Positions 1 through 64,000 of a stretch of 64,000 nt of DNA are shown piece by piece. Both the position numbers and the translations under genes were made by a program. The notes below the pieces were generated by a model. That model saw nothing but the letters and a program-made list of their open reading frames with translations. It had not been told where the DNA came from and searched no databases. Origin of the DNA: Papaver somniferum (lineage: Eukaryota; Streptophyta; Magnoliopsida; Ranunculales; Papaveraceae); NCBI RefSeq assembly GCF_003573695.1, contig NC_039367.1:163882542-163946541 (forward strand), written 5' to 3'. Each line of letters starts with the position of its first letter. Within the stretch, counting starts at the first letter, position 1.

Positions 1-801
1 TGTGGGGCAGGGTTATAAGACTGAGGGTCTGTATAAGCTTAATGTAAACTCTGCTGTGATGAATAATAATGATTCTTCTGCTTATGTTTGTGAGTCTTTG
101 AACGTTTGACATGGTAGACTTGGACACGTAAATTATAAGTCAATGCTTAAACTAGCCATTGTGGGCTGCATACCCAAATTTAGTTTGGAAAATGAACACA
201 AATGTGAAATATGCGTAGAATCAAAGTATGCCAGAAAACCTTTTAGAAAAAATGTTCATAGAATTCTAAACCCTTATAATTAATTCACTCAGAGCTAGTT
301 GACATGAAATCAGTTCAAACTAGAGGCGGTAAGAAATGGTTTGTTACCTTTATAGACGACTGTATTAGGTATTGTCATATTTATCTGCTTAGAGGTAAGG
401 ATGATGCCTTAGAAGCATTTAAGAGGTATAAACTAGAAGTTGAAAACCAATTGAATACTACCATTAAAACCATTAGGTCTGACCATGGTGGTGAGTACAT
501 AACTCCTATAGGAGATTTTTGTGTAGAACATGGCATAATACACGAGGTTACCCCTCCTTATTCTCCTCAGTCGAACAGAGTAGCTGAACGTAAGAACCGC
601 ACCCTTAAGGAGATGATGAATGCCATGTTAATTAGTTCAGGATTACCTTCGAAGTTGTGGGGGGAAGCTGTCCTCTCAGCCTGCTATATCCTGAACAGAG
701 TACCTTTTAAAGGATCAGATAAAGCTCCATACGAATTGTGGAAAGGTAGACAACCTTCTTTAGCATACTTTAAAGTGTGGAGGTGTTTGGCTTTAGGTTA
801 A
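1..801 (+). pseudogene. copia GAG-pre-integrase and integrase domain
   Basis: The first 300 bases encode the HHCC zinc-finger region of copia integrase (HGRLGH, then CEICVESK). An in-frame TGA at 107-109 stands where the family has a Trp just before HGRLGH. The catalytic core follows from 304, with the D, D and E residues in FIDDC, RSDHGGEY and VAERKNRTLKE. The enzyme would insert the retrotransposon cDNA into host DNA. The frame ends at 799-801 by a frameshift inside the KVWxCLA motif, and the following polyprotein resumes in another frame at 797. The gene is broken, though each domain is well preserved. Family assignment is certain; activity is not expected. Confidence 0.9.
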
Positions 802-2686
802 GATCCCTAAACCTAAAGCAACCAAGATAGGATCCAAAACTGTTGACTGTGTCTTCATAGGGTATCCTGAGCATACACCTGCATATAGATTTATGGTTGT
901 GAATTCTGATGTTTCTGAAATTGGTGTAAATACTATTATGGAGTCTAGGGATGCTGTGTTTTTTGAAAATGTTTTTCCTTTAAAACCTGACTCTCGTAAG
1001 AGAGGTGTTGATCCCCTAGATGTTCCTTCAACCAGTCAGACTTTACCTTTAGAGGAAGATGAAGTAGAATTTGATCTTAGGAGGAGTAAAAGGGCTAGAA
1101 CCAAAACCTCCTTTGGACCTGACTTCATAACACTAGCAGAGTCTGATTCTCAGACTTATAGAGAAGCCATGACTTCTTCTGAAGCTCCGTGGTGGAAAGA
1201 GTCTTCTATTAGTGAAATGGAATCCATCAAAGAAAATGATACATGGGAGATAGTAGATTTACCTCCAGGGTGTAAGGCCATAGGATGTAAATGGATCTTC
1301 AGGAGGAAACATAACATAGATGGAACTATTCAAAAATACAAGGCTAGGTTAGTAGTCAAAGGCTACAAACAAAAGGAAGGTGTAGATTTCTTTGATACTT
1401 ACTCACTCATTACGAGAATTACTTCCATTAGGATGTTAATTGCTATAGCCGCGGTTCATAACCTAGAAATACATCAAATGGATGTAAAGACAGCTTCCCT
1501 ACATGGTGAATTAGACGAAGAAATTTACATGGAACAACCTGAGGGCTTTGTAGTGAAAGGTTGTGAAAACAAAGTTTGTAAACTGAAAAAATCTTTGTAT
1601 GGATTGAAACAAGCACCTAAACAATGGCATGAAAAATTTGATCATGTAATGTTTTCTAGTGGTTTTAGAATCAATGAATCTGACAAGTGTGTATATACTA
1701 AGCTTGTAAATGATGCCTGTGTGATTGTATGCTTGTATGTTGATGATATGCTTATACTTGGTACAAACATGGATGTAATTAATTCCACTAAGAACATGCT
1801 GAATGAGAACTTTGACATGAAAGACTTAGGCCCTGCAGATGTAATCTTAGGGATGAAAATTAGGAGAAATTCTAACGGTTATAGTCTTAGTCAATCTCAT
1901 TATGTTGAATCTGTGCTTAGAAAATTCAATCATTTTGATTGTAAACCTGCTTATACTCCGCATGATCCTTGTTGTAAACTCAAAAAGAATAGAGGTAATG
2001 GAGTATCACAACTTGAATACTCACGAGTTATAGGAAGTCTGATGTATTTGATGAATTGTACTAGGCCAGACATTGCTTATGCTGTGAGTAGGTTAAGTAG
2101 GTATACTTGTAATCCAGGGCAGGAACACTGGGATGCACGTTTTAGAGTGTTGAGGTATTTGAAATACACGTTGACCTCTTGTTTGAATTATGAAAGGTAT
2201 CCTGCCGTCCTTGAGGGATTTTGTGATGCGAACTGGATATCAGACTTAGAGGAGTCTAAGTCTACGCGTGGATATGTTTTCACTATAGCATGTGTGGCTG
2301 TTCCTTGGAAGAGTTCCAAACAGACCTGCATAGCTCGATCCACTATGGAATCTGAGTTTATTGCGCTAGATAAAGCAGGAGAGGAAGCCGCTTGGCTAAG
2401 ATGCTTTTTAGAAGACACTCCTCTCTGGCATAGGCCTGTGCCGGCTATATCTATACATTGTGATAATCAAGCTGCCATAGCTAAAGCTAAAAACAGCTAC
2501 TATAATGGGAAGTGTATACATATAAAAAGAAGACACGATACCCTAAAACAACTAATATCAAAAGGCGTTATTTCCATTGATTGGGTTAAGTCCAAGGAGA
2601 ATATCGCGGACCCTTTGACGAAAGGTTTGTCCAAGGAGATAGTTAGTAATGCATCTAAGGGGATGGGGCTTAGGCTCGTTAAATAA
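797..2686 (+). pseudogene. copia reverse transcriptase and RNase H
   Basis: This is the downstream half of the copia polyprotein, in the +1 frame relative to the integrase. It opens with the linker after integrase ([21 protein letters not shown]). The RVT_2 reverse transcriptase follows: [50 protein letters not shown], with the catalytic motif YVDDM. RNase H comes next, with [17 protein letters not shown] and the ADPLTKGL tail typical of copia. It is open for about 630 codons to the TAA at 2684-2686. RT copies the element RNA into cDNA in a cytoplasmic particle. Only the upstream frameshift separates it from the integrase, so this half looks nearly functional. Confidence 0.92.
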
Positions 2687-3153
2687 ACTTGCCATGAAGG
2701 ATACTCAACCTTGCTGACGTGATAGTGTGACTGCATGTGAGGATGACTTTCTATTAAGTCTTAATGAGTTCTATAGTTTCAATTTTAGATTGAAGTGGGG
2801 TGTAGCAGTAAACACTCTTGATAGAACTCACCTATCTGAATGTGGAAGTGGGTCGCTTCCTATGAGAAAAGAGCTGATTCTCTAGAGCATTCTGAGAAAC
2901 GGGATTTGTACAGGGCCAAAAATGACACAACGACACGAACTCGACATCACCTAGAGAGATATCACGCGTGGTTATTATCGTGGATTACATCAAACGATGG
3001 TAGTTCAAGACATCGCGTTCACTGTCCATCAAGTAGTTCCGACAATTTCTCACTAAGCAAAGGTTCAAGACCTCATGGACACCTCTTGCCTAAGTGGTAT
3101 TTCTCGCTTTCCGTTTTATGATTTTTTATCGGTATTTCATTCATGTGGGGGAT
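2687..3153 (+). other. copia 3' untranslated region and polypurine tract
   Basis: This non-coding segment lies between the pol stop and the 3' LTR. It ends with the purine-rich GTGGGGGAT at 3145-3153, directly before TGTTAG. That is the usual site for plus-strand DNA priming in copia elements. I see no gene in it. Confidence 0.75.
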
Positions 3154-4057
3154 TGTTAGAGAAAATGAGTTTATAAAATATTTTGGTTTTTGGTCTTGGT
3201 GGGATTGGAACTTAGGATCTATTGGTCACTAAGGACACTAGCTCATTTTCACTATTTGTGAATGAACCTTTAGTCCCACATAGGGAAAACTAAAGATGAT
3301 ACCTCTCCATAAGTATTGAAAATTTTGATATTAGAGTGGCCCTTGGGTCATTAGCACTTTTGTGCGAGGTAGAGGACTTAGGCAATGGGCTAGTTGGTAC
3401 AATCACACATTTTCACACACGCGGGGTGCTTCGCACCGAAGCACGCACGACGTCCGTCCGTGCGGCCGGGCCGGGATCGGGTTCGGGTTCGGGCTTATCT
3501 TTTTGGAAAAACTTCCTTTTAATCATTACCTAAAATATTTTAAGAGAAAATAATTTTCTCTTAATTGATGGGGGGGGGGGGCGTCTGACCCGGCGAATGT
3601 CGACATTATGTTTATGTTTTTATGACGACATTATGTGCATGACCGTTTTATTGCTGTTACAAAAATCTTGAATTTAATTCGAATTTATTTTGTTTTTAAT
3701 TCAAAATTTATTCTCTCTTTAATTCGCCTTTATTGCACAATCAATTCGACCTCTCTCTTCTCCCCTATATAAACCGATCACATTTTTCATTTCGACTTGT
3801 GTCCAGAAGAGCTACTATCCTCTTCTTTTCGTCTTCTCCCCCTGTGTGGTCCTTTATTTTCATTCCGTGCGCAATTGTTGTTGAGGTCGTAAGAGTGGGC
3901 AAGTACTGTAGTGCTAACAGTACTTGCAACGGGCAGTTTTATCCTGGATACGAACTTGACCACAGGGTATAGGCATCACTCATTCTTGAGGCGTACCGGT
4001 CAAATATCGTGTTAAGGACAGCGTGTTGAACACGTGACTCTGTCCTCTATTTGCAGT
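3154..4057 (+). repeat. 3' LTR of the copia element
   Basis: It starts with TGTTAG right after the polypurine tract. It holds a TATA-like TATATAAA at 3766-3773, a GC-rich block with repeated CGGGTT units near 3465-3500 and a run of G at about 3570-3581. The 3' limit is uncertain. The TATA box would be the LTR promoter, and it could read into the DNA to its right. Confidence 0.7.
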
Positions 4058-4134
4058 CCAATTGAGTGTCTATTTACTTTCCAGAAATCAATCCTTTTAT
4101 TCTAACATCTTTCTTGAGTGTTTTATTGTCACAG

Positions 4135-4375
4135 ACGCAACAGGCATACCAGAGAATGATCAAGCTTTACCAGTCGTGGTACTAGATACTGGGACATCTG
4201 CTAAGATCCCTTTGGATACGTTTTTATGCAATAGCATGTCTTAATGCAGGCTCCGTTGGACTTTCTAGTATATGAGCATCTGTCAATTTTGACGTCCAAG
4301 TCAAATGAGTCTAAGCAAAAACAGGAGTTAGTTCTACATGCACGATTTGCACACTTCCAATTGAGTTGGTTCTAA
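4135..4375 (+). pseudogene. two exon-like fragments of an unidentified gene
   Basis: Two short open segments each follow a consensus acceptor: CACAG before 4135 and TGCAG before 4250. The first reads DATGIPENDQALPVVVLD and so on. The second reads APLDFLVYEHLSILTSK and ends in TAA at 4373-4375. Codon use and composition look protein-like, but I do not recognise the family. No start, upstream exons or continuation are visible. It may be a gene remnant or a captured fragment, given the Helitron-like terminus 80 bp downstream. Confidence 0.3.
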
Positions 4376-4453
4376 ATTAGACTTTAAGTGTCCTGTAAAA
4401 TTTGACTTCTGCGAGAACATCCTATAGCGTAACCTTATCTGTGATAAACTTAA

Positions 4454-4482
4454 GCCCGTGCAAAGCACGGGCGAGACACTAT
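4454..4482 (+). mobile_element. possible Helitron 3' terminus
   Basis: A perfect hairpin (GCCCGTGC, loop AAA, GCACGGGC) at 4454-4472 is followed six bases later by CTAT at 4479-4482. Helitrons end in a GC-rich hairpin followed within about 5-12 bases by CTRR. Here the last base departs from the usual CTAG. No 5' TC end or Rep/helicase gene is visible, so a full element cannot be drawn. Confidence 0.35.
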
Positions 4483-4738
4483 TATGGATAAAAGAAACCA
4501 GTATAGCCGTGGTGCCGAGAGAAGAAAGAAAAGAATAGCAGGTCACAGTGTTTTGTATCCACGAAGATCAGATAGACTCTTCGTATAAGTGCATTCTTCC
4601 TTCGCGTAGAAAACAGTCAGCACATTGAGCTCGTTGGTGCAACCTCGCAGTTAGCATCGATGTGAGCCTCCACAAATCTGATCTTCTCAATCGAGTTTCA
4701 CCACTGGTTCTAAGGTTCCTGTGATTTTCCGTTACAAG

Positions 4739-4760
4739 TTAATTAGGAGCTCCTAATTAA
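4739..4760. repeat. 22-bp perfect palindrome
   Basis: TTAATTAGGAG is followed directly by its reverse complement CTCCTAATTAA. It stands immediately before a small tandem repeat array. Confidence 0.8.
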
Positions 4761-4762
4761 GT

Positions 4763-4916
4763 GACATAAATGACAGTTCGTTTTCAATTTCCAATCTAAA
4801 GAAAACGGACATAAATGACAGTCCGTTTTCAATTTCAATTTCTAAATGACATAAATGACAGTCCGTTTTCAATTTCATTTATGTAAAGAACATAAATGAC
4901 AGTCCGTTTTCAATTC
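4763..4916 (+). repeat. four-copy tandem repeat, unit about 40-45 bp
   Basis: The core GACATAAATGACAGTCCG plus TTTTCAATTTC occurs at 4763, 4808, 4848 and 4889. The first copy has GTTCG instead of GTCCG and the last begins AACATAAATG. The spacers differ. No coding role is visible. Confidence 0.85.
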
Positions 4917-5472
4917 TAACAGCAATAAGAGTTGGCTTGGCCGTGAGAGCTAAATGATTATTCAAGTGAAAAATCCAGAGAACAAGCTTTTAGTTCAGAA
5001 GACCCTCTTTCTGCATGGACAACTACCATCTGACGGTACTCATGAATATCTGGCGAAGCTGAACCATATATGTGAAAATGGCATGTATACGTTAACGACG
5101 GAATCAAGGTATATAAACATGCTACTAGGTCATTAACTCCTAGTCTATTCATCAAACTAAGAGGCTTGAATTATAGCGTAAGCACTAAGCATGAAGCAGC
5201 ATATGGACATTGATAAGTCTCATGTATTCCTATAAGCATGTGTAAATTATAGGATGAGGTCAAAATGAATTTATTTATGAAGATCAGGGATAGAAATATG
5301 AGGATTATCCTCTTATAAGCATGTGTAAATTATAGGATGAGGTCAAAACGATTTGTTGTTGTAGCTAGAGCATGGACGCTACTCCTTTCACAGCAGTTGC
5401 ATGATTTCTTCCGCACTTTACTCAATGGAAAAAAGCGATCGTTTTACACGAGTTCCCCTTAGTCGGTACCAA
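4917..5472. other. spacer with one duplicated 38-bp segment
   Basis: The segment CTATAAGCATGTGTAAATTA with its downstream GGATGAGGTCAAAA occurs at about 5229-5266 and again at about 5312-5348. This is a local duplication about 82 bp apart. A short open frame at 4954-5136 ends in a consensus donor-like AAGGTATATA, but no gene can be supported. Confidence 0.4.
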
Positions 5473-5942
5473 TGTTTGTACCCAAAATTACTTTTGGGCA
5501 CGAAACACGATTGAATCGATGATTTGGTGTGTATTTCGGGCTAGGAGACGAATTGAAGAACAAATAAAAAAGACACAGATTTTACGTGGTTCGACATGGT
5601 TTTCCTACATCCACGGGTGAATTCCCCTTGGGGAGTGATGTTTTATTGATCTTTAGGATTACCATGGATTTACAATGACTTTCTTCTGTATTTAGCTTAC
5701 CTTCCCTACTCCGATTACATTTCCCTCTATTTATACCTTTGCGAATTAGGGTTTTACCCTCATTATGAGGTAAACATAAATGGTATTTACTTCCCTTGCA
5801 TGACTCCAGGTATTAAGTTTGCATGAAACTATCATTGAATGCCTATTGACTTGCCTTGCATGCCTCCTGGCATTAATCTGCCCTGCATGCCTCCTTGTAT
5901 TGATATGCGGGCCTCACATGTATTTTATACACGGTACAAACA
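5473..5942. repeat. solo-LTR-like element with TG...CA inverted ends
   Basis: The ends TGTTTGTACC and GGTACAAACA form a perfect 10-bp terminal inverted repeat around 470 bp. This fits a solo LTR with the canonical TG/CA dinucleotides. Inside is the text TTTACGTGGTTCG, common in plant LTRs, at about 5580. The five bases on each side (ACCAA and CGATG) do not match, so the target duplication is decayed or recombination joined two copies. No internal coding region is present. Confidence 0.6.
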
Positions 5943-6283
5943 CGATGTTTACTCGACGTCTTTTTAGGAACAAATTCATGGGGTAGCAACAACATGCGCA
6001 GCATGATTTATGTCCAGATAATAAAACTAAGCTATGCTATCTTCTATCAGATTTCTGGTAGTCCGTATGACTGCACAAACCTTTCCGTTCATGGCAGAAA
6101 TCATATTTTGAGCATCTCCCCTCTCTATGAATATTGCACAGATCTATTCTCTTCACCCAAGATATATACTGCTTCCAGGAGATCTTTTCCTTCCGCATGT
6201 TCATTATGTAACGCTTCTGGTGGACAGCATCGCAGTCCATTGCATTAACAATAACCTTAAGATACTCTATAACTTAAGCACTT
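5943..6283. other. no recognisable gene
   Basis: Short open frames on both strands overlap each other here. None has a recognisable motif. Confidence 0.4.
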
Positions 6284-7190
6284 CTTTTTCTTTTCTTTTT
6301 TTGCTAAATCATGTAACTCTATTAATTCAGAACTTCAATAAGTACAAAAAAACAAAACCAAGGCCAACAAAACGGAAAACAACTAAACAAAAACAGTAAC
6401 CCGAAAGGCCACTCAATTAACAAAATTTGTAGTACATAGTAGTAGGCAGTTAAAGTTTAACCAGTGTTACAGGTTTTCCCATATTCTCAATTATCTCACC
6501 TGAAACAAGTCTTGATCCAGCTTTCGCTAGAGCATCCGCAGTGAAATTAATTTCTCTGTAGTAATATTCATACTTAATAACATTCAACTTAGCTTTAACC
6601 CTGTTCAATCTTGCTTATATACAACAGGACACTGTACCTTTTGTATAATCCCCAATAGCTGATCTGGAATCTGATCTAATAATGATGCACCTTAGATTCA
6701 GGCCGACAGCCCATTCGATAGCTAGCAAAACTGCCATCACTTCAGCCATACAGTTAGCTTCGAAGCCTATATATACCACCAGATATAGTTCCTATTTGAC
6801 ATGATTAATCCCTGCCAATGATACCAACTCTTGCACATCCTGGATTCCCAGGGGAAGCATCAACTCTTTCATTCTATGACCTCCATCTCACACCACCTGC
6901 ATAACTCTTGCCTTAATCCTTTTCTCATTTCGCTTCACACCCTCAAAAATAATCTTATTCCTCTAAACCAGAGCTCCATTAAAATTGCATATGCTGCAGT
7001 AATCCAAATTTCTTTCACAATCGCACTCTTCCGCAAAACTGAAAATGTCATTAAAAGATTTTTGCTTCAAAAATCCAAACACATCTCCTAGATCCACATA
7101 GTCTCAATAAAGTTACAATACCAAAGCAAGTGAGGCATTGTGACCCTCCAGGCTCCACCCCTTCATTCGTGGAAAACTATAAGTTATTGT
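6284..7190 (-). mobile_element. 5'-truncated L1-type LINE, zf-RVT and RNase H remnants
   Basis: Read on the minus strand, the segment from about 7150 encodes HLLWYCNFIETMW, the zinc-binding domain after plant LINE reverse transcriptases. From about 6775 to 6450 comes an RNase H (RVT_3) domain: MAEVMAVLLAIEWAVGLNL, IIIRSDSRSAIG and FTADALAKAGSRL. The tail is a long UTR ending in an A-rich run on the minus strand (T-rich at 6284-6303). Several stops and frameshifts break the protein. It is a 5'-truncated dead copy lying just upstream of the F-box pseudogene. Confidence 0.8.
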
Positions 7191-7403
7191 TTTCCAAACG
7201 ACGGGGACTAATACCATGGAACGGGGTGCCCATATGGTTTTTTTTTGTTTCCTAGGTTTCTTGTCTTGACCAAAACACTACTGTACAAACATAAAAGGCT
7301 GAACCCGCATTATGAAGTATTAGGTCATTTAACTGATTCCTCACCTGCAGGATGATAAAGATAATAACCGGCCCGTGACCCGTAAAGTTCAAATATGAGC
7401 CTC

Positions 7404-7410
7404 TTATATA
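7404..7410 (+). promoter_or_regulatory. TATA-like box of F-box copy A
   Basis: TTATATA lies within GAGCCTCTTATATACC, about 115 bp before the ATG at 7526. The block GATAATAACCGGCCCGT and GGGCCTCTTATATA recurs at the same distance upstream of the F-box copy at 60494, and in degraded form upstream of the minus-strand copy at 55185. The duplication therefore included the promoter. Confidence 0.5.
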
Positions 7411-7525
7411 CCATTCTAAACACCAGCACCGCCGCATTAGACCTTTTTATAGAGCAAAGAGACCGGAACTTCTCTACAAAGAATTTCAGGCATTAGAAGC
7501 TCGATTCGTCGGAGGAGGAGAAGAA

Positions 7526-8590
7526 ATGGCAGGCACTCCCGAAGAGATGTACCTTGAGATCCTCGCAAGGTTACCAGTGAAATCAATACATGTATGCAAG
7601 TGTGTTTGCAAGTCTTGGTTTCAAATTATTTCTAACCCTAGTTTTGTTAAGATGCACCTTGATATTAATACACAAAGAAATAACTATAATCTCATATTCG
7701 GAAATTATGAGGAGAGTTCACGGTGTTCCATAATGAATTATACCAGTTATGATTCATTATGGTCAGAGAGCGGAAGTGAAAGTGAAATTGTTGAGATGGT
7801 GGATTACCCATTCAATGAATGTATAATTTCTCGATTTATAGCTTCATGTAATGGTCTGGTTTGCATGTGGTATAGGACCATACTTGAGATATTCATTCTT
7901 TTTTTAAACCCAGCAACTAAAGAGTACAAGAGAATATTATCACGACATAATTATGGAACAAATAGTGGTTTTGGTTATGATTCCAAGACTGATGATTACA
8001 AGTTAATAATTTTGTATGAATCTCATGGAACCGAGATACTCGACGTGTACAGGTTAGGAACACATGAATGGAAAAAGTACTAGTCGAACCATTCCGTATA
8101 CTTTTGCTGGTAAGTACGATATTGGGATTCTTGTCAATGGGGCCTTGCACTGGTTTGGAAAAGCGCGCGAGGAAAACTCTTCGAAGCTAATAATTTCTCT
8201 GGACATCAGCAACGAGAAATTTGACGTATTGCAACTTTCAAATGAACTCATGCAGAAGCTATGAACGTTGAAGTTTTGGAAGGGTTCCTTGGTGTAGTCA
8301 TAATGGAACCTGATATTTGTAAATTTTGGATGATGCAAGAATATGGAGTTCGAGAATCTTGGAAACTATGTTACCTCATTAGCCATGGAAGTATAACAAG
8401 GCATTCAAGGCTTATCTCGTCTTTCAAGAATGGTCAGATACTACTATGGAATTTCTGTTGCTTAGTTATATATGACCCAAAGCTTTTAAGTTTCAGAAAC
8501 CCCGAGATTTGAAGTAGTCTATGCCTGACTGATGCAACAAGTTACGGGGAAAGCCTAGTTTCAGTCAACTCGGGTACTTATGCCCGTAGA
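7526..8590 (+). pseudogene. F-box/F-box-associated protein, copy A, frameshifted
   Basis: The N-terminus is an F-box (PEEMYLEILARLPVKS, CKCVCKSWFQIISNPSFVKMHL). It would bind a Skp1-type adaptor and recruit targets to an SCF ubiquitin ligase. An F-box-associated domain follows: SCNGLVCMW, NPATKEYKRIL, GFGYDSKTDDYKL. The frame breaks near 8070 just after HEWKK, resumes as SRTIPYTFAGKYDIGILVNG and ALHWFGKAREENSS, and breaks again near 8255 where about ten bases are missing relative to the copy at 60494. It then runs through VLEGFLGVVI, FWMMQEYGVRESW and FKNGQILLWN. All domains are present, but two frameshifts make it a pseudogene. It is closest to copy D at 60494. Confidence 0.85.
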
Positions 8591-8960
8591 ATTAAAATGA
8601 AAGGAACAAGAAAAAAGCAGCTTGTAAAGAATAACAACAATCAGAACTGATGAAGTACAATTGAGGTAAAGAATAGATTTTTTGCATCTGGAGGTCATAT
8701 GCTTTTTATATCTTGCAAGCCGTTCTGTTCTGTACGATGATTTTTCGTATAGCATTAGTCCTTGTTAAGTGAACAATTAGAAGTCGTGGGAGTGAAAATT
8801 TTGTTCCTAGAATTTCAATTTAAGTTTGTTGTCATTGTTTTGTATTTGATTTTCTCCAATTTTGCGTTAATTTTTAATATTCTTTTACTGTTACGATTTA
8901 TAAGTTTCCTCATGCTATAAGTTTAGTTTGACTCGGTAATTTTATAAATTCACCAGCTAA
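8591..8960 (+). repeat. F-box 3' flank, copy 1 of a segmental duplication
   Basis: The sequence after copy A (CATATGCTTTTTATATCTTG, GTATTTGATTTTCTCCAA, GTTTCCTCATGCTATA) recurs after the relic at 16830, at 27611-27960 and after copy D at 61545-62335. The F-box genes were therefore duplicated as longer segments. Confidence 0.7.
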
Positions 8961-9990
8961 ACTCTTCTTCCGCGTCACTATGGTTATTGGTATTAGTGTC
9001 ATATTCATTCAACAACATCTCCTAGCTAGGTTTGCATCTCAGCCACGAGAGGACCATTCCTCCTTCCATTAATTGGTGTTGGCCTGAAGTTTGCTTGTTT
9101 TTCTTTATCTCTTTTATAGTCATCCTCGAAGTAAGTTCTCTTTCTTCTAGACGACCAATTCGGGTGTCTCCATGCTTGAACTCATTTTCTGCAGCAGTCT
9201 ATTTAGATATAGTTGATTGGTGACATAGTTATTTGGTCTTTAATTAGTCATTCAAAAGAAGATGGATAATTTTACCATTGTGAATCAGTAGAACCTGTAG
9301 TTGATTTATTTGTAATTCAGTGTCTAGGTCTTGTGTAACGCTGAATTTTGATACCTAAACCATTTCTTAACTGTCGGCGACCACATTGACTTGGTTTTGT
9401 CAAATTTATGTGGACGATTTGATTTACGTGATTTGACCAATAAACCCTTGGTTTGCTTCTCTTTGAAATTCTCCTACCACTTTCCGCCGCCGAGTAAGAG
9501 CTCCAGCAAGACTCTGAGCACTGATATCTCTCTTTTAGATCAACAAATTTCTGGCCATAAGCGACTGAGATGGTAAGTATGATTTGGAATTAATTGTTAA
9601 TTTTATCAAACATTACTAATAGTTGCTTTAATGGGAATATGGCAAAGAAGATGATTCAATCAAACATTATTCGTTTCAGTTTTAATTAAACCCTAGCTAG
9701 GTTTCAAATTTGTTCTGTCCAAAGTGAATTTTCATTTTTCTTTAATTGGAAATAGAGATTTGATTAGTTTGATTTTTTTTTTTAATGTTGAAAACTGGAT
9801 ATGAGAGCTTTAATCTGAAAGGGATTCTGAAGGTATTGAAATTTCGATGATTTTGGGGTTTTTCTTAGAAAATAATAACTGGGATTCTTACTTATGGTCA
9901 TATATCATTAGACATACGAAATGGTGATTGATTCTTTATTTTGTGGAAGCTTCAGAGTTGAGGTAATCTTTTTATTCACTTTTATTTATA
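8961..9990. other. spacer, no gene recognised
   Basis: AT-rich DNA. Short open frames at 9032-9223 and 9391-9576 have no recognisable motif and no homologue in the window. Confidence 0.4.
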
Positions 9991-10386
9991 GGAAAATTGG
10001 AAAAATGATCCAATATGGGGTGCAATGTTGGAAATCTGTCCCAACGTTAAAAATAGTTGGAAAAATGCCCATTCCGTTAATTTTGACATCCAACCCAGTT
10101 AAGTCACATGTGTAAAGCCACCATCACCACTAGAACTACCATTAAAACCGACGCCTCCACCACCAGGACCTTAACACATGAACCCTAAAGCCTCAATCCT
10201 GAATTTTGAACCCTTAACCGTGAATTTGGAAGGATGTATTTGTTTTTTTATTCGCGTGTATGGGCTCACACATGTGACTTAACTGAGTTTTTGACGGAAT
10301 GGGGCATTTTTTCCAAATTTTTAAATGTTGGGGCAGATTTCCAACATTGCACCCCGTAATGGGTCATTTTCCCAATTTTCTTTCCT
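9991..10386. mobile_element. MITE with inverted repeats of about 110 bp
   Basis: The left arm (GAAAATTGG, GGGGTGCAATGTTGGAAATC, GTTAAGTCACATGTGT) is repeated in reverse complement at 10265-10386 with a few mismatches. The loop is about 130 bp and rich in CCACCA. Long arms and no coding region suggest a Mutator-like or foldback MITE. I could not identify a clean target duplication. Confidence 0.7.
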
Positions 10387-11149
10387 ATTATTTGTTTGTG
10401 GGTTTATATAAGATTAGAACTTCACTCGTGCCGTAACGTCACGGTCTCCATCTTAAGTAAAAAAAAATTGTCAACTTAAACCCTTGTCATTCTTTTGTTG
10501 GCTCTATATAAAGTGACAATTTTTTCCCATGTTTTTTAATTGTTATGTTTTTTTCAGAGAATTGCTAGGTTGGCCGAAATATTTGTCTCGAAAAAATCAC
10601 CGGGTGAAACATGTAGCGGGATCAACTGAAAACCTTTACTATCCCTATCATCGTCGGGTTTTTCCCGGGTTATTTTCCGGAAAAAAATTATGGTCAGTTG
10701 TACAGTTTTTTCTTTTGTATTAATAACCATTTTATTTTCAAATTTATAAAATCAACGATGATTTTCATAATAATATTACATGTGTCTTAACGACATAGAC
10801 CGACACATTGAGCACATGCACTACGATCATCAGAACAACCCATCATCACTACCTTTTCCACCACCAGCATTATTAATAAATTTACTATTTATTTAATAAA
10901 AATATATTATTAAGACATCTGTAATGAGAAATTAGTAAAATATTTATTATTTGAAGTTAATGATATAATAATGATGTAAACAACCACAACCATTGATTTA
11001 TCTTTTTCCTAAATAAATCTCATCCGCTCTTTATCTTTTCTAACGTGTCACAAATGCAAAATTTATATCAATATGTCAAAAAATTAATTTTACAGTTTTT
11101 TTGGTATGGTAATTTTTTCAATTATAACAACTATTTATCTTGGTTTGCT
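10387..11149. other. AT-rich spacer with a partial third copy of the following repeat
   Basis: The section at about 10830-11040 (CATCATCACTACCTTTTCCA, then AT-rich DNA and CATCCGCTC) resembles the middle and end of the repeats at 11150-12185. The open frame at 10529-10723 shows no known motif. Confidence 0.4.
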
Positions 11150-12185
11150 ATCTAGCTTTCAGAATGAGCTTTGTTACTTTATAGTCCTCAATTGTTCATC
11201 TTCATTCTTGTCCCGACCCGACAAAAATCTGGCCTATAAGATTTATTATAAAATAGAAAAATAAATAAAAAAACAAATTTAAAACTAATATCAAATAAAA
11301 AAATTAATCAAGGGCAATTATGTAATTTATCTACCTTAGAAGACCTTTTTCATCCCACTACCACTACTTCTGCCACCACCACCAGTAACGTCATCACTAT
11401 ACCATTCTCACCAACACCCACCACCATTATCCCATCGCTGATCCACCACCCCTCATACCACCACAACCACCTTTAATGTCATTTGATTTAATATAAAATA
11501 AGTTTATTATGTACTGTATTAATGAAATATATTTATTCTATTAGTTTAAAAAAATTATTATGAAATATCAATAAAATATTTTTTAATTGAAAATTAAGTA
11601 AACTAATCATTTTGGGCCCTAAATTTAGCTTTCCCGAGAATGAATCCAGAGCGTCCTAGTTTGGTATCTGACATTCAGATGTTGGTTTCTTTATAGACCT
11701 CAACTGTTCATCGTTCTTTCTGTCCCGACCCGATAAAAATCTGGCATATAATATTTATTTTAATTTAAATTTTTTTTTAAAAAACTAAATAAAAACAAAT
11801 ATAAAAACTAATACTGTATCAAATAAAAAGAATAAACCAAGGGTAACTAATTAATTTATCTACCTTAGGACACCTTTCTCATCCTACTACCACTACTTCT
11901 TCCACGACCACCACCATTAACGTCATCACTCCACCATTCTCACCAACACCCACCGCTGATCCACCATCCCCGCCCACCATCACAACCACCATTAGTGCCA
12001 ACTGATTTTGTATAAAATAAATTTATTATGATGTACTGTATTAATGGAAGTGTATTTATTTGATTAGTTATACAAACATTTATTATGAAACATTAATAGA
12101 ACATTTATTCTTTAAAGTTAATTAAATTGATCATCTTACAGCCGTAGATTTAGCTTTCCCAAGAATCAATCCTGACCGCTCTTTT
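11150..12185 (+). repeat. tandem pair of about 515-bp repeats
   Basis: Two diverged head-to-tail copies meet near 11660. Each has TTATAG, TCCCGACCCGA, an AT-rich stretch, TCTACCTTAG, a CCACTACTTCT-rich pyrimidine block with many CCACCA, an AT-rich tail, then TTTAGCTTTCCC. The start markers are about 512 bp apart. I see no terminal inverted repeats or coding region, so the class is unknown. Confidence 0.65.
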
Positions 12186-12333
12186 TAACTTGCCCAAGTT
12201 GTCCAAACTATACTTTATAAGGGAGATTAGCTAGCTTCATTGTTAGGCGAAAAGAAATCAATGTTTATGTTATTAGATTTTGTCACATTGGACATTACGA
12301 TCTGTTTATTTTGTATACAGAAACTAAAATCTC

Positions 12334-13189
12334 ATGGATAGGATCAGCGATTTACCTGACTCGCTTATACATTATATCCTATCTTTCCTTGAAATCAAGG
12401 ATGTTGCTAGAACTTCTTTGCTACCAAAAAGATGGACTCCAATATGGACATCTATACACACTCTTGTTTTTCGGGAGTGGTATCAAGATTCCGAACTCGA
12501 TAAGTTCATGGATTTTGTGGATAGAACACTGCTTCTTCATGATTCATCATCAAATATTCAGAACATCTGCATTAACATGGATGAGCACTTCAATGCATCT
12601 AGGGTTCATTCATGGATCTCTAGTACAACAAAACGTAATATTAAAGAACTCATTCTCAATTTTAATCAAAAGGAACATTTTTTTATTCCTTTGTCTCTTT
12701 TTACATGTAAATCATTGATTACGTTGGAGCCAAGTGCAACCTCTAATATCCATCTTCCTAAAACTGTCTTTTCCAAACCTGAAGAGCCTTACACTCTGTT
12801 GCATCCAATTTGCCAATGAGCAACACCTGTCTAATTGCCCTGTCCTTGAATATGTGATTTTGGATTACCGCACATGGTTTGGTGTGAGAAATTTCTGTAT
12901 CGCAACTCCTGCACTGAAACTCTTGGAAATTAACAACAACGTATCGGATGAGGATGGTTTACAAGACCGTGCTTTCAAAATTAATGCACCAAATCTAGTG
13001 GCACTTGCCTATCGTGGCAGTCTGGCGAAGGAATATGTTCTTTCCATCTTTCAAACACTAGAATCTGCTACTGTTCTCATTTGTAGATGGTCTATAAAAA
13101 GTGAGCAAAAAATCGATGCAGCTGTAAGCAAGTTTTTTCAAGCGGTTGCACATGTACAAACTCTAACAATATATGATCAAACCCTAGAG
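12334..13189 (+). pseudogene. F-box/LRR/FBD protein B, exon 1 (frameshifted)
   Basis: The gene starts MDRISDLPDSLIHYILSFLE, the canonical N-terminal F-box of plant F-box/LRR/FBD proteins, followed by ARTSLLPKRW and WTSI. The region after it holds degenerate leucine-rich repeats: SCNxPVLE-type NCPVLEYVIL, TPALKLLEIN and APNLVALAYRG. One extra T in the run at about 12768-12772 shifts the frame between HLPKTVF and PNLKSLTL. The exon ends TATGATCAAACCCTAGAG with donor GT at 13190. Such proteins are substrate receptors of SCF ubiquitin ligases. The gene is dead; see exons 2 and 3 for the transposon breaks. Confidence 0.85.
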
Positions 13190-13298
13190 GTGTATTTTTT
13201 TCTTCCGCTCTCTTTATGTTATATATTTTCATGCATTATATGGTCAATCGGACTCCTCAACACTGACATACTTGTTGTTAGTGCCTTTTGATGAATAG

Positions 13299-13454
13299 GT
13301 TCTCTCCATGGTAGACGATTTCGTAGACATCCTACCTACGTTTCATAATTTGGAAAAGCTGTTCCTGAATCAAGGAGAAACCACTGATAATTATAAATCA
13401 TTATTTTCATTGCTCAAAGCAGCACCTAATTTGACTCGGCTTGTATTTGACGAT
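13299..13454 (+). pseudogene. F-box/LRR/FBD protein B, exon 2
   Basis: This 52-codon exon lies between acceptor ATAG (before 13299) and donor GT (13455). It encodes VLSMVDDFVDILPTFHNL, EKLFLNQGETTD and LFSLLKAAPNLTRLVFDD. It matches the second exons of the paralogues at 56397-56536 (minus) and 58481-58640 (plus), which supports the intron positions. The downstream intron carries a hAT element. Confidence 0.75.
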
Positions 13455-13564
13455 GTAATTACTCAAACTTTTGAGGTTTAATATCTGTCTTTTAGGAATA
13501 TAGCAAAAGTAACGTCAATCATTCTTAAAGGCACGTTTTTTAATGATTAAGTGATAATCTTGTA

Positions 13565-14284
13565 TATGGGTGGGACTTGGTTTGGTTGGTCGGGTTGGAA
13601 GGCTTGGCCGAGGCAGATCCGAGGTATAAATTTTTTGCCCAAATTTCCCATGAAACCCGTGGAACCCATGGAGGTGTTGCCCAAGTCCCGCCCAAGTTAT
13701 ATTCCTCGGGGTTCCCCGGGTTTCTCGGGTTGACCCATGCTAATAATACTTACAACACAAAAATTGTGGATAGTTGCAGGGGTTCACTTAACTATGCACC
13801 AACGATGTTTTCATTTTCACTTTTTGTGTACAGTAGCACTCAACTCAGTATATTCTATGTTAGTTTTTTAAAGAAATATTATCAAAACATTCGGTAACTA
13901 TAAGATTTAATTATTGGATTTAGCATATATTTCCAAATAACTTATGATTATCGACAATAGGAAGTTTTTCTGGTATTGAATTAATAATGAAACATATATG
14001 ATTTATATTTTCATTATTAGGTTTGAAGATAATAGCTAAAATTGCTCTTAATAGATAAAATTACCAATTATAAAAATAGTTTATATAATTATATTATAGT
14101 TTCTCGGATTGGGTGGGTTGCCCGGATTAGAAATATTTGTGGCCGTGCTTTCCCAAGTTTAATTCGGGTTTATTAAAATTGTACCCGAACTTGTCCAAAC
14201 TGTTAAAATACATTGCTCATGTCCACCCAACGTTCGGGTTGGGCATGGGTTGGGTGGGTTGACCCAACCCAAGTCCCACCCCTA
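13565..14284. mobile_element. non-autonomous hAT element in intron 2 of gene B
   Basis: The ends are TATGGGTGGGACTTGG and, in reverse complement, TAGGGGTGGGACTTGG. A perfect 8-bp duplication ATCTTGTA flanks the element at 13557-13564 and 14285-14292. Eight-base duplications and TAGGGGTGG-like ends are the signature of hAT transposons. The 720-bp body has no transposase. It has many CGGGTTGGG/CCCAACCC blocks near both ends, which make extended sub-terminal inverted repeats. Confidence 0.88.
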
Positions 14285-14552
14285 ATCTTGTAGTTTTGGA
14301 TCCTATCCATATCACATTCTCTTAGTTTGTCTGTGTATTTATTATGCTTACTCTTTTGATGTTCAATCTGTTTCTTCTTTTTCTAAATCCAAGTCAGTAC
14401 ATCGACCACAATAATGATGAAGAAGAAGAAGTTAGTTGGGATGGTGATATGTTGACAGCAGGATGTTTGTTTCAACACCTCCGTTCAGTTTGCTTTGTGC
14501 ATTTTAGCGGGGATGCAAGGGAGTTGAGATGGTTGAAGCTAATTTTGAAGAA

Positions 14553-15686
14553 GTTTGATTTTAACAGAACTCTCACTAATGATGAAGTTAATTCTGTAGC
14601 TGCAATTTTACAGGTAGTTGATACGCCACCAGTCCTTGATACTATACCTGATGTTAGAAGATGGTCTTTAACTTCAGATGGAAACTTCTCAGTTAAATCT
14701 TTATACTCTAAGGTGATTAGTGAGGAGGGAGTGGATAATTTTCCTCATGAATTTGTGTGGGTACATGGAATTCCTCCTAAGGTGAATTTCTTGTTATGGT
14801 GCGCTGTTCATGGAAAGTTAAACTCTCAAGATATGATGCAGTGCAAGGGAGTTGATATTTACAGTTCTTGTAGCTTATGTGGAGATGCACCAAAGTCGTA
14901 GGATCACATACTTCTTCATTTTCAAGTTTCTCACAAGGTTTGGTCCTCTATAACTCCATCTGAGAATTGGGCGTGGGTTTTTCCAGAGACTTTCATTAAT
15001 CTGGCAAGAACTTGGAGCAATAATTGTTAAAATACGGGCATCCAACTCAAAACCAATTGGCAATGAGTGGAGAGGTCCTACGAGATTATAAATCGCAGGA
15101 TCTTAGATTGCCCAACAATGTGGGACTAATAATCTCAACACGCCCCCTCACGTGTAGCCTCGTTGGGTCTAACACGTGGACAAATAAATCCGGTGACGCG
15201 GAGTAAAGGCGCGGTCAAAGACTCGTCGCAAATAGCCTGCTCTGATACCATGTTAAAATACGGGCATCCAACTCAAAACCAATTGGCAATGAGTGGAGAG
15301 GTCCTACGAGATTATAAATCGCAGGATCTTAGATTGCCCAACAATGTGGGACTAATAATCTCAACAATAATCAATTATGCGGCATTGGTAAGGTGATCTG
15401 GAAGCTTATACCTGCAGCTGTAATATGGGTCTTATGGAGGGAAAGAAATTGCCGAGTTTTTGAGGAAAACTACACATACAAGCTTGATGTGGATCTGTGT
15501 AGAGATGCTAAAGTTTTAATTCTCACTTGGGCAGCTGCTTTTGGCAATAGGGTTCATTTAAACTTTACTTACACTGTTCAAAATTGGAACACTGTTTTTG
15601 CTTGATTTTGTTTTATTACTACCTCTGGTAGTGTCTTGTATATTCTTCTTATCTCAATAAAATCTTCTCTTCCTATAAAAAAAAAA
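14553..15686 (+). mobile_element. 5'-truncated L1-type LINE in the FBD exon
   Basis: The LINE encodes only the C-terminal part of ORF2: RRWSLTSDGNFSVKSLY, FVWVHGIPPKVNFLLWCA and CSLCGDAPKS (zf-RVT zinc-binding domain), then IWVLWRERNCRVFEE and NRVHLNF. It ends in TGA at 15603-15605, a short UTR and a poly(A) run at 15677-15686. The 16-bp duplication AGCTAATTTTGAAGAA at 14537-14552 and 15687-15702 proves target-primed integration. A TAG at 14899-14901 and a TRIM insertion break the ORF. A related LINE tail lies at 61648-61950 on the minus strand. Confidence 0.93.
15025..15366 (-). mobile_element. complete TRIM retrotransposon nested in the LINE
   Basis: Two LTRs of 116 bp (15025-15140 and 15251-15366) appear identical over their whole length and start TGTT and end AACA. 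They flank only 110 bp. Adjoining the right LTR is TGCTCTGATACCA (15238-15250), the reverse complement of the TGGTATCAGAGCA primer-binding site for initiator tRNA-Met. The left inner border is CGCCCCCTC, a polypurine tract on the minus strand. The element therefore lies on the minus strand. The 5-bp duplication ATAAT is at 15020-15024 and 15367-15371. It has no coding capacity and needs helper proteins. Identical LTRs mean a recent insertion. Confidence 0.95.
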
Positions 15687-15835
15687 AGCTAATTTTGAAG
15701 AATGCAAAAGCTTTGCAGAAAGTAACTATTGGGAAATATGTCAATCATATAAATGCGCAAAACAAGCAAGTACCTATGTCAGAGTTCTTAAGTCTTCCTA
15801 AAGCCTCCAGTAGATGTGTGATTGAATTCCACTGA

Positions 15836-16529
15836 GATACTGTTTTAAAGTAGTTATCTAGTGTTGTATGGTAAATTCAACTTGCCATCCATCCTGGCGA
15901 ACCAGAACCATTCAATACTAAAGGCATCTTGTTCGCACTATAATGACTCTACAAAGGCTCCATTGTTTCAATTGATGAATGATGCTCTGATCGTGGCTAA
16001 ACAGAGGTATTAATTATGATGTCTTCAATGCACTAGATATTATGCACTATGAATCTTTCTTGAGGGAGCTGAAATTCGGACTAGGTGATGGACAACATGA
16101 TTGTTATCTTTACAATTATCGTGTAAAACATTCATTGAGACCGTCAGAGTTAGGGCCTCTTGTTGTTTGAACACATCTGGAATCTTATTATTATGCTAAG
16201 GACTAGTAGTTGATGAAGTGTTTATTGAACTAATGCACTTGATTCAGAGTTCCTTCATTTTCTTTTTGTTTTAGCGAATAGACATGAATTTTATTTACCT
16301 TATATTAAGTTTATGTCTGTCTATAGTGTCGATTGCTGAGGGCATTACATATTGTTCAGGAGATATCGGGCTTCTGCAGTTGGAAGCTGCAACAAGAAGA
16401 CTATGATATTCCTGCTAGCCTTTTAGAGTTGCATGTAGGTTGCAAAATCCTTGTTGCATAATTAAGATACAAAGTAAGAAAATATGACGACTGGCAACAA
16501 CACATGACTAAAAGCCTTAAGAGAAGAAG
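15836..16529 (+). other. degenerate spacer between FBD gene B and the F-box relic
   Basis: No intact frame. GGAGATATCGGGCTTCTGCA near 16360 resembles GGAGATATCCTGAGCTTCTG near 60108 upstream of copy D, so this is probably decayed F-box-cluster DNA. Confidence 0.35.
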
Positions 16530-16830
16530 CATTCTTTGGTGACCATTGAAATTTTCGAAGAACCCCAGGTTTGTTTTGAATTTTGGACCATGCAATATTA
16601 TGGAGTTCAAGAATCCTGGACACAACGTTATACTTGATTGTTTAACGAGCAACTTGAGCTTGAAGCTTATGTGATCTTTCAAAAATGGTCAGATTCTACT
16701 AAGGAATTGCCATAATTTGGTTATAAAATGTCTTATGGCTCTTCGATGCATGCAGTTATGTCGAAAGCCTAGTTTCACTCAACTCGGGTGCGTATGCCCG
16801 TGGAAATAAAATGGCAGGAACATGAAAAGT
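16530..16830 (+). pseudogene. 3' relic of an F-box-associated gene (copy B)
   Basis: Only the C-terminal end of an F-box-associated domain is left. It includes EFWTMQYYGVQESWTQRY, then a run matching FQKWSDS and the end block AAAGCCTAGTTTCACTCAAC and CGGGTGCGTATGCCCGT, which copies A, D and E share in coding form. Stops and frameshifts are frequent, and the 5' two thirds are not recognisable. Confidence 0.65.
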
Positions 16831-17131
16831 GAGGCTTGAAAAGAACAACAGAGATATATTTCATTGTTCTAGGGATAATAAGAACTAATGAAATTGTTCT
16901 AGGGATAATAAGAACCAATGAAGTACAATTGAGGTAAGACTAAATTTTTTGCATCTGGAAGTTGTATGTGTTTGATATCTTGCGAACCTTTTTAGTTTGT
17001 ATGATATTCTTCATATGGCATTAGTTCTTGTTATATATGCTTATGTTTTCACAGACGATGTGGTTCTGCAATTGTTTAATTGAACAATGAGAGAACTCAG
17101 AACGTATGGATGACCGCGTAAAAGCTAAGCA
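16831..17131 (+). repeat. F-box 3' flank, copy 2 (left part)
   Basis: This matches the flanks of copies A and D (CATCTGGAAGTTGTATG, CGATGTGGTTCTGCAATTG, GACCGCGTAAAAGCTAA). The same flank continues at 23372 beyond the gypsy element, which shows that the element interrupted it. Compared with 27722-27945, about 225 bp of flank are missing at the join. Confidence 0.65.
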
Positions 17132-17665
17132 TGTGCGACCTTAAAAAGAAGAATTTCTCATATCGCTCACTTTGAAGAATCAATCGACATGAGAAGAGGC
17201 AAATGTAGGAGTTAAATATCGCACATATTAATAATCACGCGAAATGAAGAATACAATAAACGCGATGAATATCGCACACATCAAATTGAGACGTCACATC
17301 AGATGATGTCAGGAAAGTCACGGGTAAAGTGTGAGGAGTTATGTGAAGATGTGAGATATGCGAAGATGAGCAATTGTATATGAGCAAATATGTCGCACAG
17401 AGATCCCGAAAATAAAAGAATTCTTAGCTGACATCCACTATGTAAACCCCCATATAAAGGAGAGAGAAGTTGTCTTGTAAAAGGTTGGAAGAGAGACTGT
17501 AAGAGAGAGAAAGTGAGTTTAATGTACAAAAGTGTTATTGTAAGTTTCCATCAACCTTGTAAATAATCTGAATATATTCCATCAATGAGATAATTTCGCA
17601 TAATGATTACATAGAGAAACAATTAGGTTAATTGAAGTGTAGTTGTAAGATTTCTTACAACTACA
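17132..17665 (+). repeat. 5' LTR of the gag-protease gypsy element
   Basis: The 534-bp LTR begins TGTGCGACC and ends TTACAACTACA, followed by TTTTTGGCGCTAG, a primer-binding-site-like start. A CCATATAAAGG box stands at about 17450. The motif ATATGTCGCAC recurs in the element. Confidence 0.8.
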
Positions 17666-17756
17666 TTTTTGGCGCTAGAAAACAGCTCTGGATGATAAAT
17701 CCTGATATCATATCATAAATCCAAAAATAAAATAGTGAGATCAAAACATTTAGCAA

Positions 17757-20017
17757 ATGGTAAGAATTGAATCTGTTGTGGAACAAGGAATGGCGACTAG
17801 AAGGAGTAACAGACTCGCTGAACGAAGAAGAATTACAAATCTTGAGCAAGAAGAAGAAGAAAGAATGAACGAAAATCAAAGAGAAGAAAATCCAATTTGA
17901 TTTCAGCGAGGACAAGAACAAAATGTTGATTATGATAGAGTAAGTGTACACACTGCGATGACAAATTCTACAGAAGAAGAACAGAGAAATGGGAACGCAG
18001 AACCAATTACAGCAGCGAAGGAAATATGACGATTGCAGAGCTTAGGAAAAAATTAATAATCGAAAGAAAGAGGGAAGAAGGGGAGCGTGCGAACCTGATC
18101 CGACAAAATGATGATTTACGAGAAGAGAATCTCAGATTGCAAGAACAACGGTCAAGAAGCGTTACACGCTCAAGATCAAGATCCAGTAGGAATTCTTCCA
18201 GACAGATCCAATCTAATCGAAGAAACGATAGGCGAGACCAACATATGGAGGTTATTGAAGAAAACTCACAAGAAGATGAAAATTTGGAAGATCACAGGGA
18301 AAGATGACGTATAATTGAGTTAGCAACTAATCGTTATGAGCATCCGCGCGAACTTCTTCGAAGAGCGAATACCAATCGTGAAAGAGAAGAAGAATGTCCA
18401 AGGCAAGGACAAATGATATTACATGGTAGGGAGACGCCCAGAGAAGAATATGAGCGCGAACGAGAAGCTGCGCGTGCAGGGGATAAACAGCAAAGAAGGG
18501 AGGAGTAAGAAGAAAGAGAATTACAAAGAGAATTGCATTATATTGATATTAGAAGAAGGGGGCGCGAACATCATCGCATAGAAGATACGAATTAAGGTCG
18601 AATGACACCACAAGAAAGAGAAATATCAAGACATCGATATGATCGCACATGCAATGAAGAAAGACACGACAAAATACGAATTGAAACAAATGCTAAAAGG
18701 TGTTGGCGAAGAAGATAGGAAGATGAAAAACAGGAGATACAAGAGGCAATACACCAAAATAATCATGAGAACATATTGAGACAAGCAAGGATAAAAAGAC
18801 CTATGCAATAAGATTTGGATCAATCGTTCAACAACAAAATACTCAGGGAGATGGCAGAATTAAGAGAAATGATGACTGTAAAAAGAAATGATGGGAGAAA
18901 ACAACTAGAAGAAGCAGTGGAAGAAGCAGGAAAAAATCCATTTAAAAAAGAAATTCAAAGAGCACCGATACCATCTAAGTGCAGTTTGCCTGCATTCACA
19001 AGCATATTTGACGGAAGTGCATGCGCGATCCAACATGTGAAGGCTTACTCTAGATGTTTATTGCAGTGGGAAAATTATGATGCAGTAATGTGCAAGTATT
19101 TTTCTGCAAGCTTAGTAGGTGAAGATCTGAAGTGGTTTGAAGGATTACCTGTAGAGTCCATTGGTTCGTTCCATCATTTACAAAACATCTTTTTGGGGCA
19201 GTACATAAGTAATAATCTATCAAGACCAGGGATTGAAACTGCATTTGGACTTCGCAGAAGAACTAATGAAAGCTTACGTCATCCAACGACTTGCTGGAGA
19301 ACAATGTGTAGTGAAATGGGAAAGAGGGTGGACGAGAGACATCTTATTCTGGCATTCATAAATGCTCTTTTCGCGACAGATCTATTGTACACCCAAATTT
19401 TTAGAGTAAAACGTACAATTACAATGTCAGAATTACGCGAATTTCAAGAAGAATATATAGCCCTCGAAGAAAAGCAGAGAGATATGAAATCTCTACCAGT
19501 CGCAGTAACAGATTCGAAAGGTGGAAATACAAGTTTACTCCCGAGACTCACGAATGCTGTTGCGAGTACATCGCAGAGAAATCAAGGAAGGAGTAACGCA
19601 GAGATGGAACAAAAATTAGTAGCTATGGGCAGTGCAGATCACGCAGAGTTTGAAAAAGAGTACAAAGATAGACGACTTCAAAAATATGGAAATAATGATA
19701 TAGCTCAGCCAGTTAACTCTACAGGACACCAAACAAATTATAAAAAGAAAGCTGGAAGAATAGTGTGGGAACAAGTAAATCTGCCAAAACTAAACATTAC
19801 AGTAGATAAAGTATGGGAAACTGCTCTCCTAATGGATGATATTCCAGAACCACATAATGCAGGCAAAGAGACACCACCAGGGAGGAGGAGTAAAGATTAT
19901 TGTGTCTATCACAGATTCCATGGTCATACAACTAGCAATTGCAGAATTGTGAGGAAGATTATATTGCGGATGATCGAGCAGGGGAAATTAGACCACTTTC
20001 TACTAAATCAAACATGA
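17757..20017 (+). pseudogene. gypsy gag (Tat/Retand type), several stops
   Basis: It starts MVRIESVVEQGMATRRSNRL and is highly charged (Glu/Arg-rich coiled coil), with a TGA or TAA about every 100 codons up to 18811. One frameshift lies near 18010. From 18815 an open stretch of 400 codons holds the capsid-like domain (FTSIFDGSACAIQHVKAYSR, WFEGLPVESIGSFHHLQNIF) and a zinc-knuckle-like end, YCVYHRFHGHTTSNCRIV. The C/H pattern and GKLDHFL tail are those of Tat-lineage gags. The protein would form the virus-like particle. The stops make it non-functional. Confidence 0.85.
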
Positions 20018-20089
20018 AATTTTCCACCACCACCGTCTCAAGGAAATAAATACGGAAAAGAAATTGATAGGAACACATTTTTTATTGAG

Positions 20090-20854
20090 GTGGGAGCAAA
20101 AGCAAAGAATCTATTCTGTAACTCGATCATACATTCATTCAAAACCATAGAAGATTTTCATGATAATATCTTAATTCGAGTATATGCAAGAGATGATGAA
20201 GGAAGGGAAATTTTCAACCTGGCAAAAGTACCATCCTTGAAAGACTGGCAAAATCAGAAGATTTCGTTCAGCGCAGACGAAGTCCTATAAGGAAAAGCTT
20301 CGCATGAATGCCCGTTAGTGGTAATATTTGGAATCAACCCGAAACCATTAGAAGAAGATGAAGAAAAAGAAGAGAAAAATACTTGGGCAATAAATATAAT
20401 TCTTATAGACACTGGAAGTTCAGTCGATATTCTATTTTATCACACATACAAAACAATGGGTGGTAGAGACGAAGAATTGATCCCCTCAACATACAATATC
20501 TATGGTTTTAATGGATCTGCGAACAAACCAAAAGGGGAAGTAACTATGAGGATTCTTCTGCAAAGCTTACCGACAGATATCACATTCTGTGTAGTTTATG
20601 TCGAGTCACCATATAATGCTTTAATCGGAAGACCTTGGCTGCATAGCATACTAGCTGTCACATCAACTTTTCATCAGTGTATAAAGTTCCCTTTACCGAA
20701 AGGTGTTGGAATTATAAGAGGGGACACAGTTGAAAGTAAAAGTTGTCAAGAAATTGATATTGATAGATGCGAAGCAAGGGAGTCTAAGCGAAGAAATTGG
20801 CAAAAGAATGCAGCAGATAGTAAAAAAGCAGAAAGATTAATGGTCGATATTTGA
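20090..20854 (+). pseudogene. gypsy aspartic protease, same frame as gag
   Basis: This continues the gag frame past TGA at 20015-20017 and contains TAA at 20288-20290. The protease core is LIDTGSSVDILFYHTYKTMG (catalytic DTG) and NALIGRPWLHSILAVTSTFH, typical of the plant gypsy protease before RT. It ends at 20854, and no RT follows, although the frame normally continues into pol. The enzyme would cleave the gag-pol precursor. Confidence 0.85.
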
Positions 20855-22327
20855 GGAAGTATAATGAAATCGAGTAACGGAAGGAATGAAAACAACACTT
20901 GATGAAAAGTTTATGGTGGAAGGAAATTGATAGAAGAAATCAATAAAGGGAGTAGTAAAAATGGATAATAAAAGATGCAGATGCATAGCAACAGAAGCAA
21001 CAAAATGAATGGAGACGAAACATCATAAAGTGGAGCGCAAAAGGATGTTCGCACAATGCCAGTTGAATGATTATAAACATGGGCGACATATTCGTATGGT
21101 ATGTCGCACACATGCGAATTTCGGAAGATTCAGAAATAAGGAAGACAAATGCATATAACGAATATGTATGATTTTCTTTGAATCAGATGATTTGATAAAA
21201 ACTTTAAATTCATATGGTAAAACCATATAAAGAAAATACAAAGAAAAATCTTTACAATAAGACCTTTATAAAAGGCTACAAAAAATGATATTTATTATCA
21301 TATTAGTTAGGAATCCAAATATGGCGTGCACCCTAGTTCGCTCATATGCAAGAGGAAAAATAGTAAGACCTAACGCACGTCATAATTGGAAAGACCTAGA
21401 AGGCATGAGTCAAGGAAAGGCTACACCGACCCCGGAACTTGAGTTGTGGAAATTTGGGGTGAGAATTAAATGATAATGCCCATCTGAGAGAGATACCTTA
21501 AATTTTAGATTGAGAGCCTAAGGTGAGAAAGGCTCTCCTAAGGAGTGCAGAAACTCGATCAGGGCGCCGAGGTACAAGGTTGAGTCTAGAGTGCCCGGGA
21601 CGTATGGACAAGTCCTGACTATGATGCATTCGGTCTAAAGATACCCCACTTAGGGTGCAATCTTGATGCCATAAGCCCTATAGGTAGTGTATGCGAGATC
21701 GTGAAATCAACTGGTCATTGAAAAGCGGGATGGAAAGAGCCATAAGCTTAACTAGATAGAGGTAAGCTTCCTTGAAGGGAAAACCAGGGGGAAGATAAGG
21801 ACGACACCCTCCATTAGGGAGCTGAATTGTCAAAAGACGTAAATATCGCAAGGCTTTTACTCATGGGAGTAGTAAGACTTGAGTTATTTACGCGAATTAA
21901 ACTGAAGAGAAAATAATACAAAGAGAAAATGGTAAAATGAGATCAATGGGTCAATACACTATGGTGTCATGACTGCCTGCGATTTCATCGCACATAAAAG
22001 AGGCAGCATAAGACCTTTACATAGGAAGGCACAAATAAGACCTCACGAATAATATAAAGTTAATTCTCAAAAGATTCCCATATGCTCGCACCAATAGAAT
22101 CTCTGGATAAAGGATAACAATTATCTTGGTATAATCAAAGACATAACAAATAACAAGAGGCAGGAATGGGGATGCGAAAGAAGTGTTATTTGCCACATTT
22201 TGATAATATTACTTGTATACGAGGAAGACACAAATATGAAGCGAAAAAAAGAAGAATCATATTAAAAGATGAAAGATGAGTTTACAAGAATCTACAAGTA
22301 TATTATAATAGGAAGAAGCAAATAATT
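20855..22327. other. internal non-coding region where gypsy pol should be
   Basis: About 1.5 kb between protease and the antisense ORF has no RT, RNase H or integrase motif on either strand. Fragments of LTR-like text (ATATTCGTATGGTATGTCGCAC near 21090) recur. Non-coding DNA appears to have replaced or deleted pol. Confidence 0.6.
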
Positions 22328-22974
22328 TTAATCTTTATCATTTCGCTCAGACTCAGAATCGTTGACTTCTTCTTCAGAATCATCCTCTTCATCAGTAACT
22401 TGGATATCAGGAATTGGAACATTTTCAGAGATAAATGGGAATTGGTACTTTGACAAAGGAATACAATTCTTGACACAAACTTGCCTAACAACAGCCTCAC
22501 GAGAACTACTAGCATCGTTGCTATTGTTTTGGACTAAGTTAAACCAATTCTACTTCAGTTGCTGGAACTTTCAATTACGAGCAGACGATTCTTCTTCTTT
22601 AGCGGCTAAGCGAGTTTCTAATTCTGAAATTCGCTTTTGTTGTTCCTTCTCTTTCTCTGCGAAGTAAGAAATTGAGAAAAATTAAGGGATATAAAAAAAC
22701 AAAAAAATGATATATAAAAACGAAGATCAAAGAACAACAAATGACCTTCATAATTGGAAATAATGTCTGCGACCAGTGTAGAATGCTCAGTATGAAGACT
22801 AACATTTACACCTAAATTATTTCTAGCATCGTTCAGAACCCTAGCAGCCCAATTGAACTCAGCTTTACTTTCTATAAGGAGTTGAGATCGAGCTAAGTTT
22901 CTTTCCTCAACAAGAATGTCTCTCTAATGACGAGCCGAATCACGCTCTATCTTAATCTGAATAAAGGATTCTTG
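22328..22974 (-). pseudogene. antisense coiled-coil ORF with an intron in the gypsy element
   Basis: On the minus strand, exon 1 (22974 to about 22747) reads ARSQLLIESKAEFNWAARVL, NDARNNLGVNVS and STLVADIISNYE. It ends with a GT donor and rejoins after a CAG near 22662 as EKEKEQQKRISELETRLAAK, KEEESSARN and KYQFPFISENVPIP. It ends with an acidic tail (TDEEDDSEEEVNDSESE) and TAA at 22328-22330. Two in-frame stops interrupt it. Antisense ORFs next to the 3' LTR are known in Tat-lineage gypsy elements; their role is unknown. The N-terminus is cut off by the deletion that also removed the start of the 3' LTR. Confidence 0.6.
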
Positions 22975-23371
22975 AAATTGAGACGTCACATCAGATGATG
23001 TCAGCAAAGTCACGGGTAAACTGTCAGGAGTTATGCGAAGATGTAATATATGCGAAGATGAGCGATTGTATATGAGCGAATATGTCGCACAGAGAGCCCG
23101 AAAATAAAGGAATTCTTAGCTGTTATCCACTATGTAAACCCCTATATAAAGGAAAGAGCAGTTGTCTTGTAAAAGGTTGGAAGATAAGTCTTGTAAGAGA
23201 GATTGTAAGAGAGAGAAAGTGAGTTTAGTCTACAAAAGTGTTATTGTAAGTTTCCATCAACCTTGTAAATAATACGAATATATTCCATCAATAAGATAAT
23301 TTCACATAATGATTACATAGAAAAATAATTAAGTTAATTGAAGTGTAGATGTAAGATTTCTTACAACTACA
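22972..23371 (+). repeat. 3' LTR, 5'-deleted
   Basis: It aligns with 17284-17665, starting at AAATTGAGACGTCACATCAG. The first about 155 bp of the LTR are absent. The join with the antisense ORF falls in a short shared stretch, so a microhomology deletion is likely. Confidence 0.8.
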
Positions 23372-23892
23372 TGATGAACGATATGCGGGATAAAATACCA
23401 GACACGATTTGCATGATACGCAGTCTCGGCATCCTAATAAATGAGAATTTTATACACACAATGATTTTTTTGCTCACTCAACCATTTTGTATTATGGCGT
23501 TGCCCGCTTCAAAATGTCGCTGTGGGTTACATCTTTTTGAGCTAAGATGTAACAAGAATGTAACCAAAGAAATTCTTCTGATCTTTTGAAGTCATCGGAG
23601 AACTTCCTAAGACGACTTTTCAAGTCATTTGAGAAATCGTTTTGTCCAAACTTCTTTTCCACCCCAGGAAAGCTTACTAACTTTTTCAGATAATCGGCTG
23701 CTTCCAATGGTTTCCATAAGCAGCTGGGACACGATAATAGCGTCTTCCCTTGCTTAATATTTCCCCCATGATTTCATAGACATGAGTAAGTGGTTTACTT
23801 CATCCGTCGTCAGCTTCGCTTGCAGACAAGCATCACACTTACTGGTTTATTTAGATAGGCAACCAAACTCAAATACTGTTGGAAAATTGTAA
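23372..23892 (+). repeat. F-box 3' flank, copy 2 (right part)
   Basis: It matches 27948-28340 closely (CACGATTTGCATGATACGCA, CATTTTGTATTATGGCGTTG, TAATCGGCTGCTTCCAAT, CCATAAGCAGCTGGG). It continues the flank interrupted at 17131 by the gypsy element. Confidence 0.7.
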
Positions 23893-24323
23893 TGGTGGGT
23901 TTGGATGTAGGATTTTAAAGGTGGATTTTTTGAGTCTAGGGGATTTGGTAGAATTACATTTTCCTTTGTATGTTTGGTTGCCTGAATCCTTGGAATCACG
24001 TTTCCTACGGGATTCAGTTTTCCAGCAAATCCTCCATATGGTGTCCGACCCCTCCGCCGTAAGATTTGCTGGGAAACTTATCAAGGGATTTAAGGAACCA
24101 CTTTTTTTTTAAATCTAAATCCCATATATATATATATATGCAATTTTAAGATTTGAGGGTAATGCCAAATGGTACAAAGACTTTAATACAAGAAAACTCT
24201 ATAAATCCTAAGAATTTTACTTGAGTTACCAAACACACAAGGAATTTACATGAATCCCAGAATTTATAATTCCATGAAATTATAAATTCCTGTAAACGGT
24301 GAATTCTGCGAACAAACCCACCA
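23893..24323. mobile_element. Tourist-like (PIF/Harbinger) MITE
   Basis: The terminal inverted repeat TGGTGGGTTTG is flanked on both sides by TAA (23890-23892 and 24324-24326), the 3-bp TWA duplication of PIF/Harbinger elements. The body of 431 bp is non-coding and partly palindromic, with a (TA)n run at about 24126-24139. Confidence 0.8.
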
Positions 24324-24769
24324 TAAATCAATTTACATATGAATGAAAAATCTTAGGTTAAGCGCCTTAATGGATTTGGGAGCTGGGCCATTATTTTGGG
24401 CCTTATATGATTTCGGTCCTGGTAGTTAGTAATGTAAAGTGAAACTTCTACTTGCAATAATAATGTAAAATTGAATCCAAAACACCATGAAATAGAATTA
24501 CTAACCTTTCAATTTAAGCTTCTTCTACCCTTAGAATAAGGATGAAACAAAAATCAAAGTTCTTCTCTATGATACTTACAACTTCTACCCAAAATTAATT
24601 GGAAGCTACAAGTTTATTGAGGCATCTCCTCACATCAACTCAACTCAAAGAGAAAGATTGAAGGAAAGGGAAAATAAGGGTTCTACCAAAGTCTCTCTTA
24701 AAACAAAACATGGGAGGAGCAGAGCTAGGGCTTCAAAACATATAGTAAAGCTGAAGGATAAACAAGAAA
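24324..24769 (-). other. probable LTR or UTR of the minus-strand gypsy remnant
   Basis: Non-coding DNA directly 3' (minus strand) of a gypsy integrase end. No partner LTR was found, so the limits are open. Confidence 0.35.
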
Positions 24770-25974
24770 TCAATTAAGCCAAATAAAGGGGGCAAAAGAG
24801 AGAAATATATTAGCAAGGGTATAAGTGGAATACCACAATGCATCATCCTTCCCTCCATAAGAGAAATTCACCCTCAAATTGTCAATATCGGCTTTCATAG
24901 CATTGTCACCCCAATATGGAACCAAATACTTCACGTTAAACACATTGGGTGTGTGAATGGAGCTTGGTAAGTTGAGGCTATAAGCATTGTCGTTAATATT
25001 TTCTTCAATTGGAAATGGTCCAATCTTCCTTGTCTTGAGCTTGTTGTATTCACCTATGGGGAAACGGTCTTTAGTAAGAACCGCATAAACAAGATCTCCT
25101 ACTTCAAACTCAACCACACTGCACCTTTGATCAACCTTGTTCTTGTATTTTCTTGATGAAGCTTCTAAATGCTTTCAGGTGCTTTCATGTATAAGGTGGA
25201 GTTGGGAAACAAAGTCTTCCGCTTTAGCATTTGGATTTTTCTAATCCGGTACTAAAGACAAGTCAAGTGGTACTCTTGGATTGAACCCGTACACTACCAT
25301 GAATGGTGAATACCCACTACTCCGGTTCACCGCATGGTTGTAAGAAAATTCCGTTTTACAGAAAACTTGGTCCATGTATTCAAATTCTCCTCAACCAAGT
25401 AACGGAGAAGATTACCTAGGGAATGATTTACCACTTAGGTTTGTCCATCTATTTGAGGGTGATAAGCGGTGCTAAAACTTAAATTGGTCTTGACCAACTT
25501 CCATAAGGTACGCCAAAAGTGTCCCACAAAACGACTATGTCTATCCGAGACGATGGAATAATGAATACCATTTAAACGGTAAATCTCTTTAAAAAAGAGT
25601 TGAGCTACCATGACCGCATCCCTTATCTTTTTACAAGCAATGAAATGAGACATTTTGGAAAAAAGATCTACCACTACAAATATTGAATCCATACCTCTTT
25701 GAGTACGCGATAATCCCAAGATGATATCCATGCTGAAATCTTCCCATGGACGAGAAGGAATAAGAAGTGGCATGTATAATCCCGCATTAGCGGACGTTCC
25801 TTTAGATACTTGACATATATCACATCTCTTCACATATCGATGAATCTCCTTCCACATTCTCGGCCAAAAGTGAAAAGGCGAGGGTACCCAAATATACCTC
25901 AAGCTAAAACTTTTCCTACCTATAAGTCCTTTCTCCGAAAGTGATTGTCTATGGACTAAGTCGAGAAAATGCAA
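24770..25974 (-). pseudogene. Ty3/gypsy integrase remnant
   Basis: On the minus strand, the zinc-binding part (FHFWPRMWKEIHRYVKRC, CDICQVSKG) is followed by the integrase core. Catalytic residues are D in FSMDIILGLSRTQRG, D in YSIVSDRHSRFVGHFW, and the AYHPQIDGQTE region. About 320 bp of frameshifted linker lead to the C-terminal domain: VGDLVYAVLTKDRFP, KTRKIGPFPIEENI, LPSSIHTPNVFNVKYL. No chromodomain is visible. RT and RNase H are missing because an unrelated LTR begins at about 25942. This is the dead 3' half of an element oriented opposite to its neighbours. Confidence 0.85.
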
Positions 25975-27610
25975 CTAATTGGTTCAAACTTCGTGTGATC
26001 GTCTATGGATTCTAGATCGAGACAATACAACAAAGAAGTATGTTTACTTGATACAAAGGTTCAGACTTAACCAAACACAACAGGATTGCTTATCAAGTAA
26101 ATAAGAATTAACGTTTGTGTGATTTACTTTAATTATAATAAAACAATTATAGTGTGGAAAATAAAAGTAAATGACACATCAAGATTTTGGTAACGAGGAA
26201 ACCGCAAATGCAGAAAAACCTCGGTACCTAGTCCAGAAATGAATACTCTGAGGATTAAGTCGCTACACAAAATTACACCTAACTTCGTATAGTTGAGACC
26301 AAGTAACTAACCCTATAGTTCACTTAATTACGTCTGTATTCCCACGCCTCCGACCTATGAATAAGTCACGTACTTGGAACAATCCCTTTGGTTCGTATTC
26401 TAAATAGTAAACGAATAAGAAATCAGTTTGGTATCAACTCTATTCAACCAAGTGATATGCGTCGGACAAAGGCTCTTCCGTTTATCTCAACATAAACTCC
26501 TTCGTCGGGTCTAGATATATCTTATGTTAAATCACCCTAAGGTAATCGTATAAGATTAAGCCAACAACACCTTTAATCCGAAGAACCGTGTTGATGTCGA
26601 TCTACTCAATTAATCAATCCAATCTACCACAAGGATAAACTGATTATTAATTGGATCCTCTTTTACCGAAACAAGTATTGTGCACACCAAAGATTATAAA
26701 ACCCAAGTCAGATCTTCAATATCTTCTTTTTCTTCAAATCTTCTTAAATCTTCAATAAAAACCTGCACACAATCACTTGAATCTCTTGTGATCAATCACG
26801 CACAGAATGAAGTCTGTTAACAATGGATTATCATAAGATCATCTTTGGAAGTAACAACAGTCTAAAGATCCCTGTCGAAACTCTGAACTAGTTTGAGTGA
26901 ATCTTATATCAGAAGAGAAGATTCTCAAGAATAAAAAAACTAGGTGCAATCAGATTTCAACCACCGTTAGTCAATCAAATCAATCGAAAACAAAGATAAA
27001 CCGCAATTATCTAGTTTCCCATTAACGGGTCGCGCTAGAGCTTCTTAATCCCAAAGAAGACTTTAAAACGAGCGGCCGTAAGAGATTTCACCTAATTAGA
27101 TTACTCTCCTCCCCGATAGGCGGCTACACCAGTAACAAAGACAAAAGAGGAAGTCTGTTGTTACGAAGGATTAGTTTTCTAGAAAGGCAAACTTCGTGTA
27201 TTTAAAGACAAGGAAATTTGGACACTAAGGAATTTCCAAAACCGAAAATATTCTCAAGATATTCATAAAAGCACAGATTCGGTTTTCATGATTCCTGAAA
27301 ATGCTCTGTCCAAAAATAATGATCGAAATCTCTCGGAAAATAGAATTAGTAAATGCACATTACTAATTCTGGAAATCCCCTACAAAATGAAATTAATAAC
27401 CTTAATTAAAATATTCTTAACTTACTTATGTTTCGATCCTGGGATTCTCTTCTCTTAGCCGTTAAGGAATATCTTTGAACAATTATAGAAATAAACATTC
27501 TCAGCACGTGTTCAAAGTTTGTCGACAACTTTACTTTGTAAGTTTTTCTTTCATACTCACAACCTTAAAAACGATTTTCCACACTTCCAAACAAGTTTAG
27601 AATTGGTTCA
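25942..27610. repeat. large LTR-like unit (TG...CA), no internal region
   Basis: The segment starts TGATTGTCTATGG and ends GGTTCA. Its content (AACGAGGAAACCGCAAATGC, CCTCGGTACCTAGTCC) is typical of long plant LTRs. The left neighbour is a gypsy integrase and the right neighbour is F-box flank, so target duplications are missing. Near both ends AATTGGTTCA is directly repeated (25977-25986 and 27601-27610), and the first 50 bp are locally duplicated. It is probably a solo LTR left by recombination. Confidence 0.5.
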
Positions 27611-28342
27611 TTAGTCCTACTTATATGTGCTTATATTTTCTCGGACGATGTGGTTCTGCAATTTTTTTTAACTGAACAATGAGAAGTCAGATGTATGAAT
27701 GACGACGTAAAAAGCTAATACTTTGCACTTGGCAGTTCAATCTAGAAAGCGTTTTTGTCCAGATATAAGTTATCATGGGAGTGGAAATTTTGTTTCGAAT
27801 CTCTACCATTTCCTAGACATATAGAAATTCAGTTCAAGTTTGGTGTGGTTAATTCTGTATTTGATTTTCTCCAAATTTTTTTGCATTCATTTTATACACT
27901 CTTTTACAGTTACGACTTATTAGTTTCCTCATGCTATATGATAGGTTTGATGAACCATATGAGGGATAAAATACCTCACACGATATGCATGATACGCATT
28001 CTCGGCATCCTAATAGATGACAATTTCATACGCACAACAATCTTTTGCTTACTCAACCATTTTGTATTATGGCGTTGTCCGCAAATACGACCCATTAAAA
28101 AATGTGGCTGTGGATTACATCTTTCTGAGGTGAGATAATGTAACAAGAATGTAATAAAAGTTTCACCCAGAAGAAATTCATTTGATCTTTTGAAGTTATC
28201 TTAGAACTTCCTGACACAATTTCTCAAGTCATCTGAGAACTCATTCCGTCCAAACTTCTTTTCCTCCCAAGGGAAGTTTACAGACTTTGCCCGGTAATCG
28301 GCTGCTTCCAATCATTTCCATAAGCAGCTGGGGCACGATGAT
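27611..28342 (+). repeat. F-box 3' flank, copy 3
   Basis: This matches both halves of copy 2 (17026-17130 and 23372-23740), and in the part between them (27775-27950) the flank of copy A. It is the most complete version of this flank in the window, but no F-box coding sequence remains to its left. Confidence 0.7.
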
Positions 28343-31300
28343 TGTTGGAAAATATGGTACTAGAGGATGCAAACTATGAGCGATAATTGAGCGAATTTAG
28401 TGGTCTCTCCATCTTCCTTCGTGGAGCCATGGCTTCAACCACACTTCCACCAAGTGTAGTTGTAAAACCTCGGTTTATGGTGAAAATCCTTTACTAAGGA
28501 TTTTAATCTTACATGCACTTTACAGTTGGTATGTGTCATCTCGTCAGTTTAGCGATATTAATGTACATTCTGAAAACCGATAATCCTTTTTTTACTTCAC
28601 GTTTCCATTTATTGGAGGAGTTTATACGAGACAAAATGAGATACACCACGCCATTCCTTGTATTTCACCGGAAAATAGTTTTTCCTATCTCCCCCTTACT
28701 ACGGAAAGACTATCTCATTTGAGTGACTACTCGCAAATCAACAGTTAAGAAATCTTCTTTCAAAAGGTTTAAACTGCGAATAATTGTTGAAATTCTTGTC
28801 CAACCTAGTCAATTAATCATTTTGAGGACCCATCATAATACGATGTGGACTCGTATTGGCACATATATGGTGCAACCAAAAGTGCGTAAGAACACAATTA
28901 TCAGGCTTATATCCAGTTACCAACTGGTACGTAAACAGTGGTTGACGAAGTTCCAAAATGAATAAGTGAAAATGTATTTAATATTGTATATCCCTAAGCT
29001 GCTAAAGCTAGGTTGGTACACATAACCATTTCCTTAGACATCATCAATAATGTTTGATGATAACCTTTGCGAGACAATGAGGTATATGATGATCTGCATT
29101 GATCCTATTAATCATACAATAACCATCAAGTCCTTTTGATGTACACTCGCTAGCATTTACAAGGGGTCGTGAGTCAATACATGTATAATATGTGCTAGTT
29201 GCTTTCCAAATGCAAAATTTCTTGGGCTAATCCAAAATGTCAAAACATCCGCCAGAGCCAATGGTCCGCATTCTGCATTGATATTTTTCAAAATACCACT
29301 TTGTTTTCTTTACAATATGTTTTTTTTTTCAACTTGCATCTTAGGATGGTCCCGATCCTATTTTACTGAAGACTTTGTAAAATAAGTGATATGCTCTCTT
29401 ACTTAAAAGCATAATTTGGGGGTTGCATCTAGTACTTTGGAAAATACTTATTGAGAGATATGTCGTTACTTCGCATTCTGTCAATCTAATTTTGGTGGTC
29501 TCGTCCACTCAAACACAGTGATGTACGTATGAGTCCTTCCAAAACGAAACATCACGTCACAACCAAAGCTCCTTTATGGTTATTTCAAAGCCAATATGAT
29601 TCAATTCCCAACTTTTCCTCGTCGGACTCAATATAGATTCAATAATGCAAGTATTATAATTTAGTTTATTTAGAATACGTTTCTTTCCAAATACATCAGA
29701 GACTATAAAATATGAAATCAATTACAATATCATCACTGTGAGTCTCCACATGATATCCACTTGCATGAGTTTCTTTGGAATGTAACAAGGTCCGATTAGC
29801 TCTCAGTACATGTAGAGCTTTTGTGACTTGTAATCTTTGTTCCATCTTGGAAACAAAATTTGAGCAGTGCTTCGCTCGACGATCTAACCATTGTATCCAT
29901 ACTATAAGGAACTAGTTCAACAACTAATTTATATTCCTTAAGCTAGTAAGAGGGAAACCTCTATCTGTTACACCTCGAGTTTTCAGAGACTTAATAAGTG
30001 GTGTAGCCTTATTTCGTGACAAAAATGGGGTTCGACTCGACTCAAGTACTTTAAAGTGTATGTTACGGTTCAGAGAGGATGGGATAATTTTTATCCAGAT
30101 ATATCTCAAGTGTTTTAGAGAATTTTTTCGTCTCATGATAATGATGTACTTCTCATAAATGCAGGAAATAGGTTCCTACTATGGTACCTGCATTACATTG
30201 CTCGTACCAATACCAATAACAAGATTAAGTCTCAGTAAATGCTTATACCAAGTTTCCAACTCCCGTTTAAATGAGTCAAAATTACACCTCTGTACCATGC
30301 GCGATAGATACATTTACTTTGTATCGTTATTACTTGAGCCAAAATTACATTTTTGTTTCTATTTTAGAAAAGGCTTATATATTATACCGTAATTTATGTG
30401 TATTCTTTCACATGTTCTAATATTATACGAATACTGGTATCAATTAGCACATCTAACCCTCTTTCTTTTGAGGTTCTTTCAATATTTATCCTTGCCACAG
30501 TTACCTCAAGTTGAGAAATTTCTTTATTCCAATGTAAACATTATTGTTTAAGAGAATCTCACATGCTATCTCCCAACCACTTAAGTGAGATTGAATATCG
30601 ATGTTACTAAAAATATTGAATCTCTTTCCATCCTACTGTAACCTACACCGGTTATTTAGTATAACAAATGAAAAAAACTAAAAATGGAAAGATTTTTCTT
30701 AAGCTAATTTGCAACAATTCTTTGCTGAAGATATTGACTCTTTTCTAGTCTAACAAGTGAAATCCATCTCACTGAACATTCGAATTTGTGGTAAAATATG
30801 ATGAATGCCTCAAATAACTTTTTTCAAAGCATTACATTATCTCAAGTCAATATATCGTCTTAGAAATATAGAAGCCATGCTTTTGCTTTTTAACGAATAT
30901 CGTCATAAGTAGAAGGTTTCATGATAAAATATATTCATTATACACACAAATTACTTTCACAAAAAAATTAAAAATTGCACAATCACGTTGATATCATTTT
31001 GTAGTGGAAATGTAGAGAAACGTGAAGAGACAAAACAAGATGAGTTTCTTATTGATAGGTATTCATAGTAGTACATAATACCTTTCATATATTAGAAAAA
31101 GGAAAAACCAAGGCACTTGGAAAAACTAAAAGACCTCTATATAAAGCGGAAATGATGTACATCCTGCGAGTTATACCGCCACACACAAGGAGTGAGACCC
31201 ACACTAAACTCACCTCTACAAATCCGCCGGATCACAAGGGACTGTCCCTTTCTCTCTTGCGGTACAACCCGCGGGGTGTGTATAATTAAAGCGCACAAAT

Positions 31301-31843
31301 ATGGTCCCAATGTCCTACAACATATTTAACTTTTTAGGATAAAAATAAGTTGTCTCCTAATTCAACGGTGGAACACTTGAATCAGTGGGTTGATGGTGGC
31401 ATTCATGATGGAAAAGATATGATGGTAAGTCATGACCGTAATATTTCAAACACTACTTAACACTAAAAAATTAGTGGGTTGGTGGTGCTGGTGGATTCTA
31501 CCACTCTTCTGATCAAACACCACTAGAAATTTCTACTTTAATCTTTTCAAAATAGTTGGTATGTTATCTCCATATTAACATTACACGTATTGTATAACTT
31601 TCTCCTTCAAAAAAAACCATTAGACGTATTATATTGTCCAACTGAATCGAGCTCCATATTCCCAAATACCTGCTCTAATGTCAAGTTAGAAATTATATGG
31701 GTCTAAACCTTTAATTTCGTTCCAAGAAAAAAAAAAAAACTTTGTAAACCGTTTTACTTAAAATTTGGATTGTGAAATGATATATACATTCTCATAGTCC
31801 CGACTGTGGAGGCAATAAAAAATACGTTCTTGGTGGAGGTTTT
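28343..31843. other. 3.5 kb of unresolved AT-rich DNA
   Basis: Copy 3 of the F-box flank stops abruptly where TGTTGGAAAATATGG begins, a text typical of an LTR start. I could not find a partner LTR, a primer-binding site or any polyprotein motif on either strand. A 3' end near 31310 (CCTACAACA) is possible. The open frames at 28513-28965, 29924-30136 and 30159-30392 have no recognisable motif. Confidence 0.35.
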
Positions 31844-32162
31844 TGATAAGAAATCCCCAATTATTTAGAATTCTTAATTAAAATTAGGGTTAGGGTTAGA
31901 AATTCCTAAATTTTCTTGTTTTAGGCATTAGTTTATTTTTGGAAATTGTTCTGTTTTAAGAATTTTATTTTAGATTCCTAGTTATAGAAGTAGTTTCCTT
32001 TCTAGGTTACCTTTCCTTAATTTTATAGTTCAATCGCCTATATAAGAAGGTCTAGTGTTATTAGTTTGATTATCTATGAGAATTATAAGTTTGTTCTAAG
32101 TTTATGTGTTCTATTAAAGTCTACTCTGCTGGTCATGGGTAAGAACTATTAAGTTCTTATCA
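31844..32162 (+). repeat. 5' LTR of the gypsy element
   Basis: 319 bp, TGATAAG...CTTATCA. It contains CTATATAAG at about 32037, as a promoter TATA box, and TTAGGGTTAGGGTTAG at about 31884, a short telomere-like run also present in the 3' LTR. Confidence 0.9.
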
Positions 32163-32191
32163 ATTGGTATCAGAGCAGGCGTATCCTGTTT

Positions 32192-33120
32192 ATGACCAAA
32201 AGTCGAAAAAAAAAACAAGTAATTAAGGAGAAGCAATTAGGTGAGCTAACGGAGAAGATGGCTGAGATGACATCAAATCAAGCTTTGTTAATTGAGAGGA
32301 TCGACCAGCTTGTGGAAAGCAAAGCAGTTGGGATAATGAGGGACAAAACCAATCAAAAAGAGGAGGTGAGCGATTATATTTTTCTAAGTTTGATGGATCT
32401 GATGTAGAAGGTTGGCTCTTTAAGGCTGCACAATATTTTGAATATTATGAAACACCTGCGAATCAGAAAATCAAGTTGGCAACATGTAATTTAGATGGTA
32501 GAGCTTTACAATGGTATAGGTGGTTGAAGAGAACTAAACCTGTAGTTACTTGGGGAGAATTTGAGAAAGCCATTATTAGCCGTTTCGGTATTACTTCATA
32601 TGAAGATGCAGGAGCAAAACTCGCTAAGATTAAGCACTCAGGTTCATATGTAGAATATTATGAAGAATTTGAACGATTATCAAATTTGGTGGATAATTTA
32701 CCTGAAGAATTTTTAGTGAGATGTTTTCTAAGTGGATTAAAAGACGAGGTAAGACTAGAAACTCAATCCCACACTCCTATTAATTTACATGATGCAATGG
32801 CAATTGGAAGGTTACAAGATGAGAAGGTAACATTGCGAAAACAATCATATAGAATAGCACCAAAGACACCTAGTGTTGTTAATACTAGTAGACCTTTTAA
32901 TTCTAGAGCACCTATATCATCTTCAAAACCCATGACAGAAACTCCAGTTGTTAGAATATTAACTCAGGCTGAAGCTGAAGAAAGAAGAAAGCAACAACTA
33001 TGTTATAACTGTGATGAAAAGTGGCACCGAGGTCATCGCTGTAAAACGCAGACATTGTTCTTAATTGATAGATATGACAACCAGGATGAAGATGATGGTA
33101 CAAATGAAGTTGCTATATAA
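32192..33120 (+). pseudogene. gypsy gag, frameshifted
   Basis: The N-terminal part (32192-32407) shifts frame near 32380 in a T-rich run. The rest reads FDGSDVEGWLFKAAQYFEYY, WYRWLKRTKPVVTWGEFEKA, YYEEFERLSNLVDNLPEEF and the zinc knuckle CYNCDEKWHRGHRC. It stops with TAA at 33118-33120, in frame with the following protease. The gag forms the particle shell and binds element RNA. Confidence 0.88.
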
Positions 33121-33550
33121 GAAGAATCTGAAAAAGAAACCGTCGAGATTTCTATACATGCACTGGATGGATCATTAGCTCCACAAACCATGCGGGTACA
33201 AGGAGAAATTAAGAAGGCTAAAGTTACCATACTTATCGATTCTGGAAGTACCCATAATTTTGTTGATTCTGCGATACTTAAAAGAATGGGAATTAAGATA
33301 ATTAAAGATGAGACTTTTGAGGTGTTGGTAGCTAATGGTGCTAGAATGACTTGTGAAGGAAGATGCATGGATCTGGATTATAAGTTAAATAATATGGGTT
33401 CAAAGGAACTTTTTATGTATTGCCACTTGGGGGATGCGATGTGGTTCTGGGAGTCCAATGGTTAGAAACGTTGGGTCCCATAACTTGGGATTTCAAACAT
33501 TTAACCATGGATTTTAAGAGGGATGGTGAATCGTATTCGACTAGAAGGAG
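33121..33550 (+). pseudogene. gypsy aspartic protease
   Basis: It lies in the same frame as gag after one stop. It contains the catalytic LIDSGSTHNFVD, then FEVLVANGARMTCEG, and shifts frame near 33430 at the CHLGGCDVVLGVQWL motif. The usual protease core is otherwise present. Confidence 0.85.
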
Positions 33551-33599
33551 ATAAGAAAAATAAAGTAAAGTTAGCCAACATCAATAGCATCCAGAAACT

Positions 33600-35030
33600 C
33601 TTAAATAAGGGATCAACTGGGTTCTTTTGCAAAATCAACCAATGTTCAGAAGCAAAAATAGTCAAGAAACACCAGGGGAGATACAAGAATTAATTGAAGA
33701 GTTTGGTGAGGTGTTCTCGGTACCCACAATGCTTCCACCTGTGAGAAGCCATGATCACTTCATAACGTTACATCCTGGGAGTGCTCCAATCAATGTACGA
33801 CCTTACAGGTACGCACATTACCAGAAAGGTGAGATCGAAAAGATTGTTAAAGAGTTGGTAGGCCAAGCACGAGTCCTTTTTCTTCTCCTGTTTTGTTAGT
33901 TAAGAAAAAAGATGGCAGTTGGCTTGTATGTGTTGATTATAGAACTTTAAACCAGGCTACTGTCAAGGATAAGTTTCCTATTCCAGTCATTGATGAGTTA
34001 TTAGATGAACTACATGGAGCTTTATTCTTTTCGAAGCTAGATTTAAGATCGGGTTATCATCAAATTAGGATGTATGGACAAGATATCTACAAAACAGCTT
34101 TTCGAACCCATGACGGACACTATGAATTCCTAGTGATGCCGTTTGGATTAACTAATTCTCCATCTACATTTCAACACCTTATGAATGATGTGTTCAGAAA
34201 TCAATTAAGAAAATCTGTCTTGGTTTTCTTTGATGATATTTTGATCTATAGTCCTACCTGGGAAGCACATTTATTGCACCTTCGTGAAGTATTCCTGATA
34301 TTAGAAAGCCATCAACTTAAGGTCAAATTAAGTAAATGTTCTTTTGGTACTGAGAGGGTTGAGTATTTGGGTCATATCATCTAAAGAGGAGGAGTGGAAG
34401 ATGATCCTAGCAAGATACGGGATATGTTGGACTGGCCGTTACCAAGAACTGTCAAGGCATTATGAGGATTCCTAGGTTTGACAGGATATTATAGGAATTT
34501 GTACAAGGTTATGCCAATATTGCAGAACCACTTACAAAATTTCTAAAAAAAGACGGTTTTTTGTGGACAGATGAAGCAACAAACGCATTTGTTAAATTGA
34601 AAAGTGTAATGACATCCACACCCGTGCTAGCATTACCTAACTTTACAAAGACCTTCATTATTGAAAGTGATGCTTGTGGAGTAGGAATAGGTGCGGTTTT
34701 GATGCAAGAAGGTAGGCCAATTGCTTTCACAAGTAAGCCACTTGGACCTCGTCATATGGGTTTGTCAACTTATGAGAAAGAGTTGTTAGCAGTAGTTCAT
34801 GTGGTTACTAAATGGGGACCTTATCTAATTGGGAGAAGATTTCTTATTCGGGCAGACCAACAAAGTTTGAAGTATTTTTTGAATGCTAGAGCTGTAGCAC
34901 CGGCACAACAAAAATGGTTAACAAAATTATTAGGCTATGACTACGCGATTGAGTACAAGAAGGGATCGTCTAACAAGGTTGCTGATGCACTTTATCGAAA
35001 ATTTGAAAACGGTGAAATTTTTTCCGTAAC
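33600..35030 (+). pseudogene. gypsy reverse transcriptase and RNase H
   Basis: It starts with EFGEVFSVPTMLPPVR and HDHFITLHPGSAPINVRPYR, then a frameshift near 33870 removes part of the first RT motif. RT continues through [33 protein letters not shown] and [15 protein letters not shown]. The catalytic motif is [13 protein letters not shown] at 34382 and TGA at 34463 interrupt the thumb, and another frameshift lies near 34500-34560. RNase H (FIIESDACGVGIGAVLMQ, STYEKELLAVVH, IRADQQSLKYFL) is open from 34561. Confidence 0.9.
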
Positions 35031-36640
35031 TTATGTTAGTTGTGCTTGGATGGAAGACCTATTGACTGAACTAATAACAGATCCGTGGATCACAGATTTC
35101 ATCTTTAAAGTGAGTCATCCTTCTTTCGGCAAGAATAACTTTACCGTACGAGATGGTTTAGTTTACTATAAACAACATCAACAAGTGATAAGTCCTACTT
35201 CAAGGTGGAAGGCACTACTATTAGCTGAGTTTCATGACTCTCCAATTGCTGGTCATGCCGGATATTTGAAAACAGTAAAACGTTTATCTAAGTTGTTCTG
35301 CTGGTCTAGAATGCATAAAGAGGTGAGATACTACATTGCTTGCTGTGATGTTTGCCAAAGGAATAAATATAATACTCTTTCTCCAGCAGGATATCTTCAA
35401 CCATTGTCGATTCCTACTACAGTATGGACAGATATATCCATGGATTCTGTTGAAGGGTTTCCAAAGTATAAAGGGAAAACTGTGATTCTTGTAGTGGTGG
35501 ATCAACTAACTAAATATGCCCATTTTCTTGCATTAAAACATCCATATACAGCTACATCGGTAGCTCAGAAGTTTTTAGAAACAGTCATCAAACTTCATGG
35601 ATTTCCTCAATCTATAGTTTCTGATAGGGATGTTGTATTTACAAGTAATTTTTGGCAAGAGTTGTTTCGCCTACATGGAACTCAGTTAAGAATGAGTTCC
35701 TCCTGAAGTGGTTAACAGATGTTTGGAAGGTTACTTCCGGTGTTTCGCTGGAAATAAACCAAAAGGATGGTCATCTTGGTTACCATAGGCAGAGTATTGG
35801 TATAATACATCCTATCATACTTCAACTAATACTACACCGTTTGAGGCTTTGTATGGAATTCCTCCTCTGGTATTAGCAACTTATTTACCAGGAGAAGCGA
35901 AAACCACAACTTTGTCGGAGGAGGAATGCCATGGGCAGAGTATTGGTATAATACATCCTATCATACTTCAACTAATACTACACTATTTGAGGCTTTGTAT
36001 GGAATTCCTCCTCCGGTATTAGCAACTTATTTACCAGGAGAAGCGAAAATACCGGAGGAGGAATGCCATGGGCAGAGTATTGGTATAATACATCCTATCA
36101 TACTTCAACTAATACTACACCGTTTGAGGGTTTGTATGGCATTCCTCCTCCGGTATTAGCAACTTATTTACCAGGAGAAGCGAAAACCACAACTTTGGAT
36201 GAGGCAATAACCAAGAGGAATGAAGTTTTATCAATGTTTAAGGATCAACTTCAAGTGGTGCAGAATAAAATGAAGCTAAGGGCAGATGAAGGACGTCGGG
36301 ACGTTGTATATCAAGTTGGGGATTATGTGTATCTAAAGTTGTAGCCATATCGGCAAAATTCTAATGTGCAAAGGAAGAACCAAAAATTATCTCCACGATA
36401 TTTTGGACCTTATAAGATTTTGGAGCGTATAGGACCTGTGGCTTATCGATTGGACTTGCCTAAGGAGTCAAAGATACATTCGGTATTTCATGTATCGTTT
36501 CTGAAGAAGACTTTGTTTCCTAACACATTTGTTGAGGATAATCCACCATAAGAAGAAGATGAGGTTGATCCAGTAATCTCCATGGTTGAACTGATCCTTG
36601 AGGTCAAGGAAAATCATAAGGGGGAGGGAATGATAAGAAA
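35031..36640 (+). pseudogene. gypsy integrase with a triplicated segment
   Basis: The zinc finger (HDSPIAGHAGYLKTVKRLSK, CCDVCQRNK) and the core (WTDISMDSVEGFP with D, PQSIVSDRDVVFTSNFW with D) are open to 35703. There the frame is lost just before the YHPQxDGQTE glutamate region. The segment PWAEYWYNTSYHTSTNTT to LPGEAK then occurs three times in tandem. The C-terminal part follows with VGDYVYLKL, a TAG, then [20 protein letters not shown] and [12 protein letters not shown] chromodomain is not visible. Confidence 0.9.
35783..36200 (+). repeat. three tandem copies of an integrase segment
   Basis: CCAT(A/G)GGCAGAGTATTGG starts copies at 35783, 35929 and 36066, spaced 146 and 137 bp apart. The copies are nearly identical. 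The middle one lacks nine bases at its end (ACCACAACT). Neither spacing is a multiple of three, so each junction shifts the frame. Confidence 0.92.
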
Positions 36641-36948
36641 TCCCCAGTTACTTAGAATTCTTAATTAAAATTAGGGTTAGGGTTAGAAATCCATAAATTC
36701 TCTTGTTTTAGGCATTAGTTTATTTTTGAAAATTGTTCTGTTTTAAGAATTTTATTTTAGGTTCCTAGTTATACAAGTAGTTCCTTTCTAGGTTACCTTT
36801 CCTTAATTTTATAGTTCAGTGGTCTATATAAGAAGGTCTAGTGTTATTAGTTTGATTATGTATGAGAATTATAAGTTTGTTCTAAATTTCTGTGTTCTTT
36901 TAAAGTCTACTCTGCTGGCCGTGGGTAAGAACTATTAAGTTCTTATCA
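36631..36948 (+). repeat. 3' LTR of the gypsy element
   Basis: 318 bp. A TATATAA box at 36825-36831 points toward the receptor kinase gene, whose ATG is 472 bp beyond the LTR end. Confidence 0.9.
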
Positions 36949-37420
36949 GTTTCCTCTAACTGAACTGTGATTAAAACCTACGGCTGGGATATGGGTGATT
37001 TTCACAAGATTAGACAAGACAACTGTACAAAAACAAATACAACGGCTGGTAAATAAGAAAACAAAAGTGACACGGGGTTGACACCAGAAAGTAATATACA
37101 GTTGTTGATAAGTAAATAATTAGACTCAACCACACAAAAGCCAGCTTATATAATTAATAAGGATGCAAGAGTCCTGAGATGGGGGGAAGATTTGAGGACC
37201 ATATATATATACCCATCCAAGATAACCTTCCCAGATAGCAAGAGACCTGAGAAGGAGGGCAGACTGATGATGCTGCATATTTTTTTTTTTTAATAAAAAT
37301 ATTCAGTTGACTGGAAACTAAGTCTCCAAATAAAACAAACAAAACACAATACATCATAAAACCCCTTCCACTTCGTTAGTTAATCACCATCCAAAAACCA
37401 AAGCTCTCCTTCTTTTCAAA
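36949..37420 (+). promoter_or_regulatory. 5' flank of the receptor kinase gene
   Basis: All of the sequence between the gypsy LTR and the ATG fits here. It includes an ATATATATATA run near 37202 and TTATATAATTAATAA near 37146, either of which could be a TATA region, and a poly-T run near 37281. The leader ends CTCTCCTTCTTTTCAAA before ATG. No defined operator can be named. Confidence 0.35.
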
Positions 37421-40400
37421 ATGTCACAACGAGTAAAAGTTTTCACTTCTACTTCATTAATGTTGGCAGTACTGCTAGTTCCATCTTACAGTTTCGTTCT
37501 TTTTGCTTATTCTTCCTTTTCTTCAACTCACAGAAAACAACATTTACAAGTAGTGGAACAAGAAGTAGATTCTCTTCTGAAATGGAAATCTACCCTGGTT
37601 AACGAAAATCATTCTCTGCTCTCTTCTTGGAAAATGAATTCTAGTGCGGGTACAAAGAGTCCGTGCAAGTGGTATGGAATACATTGTAGCAATGAAGGAA
37701 GCGTCGATGAAGTGAATATCCCAGGTTTAGGTCTAGAAGGTACGCTCCATAATTTCAACTTCTCATCTTTCTCCAACTTTGTTAGTCTTAACTTGAGTGG
37801 TAACAAACTCTTCGGAACCATTCCATCCCAAATTGGTAATCTTACTAAACTTATCCATCTTGATCTTTCTATAAATAAACTTTCTGGACAACTTCCACCA
37901 AAAATAGCCTCTCTTACGAATCTGTTATATTTAGGCCTCTCTGAAAATCATATCATTGGATCCATTCCTCAAGAAATTGGGAATTTTTATTCTCTCACTC
38001 ATCTAGATCTGTCCAGAAACAATTTCAAAGGTTCGATTCCCATCTCAATATGCAATTTGACCAAGTTGAGCTTTTTATCAATCTCTGAGAATAAAGTTTC
38101 TGGCCCCATACCACGAGAAATTGGTAGGTTAAGTTCGCTCACCCTCTTAGCTTTGTACAGAAACGATATCAATGGTTCAATTCCTTCTTCTTTGACCAGC
38201 TTGACTAGCCTCAGCAAACTTTCCTTATATGATAACCTACTTTCTAGCACCATCCCTCAAGATATAGGAAGGCTAAGCTCTCTTACCCTCTTAGATTTGT
38301 CCAAAAACAATTTCAAAGGTTCAATCCCTACTTCTATATGCCACTTGGCTAACCTTACCTATTTATCAATATCAAGAAATCAACTTACTGGTGTCATCCC
38401 TCAAGATATTGGAGAACTAAGGTCTTTGGATAACCTACTTTTGGACCAGAACATACTCACTGGCTCAGTCCCTGCTTCCGTTGGTAACTTGAAGAATTTG
38501 AATGTTCTAAATCTTTTTCAAAATGAATTAACTGGTTTATTACCAATGGGAATGAACAATCTGACCCAACTGAAAGTACTGTACTTAAATGACAACGAGT
38601 TTTCTGGTTATCTACCTCAAGGCGTCTGTCAAAGCGGAAGACTTGAAGAATTTGTCGCCTTCACTAACTATTTCACGGGTCCTATACCAAGAAGCCTTAG
38701 AAATTGCACCAGCCTTAAACTTCTTGGGCTTCAACAGAATGAACTGGTTGATAATATAACAGAGGCATTTCATGTGTATCCACATCTTGAAAAGATTGGT
38801 TTGGATTTCAATATGTTTTATGGTGAACTCTCCAAAGACTGGGGGAGTTGTCAAAATTTGACACTTTTATCCCTCTCAGGTAACAATATCACTGGTAGAA
38901 TACCATCAGAACTCGGAAAGTTGAAAATTTTAAGTATACTTTATCTTGATTCGAATAACTTGGTAGGAAAAATTCCTAAGGAGTTGTTGGATCTGTCTTC
39001 ATTGATCCTATTAGATTTGAGTAATAACCATCTTTCTGGTGTGTTGTCTTCTGCAATTGGAATGCTATCCAACTTGCAACATCTCGATCTATCAACAAAT
39101 AAACTCAAAGGTTCAATCCCCGAACAACTAGGGGAGTGTCGAAAGTTATTATCTTTAAATTTGAGCACAAACAATTTTAATGATAGCATCCCACTCCAGA
39201 TCGGAAACTTGGATTCGTTACAAATTTCGTTAGATCTTAGTTACAATGAGTTAAGTGGAGAGATACCGTCAGCTCTAGGGAAATTAAGCAAACTGGAAAC
39301 ACTAAATTTGTCCCACAACAAGCTTTTCGGCTCAATTCCATCTTCATTTGGTCAATTGCAAAGCCTGACCACGGTCAATATTTCTTACAATGAATTGAGT
39401 GGTCCTCTTCCAAACACGAAGGCCTTTGAGGATGCTCCAATCGAAGCTTTGAAGAGCAACAAAGGGTTGTGTGGTAATAACTCTAGAGGCTTAAAACCTT
39501 GTAATTCTTTAGTTGTGATTGGAAGAAAAGAAGACAAGCATAAGCTTTTGCTTGTAATCCTACTTCCTTTAATTGGTTCGTTGTTTCTTTTATCCATACT
39601 TATCGCCATTTGGTTTCGCCTTCGTAAAAGATCGGTAGGAAATATTGCACTTACAGATCAAGCAACATCTACCAATGCTGAAAGAAATTTATTTTCAATT
39701 TGGAATTACGACGGAAAAATAGTTTTTGAAGACGTAATCGAAGCGACCGAGGATTTTGATACCAAATATTGTATTGGAACTGGAGGGTATGGGAGCGTTT
39801 ACAAAGCAGAATTGTCAACAGGTCAGGTTGTTGCTGTCAAGAAACTGCACTCCTCGGATGAAGATTCTGAGAAATCTGATCTTAAGTCATTCGAAAGTGA
39901 AGTTCATGCATTGACAGAAATCCGACATAGAAATATTGTGAAACTTTTCGGTTTTTGTTCTAATCTTGAAAGACGGATCTCATATTTGGTTTATGAGTTC
40001 GTTGAAAGGGGAAGCTTAAAAAACGTTTTATCCGATGAAGTACAGGCGATGGAGTTCGATTGGATAAAGAGGTTAAGATTCATCAAGGGAACATCTGATG
40101 CACTTGCTTACATGCACCACGACTGCATTCCAGCAATAGTTCACAGAGACATATCTAGCAACAACATTTTGCTGGACTCTGAATACGATGCCCGAGTTTC
40201 TGATTTTGGTACAGCGAGGATTTTAAAGCCAGATTCATCCAATTGGACTTCACTTGCAGGAACCTATGGATATGTTGCTCCAGGTATATGGTCCAACTGA
40301 ACTGAAGCTTTTGAAATTTATTGTTATTGATACCATTTTTCTGAAGTTAATAAAAAAATTCAAAACCATTTTCTTTGTTACAGAGCTTGCATATACAATG

Positions 40401-40772
40401 AAGGTGACCGAGAAGTGTGATGTTTATAGCTTTGGGGTGATCATATTAGAAGTGCTAACGGGAATACATCCGTCTGAAATCATCACAATACTCTCCCAAA
40501 TTCTTCATTCATCTTTGTCGTCGAGTAATGTGGGGCACACCATAAAGCTGAGAGACATCTTGGACCAGTGCATTGGAGCACCACCGGATGTTATTCAAAA
40601 GAAAATAATATGTGTTGTGAAAGTTGGGTTTACATGTTTACGTGGAGATCCACTTACTCGTCCAACCATGGAAGAAGTATCAGCAGAGCTATCATCATCA
40701 TCTCAGACCAACACCTCTTTTCCAAAGTCATTTGAAACTATTACTTTAGCCGACCTACTCATGTCATCATGA
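37421..40772 (+). CDS. LRR receptor-like kinase, MIK2-like (subfamily XII-like)
   Basis: Two exons, 37421-40283 and 40384-40772, are joined at GCTCCAG/AGCTTGCA. The join restores the kinase motif [20 protein letters not shown] and gives about 1083 residues. In order: a hydrophobic N-terminal segment (residues 10-32, signal peptide), LRR N-terminal domain with [10 protein letters not shown], about 22-23 leucine-rich repeats (LxxLxxLxLsxNxLxGxIP, to about residue 670), a transmembrane helix around 706-728 ([20 protein letters not shown]), and a cytoplasmic kinase. Kinase motifs are [14 protein letters not shown] near 786, [15 protein letters not shown] near 907 and DFG near 928, so it is a complete RD kinase. 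It would perceive an extracellular ligand at the plasma membrane. No frameshift or stop is seen; it looks intact. Confidence 0.93.
40284..40383 (+). other. intron of the receptor kinase gene
   Basis: 100 bp, GTATATGG...TTTGTTACAG, splitting the codon for Glu in the APE motif. A single intron near this point is typical for this receptor family. Reading through it would give a stop after GIWSN, losing the last third of the kinase. Confidence 0.9.
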
Positions 40773-40890
40773 GAATTCGTTTGCATTACGTCAGTATTAA
40801 GAAATTTCTACAAATTTAAAATAATTATTTTATGGAGTTTGTATGTGAACAAATCATTATTGTGAAAAGCGGTGGATATAGATCTCGTTA

Positions 40891-41466
40891 GAGCATCCAC
40901 AGTGGGCGATCAAACCCATTTATTTGGTCGAGGAACGAGACACAGTGGTACGGACTAAAGACTAAAATCTGGACCAAAACCCAAATTTCAGACTATATTT
41001 GGTCTGGGACCAAGACCAAAACCAAATTTGGTCGAGCGGAGATTAAAAGTTCGTCGAGAGTGGGGCGTAAGTATAAAATGCGCCTGACGAAAGTTTTTGA
41101 ATTAAAAAAAGAAAAAAAAATGAGGCGGACATTATATGTCCGCTCTTTGAAAATTGTTTTTATTTAAAAAATAGAGAAAATGGGGCGGACATACTAGAGC
41201 CCGCCCCTTGAAAAGTTGTTTTCAAAAATTTTTTAAAAAGAATTGGGGGGACATATAATGTTCGTCCCATGAAAAAATGTTTTATAAAAAAAAGAGGGAC
41301 GAACATATAATGTTCTCCTGATGAAAGTTATGTGGGACGGATATTTGAGTTACGCTCGACCAAATTTTAGTCGGGTACCGTTGCTTGTTGCCACGGACTA
41401 AACCCAAAATTTGATCTTTTTTTTGATCTTTGATCTTTGGTTTTGATCGCACCACTGCAGTTGCTC
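40891..41466. mobile_element. PIF/Harbinger-type MITE downstream of the kinase
   Basis: The ends GAGCATCCACAGTGG and, in reverse complement, GAGCAACTGCAGTGG are flanked by TTA on both sides (40888-40890 and 41467-41469). GAGCATC-CAGTGG ends with a TWA duplication are characteristic of Harbinger-derived MITEs. The inside (576 bp) is non-coding with repeated GGCGGACATAT motifs. Confidence 0.8.
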
Positions 41467-41469
41467 TTA

Positions 41470-42431
41470 ACGATCAAATCACGTAAAAGACTTGTGTTCA
41501 TGTTTACTTGGACTCACTCTATTTCTCATTTGTTAGTAGTTCTTCATCGTATATGTTAGATCTCTTTGGGTATGGTTGTTAGATTTTCTACGACTACAAA
41601 TACTATGATGATTTGAAATTGATGCCCTCACATTAATAACAGGTTTAATAAATGTATTGAGTTTCAAGTTCCTGTACAGGGGCTGATAGAAGATACAACA
41701 CATGAACCAGAGCTATAGCAAAATATATGGTTCTCGGGGACTTGGTTGAATTATGTTTACCGAGGGAAATCATCAAGGCGATTTTAAACAGGGAACTGAA
41801 ATGATTATTGTCGGGTGTGTCTTTAGTAAAAGTGGAACTGCTAGCAACACAAATTTTTAGTTTTTTTGCCCTTAATGATCTTTTCTTCCCTAAAGATACA
41901 ACACTTGAAACCAAGTTTGAGCAAATATTTGGACATCAAACTTGTGTCAGAGAGAAACTTGGTTTCCTATATGGACATCGTTGAAACCAAGTTTGAGTGG
42001 TGATACATGTCCAAATATGAAACCAAGTTTGAGCGACACACTTATTCGTGGAGATTCAGTACATTCATTGTTTCAGAGAGAGGGATAAACTTTTTTGTGG
42101 ATTGATCAGCAAAAAAATAATAATTTGGTGCTACCAATACTTGACCCCATAACCATATGCTCCTACTAGCGTCCATGACGTCTATGAATCCAATTCAATA
42201 AAAAACAGAAGTAACAAGTTGTTCACCTCGAATATAGCTTAGGAAGACGCGTACGAAGGCAGAATTATAGACTGTGGAGAAGTGCATTGTGAATATAATA
42301 TGACTGCAAACATGGACACGGTAATGTTGCATGAATAAACACGATTATTAATATTTTTCAACCTTCAAATCTCAAATACAAAATTGAGCCAAAGTTATTA
42401 AAGCATGTAAACATTTCCATTCTTTGCTACT
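41470..42431. other. spacer with a short direct/inverted repeat cluster
   Basis: GAAACCAAGTTTGAG occurs at 41907, 41983 and 42019, with an inverted AAACTTGGTTTC at about 41956, so hairpins are possible. No gene is recognised. Confidence 0.45.
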
Positions 42432-42465
42432 TCATATTCCTTCCCTTTTGTTGTTACCGGCATAA
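42432..42465 (-). pseudogene. detached last codons of F-box copy E
   Basis: Minus strand from the TTA duplication: continuing the F-box frame gives Y-AGNNKREGI and TGA at 42432-42434. Copies A and D have SGTYARR-type sequence at the same place (GGTACTTATGCCCG at about 8572). The agreement of frame and sequence shows this is the other side of the insertion. Confidence 0.8.
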
Positions 42466-42492
42466 GGCTGGGTCTAACCATATCCAAGATCC
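42466..42492 (+). repeat. left TIR of the Harbinger element
   Basis: GGCTGGGTCTAACC, then CCAAGATCC. The first 12 bases equal the reverse complement of the right end. Confidence 0.9.
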
Positions 42493-42599
42493 AGGATTAT
42501 ACACTATTGAAGTGTATACACTATTGAAGTGTCGTTTTTGCTGCTACAGTGTCGTTGATTCCCAGAGAGTGCTTCGTTTTGCTTGGATCCAAGATGGAA

Positions 42600-42770
42600 G
42601 TAACCCAGGCGCGAAATTTGAAACTGCATGCGGAAAAAGCAACAAACGTAGTTTCTAAATGCGTACCAACGAATATTTTGCGGAAATATTCTTCCGCACG
42701 CCGTTCCTAACAGTGTGCCACGCTTATTCAAACTGCGTATTTTGGGTACGCGGTTACAACTTGGGTGCCG
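42600..42770. repeat. sub-terminal GCG-rich motif cluster (left)
   Basis: Degenerate copies of GCGT(A/G)CC and GAAACTGC(A/G)T in an otherwise AT-rich element: AATTTGAAACTGCATGCGG, AATGCGTACCAACG, GTGCCACGC, GTACGCGG. The right end (53885-54015) and the promoter side of the SANT ORF at 46906 (46600-46710) have the same kind of cluster. Sub-terminal arrays like this often bind transposase. Confidence 0.45.
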
Positions 42771-43139
42771 GTTAAATATTTGTTTGAACTTTTTTTTCTA
42801 CACCCAGTTTACACTCTTATGTTATACGACAAGTTATTTGCGTATACTTTCTCAGAATAAGCGTCGGTTAAACATACACCATTATGAATAAATTGATATT
42901 AACCTTTGTGATACACGGATTGAATCAATAAAGACCTCTAAACGATTATTTAATCCTAGACTTAGATAAATTTCGGCGAAAGCAAGGCAATACATAATAT
43001 GTGCACCAAGCATTTAAACCGTTATGTGGCCATAACGGACGAGTTTTGTCTCTTGAGGGTTTACATAGAGGTATGCCCACAAAATCATTATTATCATGTC
43101 GTTGATGCGGTCGTTTTAATCTACTTCCTCTCCATCTTG

Positions 43140-43636
43140 AGGAGGATTTGGTGGTTATTGTATCGTGTTGAATTCCAGGATGTAAGCCTTCATGAGTAGG
43201 TAGCATTGATAAAACATGAATTATTTTCCTGTATCCCGAGCGTATTTCCCATTTGCATATCCCTCCTACACCAACAAAAAAAAGTCATAAGTTGGTAAGT
43301 GTTTTTGTTGAGGAATAAAATCAAGTGGTCTGAGTAAAAAGACAAACTACTTACAAGCCTCTCAACTGTCCATACAGGAGATCGTTTCTGGGAAATATAA
43401 ATTTCTTTCTGGTAACGAACGAAAACCCTCACCCCCTTTTTTATTACTCCGAGCCTACCTTTTATAGAAAAATTTGTTCTTTGATGAATATTTGTGAACT
43501 GTTGTGTGTAATTTTCGAATACGCGGTTCCAAACCGTATTAGCCGGAACCCTGTGATGGTCAACCTCGGGCAGGGTAACAACACTTACCCACACATTTGT
43601 GATTGCAACATCCTCTTCGACGGTATACCTATCCAT
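43140..43636 (-). pseudogene. SANT/Myb-like ORF1 module A
   Basis: On the minus strand, starting MDRYTVEEDVAITNVWVSVV and continuing ANTVWNRVFENYTQQF, FSIKGRLGVIKKGVRVF. The Trp spacing and the Lys-rich third helix are those of the Myb/SANT-like protein encoded beside PIF/Harbinger transposases. That protein helps transposase reach the nucleus and bind the transposon ends. The downstream part shifts frame; CYLLMKAYILEFN near 43175-43213 is the likely C-terminal motif, since modules B and C have it too. Confidence 0.6.
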
Positions 43637-44229
43637 TCTTCATGTGTTTTAGTTGCCGGATAAAATGGAAAATAAGAATCAATATTCCAGGAGAAGGTGT
43701 AACTGGATGGATCAGAATATCTTATGTTTTGCACTATTATTTAGCCTTGCGAAGATGTGATTTTATAGAGGACCTTCTGTAACTGTCCTTTCATGTAGCG
43801 ATGATGTGTAAGGCTTATCTTGTATTGCAAGTGGGTTGAGAAACCCGATAAAAACCACCCACATGTCAGACACTTTAAATCTTTGCTCTTAATTTATCCT
43901 ACACAGTTAACCTTGTCTGAATAAGTTATTCAAGATAAAATAATAGGAAGATCCAAAATGATGACTGTTTTGTTTATCCCCAAACATTTTTTTTGGATAC
44001 AACGTCTAGTAAGAATTAAATCTCTTTGAAACATCATATAATTTACTTTATTAATTTGAAATTAGTACACTTACGGCGAAACGGTATAAAAGTTCAACGA
44101 TAATTAACGTCCAACAAGCCTTTAAACCGGTTGGTGTCCCCAGCGGCCGAGTGGTCTCTCGGGAGAGTTTACAAGAGGTATTCCCACAAAACCAATAGAA
44201 ACGGTGATGTTATATTACCTCATGCGCCC

Positions 44230-44708
44230 TGCTAATGTCAACGGGTTGAATTCATCCACGGCGTCCTTCAAAAGAAGGTAGCATTCATAAAACTAAAACT
44301 TAATATCATTTTCTTTTCGGAAGCGTATTTTCGTCCTCCATTCATACATGCATAGTACGATAAAACCATTAATTACGCCTCAAAATGAATGTTTTACAAA
44401 TAAGGAACAAAAGCAAAAAAAACTTAAGATATTAATCAGAATGGAACTAGATGTGAGTTTTCTGAGCAGCTTGGCTTGGATGATAGCATACATCCCAACA
44501 TGCCTCAGTATATTATTCTAACATGATGTCTTACATCATGTGTTGTTCTTTGCTTAGGATTCGTAAAGTTTGTAACAAAATGGTTATGTACCGATGGCCA
44601 AAAGTTATCTTCATCTTTTTCAACTCCTTGTACAACTGGAACTGACCTTACTGCAATCCATGACGCTATAAATGTTTTTTGCTCGTCAGGGGTTGATGTA
44701 TTATCCAT
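44230..44708 (-). pseudogene. SANT/Myb-like ORF1 module B
   Basis: Minus strand: MDNTSTPDEQKTFIASWIAV, then EDNFWPSVHNHFVTNF and RTTHDVRHHVRIIY. It shows the same Trp-x-FW pattern as module A, but is short and ends at 44505. The C-terminal motif ECYLLLKDAVDEFN appears at about 44256-44296. No intact ORF joins them. Confidence 0.55.
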
Positions 44709-45131
44709 ATTGCAAAATACAAATAAAAGATTAGAAGTAGAGATTAAATAAGATGTTAAGACTTGTGGTGTGTAATTATATTTACAAAGGACTCCTTTTA
44801 TAGGAAATTAAGGGTTGAGTCCTCCCTCCGACGCAGTCTAAAATAGTGCTTGTGTTAACCGAACAGTATGAAACTGATCTAGACACGAGTTTCAAAATTT
44901 CTGACCGGATCTGATAATGAAAGATGGTAGGGGGTGTCGGTGACAGGTCTATCCCCATCATCCAAGGGGTGTTTAAAACAGTAAAGGGTGTTTATGAACA
45001 ATAAGGGGTTGGTTTAAAAGGTATTCCAACCAATACGTATGTTGGAACCTATAAACGACAGGGTTTTACCCCAAGGTATTTCACACTTCAGATTTAGTCC
45101 TTTGCTCTAGCCCCTTAGATCACAAGATAGA

Positions 45132-45251
45132 ATGTCTGAATTTGATTCCAACGAAGATTTAGCAATAATGAATATATGGGATGCACAATTTACCAGTGAA
45201 TCCTATATACGAGGCAAAACGAGTCAAGATTATTTTTGGCACCGGACGTAA
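45132..45251 (+). pseudogene. SANT/Myb-like ORF1 module F, N-terminal exon on the plus strand
   Basis: MSEFDSNEDLAIMNIWDAQF followed by SQDYFWHRT and TAA at 45249-45251. It matches the EDxAIxxxW and FWxR positions of the other modules but lies on the opposite strand from its neighbours B and C. The rest of the domain is lost. Confidence 0.5.
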
Positions 45252-45414
45252 GACCACAGTTAACATCATTGCAAGAACGATAAAAACACAATACGTAAGA
45301 CCACAGTTAACATCATAAATATCTTTTAACCAAACTAAAACCGACAATAAAACATAAAAACCCAATGGGTCATCCCACTTGAGCTTCATTGATGTGTAGC
45401 ATATCTAGATCTCT

Positions 45415-45903
45415 TATGGAGCGCGCCCATACAACCTCCTCGAATTGTACTCGTCGAAGGCGTCCTTCATAAGGAGGTAGCATTCGTAAAATCTGAAAGG
45501 GCGGATGTTTTTTTCAAGGAAATATGCTCTGGTCATTGTTTCCTGCATGAAGATAACAAATAATCAAACGATATAGTATGTTTGTTAAAAACCATTATTT
45601 TATAACTCTAATTACATACAATATCCATATCCGCTGTAATGAGTGATGGTGGAACGTATATTATTAGTCTCCCTCGGAGGATCACATACAATTTTACGTC
45701 TCTTATTATACTCCCAACCCTGATTCTAATGGCTTGCTTCGATCTACGATTTGGATTCGAAAATCTTTATTCAAACTTGCTATGGACCTGATGCCATATG
45801 TTTTGGGCGGGTGTATCCACACCTTTTGGGATCGGAGATTTCAATACACCAACCCATGCAGCGACAATTGCAGCTTCCTCCTCAACGGTGAATCAACATC
45901 CAT
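45415..45903 (-). pseudogene. SANT/Myb-like ORF1 module C
   Basis: Minus strand. After MDVD one indel leads into FTVEEEAAIVAAWVGVLKSP, QNIWHQVHSKFE, a TAA, then RSKQAIRIRVGSIIRDVKLY. It is colinear with modules A and D. The C-terminal motif ECYLLMKDAFDEYN stands at about 45447-45490. It is broken by at least one frameshift and one stop. Confidence 0.55.
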
Positions 45904-46389
45904 TTGGAAAATTTATTGTAAAATAAAGTCAGAAACTACTAAATAAGATGTTCAAGATTGTATATTCCATTTTGGTTCACGACAGTCTATTTATAGGAAA
46001 AAAAAAGATGTGTTACCCTACGAGTCACTCATCATGCAATCTCATTCAACGTTATTGTCATCGACCTGTCTTTCGCAATAGGAACTCTTTTTCCATATGA
46101 AATTAAATTATTATTTATAATAGGTGGACCACACTTTATCACTAGCATGAATCCGAGTGACTGCTGATTCGAATACATGCTAGAGGACAAAAAATAACCA
46201 GAAATACAGAAATACTATTAAAAGATGTCATTGTCGTCTGACACGCGATTACACTTAGCCCGTGTAACAAGCCTTTCAACCACTAGGCGACCCTACTGGA
46301 CGAGTTTAGTCTTGTGAAAGTTTACAGAGAGGTTTACCCACAAAACCTGTAGAGATTATGCTGCTGTATTAAGATTCGGCTCCATCTTC

Positions 46390-46580
46390 TGTATTGCGCT
46401 GAAACGGAGCAAGAAAGAACTCAAGATCATAGTCCCCACCAAATTGCTTCTTAAGAATTTAAAAAACCGCTCCGTGTGTCCATCTTTTTTCTTCCTCTTT
46501 ATATGCAACTTTCTCTTGACGATACTTGGCGAGATTCATATATCGTGTTAGTTTACTGAAATTCACCATTGGATCCTGCC
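46390..46580 (-). pseudogene. possible C-terminal part of another ORF1 module
   Basis: Minus strand: AKYRQEKVAYKEEEKRWTHG, stop, then ILKKQFGGDYDLEFFLAPFQ. It resembles the VLYEEDPTDPKCWRHQKVFE, ILKMHFPMEYDPSI region of module D. Its N-terminal part could be module E (48594) if module D was inserted between them. Weak. Confidence 0.35.
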
Positions 46581-46905
46581 AACCATTGGTGATCTAACGG
46601 TTAAAAACCACACGCTGTTTGAAGACGCGTGCCGCGCGTTTACTAAGTGCGTGCCACGAGGTTAGAAACTGCGTGTCGCGCGGATTCTAAACGCGTACAT
46701 TCTCATCCTTTGGATCGCCAATGGAACAATCGTTCTGATGGTTGACATCAACAGACCGTTAATGAATCATAATGTTCATATTTTACACACCCTATAAATA
46801 GAGTTTGTTTTCAGCCAAACCAGACACACAGAAAACATTTATAGTTCCCATCAGTACTTCTACATTTCTATCTCACGCTCTAACACTCCTTCTCCATTAT
46901 CAGAC

Positions 46906-47877
46906 ATGGAAAAATTTACTAGAAAAGAAGATGTAGCAATAATAGGAGCTTGGTGTGCAATAACAAGTTACCCGGTTACAGGTAGGGAACAAGAGTCCAT
47001 AGAGTTCTGGTCTCGTATTGTAGCTGAATACAACGCACGATGGGAGGGAGACAACAATATAAGTCTAAAGTCCCTCCAAACAAGAGTAGGCACTTTGAAA
47101 AAAAAAGTCAAAAGGTATGTTGGCCATGTTAGACAAATTTGCAGGTCTAACCCAAGCGGAAGCAACCCGCCAACTATGGTGAGTTTGATAACATTAATTA
47201 TGCTATATATATGACTTAACACTAATACCCTTTTGTGAAATTTAATGCAGTACCAGGATGACGAGGTTCTGTACGAGGAAGATCCGACAGATCCAAAATG
47301 TTGGAGACATCAGAAGGTTTTTGAAATTTTGAAGATGCACTTTCCCATGGAATATGATCCGTCGATCTTAGTTCCTCAAACTTCAAACCAAGCCTCCCAA
47401 CAGAGCCAACGTGTGAGCGAGATGGAGACTAATGATGAAACGTTTGACGATTCACAAACCACCGCCGGTGAATCCTCAGACCAAGGCCGAAGAAATGCAT
47501 TTTTTTCGGATCAAGGTCCCAGACGTGGCCCTGGTAGGGACAGGGCAAAACGAAGTAGAGCGGAAGAGAGAAGAGTAACCGAAGGAGTGAACCAGACAAT
47601 AGCATATTTCCAACAAAGGTATGGACAAAGGTTTGCATGGGACAACAAGAAGCTCAGGAAAGGATGAATTTTCTTCGAACAGACGACGGTGGTCCATCTA
47701 TTAGAAATTTTAACGGCGAGCAACGAGTTGTTAGCAATGAACAACCAGCGTAAGACTGACATGGATATAATGAAAATTAATATGGAGCAAATACACGACG
47801 ATATGCAAAGGGAGTATTTCGTCAATCTGAAAAATGACATTTTGATTCGTCAGGGGTCAAGTCGTCGTTATAGCTAA
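46906..47877 (+). CDS. SANT/Myb-like DNA-binding ORF1 (module D), best preserved
   Basis: Exon 1 (46906-47178) reads MEKFTRKEDVAIIGAWCAIT, IEFWSRIVAEYNARWEGD and LQTRVGTLKKKVKRYVGHVR. The intron 47179-47250 has GTGAGT and TGCAG ends. Exon 2 from 47251 gives YQDDEVLYEEDPTDPKCWRH, QKVFEILKMHF, a Ser/Gln-rich linker and a basic RRGPGRDRAKRSR stretch (possible nuclear signal). It ends at TGA 47665-47667. The coiled region LLEILTASNELLAMNNQRKT to 47877 lies in another frame, so there is a frameshift or an unseen second intron. It is the ORF1 that partners a Harbinger transposase: it binds DNA and imports the complex. Expression is unknown. Confidence 0.7.
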
Positions 47878-48139
47878 TGTCGAGAAGTTGGTTGCATTTA
47901 ACTATTGTTAGGAATTTAAGTATTTAATTATTCGTGTCGTATTATGAAATTTGCTTTTATTTTACCTCGTTGTAGTATTTAATTTCCCCTCTTGAATTAA
48001 TCTATCATGTAGCGGTTACTTAGTATGTTGTACTCCTTTATGTTCTTTAAACTTTAAATTTGAAAGAAACCACTTTAAACCTAGTTGCATTAGAAATAGT
48101 ACGATATTTTTTATTAGGATTCCATTACAAGTATATAAT

Positions 48140-48594
48140 CATTCCACATTGTATGAGGGCACAACGTCCTTTAGAAGCTCATACATGAAAGGCCTACTTG
48201 AATCCGCACGAAAATCGATCATAGCTCTTGTTTTCTGTAAAATTTAATAAAATATAAATAAAGTTTTCCGGCAATCGTATTTTTAATAAGAGTGCTAACA
48301 CTCGGTATTTATGGAAGGACATGTTTACTAACCCGAGATTCGTATGATAGCGTAGGATGGCTTATGTTTACATGAAGCAGACATGCAACAAAAGCATCAA
48401 TATCAGTGGTTATCAGCCCAAATATTTTTTTTAGCGAGGCTATAGTTTTGTTGTTTTCGTTACCGCTTCAAAGATTTGTTAAACACGGTTCCAGAAATTT
48501 TTTTGATCATCTGCAACCCCCTCGGTGGACCATGATTTGTTACCGCAATCCATGCTCCCACAACTCCTAAATCTTCTTCACCACTGAAGCGCAT
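48140..48594 (-). pseudogene. SANT/Myb-like ORF1 module E
   Basis: Minus strand: MRFSGEEDLGVVGAWIAVTN, a one-base shift, ADDQKNFWNRV and a stop. The C-terminal motif FMYELLKDVVPSYN near 48150-48195 parallels CYLLMKDAFDEYN of modules A-C. It is decayed. Confidence 0.5.
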
Positions 48595-48649
48595 TGAATA
48601 AGTAATTCAAGTTATGCAATAGTTTGACTGACACGTTAGATTAATGGAG

Positions 48650-49245
48650 TGGTTTATGTGGAAGACCTTAATCTTTGGAAACAATTTGTTTTCACTTGCG
48701 ATTATAACTCATTGCAAAGAATTGTGTTTCAAACTAGATTTTTTTTAAGAGATGTAAGATACTTTGTGGGTGTGATATTCAAAGGTAACCTTACTGACCT
48801 TTTTATAGTGTTAGTCAGATGCCAAAGGGACGCTTATGAACAACAAAAAACATTTATAAAAAGTTTATATAACTTCTGAGGCAAACATGGGTCATTTGTA
48901 AATAGTGATAATACTCTTTCCAAAAAGTTTAGGTCGTTAACTGTTAACGTGTACGTTGATTACTAGCTATACATAGGCCTTATCATCACAGTTGGGTATG
49001 GTGAATGATAAATGGATGTATGTAGTAAAACTATAAACATGTGAATGTCTAACCAGCATTTATAATAAAAATACAAATGTAATCCAAAATGAATTTCCTA
49101 GGTGGAATTCGAAAGAAAAAATTCATTCTAGAATTAAAATCTTAAAATGTCATTGGAAATAATTAAAATTAAAAAAAAAAAAAACAAGTCTTAAGAAACA
49201 AGTGCAGAAAAAGTATTGCGAAAGGAAACAAGTGCGGAAAAAGTC
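48650..49245. other. AT-rich spacer inside the Harbinger element
   Basis: No gene recognised. Poly-A run near 49171; AAGTGCGGAAAAAGT repeated near 49200-49245. Confidence 0.35.
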
Positions 49246-50521
49246 TTACGAAAGTAAGATCAGTGCATCCTGCTCTTCGTTCTCATAAAACTTATCATCA
49301 TTAGTAAGGTAAACATCTGCGTTTTCATCCACATCGGTAATACCCTCATCGGAAGTGGAGAGGCCATCTTGTACCTCAGCGGGACCGACTTCACCGTCTC
49401 TCAAGCCTAGAACGTGACCCTGCCAAATGTGCTTTGTTATATCTGCTTACAAGAATCTCCATCGGGAATGGATTTTATAATACACACGCGCTTCTCTCAC
49501 GTTACCTTGTATTGGAGGTGTTTCTCCATCGTAGCTTGCCCATTCCGTATCACGATACTCATATTCCACACACATGTTATGAATTATTAAACATGCTCTC
49601 ATAATTGTTTGTACGTCACGATGACATCAGTAACGACAAGGATTCCTAATTATACCCCATTTGGACTTTAGATCACCAAAAGCCTGCTCCACTTCCTTCC
49701 TATTTGCATGGTGGTATTCATTAAATTTCTTATGGATTGCAGGCATAGTCTCGCGTCTCTTATAGATATGGACCACCCCCGGCATCTCGTTGTAGATGTC
49801 GTCCACCAAATAGTATCCATGCTTGTACTCGTTACCGTTGATGCGAAAATTGCAAGTAGGGGCTAACGCGTCATTGTATCTATCAAATAATCCCGACTGC
49901 GCCAACACATTCAAGTCGTCGTTAGCCATGGACTCGCCAAAATAATTGTGCCAGAACCATCTATCGTATGATGCCACTTCCTGTAAACACAAGATTTGGT
50001 TTCTTAATGTTTCCCACGTGTCGGCCGGCTTCTTCAGTAGGACATAACCTCCACTCCCAATGGTTGCAATCGAGGCTTCCAAGCATTCCTGGAAAACCAC
50101 GGGCTTCATTCTGAGCCAATAACCTCCTAATATCTTCGGTTGTTGGTTGCCTCATGTAGCGGTCGTTAAAAACCCAAAGAAGTGCATCCATAAACTTTTT
50201 AACGTACATGTATATGGTTGCCACATCCATCTGATTGTAATCGGCAAGGCTATCTGCAACTACCCCCTTTGCTAGGTGTTTCATGACGGCAAGCATTTTC
50301 ATATGAGGAGGGTGACCCGGGATGTTACAAGCATCTCTTCGCTGTAAAAAATCATGATCTTGGGCGCAAATTTGAGGTAATATTTTAAGAAAAAGTTTTC
50401 GGGGCAAACCGTGACGTCCCTTAAAACGCGCAGGTCCGTATCTGCAACTGGGCTTGAAGTAGTCCTGCATCATATTGGCATCTGCATCCACATGGCATAT
50501 GTTAATGGTTCTTCTGCCCAA
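49246..50521 (-). pseudogene. PIF/Harbinger DDE transposase, one frameshift
   Basis: Minus strand. The N-terminal part reads RRTINICHVDADANMMQDYF, RHGLPRKLFLKIL and KMLAVMKHLAKGVVADSLAD. The catalytic core has the first Asp in FPGMLGSLDCNHWEW. A one-base shift follows near 49980 (KKPNLVF/LQEVASYDRWFWHNYFG), then the second Asp in NDDLNVLAQS and the Glu in KEVEQAFGDLKSKWGIIRNP. The C-terminal part (MRACLIIHNMCVEYEYRD) carries a TAA at about 49446-49448 and one at 49613-49615, and ends at 49246. The enzyme excises and inserts the element at TWA sites. All three catalytic acids are present, but the frameshift and stops make it inactive unless another copy acts in trans. Confidence 0.9.
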
Positions 50522-50905
50522 AACCTAGACCGGTTCGGGTTGGTGCAAATCATGCGCCTCCTGCAAAATTTGTTGATACATGATTATGAAATCTCCATGG
50601 CTATCATCTTAGTAACGTTTAGGGTATGTCTCCTCTCTCCGTCGTCGCATATGTCTAACGATAGCGGACTCCATTTTGCAGCTAGAGTAAAATTTTATCA
50701 ATATCGCTATGGATTTAAAACGGTATATTATTTCGTAAATGTTATCAAAAAAAATATAAAACGCACATAAACATGAAATATGAAGAACATACAATATGGA
50801 TAATAAGACGTCCAGCATATATTAGGAGAAACTAAATATATCATACAAGAACAAAATAACAAACGTCTACTACACCCTCGCTGATCAACACCATTTTAAC
50901 CACTT
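50522..50905 (-). other. decayed 5' end of the transposase gene
   Basis: Minus strand: MESAIVRHMRRRREETYPKR, stop, then GDFIIMYQQILQEAHDLHQP, stop, leading into the transposase frame. It is probably the original N-terminus, since plant Harbinger transposases carry such a charged leader, but two stops break it. Confidence 0.4.
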
Positions 50906-53009
50906 TTACTGGATAAAGGGAAATAACTGACTTTCTGGCACAAAGTCCGTATCAGCACCATCATCACCTCTCTGACCACTACCATGAACACTATCCTTCC
51001 AACTACCACCCAAGATTAGCCCTAAAAACTCACTAGATTTTGGTAAATCACTATAGTTTGGCGAGGGTAAATCACTCACATGAACGTTACTCTCAACAAC
51101 ATAAACGTAATAAGAATTCGATGCGGAGGGGTCTGCAGTCGGACGCTTGCGACGGTGTTGGGTTTCCGGCAAATATACACCCGCATTGTAAGTGCTGGCA
51201 AATGTATGTTCTTACTGACTTGAATTGAGGAGGTCGTCTGATCTTTCGGAAGTACGATGCGTTTTGGAGGTTTCATACAACACTCAACGACGAACCTCAT
51301 CGTATATTCCCTGTCTGGTGGTTTGGATCAGCCATTAAGCCTCGCCCGTAAACTTGCGTGACTCTTCCTAAAAAAAACAATTTATTAATTTTTTTTTTAA
51401 ATCTCCAAAGGAAAATAAAAATAAGATATAAAAGTACTAACCTCCCAGACGTTGATACCATTAAAATTGTACGGGTTGGGTGCTTGCTTGGGGAGTGTAA
51501 CTAGATCTGTGAACGAATCTTTGTAGAAAGGCATGTCCCATTCTAGGTTCGGGAGTTGCAAGATGGAGTGTCCTGCTTGGTCGTATGTGTATGTCTGGGA
51601 TGAAATTGTAGGAGGTTGGTATTGAGGCATCAGACTACGGGGTATACAGGCGTGACCAACTCCGATATCATCACGTGTGTCTATGTGAGTTGTTTTAGTC
51701 CTAAGAGCTCCCACGCTATGAGTTCTCCAAAAATGGGAATATACTTTTCCAATACAGGAAGGTAGTGGTCAGTAATATCAAGCACTGTCCTATCAGATAC
51801 GTCCTCCAATCTAGGGGGTTGCATGGGATAACTATGGCACCTAACACCTACCTCATACACCTCTCGGCCAGATAGGAATATGCTCTTGTTCCGTCCTTAT
51901 CATCCTTGAAAAGATATCTCCTCTTAGACATCTCATGTGTTGTTTGGAATGCATCAGTGAGTTGGTGTACACTATTCCGGAACCAGGGGTCCCAAATAAC
52001 CGCATCTTCGATCCTCATATCTATCTGAGTGCGTGCATCAGACACAGAGTGGTTGTGAAGATCTACTTGTCCCCTATTCCTAAGGTTCGAACTATCAAAT
52101 AGAATAATAACAGGGTTTTGATCAAGTTCATCATCATTTAGGTTTTCCTTCAAGACCGGTTGACAATTACAGAAATAAAAATAATACCAGAATTCTAAGA
52201 TCATTGACATGCCACCCATATCCTTCTGTTTGCACGAACTCCAGTCATCCAGATGTTTGTACAAAACACCCAAAGCTGGAGTACCCCAATCATAAGACCC
52301 AACATCATCCAAATTATCCAACACTACACACCATCGTTTATCTACTCTAAAACTCAAGTCTTCCAACAAAAAAAAACCAATACACCAAAGCAAGAAGATT
52401 CTAGTCAATTCATCTCCAATTTCGGTGTTAGGCTTCCCATCCCTACTTAAAATGTGATTAGCCAAGTGAGAAGTTCGCATCGTACATGCCTTGGAATCAT
52501 AATCTCCAAGGTTTAGACCCTCATCTTTTCTTTCTCATAACCTCTAACACAACCCGGAAATACCTATCATCCACAGCTTCAAGTTCTTGCGGCGTCATTG
52601 TTTCCTTTGGTAATTCTGGGATTGGCTTACCCCCTCCGATTGGAATACCAGTCAACCGGAAGAAATCTAGAGGGGTCAAACCTATCTCAAACTCATAGAA
52701 GTGAAAAGTTTTAGTCTTCTTCCACCACCTCTCATATAAATCTTCAGTTAATCCCTTATCCACATACTTAAATTTATATTTGAATACGGACTCGAAACCA
52801 CACATATGAAGAAGTATAATTGCACGGGGGTTGTTATGAACTACTATCTTGTATAATTTATTTACATTTTTCCAACTACTCCTAAAATTTGCGTCTCTCT
52901 TATCATCTAAGTTCTCACATTTATGTTGTATCCGTCCGACATCTTGAGATAGTTGGGATAACTTCTCGTACCTAGACCAATCGACATGCTCCATTATATA
53001 AAAAAGCAC
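50906..53009 (-). pseudogene. plant mobile domain (PMD) protein inside the transposon
   Basis: Minus strand, in four open pieces (52521-53009, 51848-52480, 51397-51714, 50906-51172). The PMD (aminotransferase-like, MAIN-type) fold is recognised from LYERWWKKTKTFHFYEFEIG, LTPLDFFRLTGIPIGGGKPI, then RIFLLWCIGFFLLEDLSFRV, DDVGSYDWGTPALGVLYKHL and GGMSMILEFWYY. These are the blocks of the family, followed by DPWFRNSVHQLT. One base is lost near 52490 between MRKKR and NLGDYDSKACTMRTSHLANH. The last two pieces may be exons. PMD proteins silence transposons or travel in them; here it lies wholly inside TIRs. Its role in this element is unknown. Confidence 0.75.
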
Positions 53010-53089
53010 AGAGTAAAGGGAAGCACAATCAACATGTTAATAACAAACAATCTTCCACATATATTAATCTATGCACAATCAACATATGA

Positions 53090-53370
53090 ATTCCCATAAT
53101 CAAATTCACCTCACATTGAGGTATGCACAATGCTGATATGAAAACCTCCATCAAAATGATACTAACAACACCAATTCCACCCTTCTAAACATCAACTCAA
53201 AAGAATACATGAGTTAATACTTAAACTCATTGCAAAATGCTCTAATGAAAACCTCCAAGAAAATCATATTAACAACATCAATTTCACCCATATAATCATC
53301 TCAACATCAACTAAAAACACTACATGAGTTAATCCTCAAACTCTATGTCCAATGCTCAAAACAAAATTGT
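53090..53370. repeat. tandem pair of about 110-bp repeats
   Basis: ATGAAAACCTCCA(T/A)(C/G)AAAAT, AACAACA, CACCC, CATCAACT and ACATGAGTTAAT recur in the same order at about 53139-53240 and 53247-53355. Non-coding, upstream of the PMD gene. Confidence 0.6.
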
Positions 53371-53884
53371 TTACATGCTTATCAAGTTACAAATTTCAAA
53401 CACATTTTACCAAGCATAAACACAATTAAATCAATCAATCTATTTATGAATCAATCATGAATTTATGTTTCACCTAAATTAACCCCAAATACCATAAACC
53501 TGACGGTGTTCACAGTTTAATTTTTTGAAATAAAAAAAAAATTATCCTACTGCTCAATCAACCTAATCAACATGATTCATTCAATAGCTTCGAAATCACA
53601 CCATTATAACTAAAATCAAAAACCAAAAATCAAACAAATCGATCAAAAAAAAAATTACTTACCTAGTGTAGATTTGTCAATGAAATCGTACAAAAATACC
53701 ACTAATAGTTTCCCCACATCTTCTACGACAAAACCCTTGTAAGATTGTCGCTCCTTAAACACAAAATCGGCTTGAATCAACCCATGGGAAATGAGATTCT
53801 ACGGTTTTTGAAGAAGAAGAGAGAAAAAGAAAGAATAGAGAAGAAGGGGCGCGACTTCTGTATGATTTAGGGTTTTCAAGGACG
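53371..53884 (-). other. upstream region of the PMD gene
   Basis: A consensus donor (minus-strand CTAGGTAAGT, plus 53654-53663) suggests a leader exon of about 120 bp on the minus strand that is spliced toward the PMD ORF. No coding motif was recognised in it. Confidence 0.3.
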
Positions 53885-54015
53885 CGCACTTTGAATCCGC
53901 GTGTTCACCGGTCAACAAGGTCAATACGCTGTTAAAAACGGCGCTTTTGAGTTTTCCTATGATACGCGGTTAGAAACGGCGTGCCGCGGAGGTTTAAAAT
54001 GCGTATCAACTAGGA
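53885..54015. repeat. sub-terminal GCG-rich motif cluster (right)
   Basis: GATACGCGGTTAGAAACGGC, GTGCCGCGGAGG and AATGCGTATC, plus CGCTGTTAAAAACGGCG. Same motif type as the left cluster at 42600-42770. Confidence 0.5.
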
Positions 54016-54083
54016 ATCTCGGATTCTCATTGCGCCCGGACGTCTGGGCGTTGTATTTTGTTGACGTGGATCCAAGAAATAGC

Positions 54084-54113
54084 TCGAATCTTGGACCACG
54101 ATTAGACCCAGCC
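54084..54113 (-). repeat. right TIR of the Harbinger element
   Basis: The reverse complement begins GGCTGGGTCTAATCG, then GGTCCAAGATTCGAGC. It is followed by TAA at 54114-54116. Confidence 0.9.
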
Positions 54114-55185
54114 TAAGTACCGGATTTGGGTGAAGCTAGACTTTCCACATAATCTATTGAATCAAGAAAAATTTGACCACACCTGGGTTTTCTACCCCTC
54201 GGATGCCCTGCGTCATATATAAATACCTTACAGCCATTCCTTAGGAGAATTTGACCACACCTGAAAGACGGCATAAGCTTCAAAGCATCATAGTCAGTTG
54301 TGATTAGGTCACGGTCGAATGTACAACAGTTAGTCCATGATTTTTGAACTCCGTAGTCTTGCATTACCCAAACATTAAAAGAAACCTCAGAAACCGTCAC
54401 AAGTACACAAAGGCACCCTTCCAAAACTCCTATGGTCACCGACAAATACTTCTCTAAGAGATCTTTTGGAAGTTCCAATTCCTTGAATTTCTTGTTGCTG
54501 AAATTAAAAAAGACTATTGAATTCGACGGGTTCTCCGTACGCGTTTGGCCTAACCAATGAAAGACCCTATTAACGAGAGTCCCAGTTTGTAGCTTATCAG
54601 GAAACGCATAACGCATGGATTCAGTAATACGTTCCCATGCTTTCGATCCTAACTTATAAACGTGGAACCCAGGACCATAATTTTTTAGCATCATTAACTT
54701 GTACTCACCCGCCTTGGAATCATAACCAAAAGCACTAATATTGATGGGAGTTGCATATCGTGATTCCAATGCTAAGCTCTTGTACTCTTTAGTTAATGGG
54801 TTACAAATACAAATGGAATTCCCATCTTTACTATCAAGACACATGCAAACTAGACCATTACATGAACATAAGAATCCAAGATTCTGAATACAACTGGACG
54901 GGTAATCTGCCATTTCAACGGTTTCACTTCCACTTCCACTTCCAGGCACTGACCATATTGAATCATAACTTATAGATCTGATTGCCCAACATCGTTTTCT
55001 CTCATCACAGCTACTGAATATGAGATTATAGTTTTTTGTTTGTGTAATAATATCAAGGTGCATCTTAACAAAATTAGGGTTAGAAATAATTTGAAACCAA
55101 TATTTGTAAACACACATCTAAGTAACCATTTCCTTGGTAGCCTTAAGAGGATCTCATGATACAGATCTTCAGGAACGCTTGACAT
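54113..55185 (-). pseudogene. F-box/F-box-associated protein, copy E, cut by the Harbinger element
   Basis: Minus strand. MSSVPEDLYHEILLRLP opens the F-box. A four-base deletion relative to copies A and D follows near 55110, and the frame resumes as YWFQIISNPNFVKMHLDI. From there an F-box-associated domain is open: SCNGLVCMCLD, NPLTKEYKSLALE, FGYDSKAGEYKLMML, VFHWLGQTRTENPS, LEGCLCVLVTV, VQKSWTN. It ends SLASPKSGT and TAG. That stop is made by TA of the target duplication plus G of the transposon end. The last codons lie 11.6 kb away at 42432-42465. Like its relatives it would be an SCF substrate receptor. Confidence 0.9.
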
Positions 55186-55330
55186 TGCTTCTCCTCCTCC
55201 TTGCTGAGCTTATGAATTCTTATCGACCCGAAGAGAACTTCCAATCACTTCACTACAGGTATAAATATTTATAAGGTCTAACGCGGCGGTGCGAGTGTTT
55301 GGATGGTGTAATTATACGGGTTACGGGTCC
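55186..55330 (-). promoter_or_regulatory. promoter region of F-box copy E
   Basis: Minus strand: GGACCCGTAACCCGT, then GCACCGCCGCGTTAGACCTT and ATAAATATTTATA before the leader. It resembles the regions before copies A (7370-7525) and D (60350-60493). Confidence 0.5.
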
Positions 55331-55998
55331 ATTATTATCATGCAGGTTACGATTCAGTTAAACGGTCTAATACTGTTAGTTTGTTTAGTCTGTGCTGATA
55401 CTTTTTGCTTTTGCTCCTGTATTTGCATAGGATGGTTTTAGGCTTTTAGTTAAGGATTGTCTTGTGTGATTACTAACACTAGTTGGCTGACGGATATGCA
55501 CCATCATGAATTTACCGAAACTATCATGTTCGTTGGTATTGGAGTATACCCACAAGGAAACTAGGATGTTTATTGTCCAGTAAAAAACCCGAATAGACCC
55601 AGCAACAGTAATTCATCTTATTGTGTAGCTAACAATATTTAGAGTGGACTAAAGAGAAGAGAATCAGTTGATCATCAGAAATTAGTGAACTAAAGAGAGA
55701 AGAAGAAGCTAGAAAGTAGAATCCTATTCTTTGTTTGGCTCAATAGATGCTTTGCTTTTGTTTGGAATACTGAGTTATACGTAAACTAATTGTAATGTGC
55801 TTGTTGCTCGAATTGTCCGAACTAGGTTTACCGTTTATTCTCTTTGCACTTGAGAGTCTTGAGTGGTTATGACCCTGTTGTCTAAACCTAAAACCAAATT
55901 GTGAGGATAAGAAGAAGCTCCATAGTGACGTAACAGTTAACAGTGATTTATGTCACAACATGAACTCAAGATTACATAAGTTGTGAGGATTTAAAAAA
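55331..55998. other. spacer between copy E and the next F-box gene
   Basis: No gene or repeat recognised. Confidence 0.4.
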
Positions 55999-57509
55999 TC
56001 AGTATTCTTCAAACTCAAACTTACATCTTTTAGAGGCTCTAGGGAAACTTAGTAACACTGATTTAAGTTCTTCTTTGATCCCATCAGCTTTCTTAAGACT
56101 TAGGCTAACCGTTCTTAAAGATTTTGCATTCTTCAAAATTAGTTTCACCCATCTCATCGGCCTGGTGTCCCTACTGGATCCATGAAAGGTAGCCCACTCT
56201 AGACGTTGAAACATGCATCCAGCAGTCAACATACGACGATTAGGCCAACTGAATGCTTTTTCTATATCATCGGCAATGCAGCCCTGAGTTAAGATTAAAA
56301 ATCAGAGAAACGGACAAACATGAAAAAGAGTAAATTGTCAAACGGCATAAATATTGAGAATTAAAAGTTTTGTGCGCTTGCCTCTTCGAATGTGAGCAAC
56401 CTCAAGTTAGGTACTGCCTTGAGCAATGGAAATAGTGATTTATCAGTGATGGTTTTTCCTTGTTTCAGGATCAGTTCGTACAGACCTTGAAACGTAGGCA
56501 GGATGTTTACAAAGTCATCTACGATGGAGAAAGTCTACTCATCACAGGGAAATAACAGCAAGCACATATATCAGTTTTGGATTGACCATATGTACAATTC
56601 ATAAGAATATGAATAGTGCAGAAGAATGGAGATTACCTGTAGGGCTTCCGCATATATTTCTAGACGTCGTACATTTGAAAGCGTTCGAATGAACTTGCTT
56701 ACAGCCGCACCATAACCTATCTTTTTCTCCATTGGTAGACGATATTTACAAATTAGGAATACTCTTGCGTATTTTAGTTTTTGAAAGCTGGAAAAAAATA
56801 TTTCCTTGGGCACACAACCACAATAGGCAATTGACACTAGATTTGGTGCATGAATGTTGAGAGCACAATGTTGTAAGCCATCATTATCGATCTGTCGTTA
56901 TCAATTTCTAACAGTTTCAGTGTAGGAGTTGAGATACTGAAATTCCTCACATCAGACCAAGTGCATTCTTGCATAATCAATTTTTTAAGGACAGGGCAAT
57001 TAGAAAAGTGTTGCTCATTCCAGCCATCATCTTCAGTAAATTGGATATAACGAACTGTAAGGCTCTTGAGTTTTGGAAAACAGAAACTTTTAGGAAGATG
57101 GGTAGTTTTGTTTACATTTACCTCCAATATAGAGACCGACTTCTTTGACATTACGCTTTGTTAGATTAGAGATCCATGAATGAACCCTAGATGCACTCAT
57201 GTGTCCATTCGTCTTGAGATGGAACTTCTGAATATTTGATGATGTGTCATGAAGAAGCAATGTTCTATCCAGAAATTCCATGAACTTATTGGTTTCGGAC
57301 AATGATGGCGGTTCCAGACGAGACCCGAAGGAAAGTGTTGGGATAGAGGTCCATATGTCATTCCATCTTTTAGATAGTATACAAGTACGAGCAACAGGCT
57401 TGATATCAAGGAATGAGAGGATATGATGAAGAATTGGGTCAGGTAATTCGCTAATCCTATCGTCTGCCTCACCAATGTTATGTAATAACTTCTGTTTTTT
57501 CAAATCCAT
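55999..57509 (-). pseudogene. F-box/LRR/FBD protein F, three exons, frameshifted
   Basis: Minus strand. Exon 1 (57509 to about 56650) begins MDLKKQKLLHNIGEADDRIS and has the F-box (ELPDPILHHILSFLDIKPVA, RTCILSKRWNDIW). LRR-like text follows: FPKLKSLTVRYIQF, NCPVLKKLIMQECTW, TPTLKLLEIDN. A deletion near 57140 and a small duplication near 56890 (GATAACGACAGATC/GATAATGATGG) shift the frame. Exon 2 (about 56397-56536) is SIVDDFVNILPTFQGLYELI, and exon 3 (to TAA/TAC region, stop at 55999) is the FBD end, MRWVKLILKNAKSLRTVSLS and RCKFEFEEY. It is colinear with gene B (12334) but free of transposons. Confidence 0.85.
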
Positions 57510-57739
57510 GAGATTTCAGTTTCTGTATACCAAAAACAAATAGAACGGATATCACAACGAATATATCTTAGTGTTGTTGTTGAATCTACCAGTTCATGTC
57601 AAACAAAGAAGCACAAATACAAGGAACTAAAAGTGAATTAGATGATTACCTCAACTATGCCAATCCCTGTTTTCTATGGTTTCTCAAGCTCAACGGTATG
57701 CTTTGGTTTCTCGATCTCAACTTGAGAAATTATACCGAA

Positions 57740-58060
57740 AACGGAAAATGGGTCATTTGTCCAAATATTTTTAAATCACGGTTCAAATGGACGAGTAAAA
57801 AATAGTTTGGGTGAAATGGCAAAAAAAAAAAAATAGTAAGGATGAATCTGGTTTCATCCTAGCTTAAATTTAAAAAATAGCAAGGATGAAACTGGATACA
57901 TCCTGTGTAAATTAAAAATAAGAAAAAATATTTGAAAATGGGCACGATGAAACTGGTTACATCCTGCCTATTTTTACATTTTTGCCCATTTAAACAGTAT
58001 CAAAATCTAACTGTCCATTTCACCTAGCAATTATTGATTTTGGTCTTTTTAACCAATTTT
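57740..58060. repeat. AT-rich repeat with GATGAAACTGG motifs, possible MITE
   Basis: AAGGATGAA(A/T)CTGG(A/T)TACATCCT-like palindromic motifs occur three times at about 57839, 57883 and 57947. GGGTGAAATGG near 57808 and TCCATTTCACCTA near 58014 are inverted. Element limits and duplication are not clear. Confidence 0.45.
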
Positions 58061-58314
58061 GTGTACCGAAAAAGGATTTACTTATTGTCTGCAGAACCAA
58101 TTTTGCTTTTTTATTGATAGAGGAAACCGAAATTAAAAGGAAACAATTCCATATTTAAGTCTTTTACAACTAAACTAGGTCTCATCGAAGCCCGCGACGG
58201 TATTATCATGTTTGAATGGTGTTGAGCAAACAAAAACAAAGTGGCCACGATTTTTTGGCTGGTCTTATTCTTGGTGAATATGACGGTGTACAAAGGGAAC
58301 AACCAAATTACGGT

Positions 58315-59105
58315 GCAGCTGTAAGTAAGTTTTTTCAAGCGCTTTCACACGTACGATGTCTAGAAATATATGCTGTAAATATTTGCTGATCTTTCTCTGT
58401 ACTCTTATTAGGTTTTTATGTATGGTTAATTGAACTCCTCAAAACTGACATGGATACTTGCTGTTCCTTGTGATGAATAGATTCTCACCATCATAGATGA
58501 CTTTCTGAACATCCTACCTTGTGTATTTCATGACGTGGAGGAGTTGATCCTGAAAGAAGGAAAAACTACTGATAAATCATTATTTCTATTGCTCAAAGCA
58601 GTACCTAATTTGAGATGGCTCATATTTGAGGAGGCAAGTTTACGAAACTTTTAATTCTCCATGTTTATGCCATTTGTAGATTTATCTTTTTGATGTTTGT
58701 CCATTTCTTTCTTTTCAAATCCTAATGCAGAGCTGCATTGACGGCAATAAACAAGAAGAAGACAGTTGGGCTGGTCATATATCGACTGCTGGATGCATGT
58801 TTCAACACCTAGAGTCGGTTACCATTGGGCGTTTTAGTGGGAAAGCGAGGCAGATGAGATGGGTGAAACTAATTTTGAAGATTGCAAAAGCTTTGACAAC
58901 AATTAGACTATTTCATAATAGAATTGATGCGATCAATTCAGAACTTCTTAGTCTCCCTATAGCCTCCGAGAGATGGGAACTTGAGTATGAAGAATATTTA
59001 TTTTTTAAGAAACACCTTACATTGTTTGCTTTCTTTGTAGGGTTCGATTCAGTTTTTCAGGTTTTATCTTCACAATTTATCTTTCCTATAATCTTCCTCC
59101 ATTGA
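58315..59105 (+). pseudogene. F-box/LRR/FBD fragment G, missing the F-box
   Basis: Plus strand. It begins mid-gene at YGAAVSKFFQALSHVRCLEI (58315). Exon 2 (about 58481-58634) is ILTIIDDFLNILPCVF, LILKEGKTTDKSLFLLLKAV. Exon 3 from 58732 after TGCAG reads SCIDGNKQEEDSWAGHISTA, GCMFQHLESVTIG, MRWVKLILKIAKALTTIRLF and LPIASERWELEYEEY. The F-box and the first half of the LRR part are absent, and nothing resembling them lies in the 500 bp to the left. It is a 5'-truncated duplicate of the B/F type. Confidence 0.8.
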
Positions 59106-59524
59106 GTTCTGAGTAAATTCTATCTCGACTCCAAGAATGTCCTTCACCATCTCATATGACACAAATGCAATACCGGGCAGCAGTGACATCCAGGTTTCCA
59201 TATAATATTTTGAATTATAATTAACATACTGAAAATGAAAAAGAATCTTGCCAAAGCCTATTCGACTTGGTATAGTACTTTGACTAGCAGATTCAGGCAC
59301 AATGTTATCCGTGAGACTTATTGTCAAATCCGATTCGCTTTCGAGTTAACTGGATTACTAAGTATCAAGTCGTACAAGTTAAGTTGTGACTCGTCGATTC
59401 TAAACAAACCACAGTACAAACATAAGCCCGCACCAGCATCAGTTTTCTATCTTTTCTTTAAGTTCTTTCTCTCGGTTAGAATTCCGAAACTGCGTAACGA
59501 GAGGGAGGAACAGTAGGAGACAGG
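59106..59524. other. spacer, one unexplained minus-strand open frame
   Basis: A minus-strand frame at 59070-59327 (MTISLTDNIVPESASQSTIP, KYYMETWMSLLPGIAFVSYE) has gene-like composition but no known motif. I do not call it. Confidence 0.3.
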
Positions 59525-60110
59525 CAATGCAAGCGTTCCGGAAGAGATCAGGTCTTCCTTGAGATCCTTTTAACTTTTAAGGGTACCTGTGAAATGAACA
59601 TATTTTTGTTAAGATGCACCTTGATATTACTATCCAAAAGAACAACCCTAGTCTCAGGCTTACTAGTTATAACATGAGATGGCATTGTCCCGAAGTATAC
59701 ACCAAACAACTACAAACTAGAATCTTATATGTATAATGATTTTCAGTGTTTGGTTATTGTAATATTCTGGTTTAATTTTGGAGTGTTTGGAGTGCTAGTA
59801 GGACACTCTTTTGTGTTTGGAACCCAGCCACCAAAAAGTACAGGATATTACCCACATCACCATAGCTTTATATGAATTACGAAATCTACAGGTGAATATT
59901 ACCCACATCAGCTTTCGAATCAAAAGACGGCAACTGGTTATCGCAGAGTACATGCCGTAATCATTTATGAAATTGGTTCATGCATATATGGATAGAATAT
60001 TGAATCTTCATAACTCGCTGAATGTACAGAAGTTCTCTCTAGGAACATGGCGATAAACACCTTGTTACTTTTATGAATTTGATTGTGATGGCGATAAACA
60101 TCTTCAGGAG
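59525..60110 (+). pseudogene. F-box relic between fragment G and copy D
   Basis: Scattered matches in order: GCGTTCCGGAAGAGATCAGG (PEEI), TTGTTAAGATGCACCTTGAT (VKMHLDI) and WNPATKKYRILP near 59817. All are off-frame. It is an old, largely erased copy. Confidence 0.6.
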
Positions 60111-60349
60111 ATATCCTGAGCTTCTGCAACAAAAATCTGTTTTAGTGAACGCGATAGATATAAAACAAAAAAATTTAATGACTGGCAAGTGGCAACAACA
60201 CACGACTAAAATCCCAACACCGATTTGAAATCATGCACTCTTGAAGGAGCAAAAACTTCGTAAACAAAAGACATTAAACTACACACACAGCACATAAACC
60301 GCAACCCGCATTAGGTCATCTAAGTGATCGTAACCTGCAAGATAATAAC

Positions 60350-60493
60350 CGGCCCGTAAAGCTAAATCATGGGCCTCTTATATAGCCTATCTAAACGTTA
60401 GCACCGCATAGACCTATTTATCATAGAGCAAGAAGTTGTCTACCCTATCTCAATAAAACTGATCTAAGGAAGGGCTAAGAGGTACGAGAAGCA
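60350..60493 (+). promoter_or_regulatory. promoter region of F-box copy D
   Basis: GATAATAACCGGCCCGTAAA, GGGCCTCTTATATAGCC with a TATA-like TTATATA at 60378-60384, then GTTAGCACCGCATAGACC. It is shared with copy A. Confidence 0.55.
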
Positions 60494-61590
60494 ATGTCAA
60501 GCATTCCCGAAGAGATCTGCCTTGAAATCCTTGCAAGGGTACCCGTGAAATCAACATATGTATGTAAGTGTGTCTGCAAGTCTTGGTGTCAAATAATTTC
60601 TAACCCTAGTTTTGTTAAGATGCACCTTGATATTCATACACAAAGAACAAACTATAATCTCATAATGTACCGATTTGACAAGTTTATCCCACGTTTCACA
60701 ATCAGCTCTATAAGTTACGATTCATTATTGTTGTTGGGAGAGAGTGAAATTGTTGGAATGGCGGACTACGCATTCTATGGCTCTTTAACTTTTCAATTGG
60801 TAGGTTCATGTAATGGTCTGGTTTGCATATCGTATACTGGTCGTACCATCGAGGAGACGTTCTTTTATTTATTTAAGCCAGCAACTAAAGAGTACAAGAG
60901 CGTACCGGAGTTATCAGGTGATAGTTTTTCCAAGATTAGTGCTTTTGGTTATGACTGCAAGGCTGATGATTATAAGTTAATGATTGTGGATGTCACACGT
61001 GGAGCCGAGATACTCCAAGTGTATACTTTAGGATCAAATTTATGGATAAGTAGTCGAAACATGCCTTATAGGGTTCCTGATAAGCGACGAGCTGGGATTC
61101 CTGTCAATGGGGCCTTTCACTGGTTTGGCAAAGCACGTGAAGAAAACTCAACCGAGTTAATAATTTCTTTGGATATCAGCAATGAGAAATTTGACGAATT
61201 GCAACTCCCATAAGAACTCACAGAGAAGAAGTGTCCTTGGATGAACATTGAAGTTTTGGAAGGGTGCCTTTGCGTACTCCTAACCGTTCCTAAGGTTAGT
61301 TTAGAATTTTGGATGATGCAAGATTATGGAGTTCCAGAATCTTGGATACTACGTTACATCATTCAACATGAAAATATAGGGATTACCTGGGGTTCAAGGC
61401 TTATGTGGTCTTTAAAGAATGGTCAGATTCTACTAAGGAATGGCAGTCAGTTATATACGACCCAAAGCATTCAAGTTTCAGATAACTCGATTTTTCAGGC
61501 AATCTATGGCTCTTTGATGCAAAAAGTTATGTGGAAAGCCTAGTTTCACTCAACTCGGGTACTTATGCACGAAGAAATAAATGGTAGGAA
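60494..61590 (+). pseudogene. F-box/F-box-associated protein, copy D, with nonsense codon
   Basis: It starts MSSIPEEICLEILARVPVKS and continues CKCVCKSWCQIISNPSFVKM. The F-box-associated domain has GSCNGLVCISYT, KPATKEYKSVPELSG, FGYDCKADDYKLMIVDV and GAFHWFGKAREENSTELIIS. A TAA at 61211-61213 follows LQLP, where copy E has LPKD. The frame then reopens as MNIEVLEGCLCVLLTVPK and FWMMQDYGVPESWIL. A second shift near 61445 leads to the C-terminal IYDPKHSSFR, SYVESLVSLNSGTY. It is the best preserved copy of this subfamily apart from E. A truncated 239-residue product could still be made. Confidence 0.85.
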
Positions 61591-61647
61591 CATGAAAATA
61601 GGAGGCACAACAACCGAGATATTTTCATTGTTCTACTAAACAACCCA
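61591..61647 (+). repeat. F-box 3' flank, copy 4 (left part)
   Basis: CAACCGAGATATTTTCATTG and GTTCTAC match the flank of the 16530 relic. It continues at about 62075 beyond the LINE tail. Confidence 0.5.
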
Positions 61648-61950
61648 GATTTTTTTTTTGATCGAAAAGAGAAGATTTATTAAGAGAATAAGAATGTACA
61701 GCTTTTTCTACCAATAGTAGATGAAAGAAAGAAAAACAAAAACAATTAAGCAAGAGATTACAAAAAGATAGAGTCCCACGTAGAAAGCATTGAATTTGAG
61801 AAGTTCAAGTGGACACGGTTACCTGGTGCTGCTGCCCAGGAAAAAACAGAAGACTTAGCATCCTGAATCAAGTCATCATCAGTTTTGTATAGGTGCTTAT
61901 TCTCAAAACGTCTGCAATTTCTTTCCCTCCAAGTGATATTAATTAAAAAG
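61648..61950 (-). mobile_element. L1-type LINE 3' end in the 3' flank of copy D
   Basis: Minus strand: ITWRERNCRRFENKHLYKTD, DDLIQDAKSSVFSWAAAPGN, RVHLNFSNSML, then a UTR and a poly(A) run (T run at about 61648-61657). The protein aligns with the C-terminus of the LINE in gene B (WRERNCRVFEENYTYKLDVD), so both belong to one LINE family. Confidence 0.85.
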
Positions 61951-62336
61951 ATTTTTCATTCTTTTTCTTTCCCCTTTCTTCTTCCTGTGAGGTATTGGTC
62001 TAGTCCCCCTCTTTCTTTTTTATTGCCTTTGACTTTCATAAAGTTCTCCTCGTGAGCTTTGTTTGAAAAGAAAAAAACGGATAATGTATGATGTTTTTCA
62101 TATGGCGTTAGTCCTAATTATGCACAAGTTTTCAAGGCCGATGTGGTTCTGCAACAGTGCAACTTTTTAAGTGAACAATGAGTACTTTGAAAACCATTCC
62201 CCTATTGAATTTCGGTTTAAGTTTGTTGTCATTAGTTTTGCATTTGATTTTCTCCTTTGCATCCATTTTGTGCACTCTTTTTCAGTTCCAATTTATAATT
62301 TTCCTCATGTTATATGTTGAGTTTGATGAATGATCA

Positions 62337-62338
<2 letters not shown>
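61951..62338 (+). repeat. F-box 3' flank, copy 4 (right part)
   Basis: From about 62080: TCATATGGCGTTAGTCCTAA, CGATGTGGTTCTGCAAC, GCATTTGATTTTCTCC, as in copies 1 to 3. Confidence 0.6.

Positions 62339-62380
<42 letters not shown>
62339..62380. repeat. (AT)n microsatellite
   Basis: About 20 AT units in a row, at the junction between the copy D flank and the FBD fragment H. Confidence 0.95.
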
Positions 62381-62381
<1 letters not shown>

Positions 62382-62556
62382 CGGTCCGCGAGTTAAATCC
62401 CCTGAGGAATCACTATCCATCCACAAAAAACCCGCCAAAACAATAGTAACTCTGACTTAAGTTCTTCTTGGATCCCATCAGCTTTCTTTAGACTTAGACT
62501 AATTGTTCTTAAATATTTTGCATTCTTCAGAATTAGTTTCCCCCATCTTGTCTGCC

Positions 62557-63925
62557 TTGCCAGAACCAAAACCAGAGCTCGTTTTCCAGTAACAAGTACC
62601 AGGTCGAGCGGAGATAGTCCGCGAAACGATCTTATCTCCAGAGATGCGGATAAATTTTTTACACCGGATGCCTGCTGGCCTAGACGCAACTTTCCCGGAG
62701 GCAAGACTAATCCTTAACACATCCAGTGTCCTGTTCGCTTTCGGTACAGAGGGTGCATCGGTCATCAATTTAGTGGAATTACGCGTTCGCGACCATTTAG
62801 GTGATATATCCACATACTCCATGTCCCGGCTGCAAGGCTACTGGGGGGTCACCCCATTCACAATTCTGCCGTGATTGTTTATGTGTTCACGGTTTAAACA
62901 ATCTTACTAATAGAAAATATATAAATTTAAAGGTAATAGGGTCATCTCACGTACCTCGAGTACATACCTCTTTCACGTGGATCGCTGTTTTTCACGCACT
63001 TCTGTCGAGCGCCAACTCTCTTTCCAAGCCTCGGTCGTTCAGATCCCTTTTTATCAATTCATCCCATGTGAATTTCGGTCGTCCTGGACGCTTCATTCTA
63101 CCTTCTGGCCGTGTCATGCGTCCTAAACGAACTGGGGCGTCAGGTGGTCTTCGTTGGAGACGCCCGAACCAGCGTAGCCTGTGTTGTGACAGTATATCCT
63201 TCACTGGTGCTACCCCAAGTTTCCCACGACACAATCATTTCTGATTTTATCGCGCCTTGTGTGCCTGCATACCCATCTAACCATCCTCATTTCCATCACG
63301 TGGAGCGCCATGAGGTGATCGCTTCTAGTTTCCCAACATTCCGCTCCTTACAGCATCGCGGGTCTGATTGTTGTCCTGTATAATTTTCCTTTCAGTTTAA
63401 CTGGGACCTTATGATCGCAGAGGAATCCAGTCGTCAGTCTCCATTTAGCCCAACCTGACTGGGATATGTGTCTAATGTCCTCCTTTATGTCCCCATCACT
63501 CTGGATCATAGATCCCAGATATCGAAAGGAGTCTTTCTTTGTGTCAAGTAGCAGTTCTCCATCATCCCTCCCGGTTTCGTCGAAAGCGCACTTCAGATAC
63601 TCAGTCTTTGTTCTACTGAGTCTAAAGCAGTGACGGAGCCGAGACTTAATGCTCCCGGGGTCAATATCAGGGAAACCTAAATTTTCATATCCCTCCTACC
63701 TATTTTTCCCCATAGATGGTCGAATTTACAAAAATACCAACTTATTTAAACCGACGTTTGAAAACAAGTGGGTCCGTAGACCCCATTTGTCTCCATTTTC
63801 CTCCGTCCCTGGTCTAAAGCCCTTCGATTCCAGAGTCTAACGCCACAACTCAAACTTACCTTCTATCTCTTGCTTGGACTCCCCAATAAGTGCTACATCA
63901 TCTGCAAAGAGCATGTACCAAGGGA
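62557..63925 (-). mobile_element. RTE-type LINE inserted in FBD fragment H
   Basis: Minus strand. The reverse transcriptase palm motif MLFADDVALIGESK is followed (after a hAT MITE) by TKTEYLKCAFDETGRDDGEL, FRYLGSMIQSDGDI, MLYGAECW, HRLRWFGRLQRRPPDAPVRL and KRPGRPKFTWDELIKRDLND. These are the RTE-type C-terminal blocks of plants. It ends in TAG near 62950, with a UTR to 62557. A 20-bp duplication with three transitions (62537-62556, 63926-63945) flanks it. The 5' part of ORF2 is missing. Confidence 0.85.
63628..63811. mobile_element. hAT MITE nested in the RTE LINE
   Basis: Ends CAGTGACGGAG and, in reverse complement, CAGGGACGGAG. The 8-bp duplication GTCTAAAG is at 63620-63627 and 63812-63819. 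Removing 63628-63819 restores the LINE frame (WRQTLESKGFRLSRTKTEYL). No coding capacity in 184 bp. Confidence 0.9.
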
Positions 63926-64000
63926 TTTCTCCCATCTTATCTGTCTTAGATCTCTACGAAATCTATCAAAGGTAGCCGACTGTAGGCGTTGAAACATGCA

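What the first reader, a model, noticed from the sequence alone, without database searches (positions are those of the whole stretch)
42466..54113. An 11.6-kb PIF/Harbinger element that carries a plant-mobile-domain gene between its TIRs
The ends (GGCTGGGTCTAA, TAA duplication) and the F-box gene restored by joining the flanks fix the boundaries. Between them lie a Harbinger DDE transposase and, on the same strand, a PMD (MAIN-like) gene. PMD genes are known to me from Mutator-like and gypsy elements and as host silencing factors. I do not know of one as resident cargo of a PIF/Harbinger element. It could be captured or a family-wide component.
Basis: partly seen in the sequence, partly recalled or inferred. 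Interest (0 to 1): 0.9.

Follow-up and report, generated by a model that had tools for sequence, protein, structure and literature searches.

The report
Poppy transposon family carrying silencing-gene relative
In opium poppy, a family of cut-and-paste jumping genes carries, as a standing part of its make-up, its own version of a gene type that plants use to silence jumping genes, which suggests an old and testable way for the element to interfere with its host's defences.

Summary
The element is real: window 42466-54113, matching TIRs, TAA duplication. The genome is Papaver somniferum. The PMD gene is not chance cargo. A second copy is collinear over 94% of the element. Of 36 family TPase loci, 28 have a listed same-strand PMD 1.4-3.7 kb upstream, none on the other strand. 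A second Harbinger clade, about 50% identical in TPase, has the order PMD-TPase-Myb at the one locus read through and an upstream PMD at 32 of 97 TPase loci; each clade pairs only with its own PMD; other poppy Harbinger TPases show 1 of 87. The element PMDs group apart from 11 other poppy PMDs sampled. Purifying selection is clear between clades and subfamilies, but weak or absent within clade 2. In the window copy both PMD and TPase are broken. The element also holds at least five Myb/SANT-like genes. Likeliest role of the PMD: countering host MAIN/MAIL1-type silencing, which is inferred only. New variant of PIF/Harbinger.

The parts
42463..42465 (.). left copy of the target-site duplication TAA
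42466..42490 (+). left TIR (12 exact bases, about 25 imperfect)
42949..43639 (-). Myb/SANT-like gene (exon 1 43193-43639; putative exon 2 42949-43284); counterpart in the C1896 copy 79-85% identical in protein
44508..44807 (-). second Myb/SANT-like gene of the array, with a repeated 3' part reaching about 44109
45129..45245 (+). possible fragment of a Myb/SANT-like N-terminus (E 0.005)
   Evidence: (D13)
45476..45892 (-). third Myb/SANT-like gene of the array (27-33% to its neighbours)
46261..46536 (-). degenerate 3' part of a further Myb/ORF1-like gene
46612..46702 (+). cluster of short diverged repeats also found near both ends of the element, upstream of the plus-strand ORF1
   Evidence: D2, D8, D9
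46906..47877 (+). ORF1-like gene (Myb/SANT-like exon, putative intron, C-terminal part with a sub-threshold NAM-associated match); reading frame changes near its 3' end, apparently broken
48324..48594 (-). Myb/SANT-like gene downstream of the transposase ('MYBd'), also found downstream of the transposase in many family copies
49246..50674 (-). PIF/Harbinger DDE transposase gene, broken (4 stops in 467 aligned codons, plus a frame break)
50906..51367 (-). PMD gene, last exon (3 in-frame stops before its end)
51442..52994 (-). PMD gene, first exon (Pfam PF10536 over its cut-off), with stops and frame breaks
54088..54113 (-). right TIR
54114..54116 (.). right copy of the target-site duplication TAA

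Best explanation
This is a decayed copy of a multi-gene PIF/Harbinger DNA transposon of opium poppy whose standard gene set is PMD, DDE transposase and several Myb/SANT-like ORF1-type proteins. The PMD gene is a long-resident component, inherited with the transposase in at least two Harbinger clades, and not a recent capture. Mobility most likely works as in PIF/Pong: an ORF1 protein binds DNA near the ends and the transposase cuts and pastes into TWA sites (inferred from the families). The element's PMD protein most likely acts against host silencing, by competing with or mimicking the host MAIN/MAIL1-PP7L module, much as VANC proteins protect VANDAL elements (inferred; I give this specific role about 0.4).
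For: Shown: TIR, TSD, transposase and PMD in the window. A second full-length copy, collinear over 94% of the window element at about 85% identity, with TIRs (2 mismatches each in 12) and a TTA duplication. A third copy with both exact TIRs and TTA (9.46 kb). 28 of 36 clade-1 and 32 of 97 clade-2 TPase loci with a listed same-strand PMD 0-8 kb upstream, none on the opposite strand, and strict clade matching; about 0.007 pairs expected by chance for clade 1. Same gene order PMD-TPase-Myb in the one clade-2 locus read. Correlated PMD and TPase distances (r 0.72, p 0.0006 for 11 copies; r 0.41, p 0.007 without the most distant). PMD-core dN/dS about 0.41 (median) between subfamily B, represented by one copy, and ten A copies, each of the 10 pairs rejecting 1; 0.03-0.13 between clades with saturated synonymous sites, 9 of 9 pairs rejecting 1. 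One PMD group of the elements with support 100/99. For the role: host PMDs MAIN and MAIL1 silence TEs (PMC5418596, PMC7156037, passages), and use of TE-borne PMDs against silencing has already been suggested in print (PMC5418596, PMC8616336, passages).
Against: 8 of 36 clade-1 and 65 of 97 clade-2 TPase loci have no listed PMD within 8 kb, although the PMD lists are capped and many loci are fragments. Among nine clade-2 PMDs 4 of 36 pairs reject dN/dS = 1; the tree-wide value 0.79 rejects 1 only weakly (2dlnL 6.0) and the inner branches give 0.99, so recent constraint there is not shown. In the PMD last exon 9 of 10 subfamily pairs reject 1, not 10. No expression, methylation or protein data. 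The fold prediction was of low confidence (pLDDT 44.8). The element PMDs are only about 19-26% identical to the poppy genic and other PMDs sampled, which makes mimicry of MAIN less certain.
Confidence: 0.75

Rival explanations
1. The PMD is a third transposition factor: it is needed in the cut-and-paste complex itself (end binding, nuclear import, target choice), not for countering silencing.
For: Fixed place beside the transposase, strict clade matching and correlated divergence fit a protein partner of the transposase as well as an anti-silencing protein.
Against: 86 of 87 other poppy Harbinger TPase loci have no listed PMD of these kinds upstream, and 3 of 3 of them read upstream have none. 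A 4.05-kb clade-2 deletion derivative keeps an uninterrupted PMD frame while, by eye, transposase and most of ORF1 are gone, which looks like a separable unit.
Confidence: 0.3
2. Passenger: the PMD is kept only because it sits between the ends, with no benefit to the element.
For: dN/dS close to 1 among clade-2 copies; all 11 clade-1 PMDs with at least 600 of 676 codons read have 1 or more stops.
Against: dN/dS well below 1 between subfamilies and clades; PMD and TPase both retained across about 45% protein identity.
Confidence: 0.15
3. Chance nested insertion, or recent capture of a host MAIN-like gene by this one copy.
For: Gene capture by DNA transposons is known, and MULE elements are reported to have captured PMD-C genes twice (PMC5418596, passages).
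Against: PMD at the same place in 28 of 36 family TPase loci and in a copy collinear over 94%; the element PMDs are a separate, long-branched group, not close to any genic PMD sampled.
Confidence: 0.02

Closest known systems
PIF/Pong/Harbinger elements of plants
   Same: TIRs, TTA/TAA duplication, Plant_tran/DDE_Tnp_4 transposase, ORF1-like genes (traits as listed in PMC4565680, passages; the Myb/SANT nature of ORF1 from the abstracts and recall)
   Different: PIF elements are described there as mostly about 4-6 kb with two ORFs; copies of this family reach 9.5-13 kb and add a PMD gene and several Myb/SANT-like genes
MULE elements with a captured PMD-C
   Same: DNA transposon with a PMD (PMC5418596, passages)
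   Different: There the PMD is fused to a MULE transposase and embedded among host PMD-C genes; here it is a separate gene beside a Harbinger transposase and groups apart from the poppy genic PMDs sampled
Ty3/gypsy elements with PMD (PMD-A)
   Same: PMD as a standing component of a TE lineage (PMC5418596, passages)
   Different: Retrotransposon; the presumed gypsy-type poppy PMDs (L058, L059; label from recall, surroundings not read) fall outside the Harbinger PMD group
Host MAIN, MAIL1 and relatives
   Same: Same Pfam domain; some poppy copies of the element PMD carry the name 'MAIN-LIKE 2-like'
   Different: Host genes; about 19-26% identity between the element PMDs and the poppy genic PMDs sampled
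VANDAL elements with VANC
   Same: A TE-borne protein gene besides the transposase, proposed here to counter silencing (works-like comparison only; PMC5735166, passages)
   Different: VANC is a different protein in other elements; no anti-silencing was tested here

Membership tests
PIF/Harbinger | Transposase sequence of the superfamily | tested here: met
   Plant_tran and DDE_Tnp_4 over their cut-offs in the window and in clade 2
PIF/Harbinger | TTA/TAA target-site duplication | tested here: met
   TAA in the window, TTA in the C1896 and C9953 copies, TAA in the clade-2 deletion derivative; 8 of 10 other copies scanned at the PMD end have a recognisable TIR, all 8 with TTA or TAA outside it
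PIF/Harbinger | Terminal inverted repeats of 14-25 bp | tested here: met
   12 exact bases, about 25 with mismatches and one gap
PIF/Harbinger | ORF1 with a Myb/SANT-like domain | tested here: inconclusive
   Several conserved short ORFs look Myb/SANT-like by eye, but Pfam matches are below cut-off (NAM-associated 16.8 of 27.7; Myb_DNA-bind_5 14.1 of 21.7)
PIF/Harbinger | Complete DDE triad with proper spacing | not tested
   Not checked residue by residue; this copy's gene is broken
Plant mobile domain family (PF10536) | Pfam score over the gathering cut-off | tested here: met
   Window piece 63.5, P0001 95.7, P0004 82.1 against 34.9
PMD-A, -B or -C clade of Ikeda et al. | Position inside one of the published clades | tested here: inconclusive
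   The element PMDs group apart from the 11 other poppy PMDs sampled; the published reference sequences were not used
MULE with PMD | PMD fused to a MULE transposase | tested here: not met
   Harbinger transposase, separate gene
Anti-silencing TE (VANDAL-like in action) | Protein causes loss of silencing marks | not testable with these tools
   Needs plants

The most novel reading that the evidence does not exclude
A whole superclade of PIF/Harbinger transposons has carried its own PMD lineage since before the split of clades that now share about 45% protein identity, and uses the PMD to disarm the host's MAIN/MAIL1-type silencing. A related PMD from an assembly contig of unnamed origin (P0005, 57% to clade 2) leaves open that the superclade extends beyond the opium poppy genome.
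Probability: 0.33. Interest if true: 0.82.

Novelty: new variant of a known kind. Interest (0 to 1): 0.7.

Why it matters
PMD proteins silence transposons in plants, yet PMDs also ride in transposons, and how the retrotransposon PMDs relate in ancestry to the genic ones is called fully open (PMC5418596, passages). A third type of carrier, with its own deep PMD group, gives that question a new branch to test. It also offers a natural experiment: Harbinger groups with and without such a PMD in one genome. It warns too that some poppy genes named 'MAIN-LIKE 2-like' are transposon genes.

Tried and rejected
Nested insertion or chance capture: rejected by the family-wide occurrence. F-box reconstruction as boundary evidence: weak, adds 10 codons. 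A scan for a 20-base subterminal motif gave only 4 hits in the window with up to 6 mismatches, one of them outside the element; binding-site arrays are therefore not claimed. A third PMD group (P0003; L068-L070) has Myb-like genes downstream in 2 of the 3 copies read and no transposase match in any. Protein database searches returned 3, 1 and 5 proteins, all poppy or unnamed assembly contigs; they need shared exact words, so absence elsewhere is not shown. Structure prediction gave pLDDT 44.8; no fold search was made. A whole-PMD codon tree by IQ-TREE printed a likelihood but no omega, and its transposase half did not run, so codon models of my own were used. Codons were taken from tblastn matches (from protein-guided local alignments) with stops masked, so positions near frame breaks may be wrong, and conditioning on alignable protein favours low dN/dS.
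Full report
OBSERVATION. The element spans 42466-54113. The 12-base TIR GGCTGGGTCTAA occurs in the window only at the two ends, facing inward, with TAA on both outer sides. On the minus strand lie, in order of transcription, a PMD gene (first exon 52994-51442, last exon 51367-50906), a Harbinger-type DDE transposase (50674-49246) and a short Myb/SANT-like gene (48594-48324). The left 5.4 kb hold three more diverged Myb/SANT-like genes on the minus strand, one ORF1-like gene on the plus strand (46906-47877) and remnants. The label Myb/SANT-like is by eye and recall; Pfam matches of such ORFs stay below cut-off. PMD pieces score 63.5 and 25.6 bits against PF10536 (cut-off 34.9); transposase pieces score 95.6 and 59 bits against Plant_tran (cut-off 22). 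Over the aligned codons this copy has 6 stops in the PMD (668 of 676 codons) and 4 in the transposase (467 of 469), besides frame breaks, so it looks dead.

HOST. The window lies in a genome of 2.715 Gb. Three proteins found with the PMD are named Papaver somniferum and lie on contigs whose lengths equal those of C9 and C2 of this genome, so the host is opium poppy.

IS THE PMD FAMILY-WIDE? The exact TIR motif occurs 113 times in the genome, fewer than its reversed control (278), so the motif alone is not informative and I used proteins. A transposase search (150 of 2929 first-look candidates scored) listed places of which a group at 65-100% identity stands apart from the rest at 52% or less. 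Around 29 other group members (3.3-kb loci L010-L038) the PMD last exon lies directly upstream of the transposase, same strand, in 25 of 29, two of them only in part (L016, L036); L020, L030, L035 and L037 show none. In the window 231 bases separate the PMD stop from the transposase start. I then fetched a stretch further upstream in nine copies of my choice; 9 of 9 hold the PMD first exon. A genome search with the PMD P0001 (106 of 6546 candidates scored) gave 108 matches. Merged, 28 of 36 clade-1 transposase loci have a listed same-strand PMD 0-8 kb upstream (1.35-3.75 kb, median 1.85), 0 downstream and 0 on the opposite strand; about 0.007 would be expected by chance. Of the other eight, five have their nearest listed PMD 11-24 kb upstream, two of these being the PMD of a neighbouring copy, and three have none within 25 kb.

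WHOLE COPIES. The copy at C1896 runs from TIR to TIR (2 mismatches in 12 at each end) with TTA on both sides, about 12.95 kb, and is collinear with 94% of the window element at 84.8% mean identity, including PMD, transposase and most of the Myb array. Its PMD has stops of its own and lacks the window's frame break in the PMD core, so the two decayed at least partly on their own. The copy at C9953 has both exact TIRs, TTA duplications and a length of 9.46 kb. Of ten other copies scanned at the PMD end, 8 show a recognisable TIR, each with TTA or TAA directly outside; L041 and L046 do not.

A SECOND CLADE. Four transposases at about 50% identity to the family also had a PMD (43-45%) about 1.7 kb upstream. 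One such locus, L050, shows PMD, PMD tail, transposase and Myb-like ORF1 in the same order and strand. Searches with its transposase and with a related PMD (P0004) gave two more lists (147 of 3929 and 81 of 4691 candidates scored). Merged, 32 of 97 clade-2 transposase loci have a listed same-strand PMD 0-8 kb upstream, 2 downstream, 0 opposite. No clade-1 transposase has a clade-2 PMD, and none the other way round. Among 87 other Harbinger transposase loci (53% or less to both queries), 1 has such a PMD; that PMD is of the clade-1 kind, and the transposase there is riddled with stops and may be a decayed clade-1 copy. Three of the others, read for about 3.8 kb upstream, have none (3 of 3; best profile score 2.7 bits). 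The lists hold only the best-scored candidates, so the positive counts are lower bounds, and a PMD too diverged to be listed could be missed in the 87. A 4.05-kb clade-2 derivative (L052) has its own TIRs and TAA duplications and keeps an uninterrupted 547-codon frame over the PMD first exon, while by eye the transposase and most of ORF1 are deleted.

ORIGIN OF THE PMD. In a 20-row tree the element PMDs of both clades (7 rows), P0003 and P0005 form one group (support 100/99; branch 1.95 changes per column), apart from 11 other poppy PMDs: three presumed genic MAIN-like, two presumed gypsy-type and six of two further high-copy groups. The tree is unrooted, and the tool warns that the joining of long branches, the gypsy-type rows and this group among them, may be false. 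Identity to the other poppy PMDs is about 19-26% where a match was found at all. The group names are mine, from sequence features and recall; their surroundings were not read. P0005 comes from an assembly contig of unnamed origin; P0007 and P0008 likewise. P0003 belongs to a third poppy group; its three fetched copies show no transposase, and two have Myb-like genes downstream.

SELECTION. Pairwise codon models between subfamily B (one copy, C2781, so the pairs are not independent) and ten subfamily-A copies give PMD-core dN/dS of 0.34-0.48, 10 of 10 rejecting 1; the PMD last exon 0.35-0.68, 9 of 10; the transposase 0.21-0.33, 10 of 10. Among the ten A copies the medians are 0.65 (PMD core), 0.68 (last exon) and 0.49 (transposase). 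A branch model for the PMD core gives 0.52 on inner and 0.72 on end branches, both differing from 1 (2dlnL 8.1 and 7.0); for the transposase 0.28 and 0.55. Between clades synonymous sites are saturated, but 1 is strongly rejected for PMD (9 of 9 pairs, 2dlnL 91-161) and transposase (3 of 3, 2dlnL 73-88). Against this, among nine clade-2 PMDs 4 of 36 pairs reject 1 (median 0.78); the tree-wide value is 0.79 (2dlnL 6.0), with 0.99 on inner and 0.74 on end branches. So constraint on recent clade-2 history is weak or absent in these data. PMD and transposase distances among 11 clade-1 copies correlate (r 0.72, p 0.0006; without C2781 r 0.41, p 0.007).

HOW IT LIKELY WORKS. Shown: anatomy, co-inheritance, constraint between subfamilies and clades. 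Inferred from family knowledge: ORF1 proteins bind DNA and the transposase cuts and pastes at TWA sites. Inferred and unproven: the PMD counters silencing. The basis is that host PMDs MAIN and MAIL1 silence TEs and interact with PP7L (PMC7156037, passages), that anti-silencing use has been suggested for MULE-borne PMDs (PMC5418596, passages) and for TE-encoded PMDs generally (PMC8616336, passages), and that VANDAL elements do carry an anti-silencing protein, VANC (PMC5735166, passages). A role in transposition itself remains the main rival. The predicted fold was too uncertain to help.

KNOWN OR NEW. Most PIF elements are described with two ORFs and about 4-6 kb (PMC4565680, passages). TE-borne PMDs are described in MULE and Ty3/gypsy elements (PMC5418596, passages). 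Full-text searches of the held library for 'plant mobile domain' with 'Harbinger' (2 papers), 'Harbinger' with 'MAIN-like' (1) and 'plant mobile domain' with 'PIF' (2) led to no report of a PMD in a Harbinger element in what I saw: passages of PMC8616336 (its PMD passages only) and PMC4583175; PMC11276061 only in the listing. PMC10673657 (passages) treats PMD and transposase genes of tea and holds neither 'PIF' nor 'Harbinger'. Most subscription journals and Repbase were not searchable. I file it as a new variant of a known kind.

Noticed in passing
P0001, P0003, P0006: NCBI names these poppy proteins 'protein MAIN-LIKE 2-like'; by sequence they belong to the element PMD groups. P0009, named 'uncharacterized protein', is close to clade 2.
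   Followed up: partly
L052 677-4729: 4.05-kb clade-2 deletion derivative with own TIRs and TAA duplication that keeps an uninterrupted PMD frame but, by eye, has lost the transposase and most of ORF1.
   Followed up: partly
L068, L069, L070: Third PMD group (P0003 kind); Myb-like genes downstream in L068 and L069, no transposase match in any of the three.
   Followed up: partly
G000 C2 208.98-209.02 Mb (L018, L019, L025): Three family copies spaced about 15.5-15.6 kb apart on one strand, suggesting a tandem segmental duplication that includes the element.
   Followed up: no
window 42698-42770, 46612-46702, 53963-54010: Short diverged repeats at both ends and in front of the plus-strand ORF1, possibly binding sites of the Myb-like proteins; a consensus scan gave little support.
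   Followed up: partly
L034 1560: The exact 12-base TIR motif lies inside the transposase region of another copy, perhaps a nested insertion or chance.
   Followed up: no
window 7379-8083, 12328-12819, 54113-55117, 60479-61213: Several F-box-type ORFs, by eye; only 54113-55117 was tested (FBA_1 over its Pfam cut-off). The insertion sits near the 3' end of that ORF.
   Followed up: partly
window 280-2686, 18812-20854, 25435-25974, 32296-35706: ORFs that look like copia and gypsy retrotransposon remnants (by eye).
   Followed up: no
window 37334-40772: Long LRR receptor-kinase-like gene in two overlapping frames (by eye).
   Followed up: no
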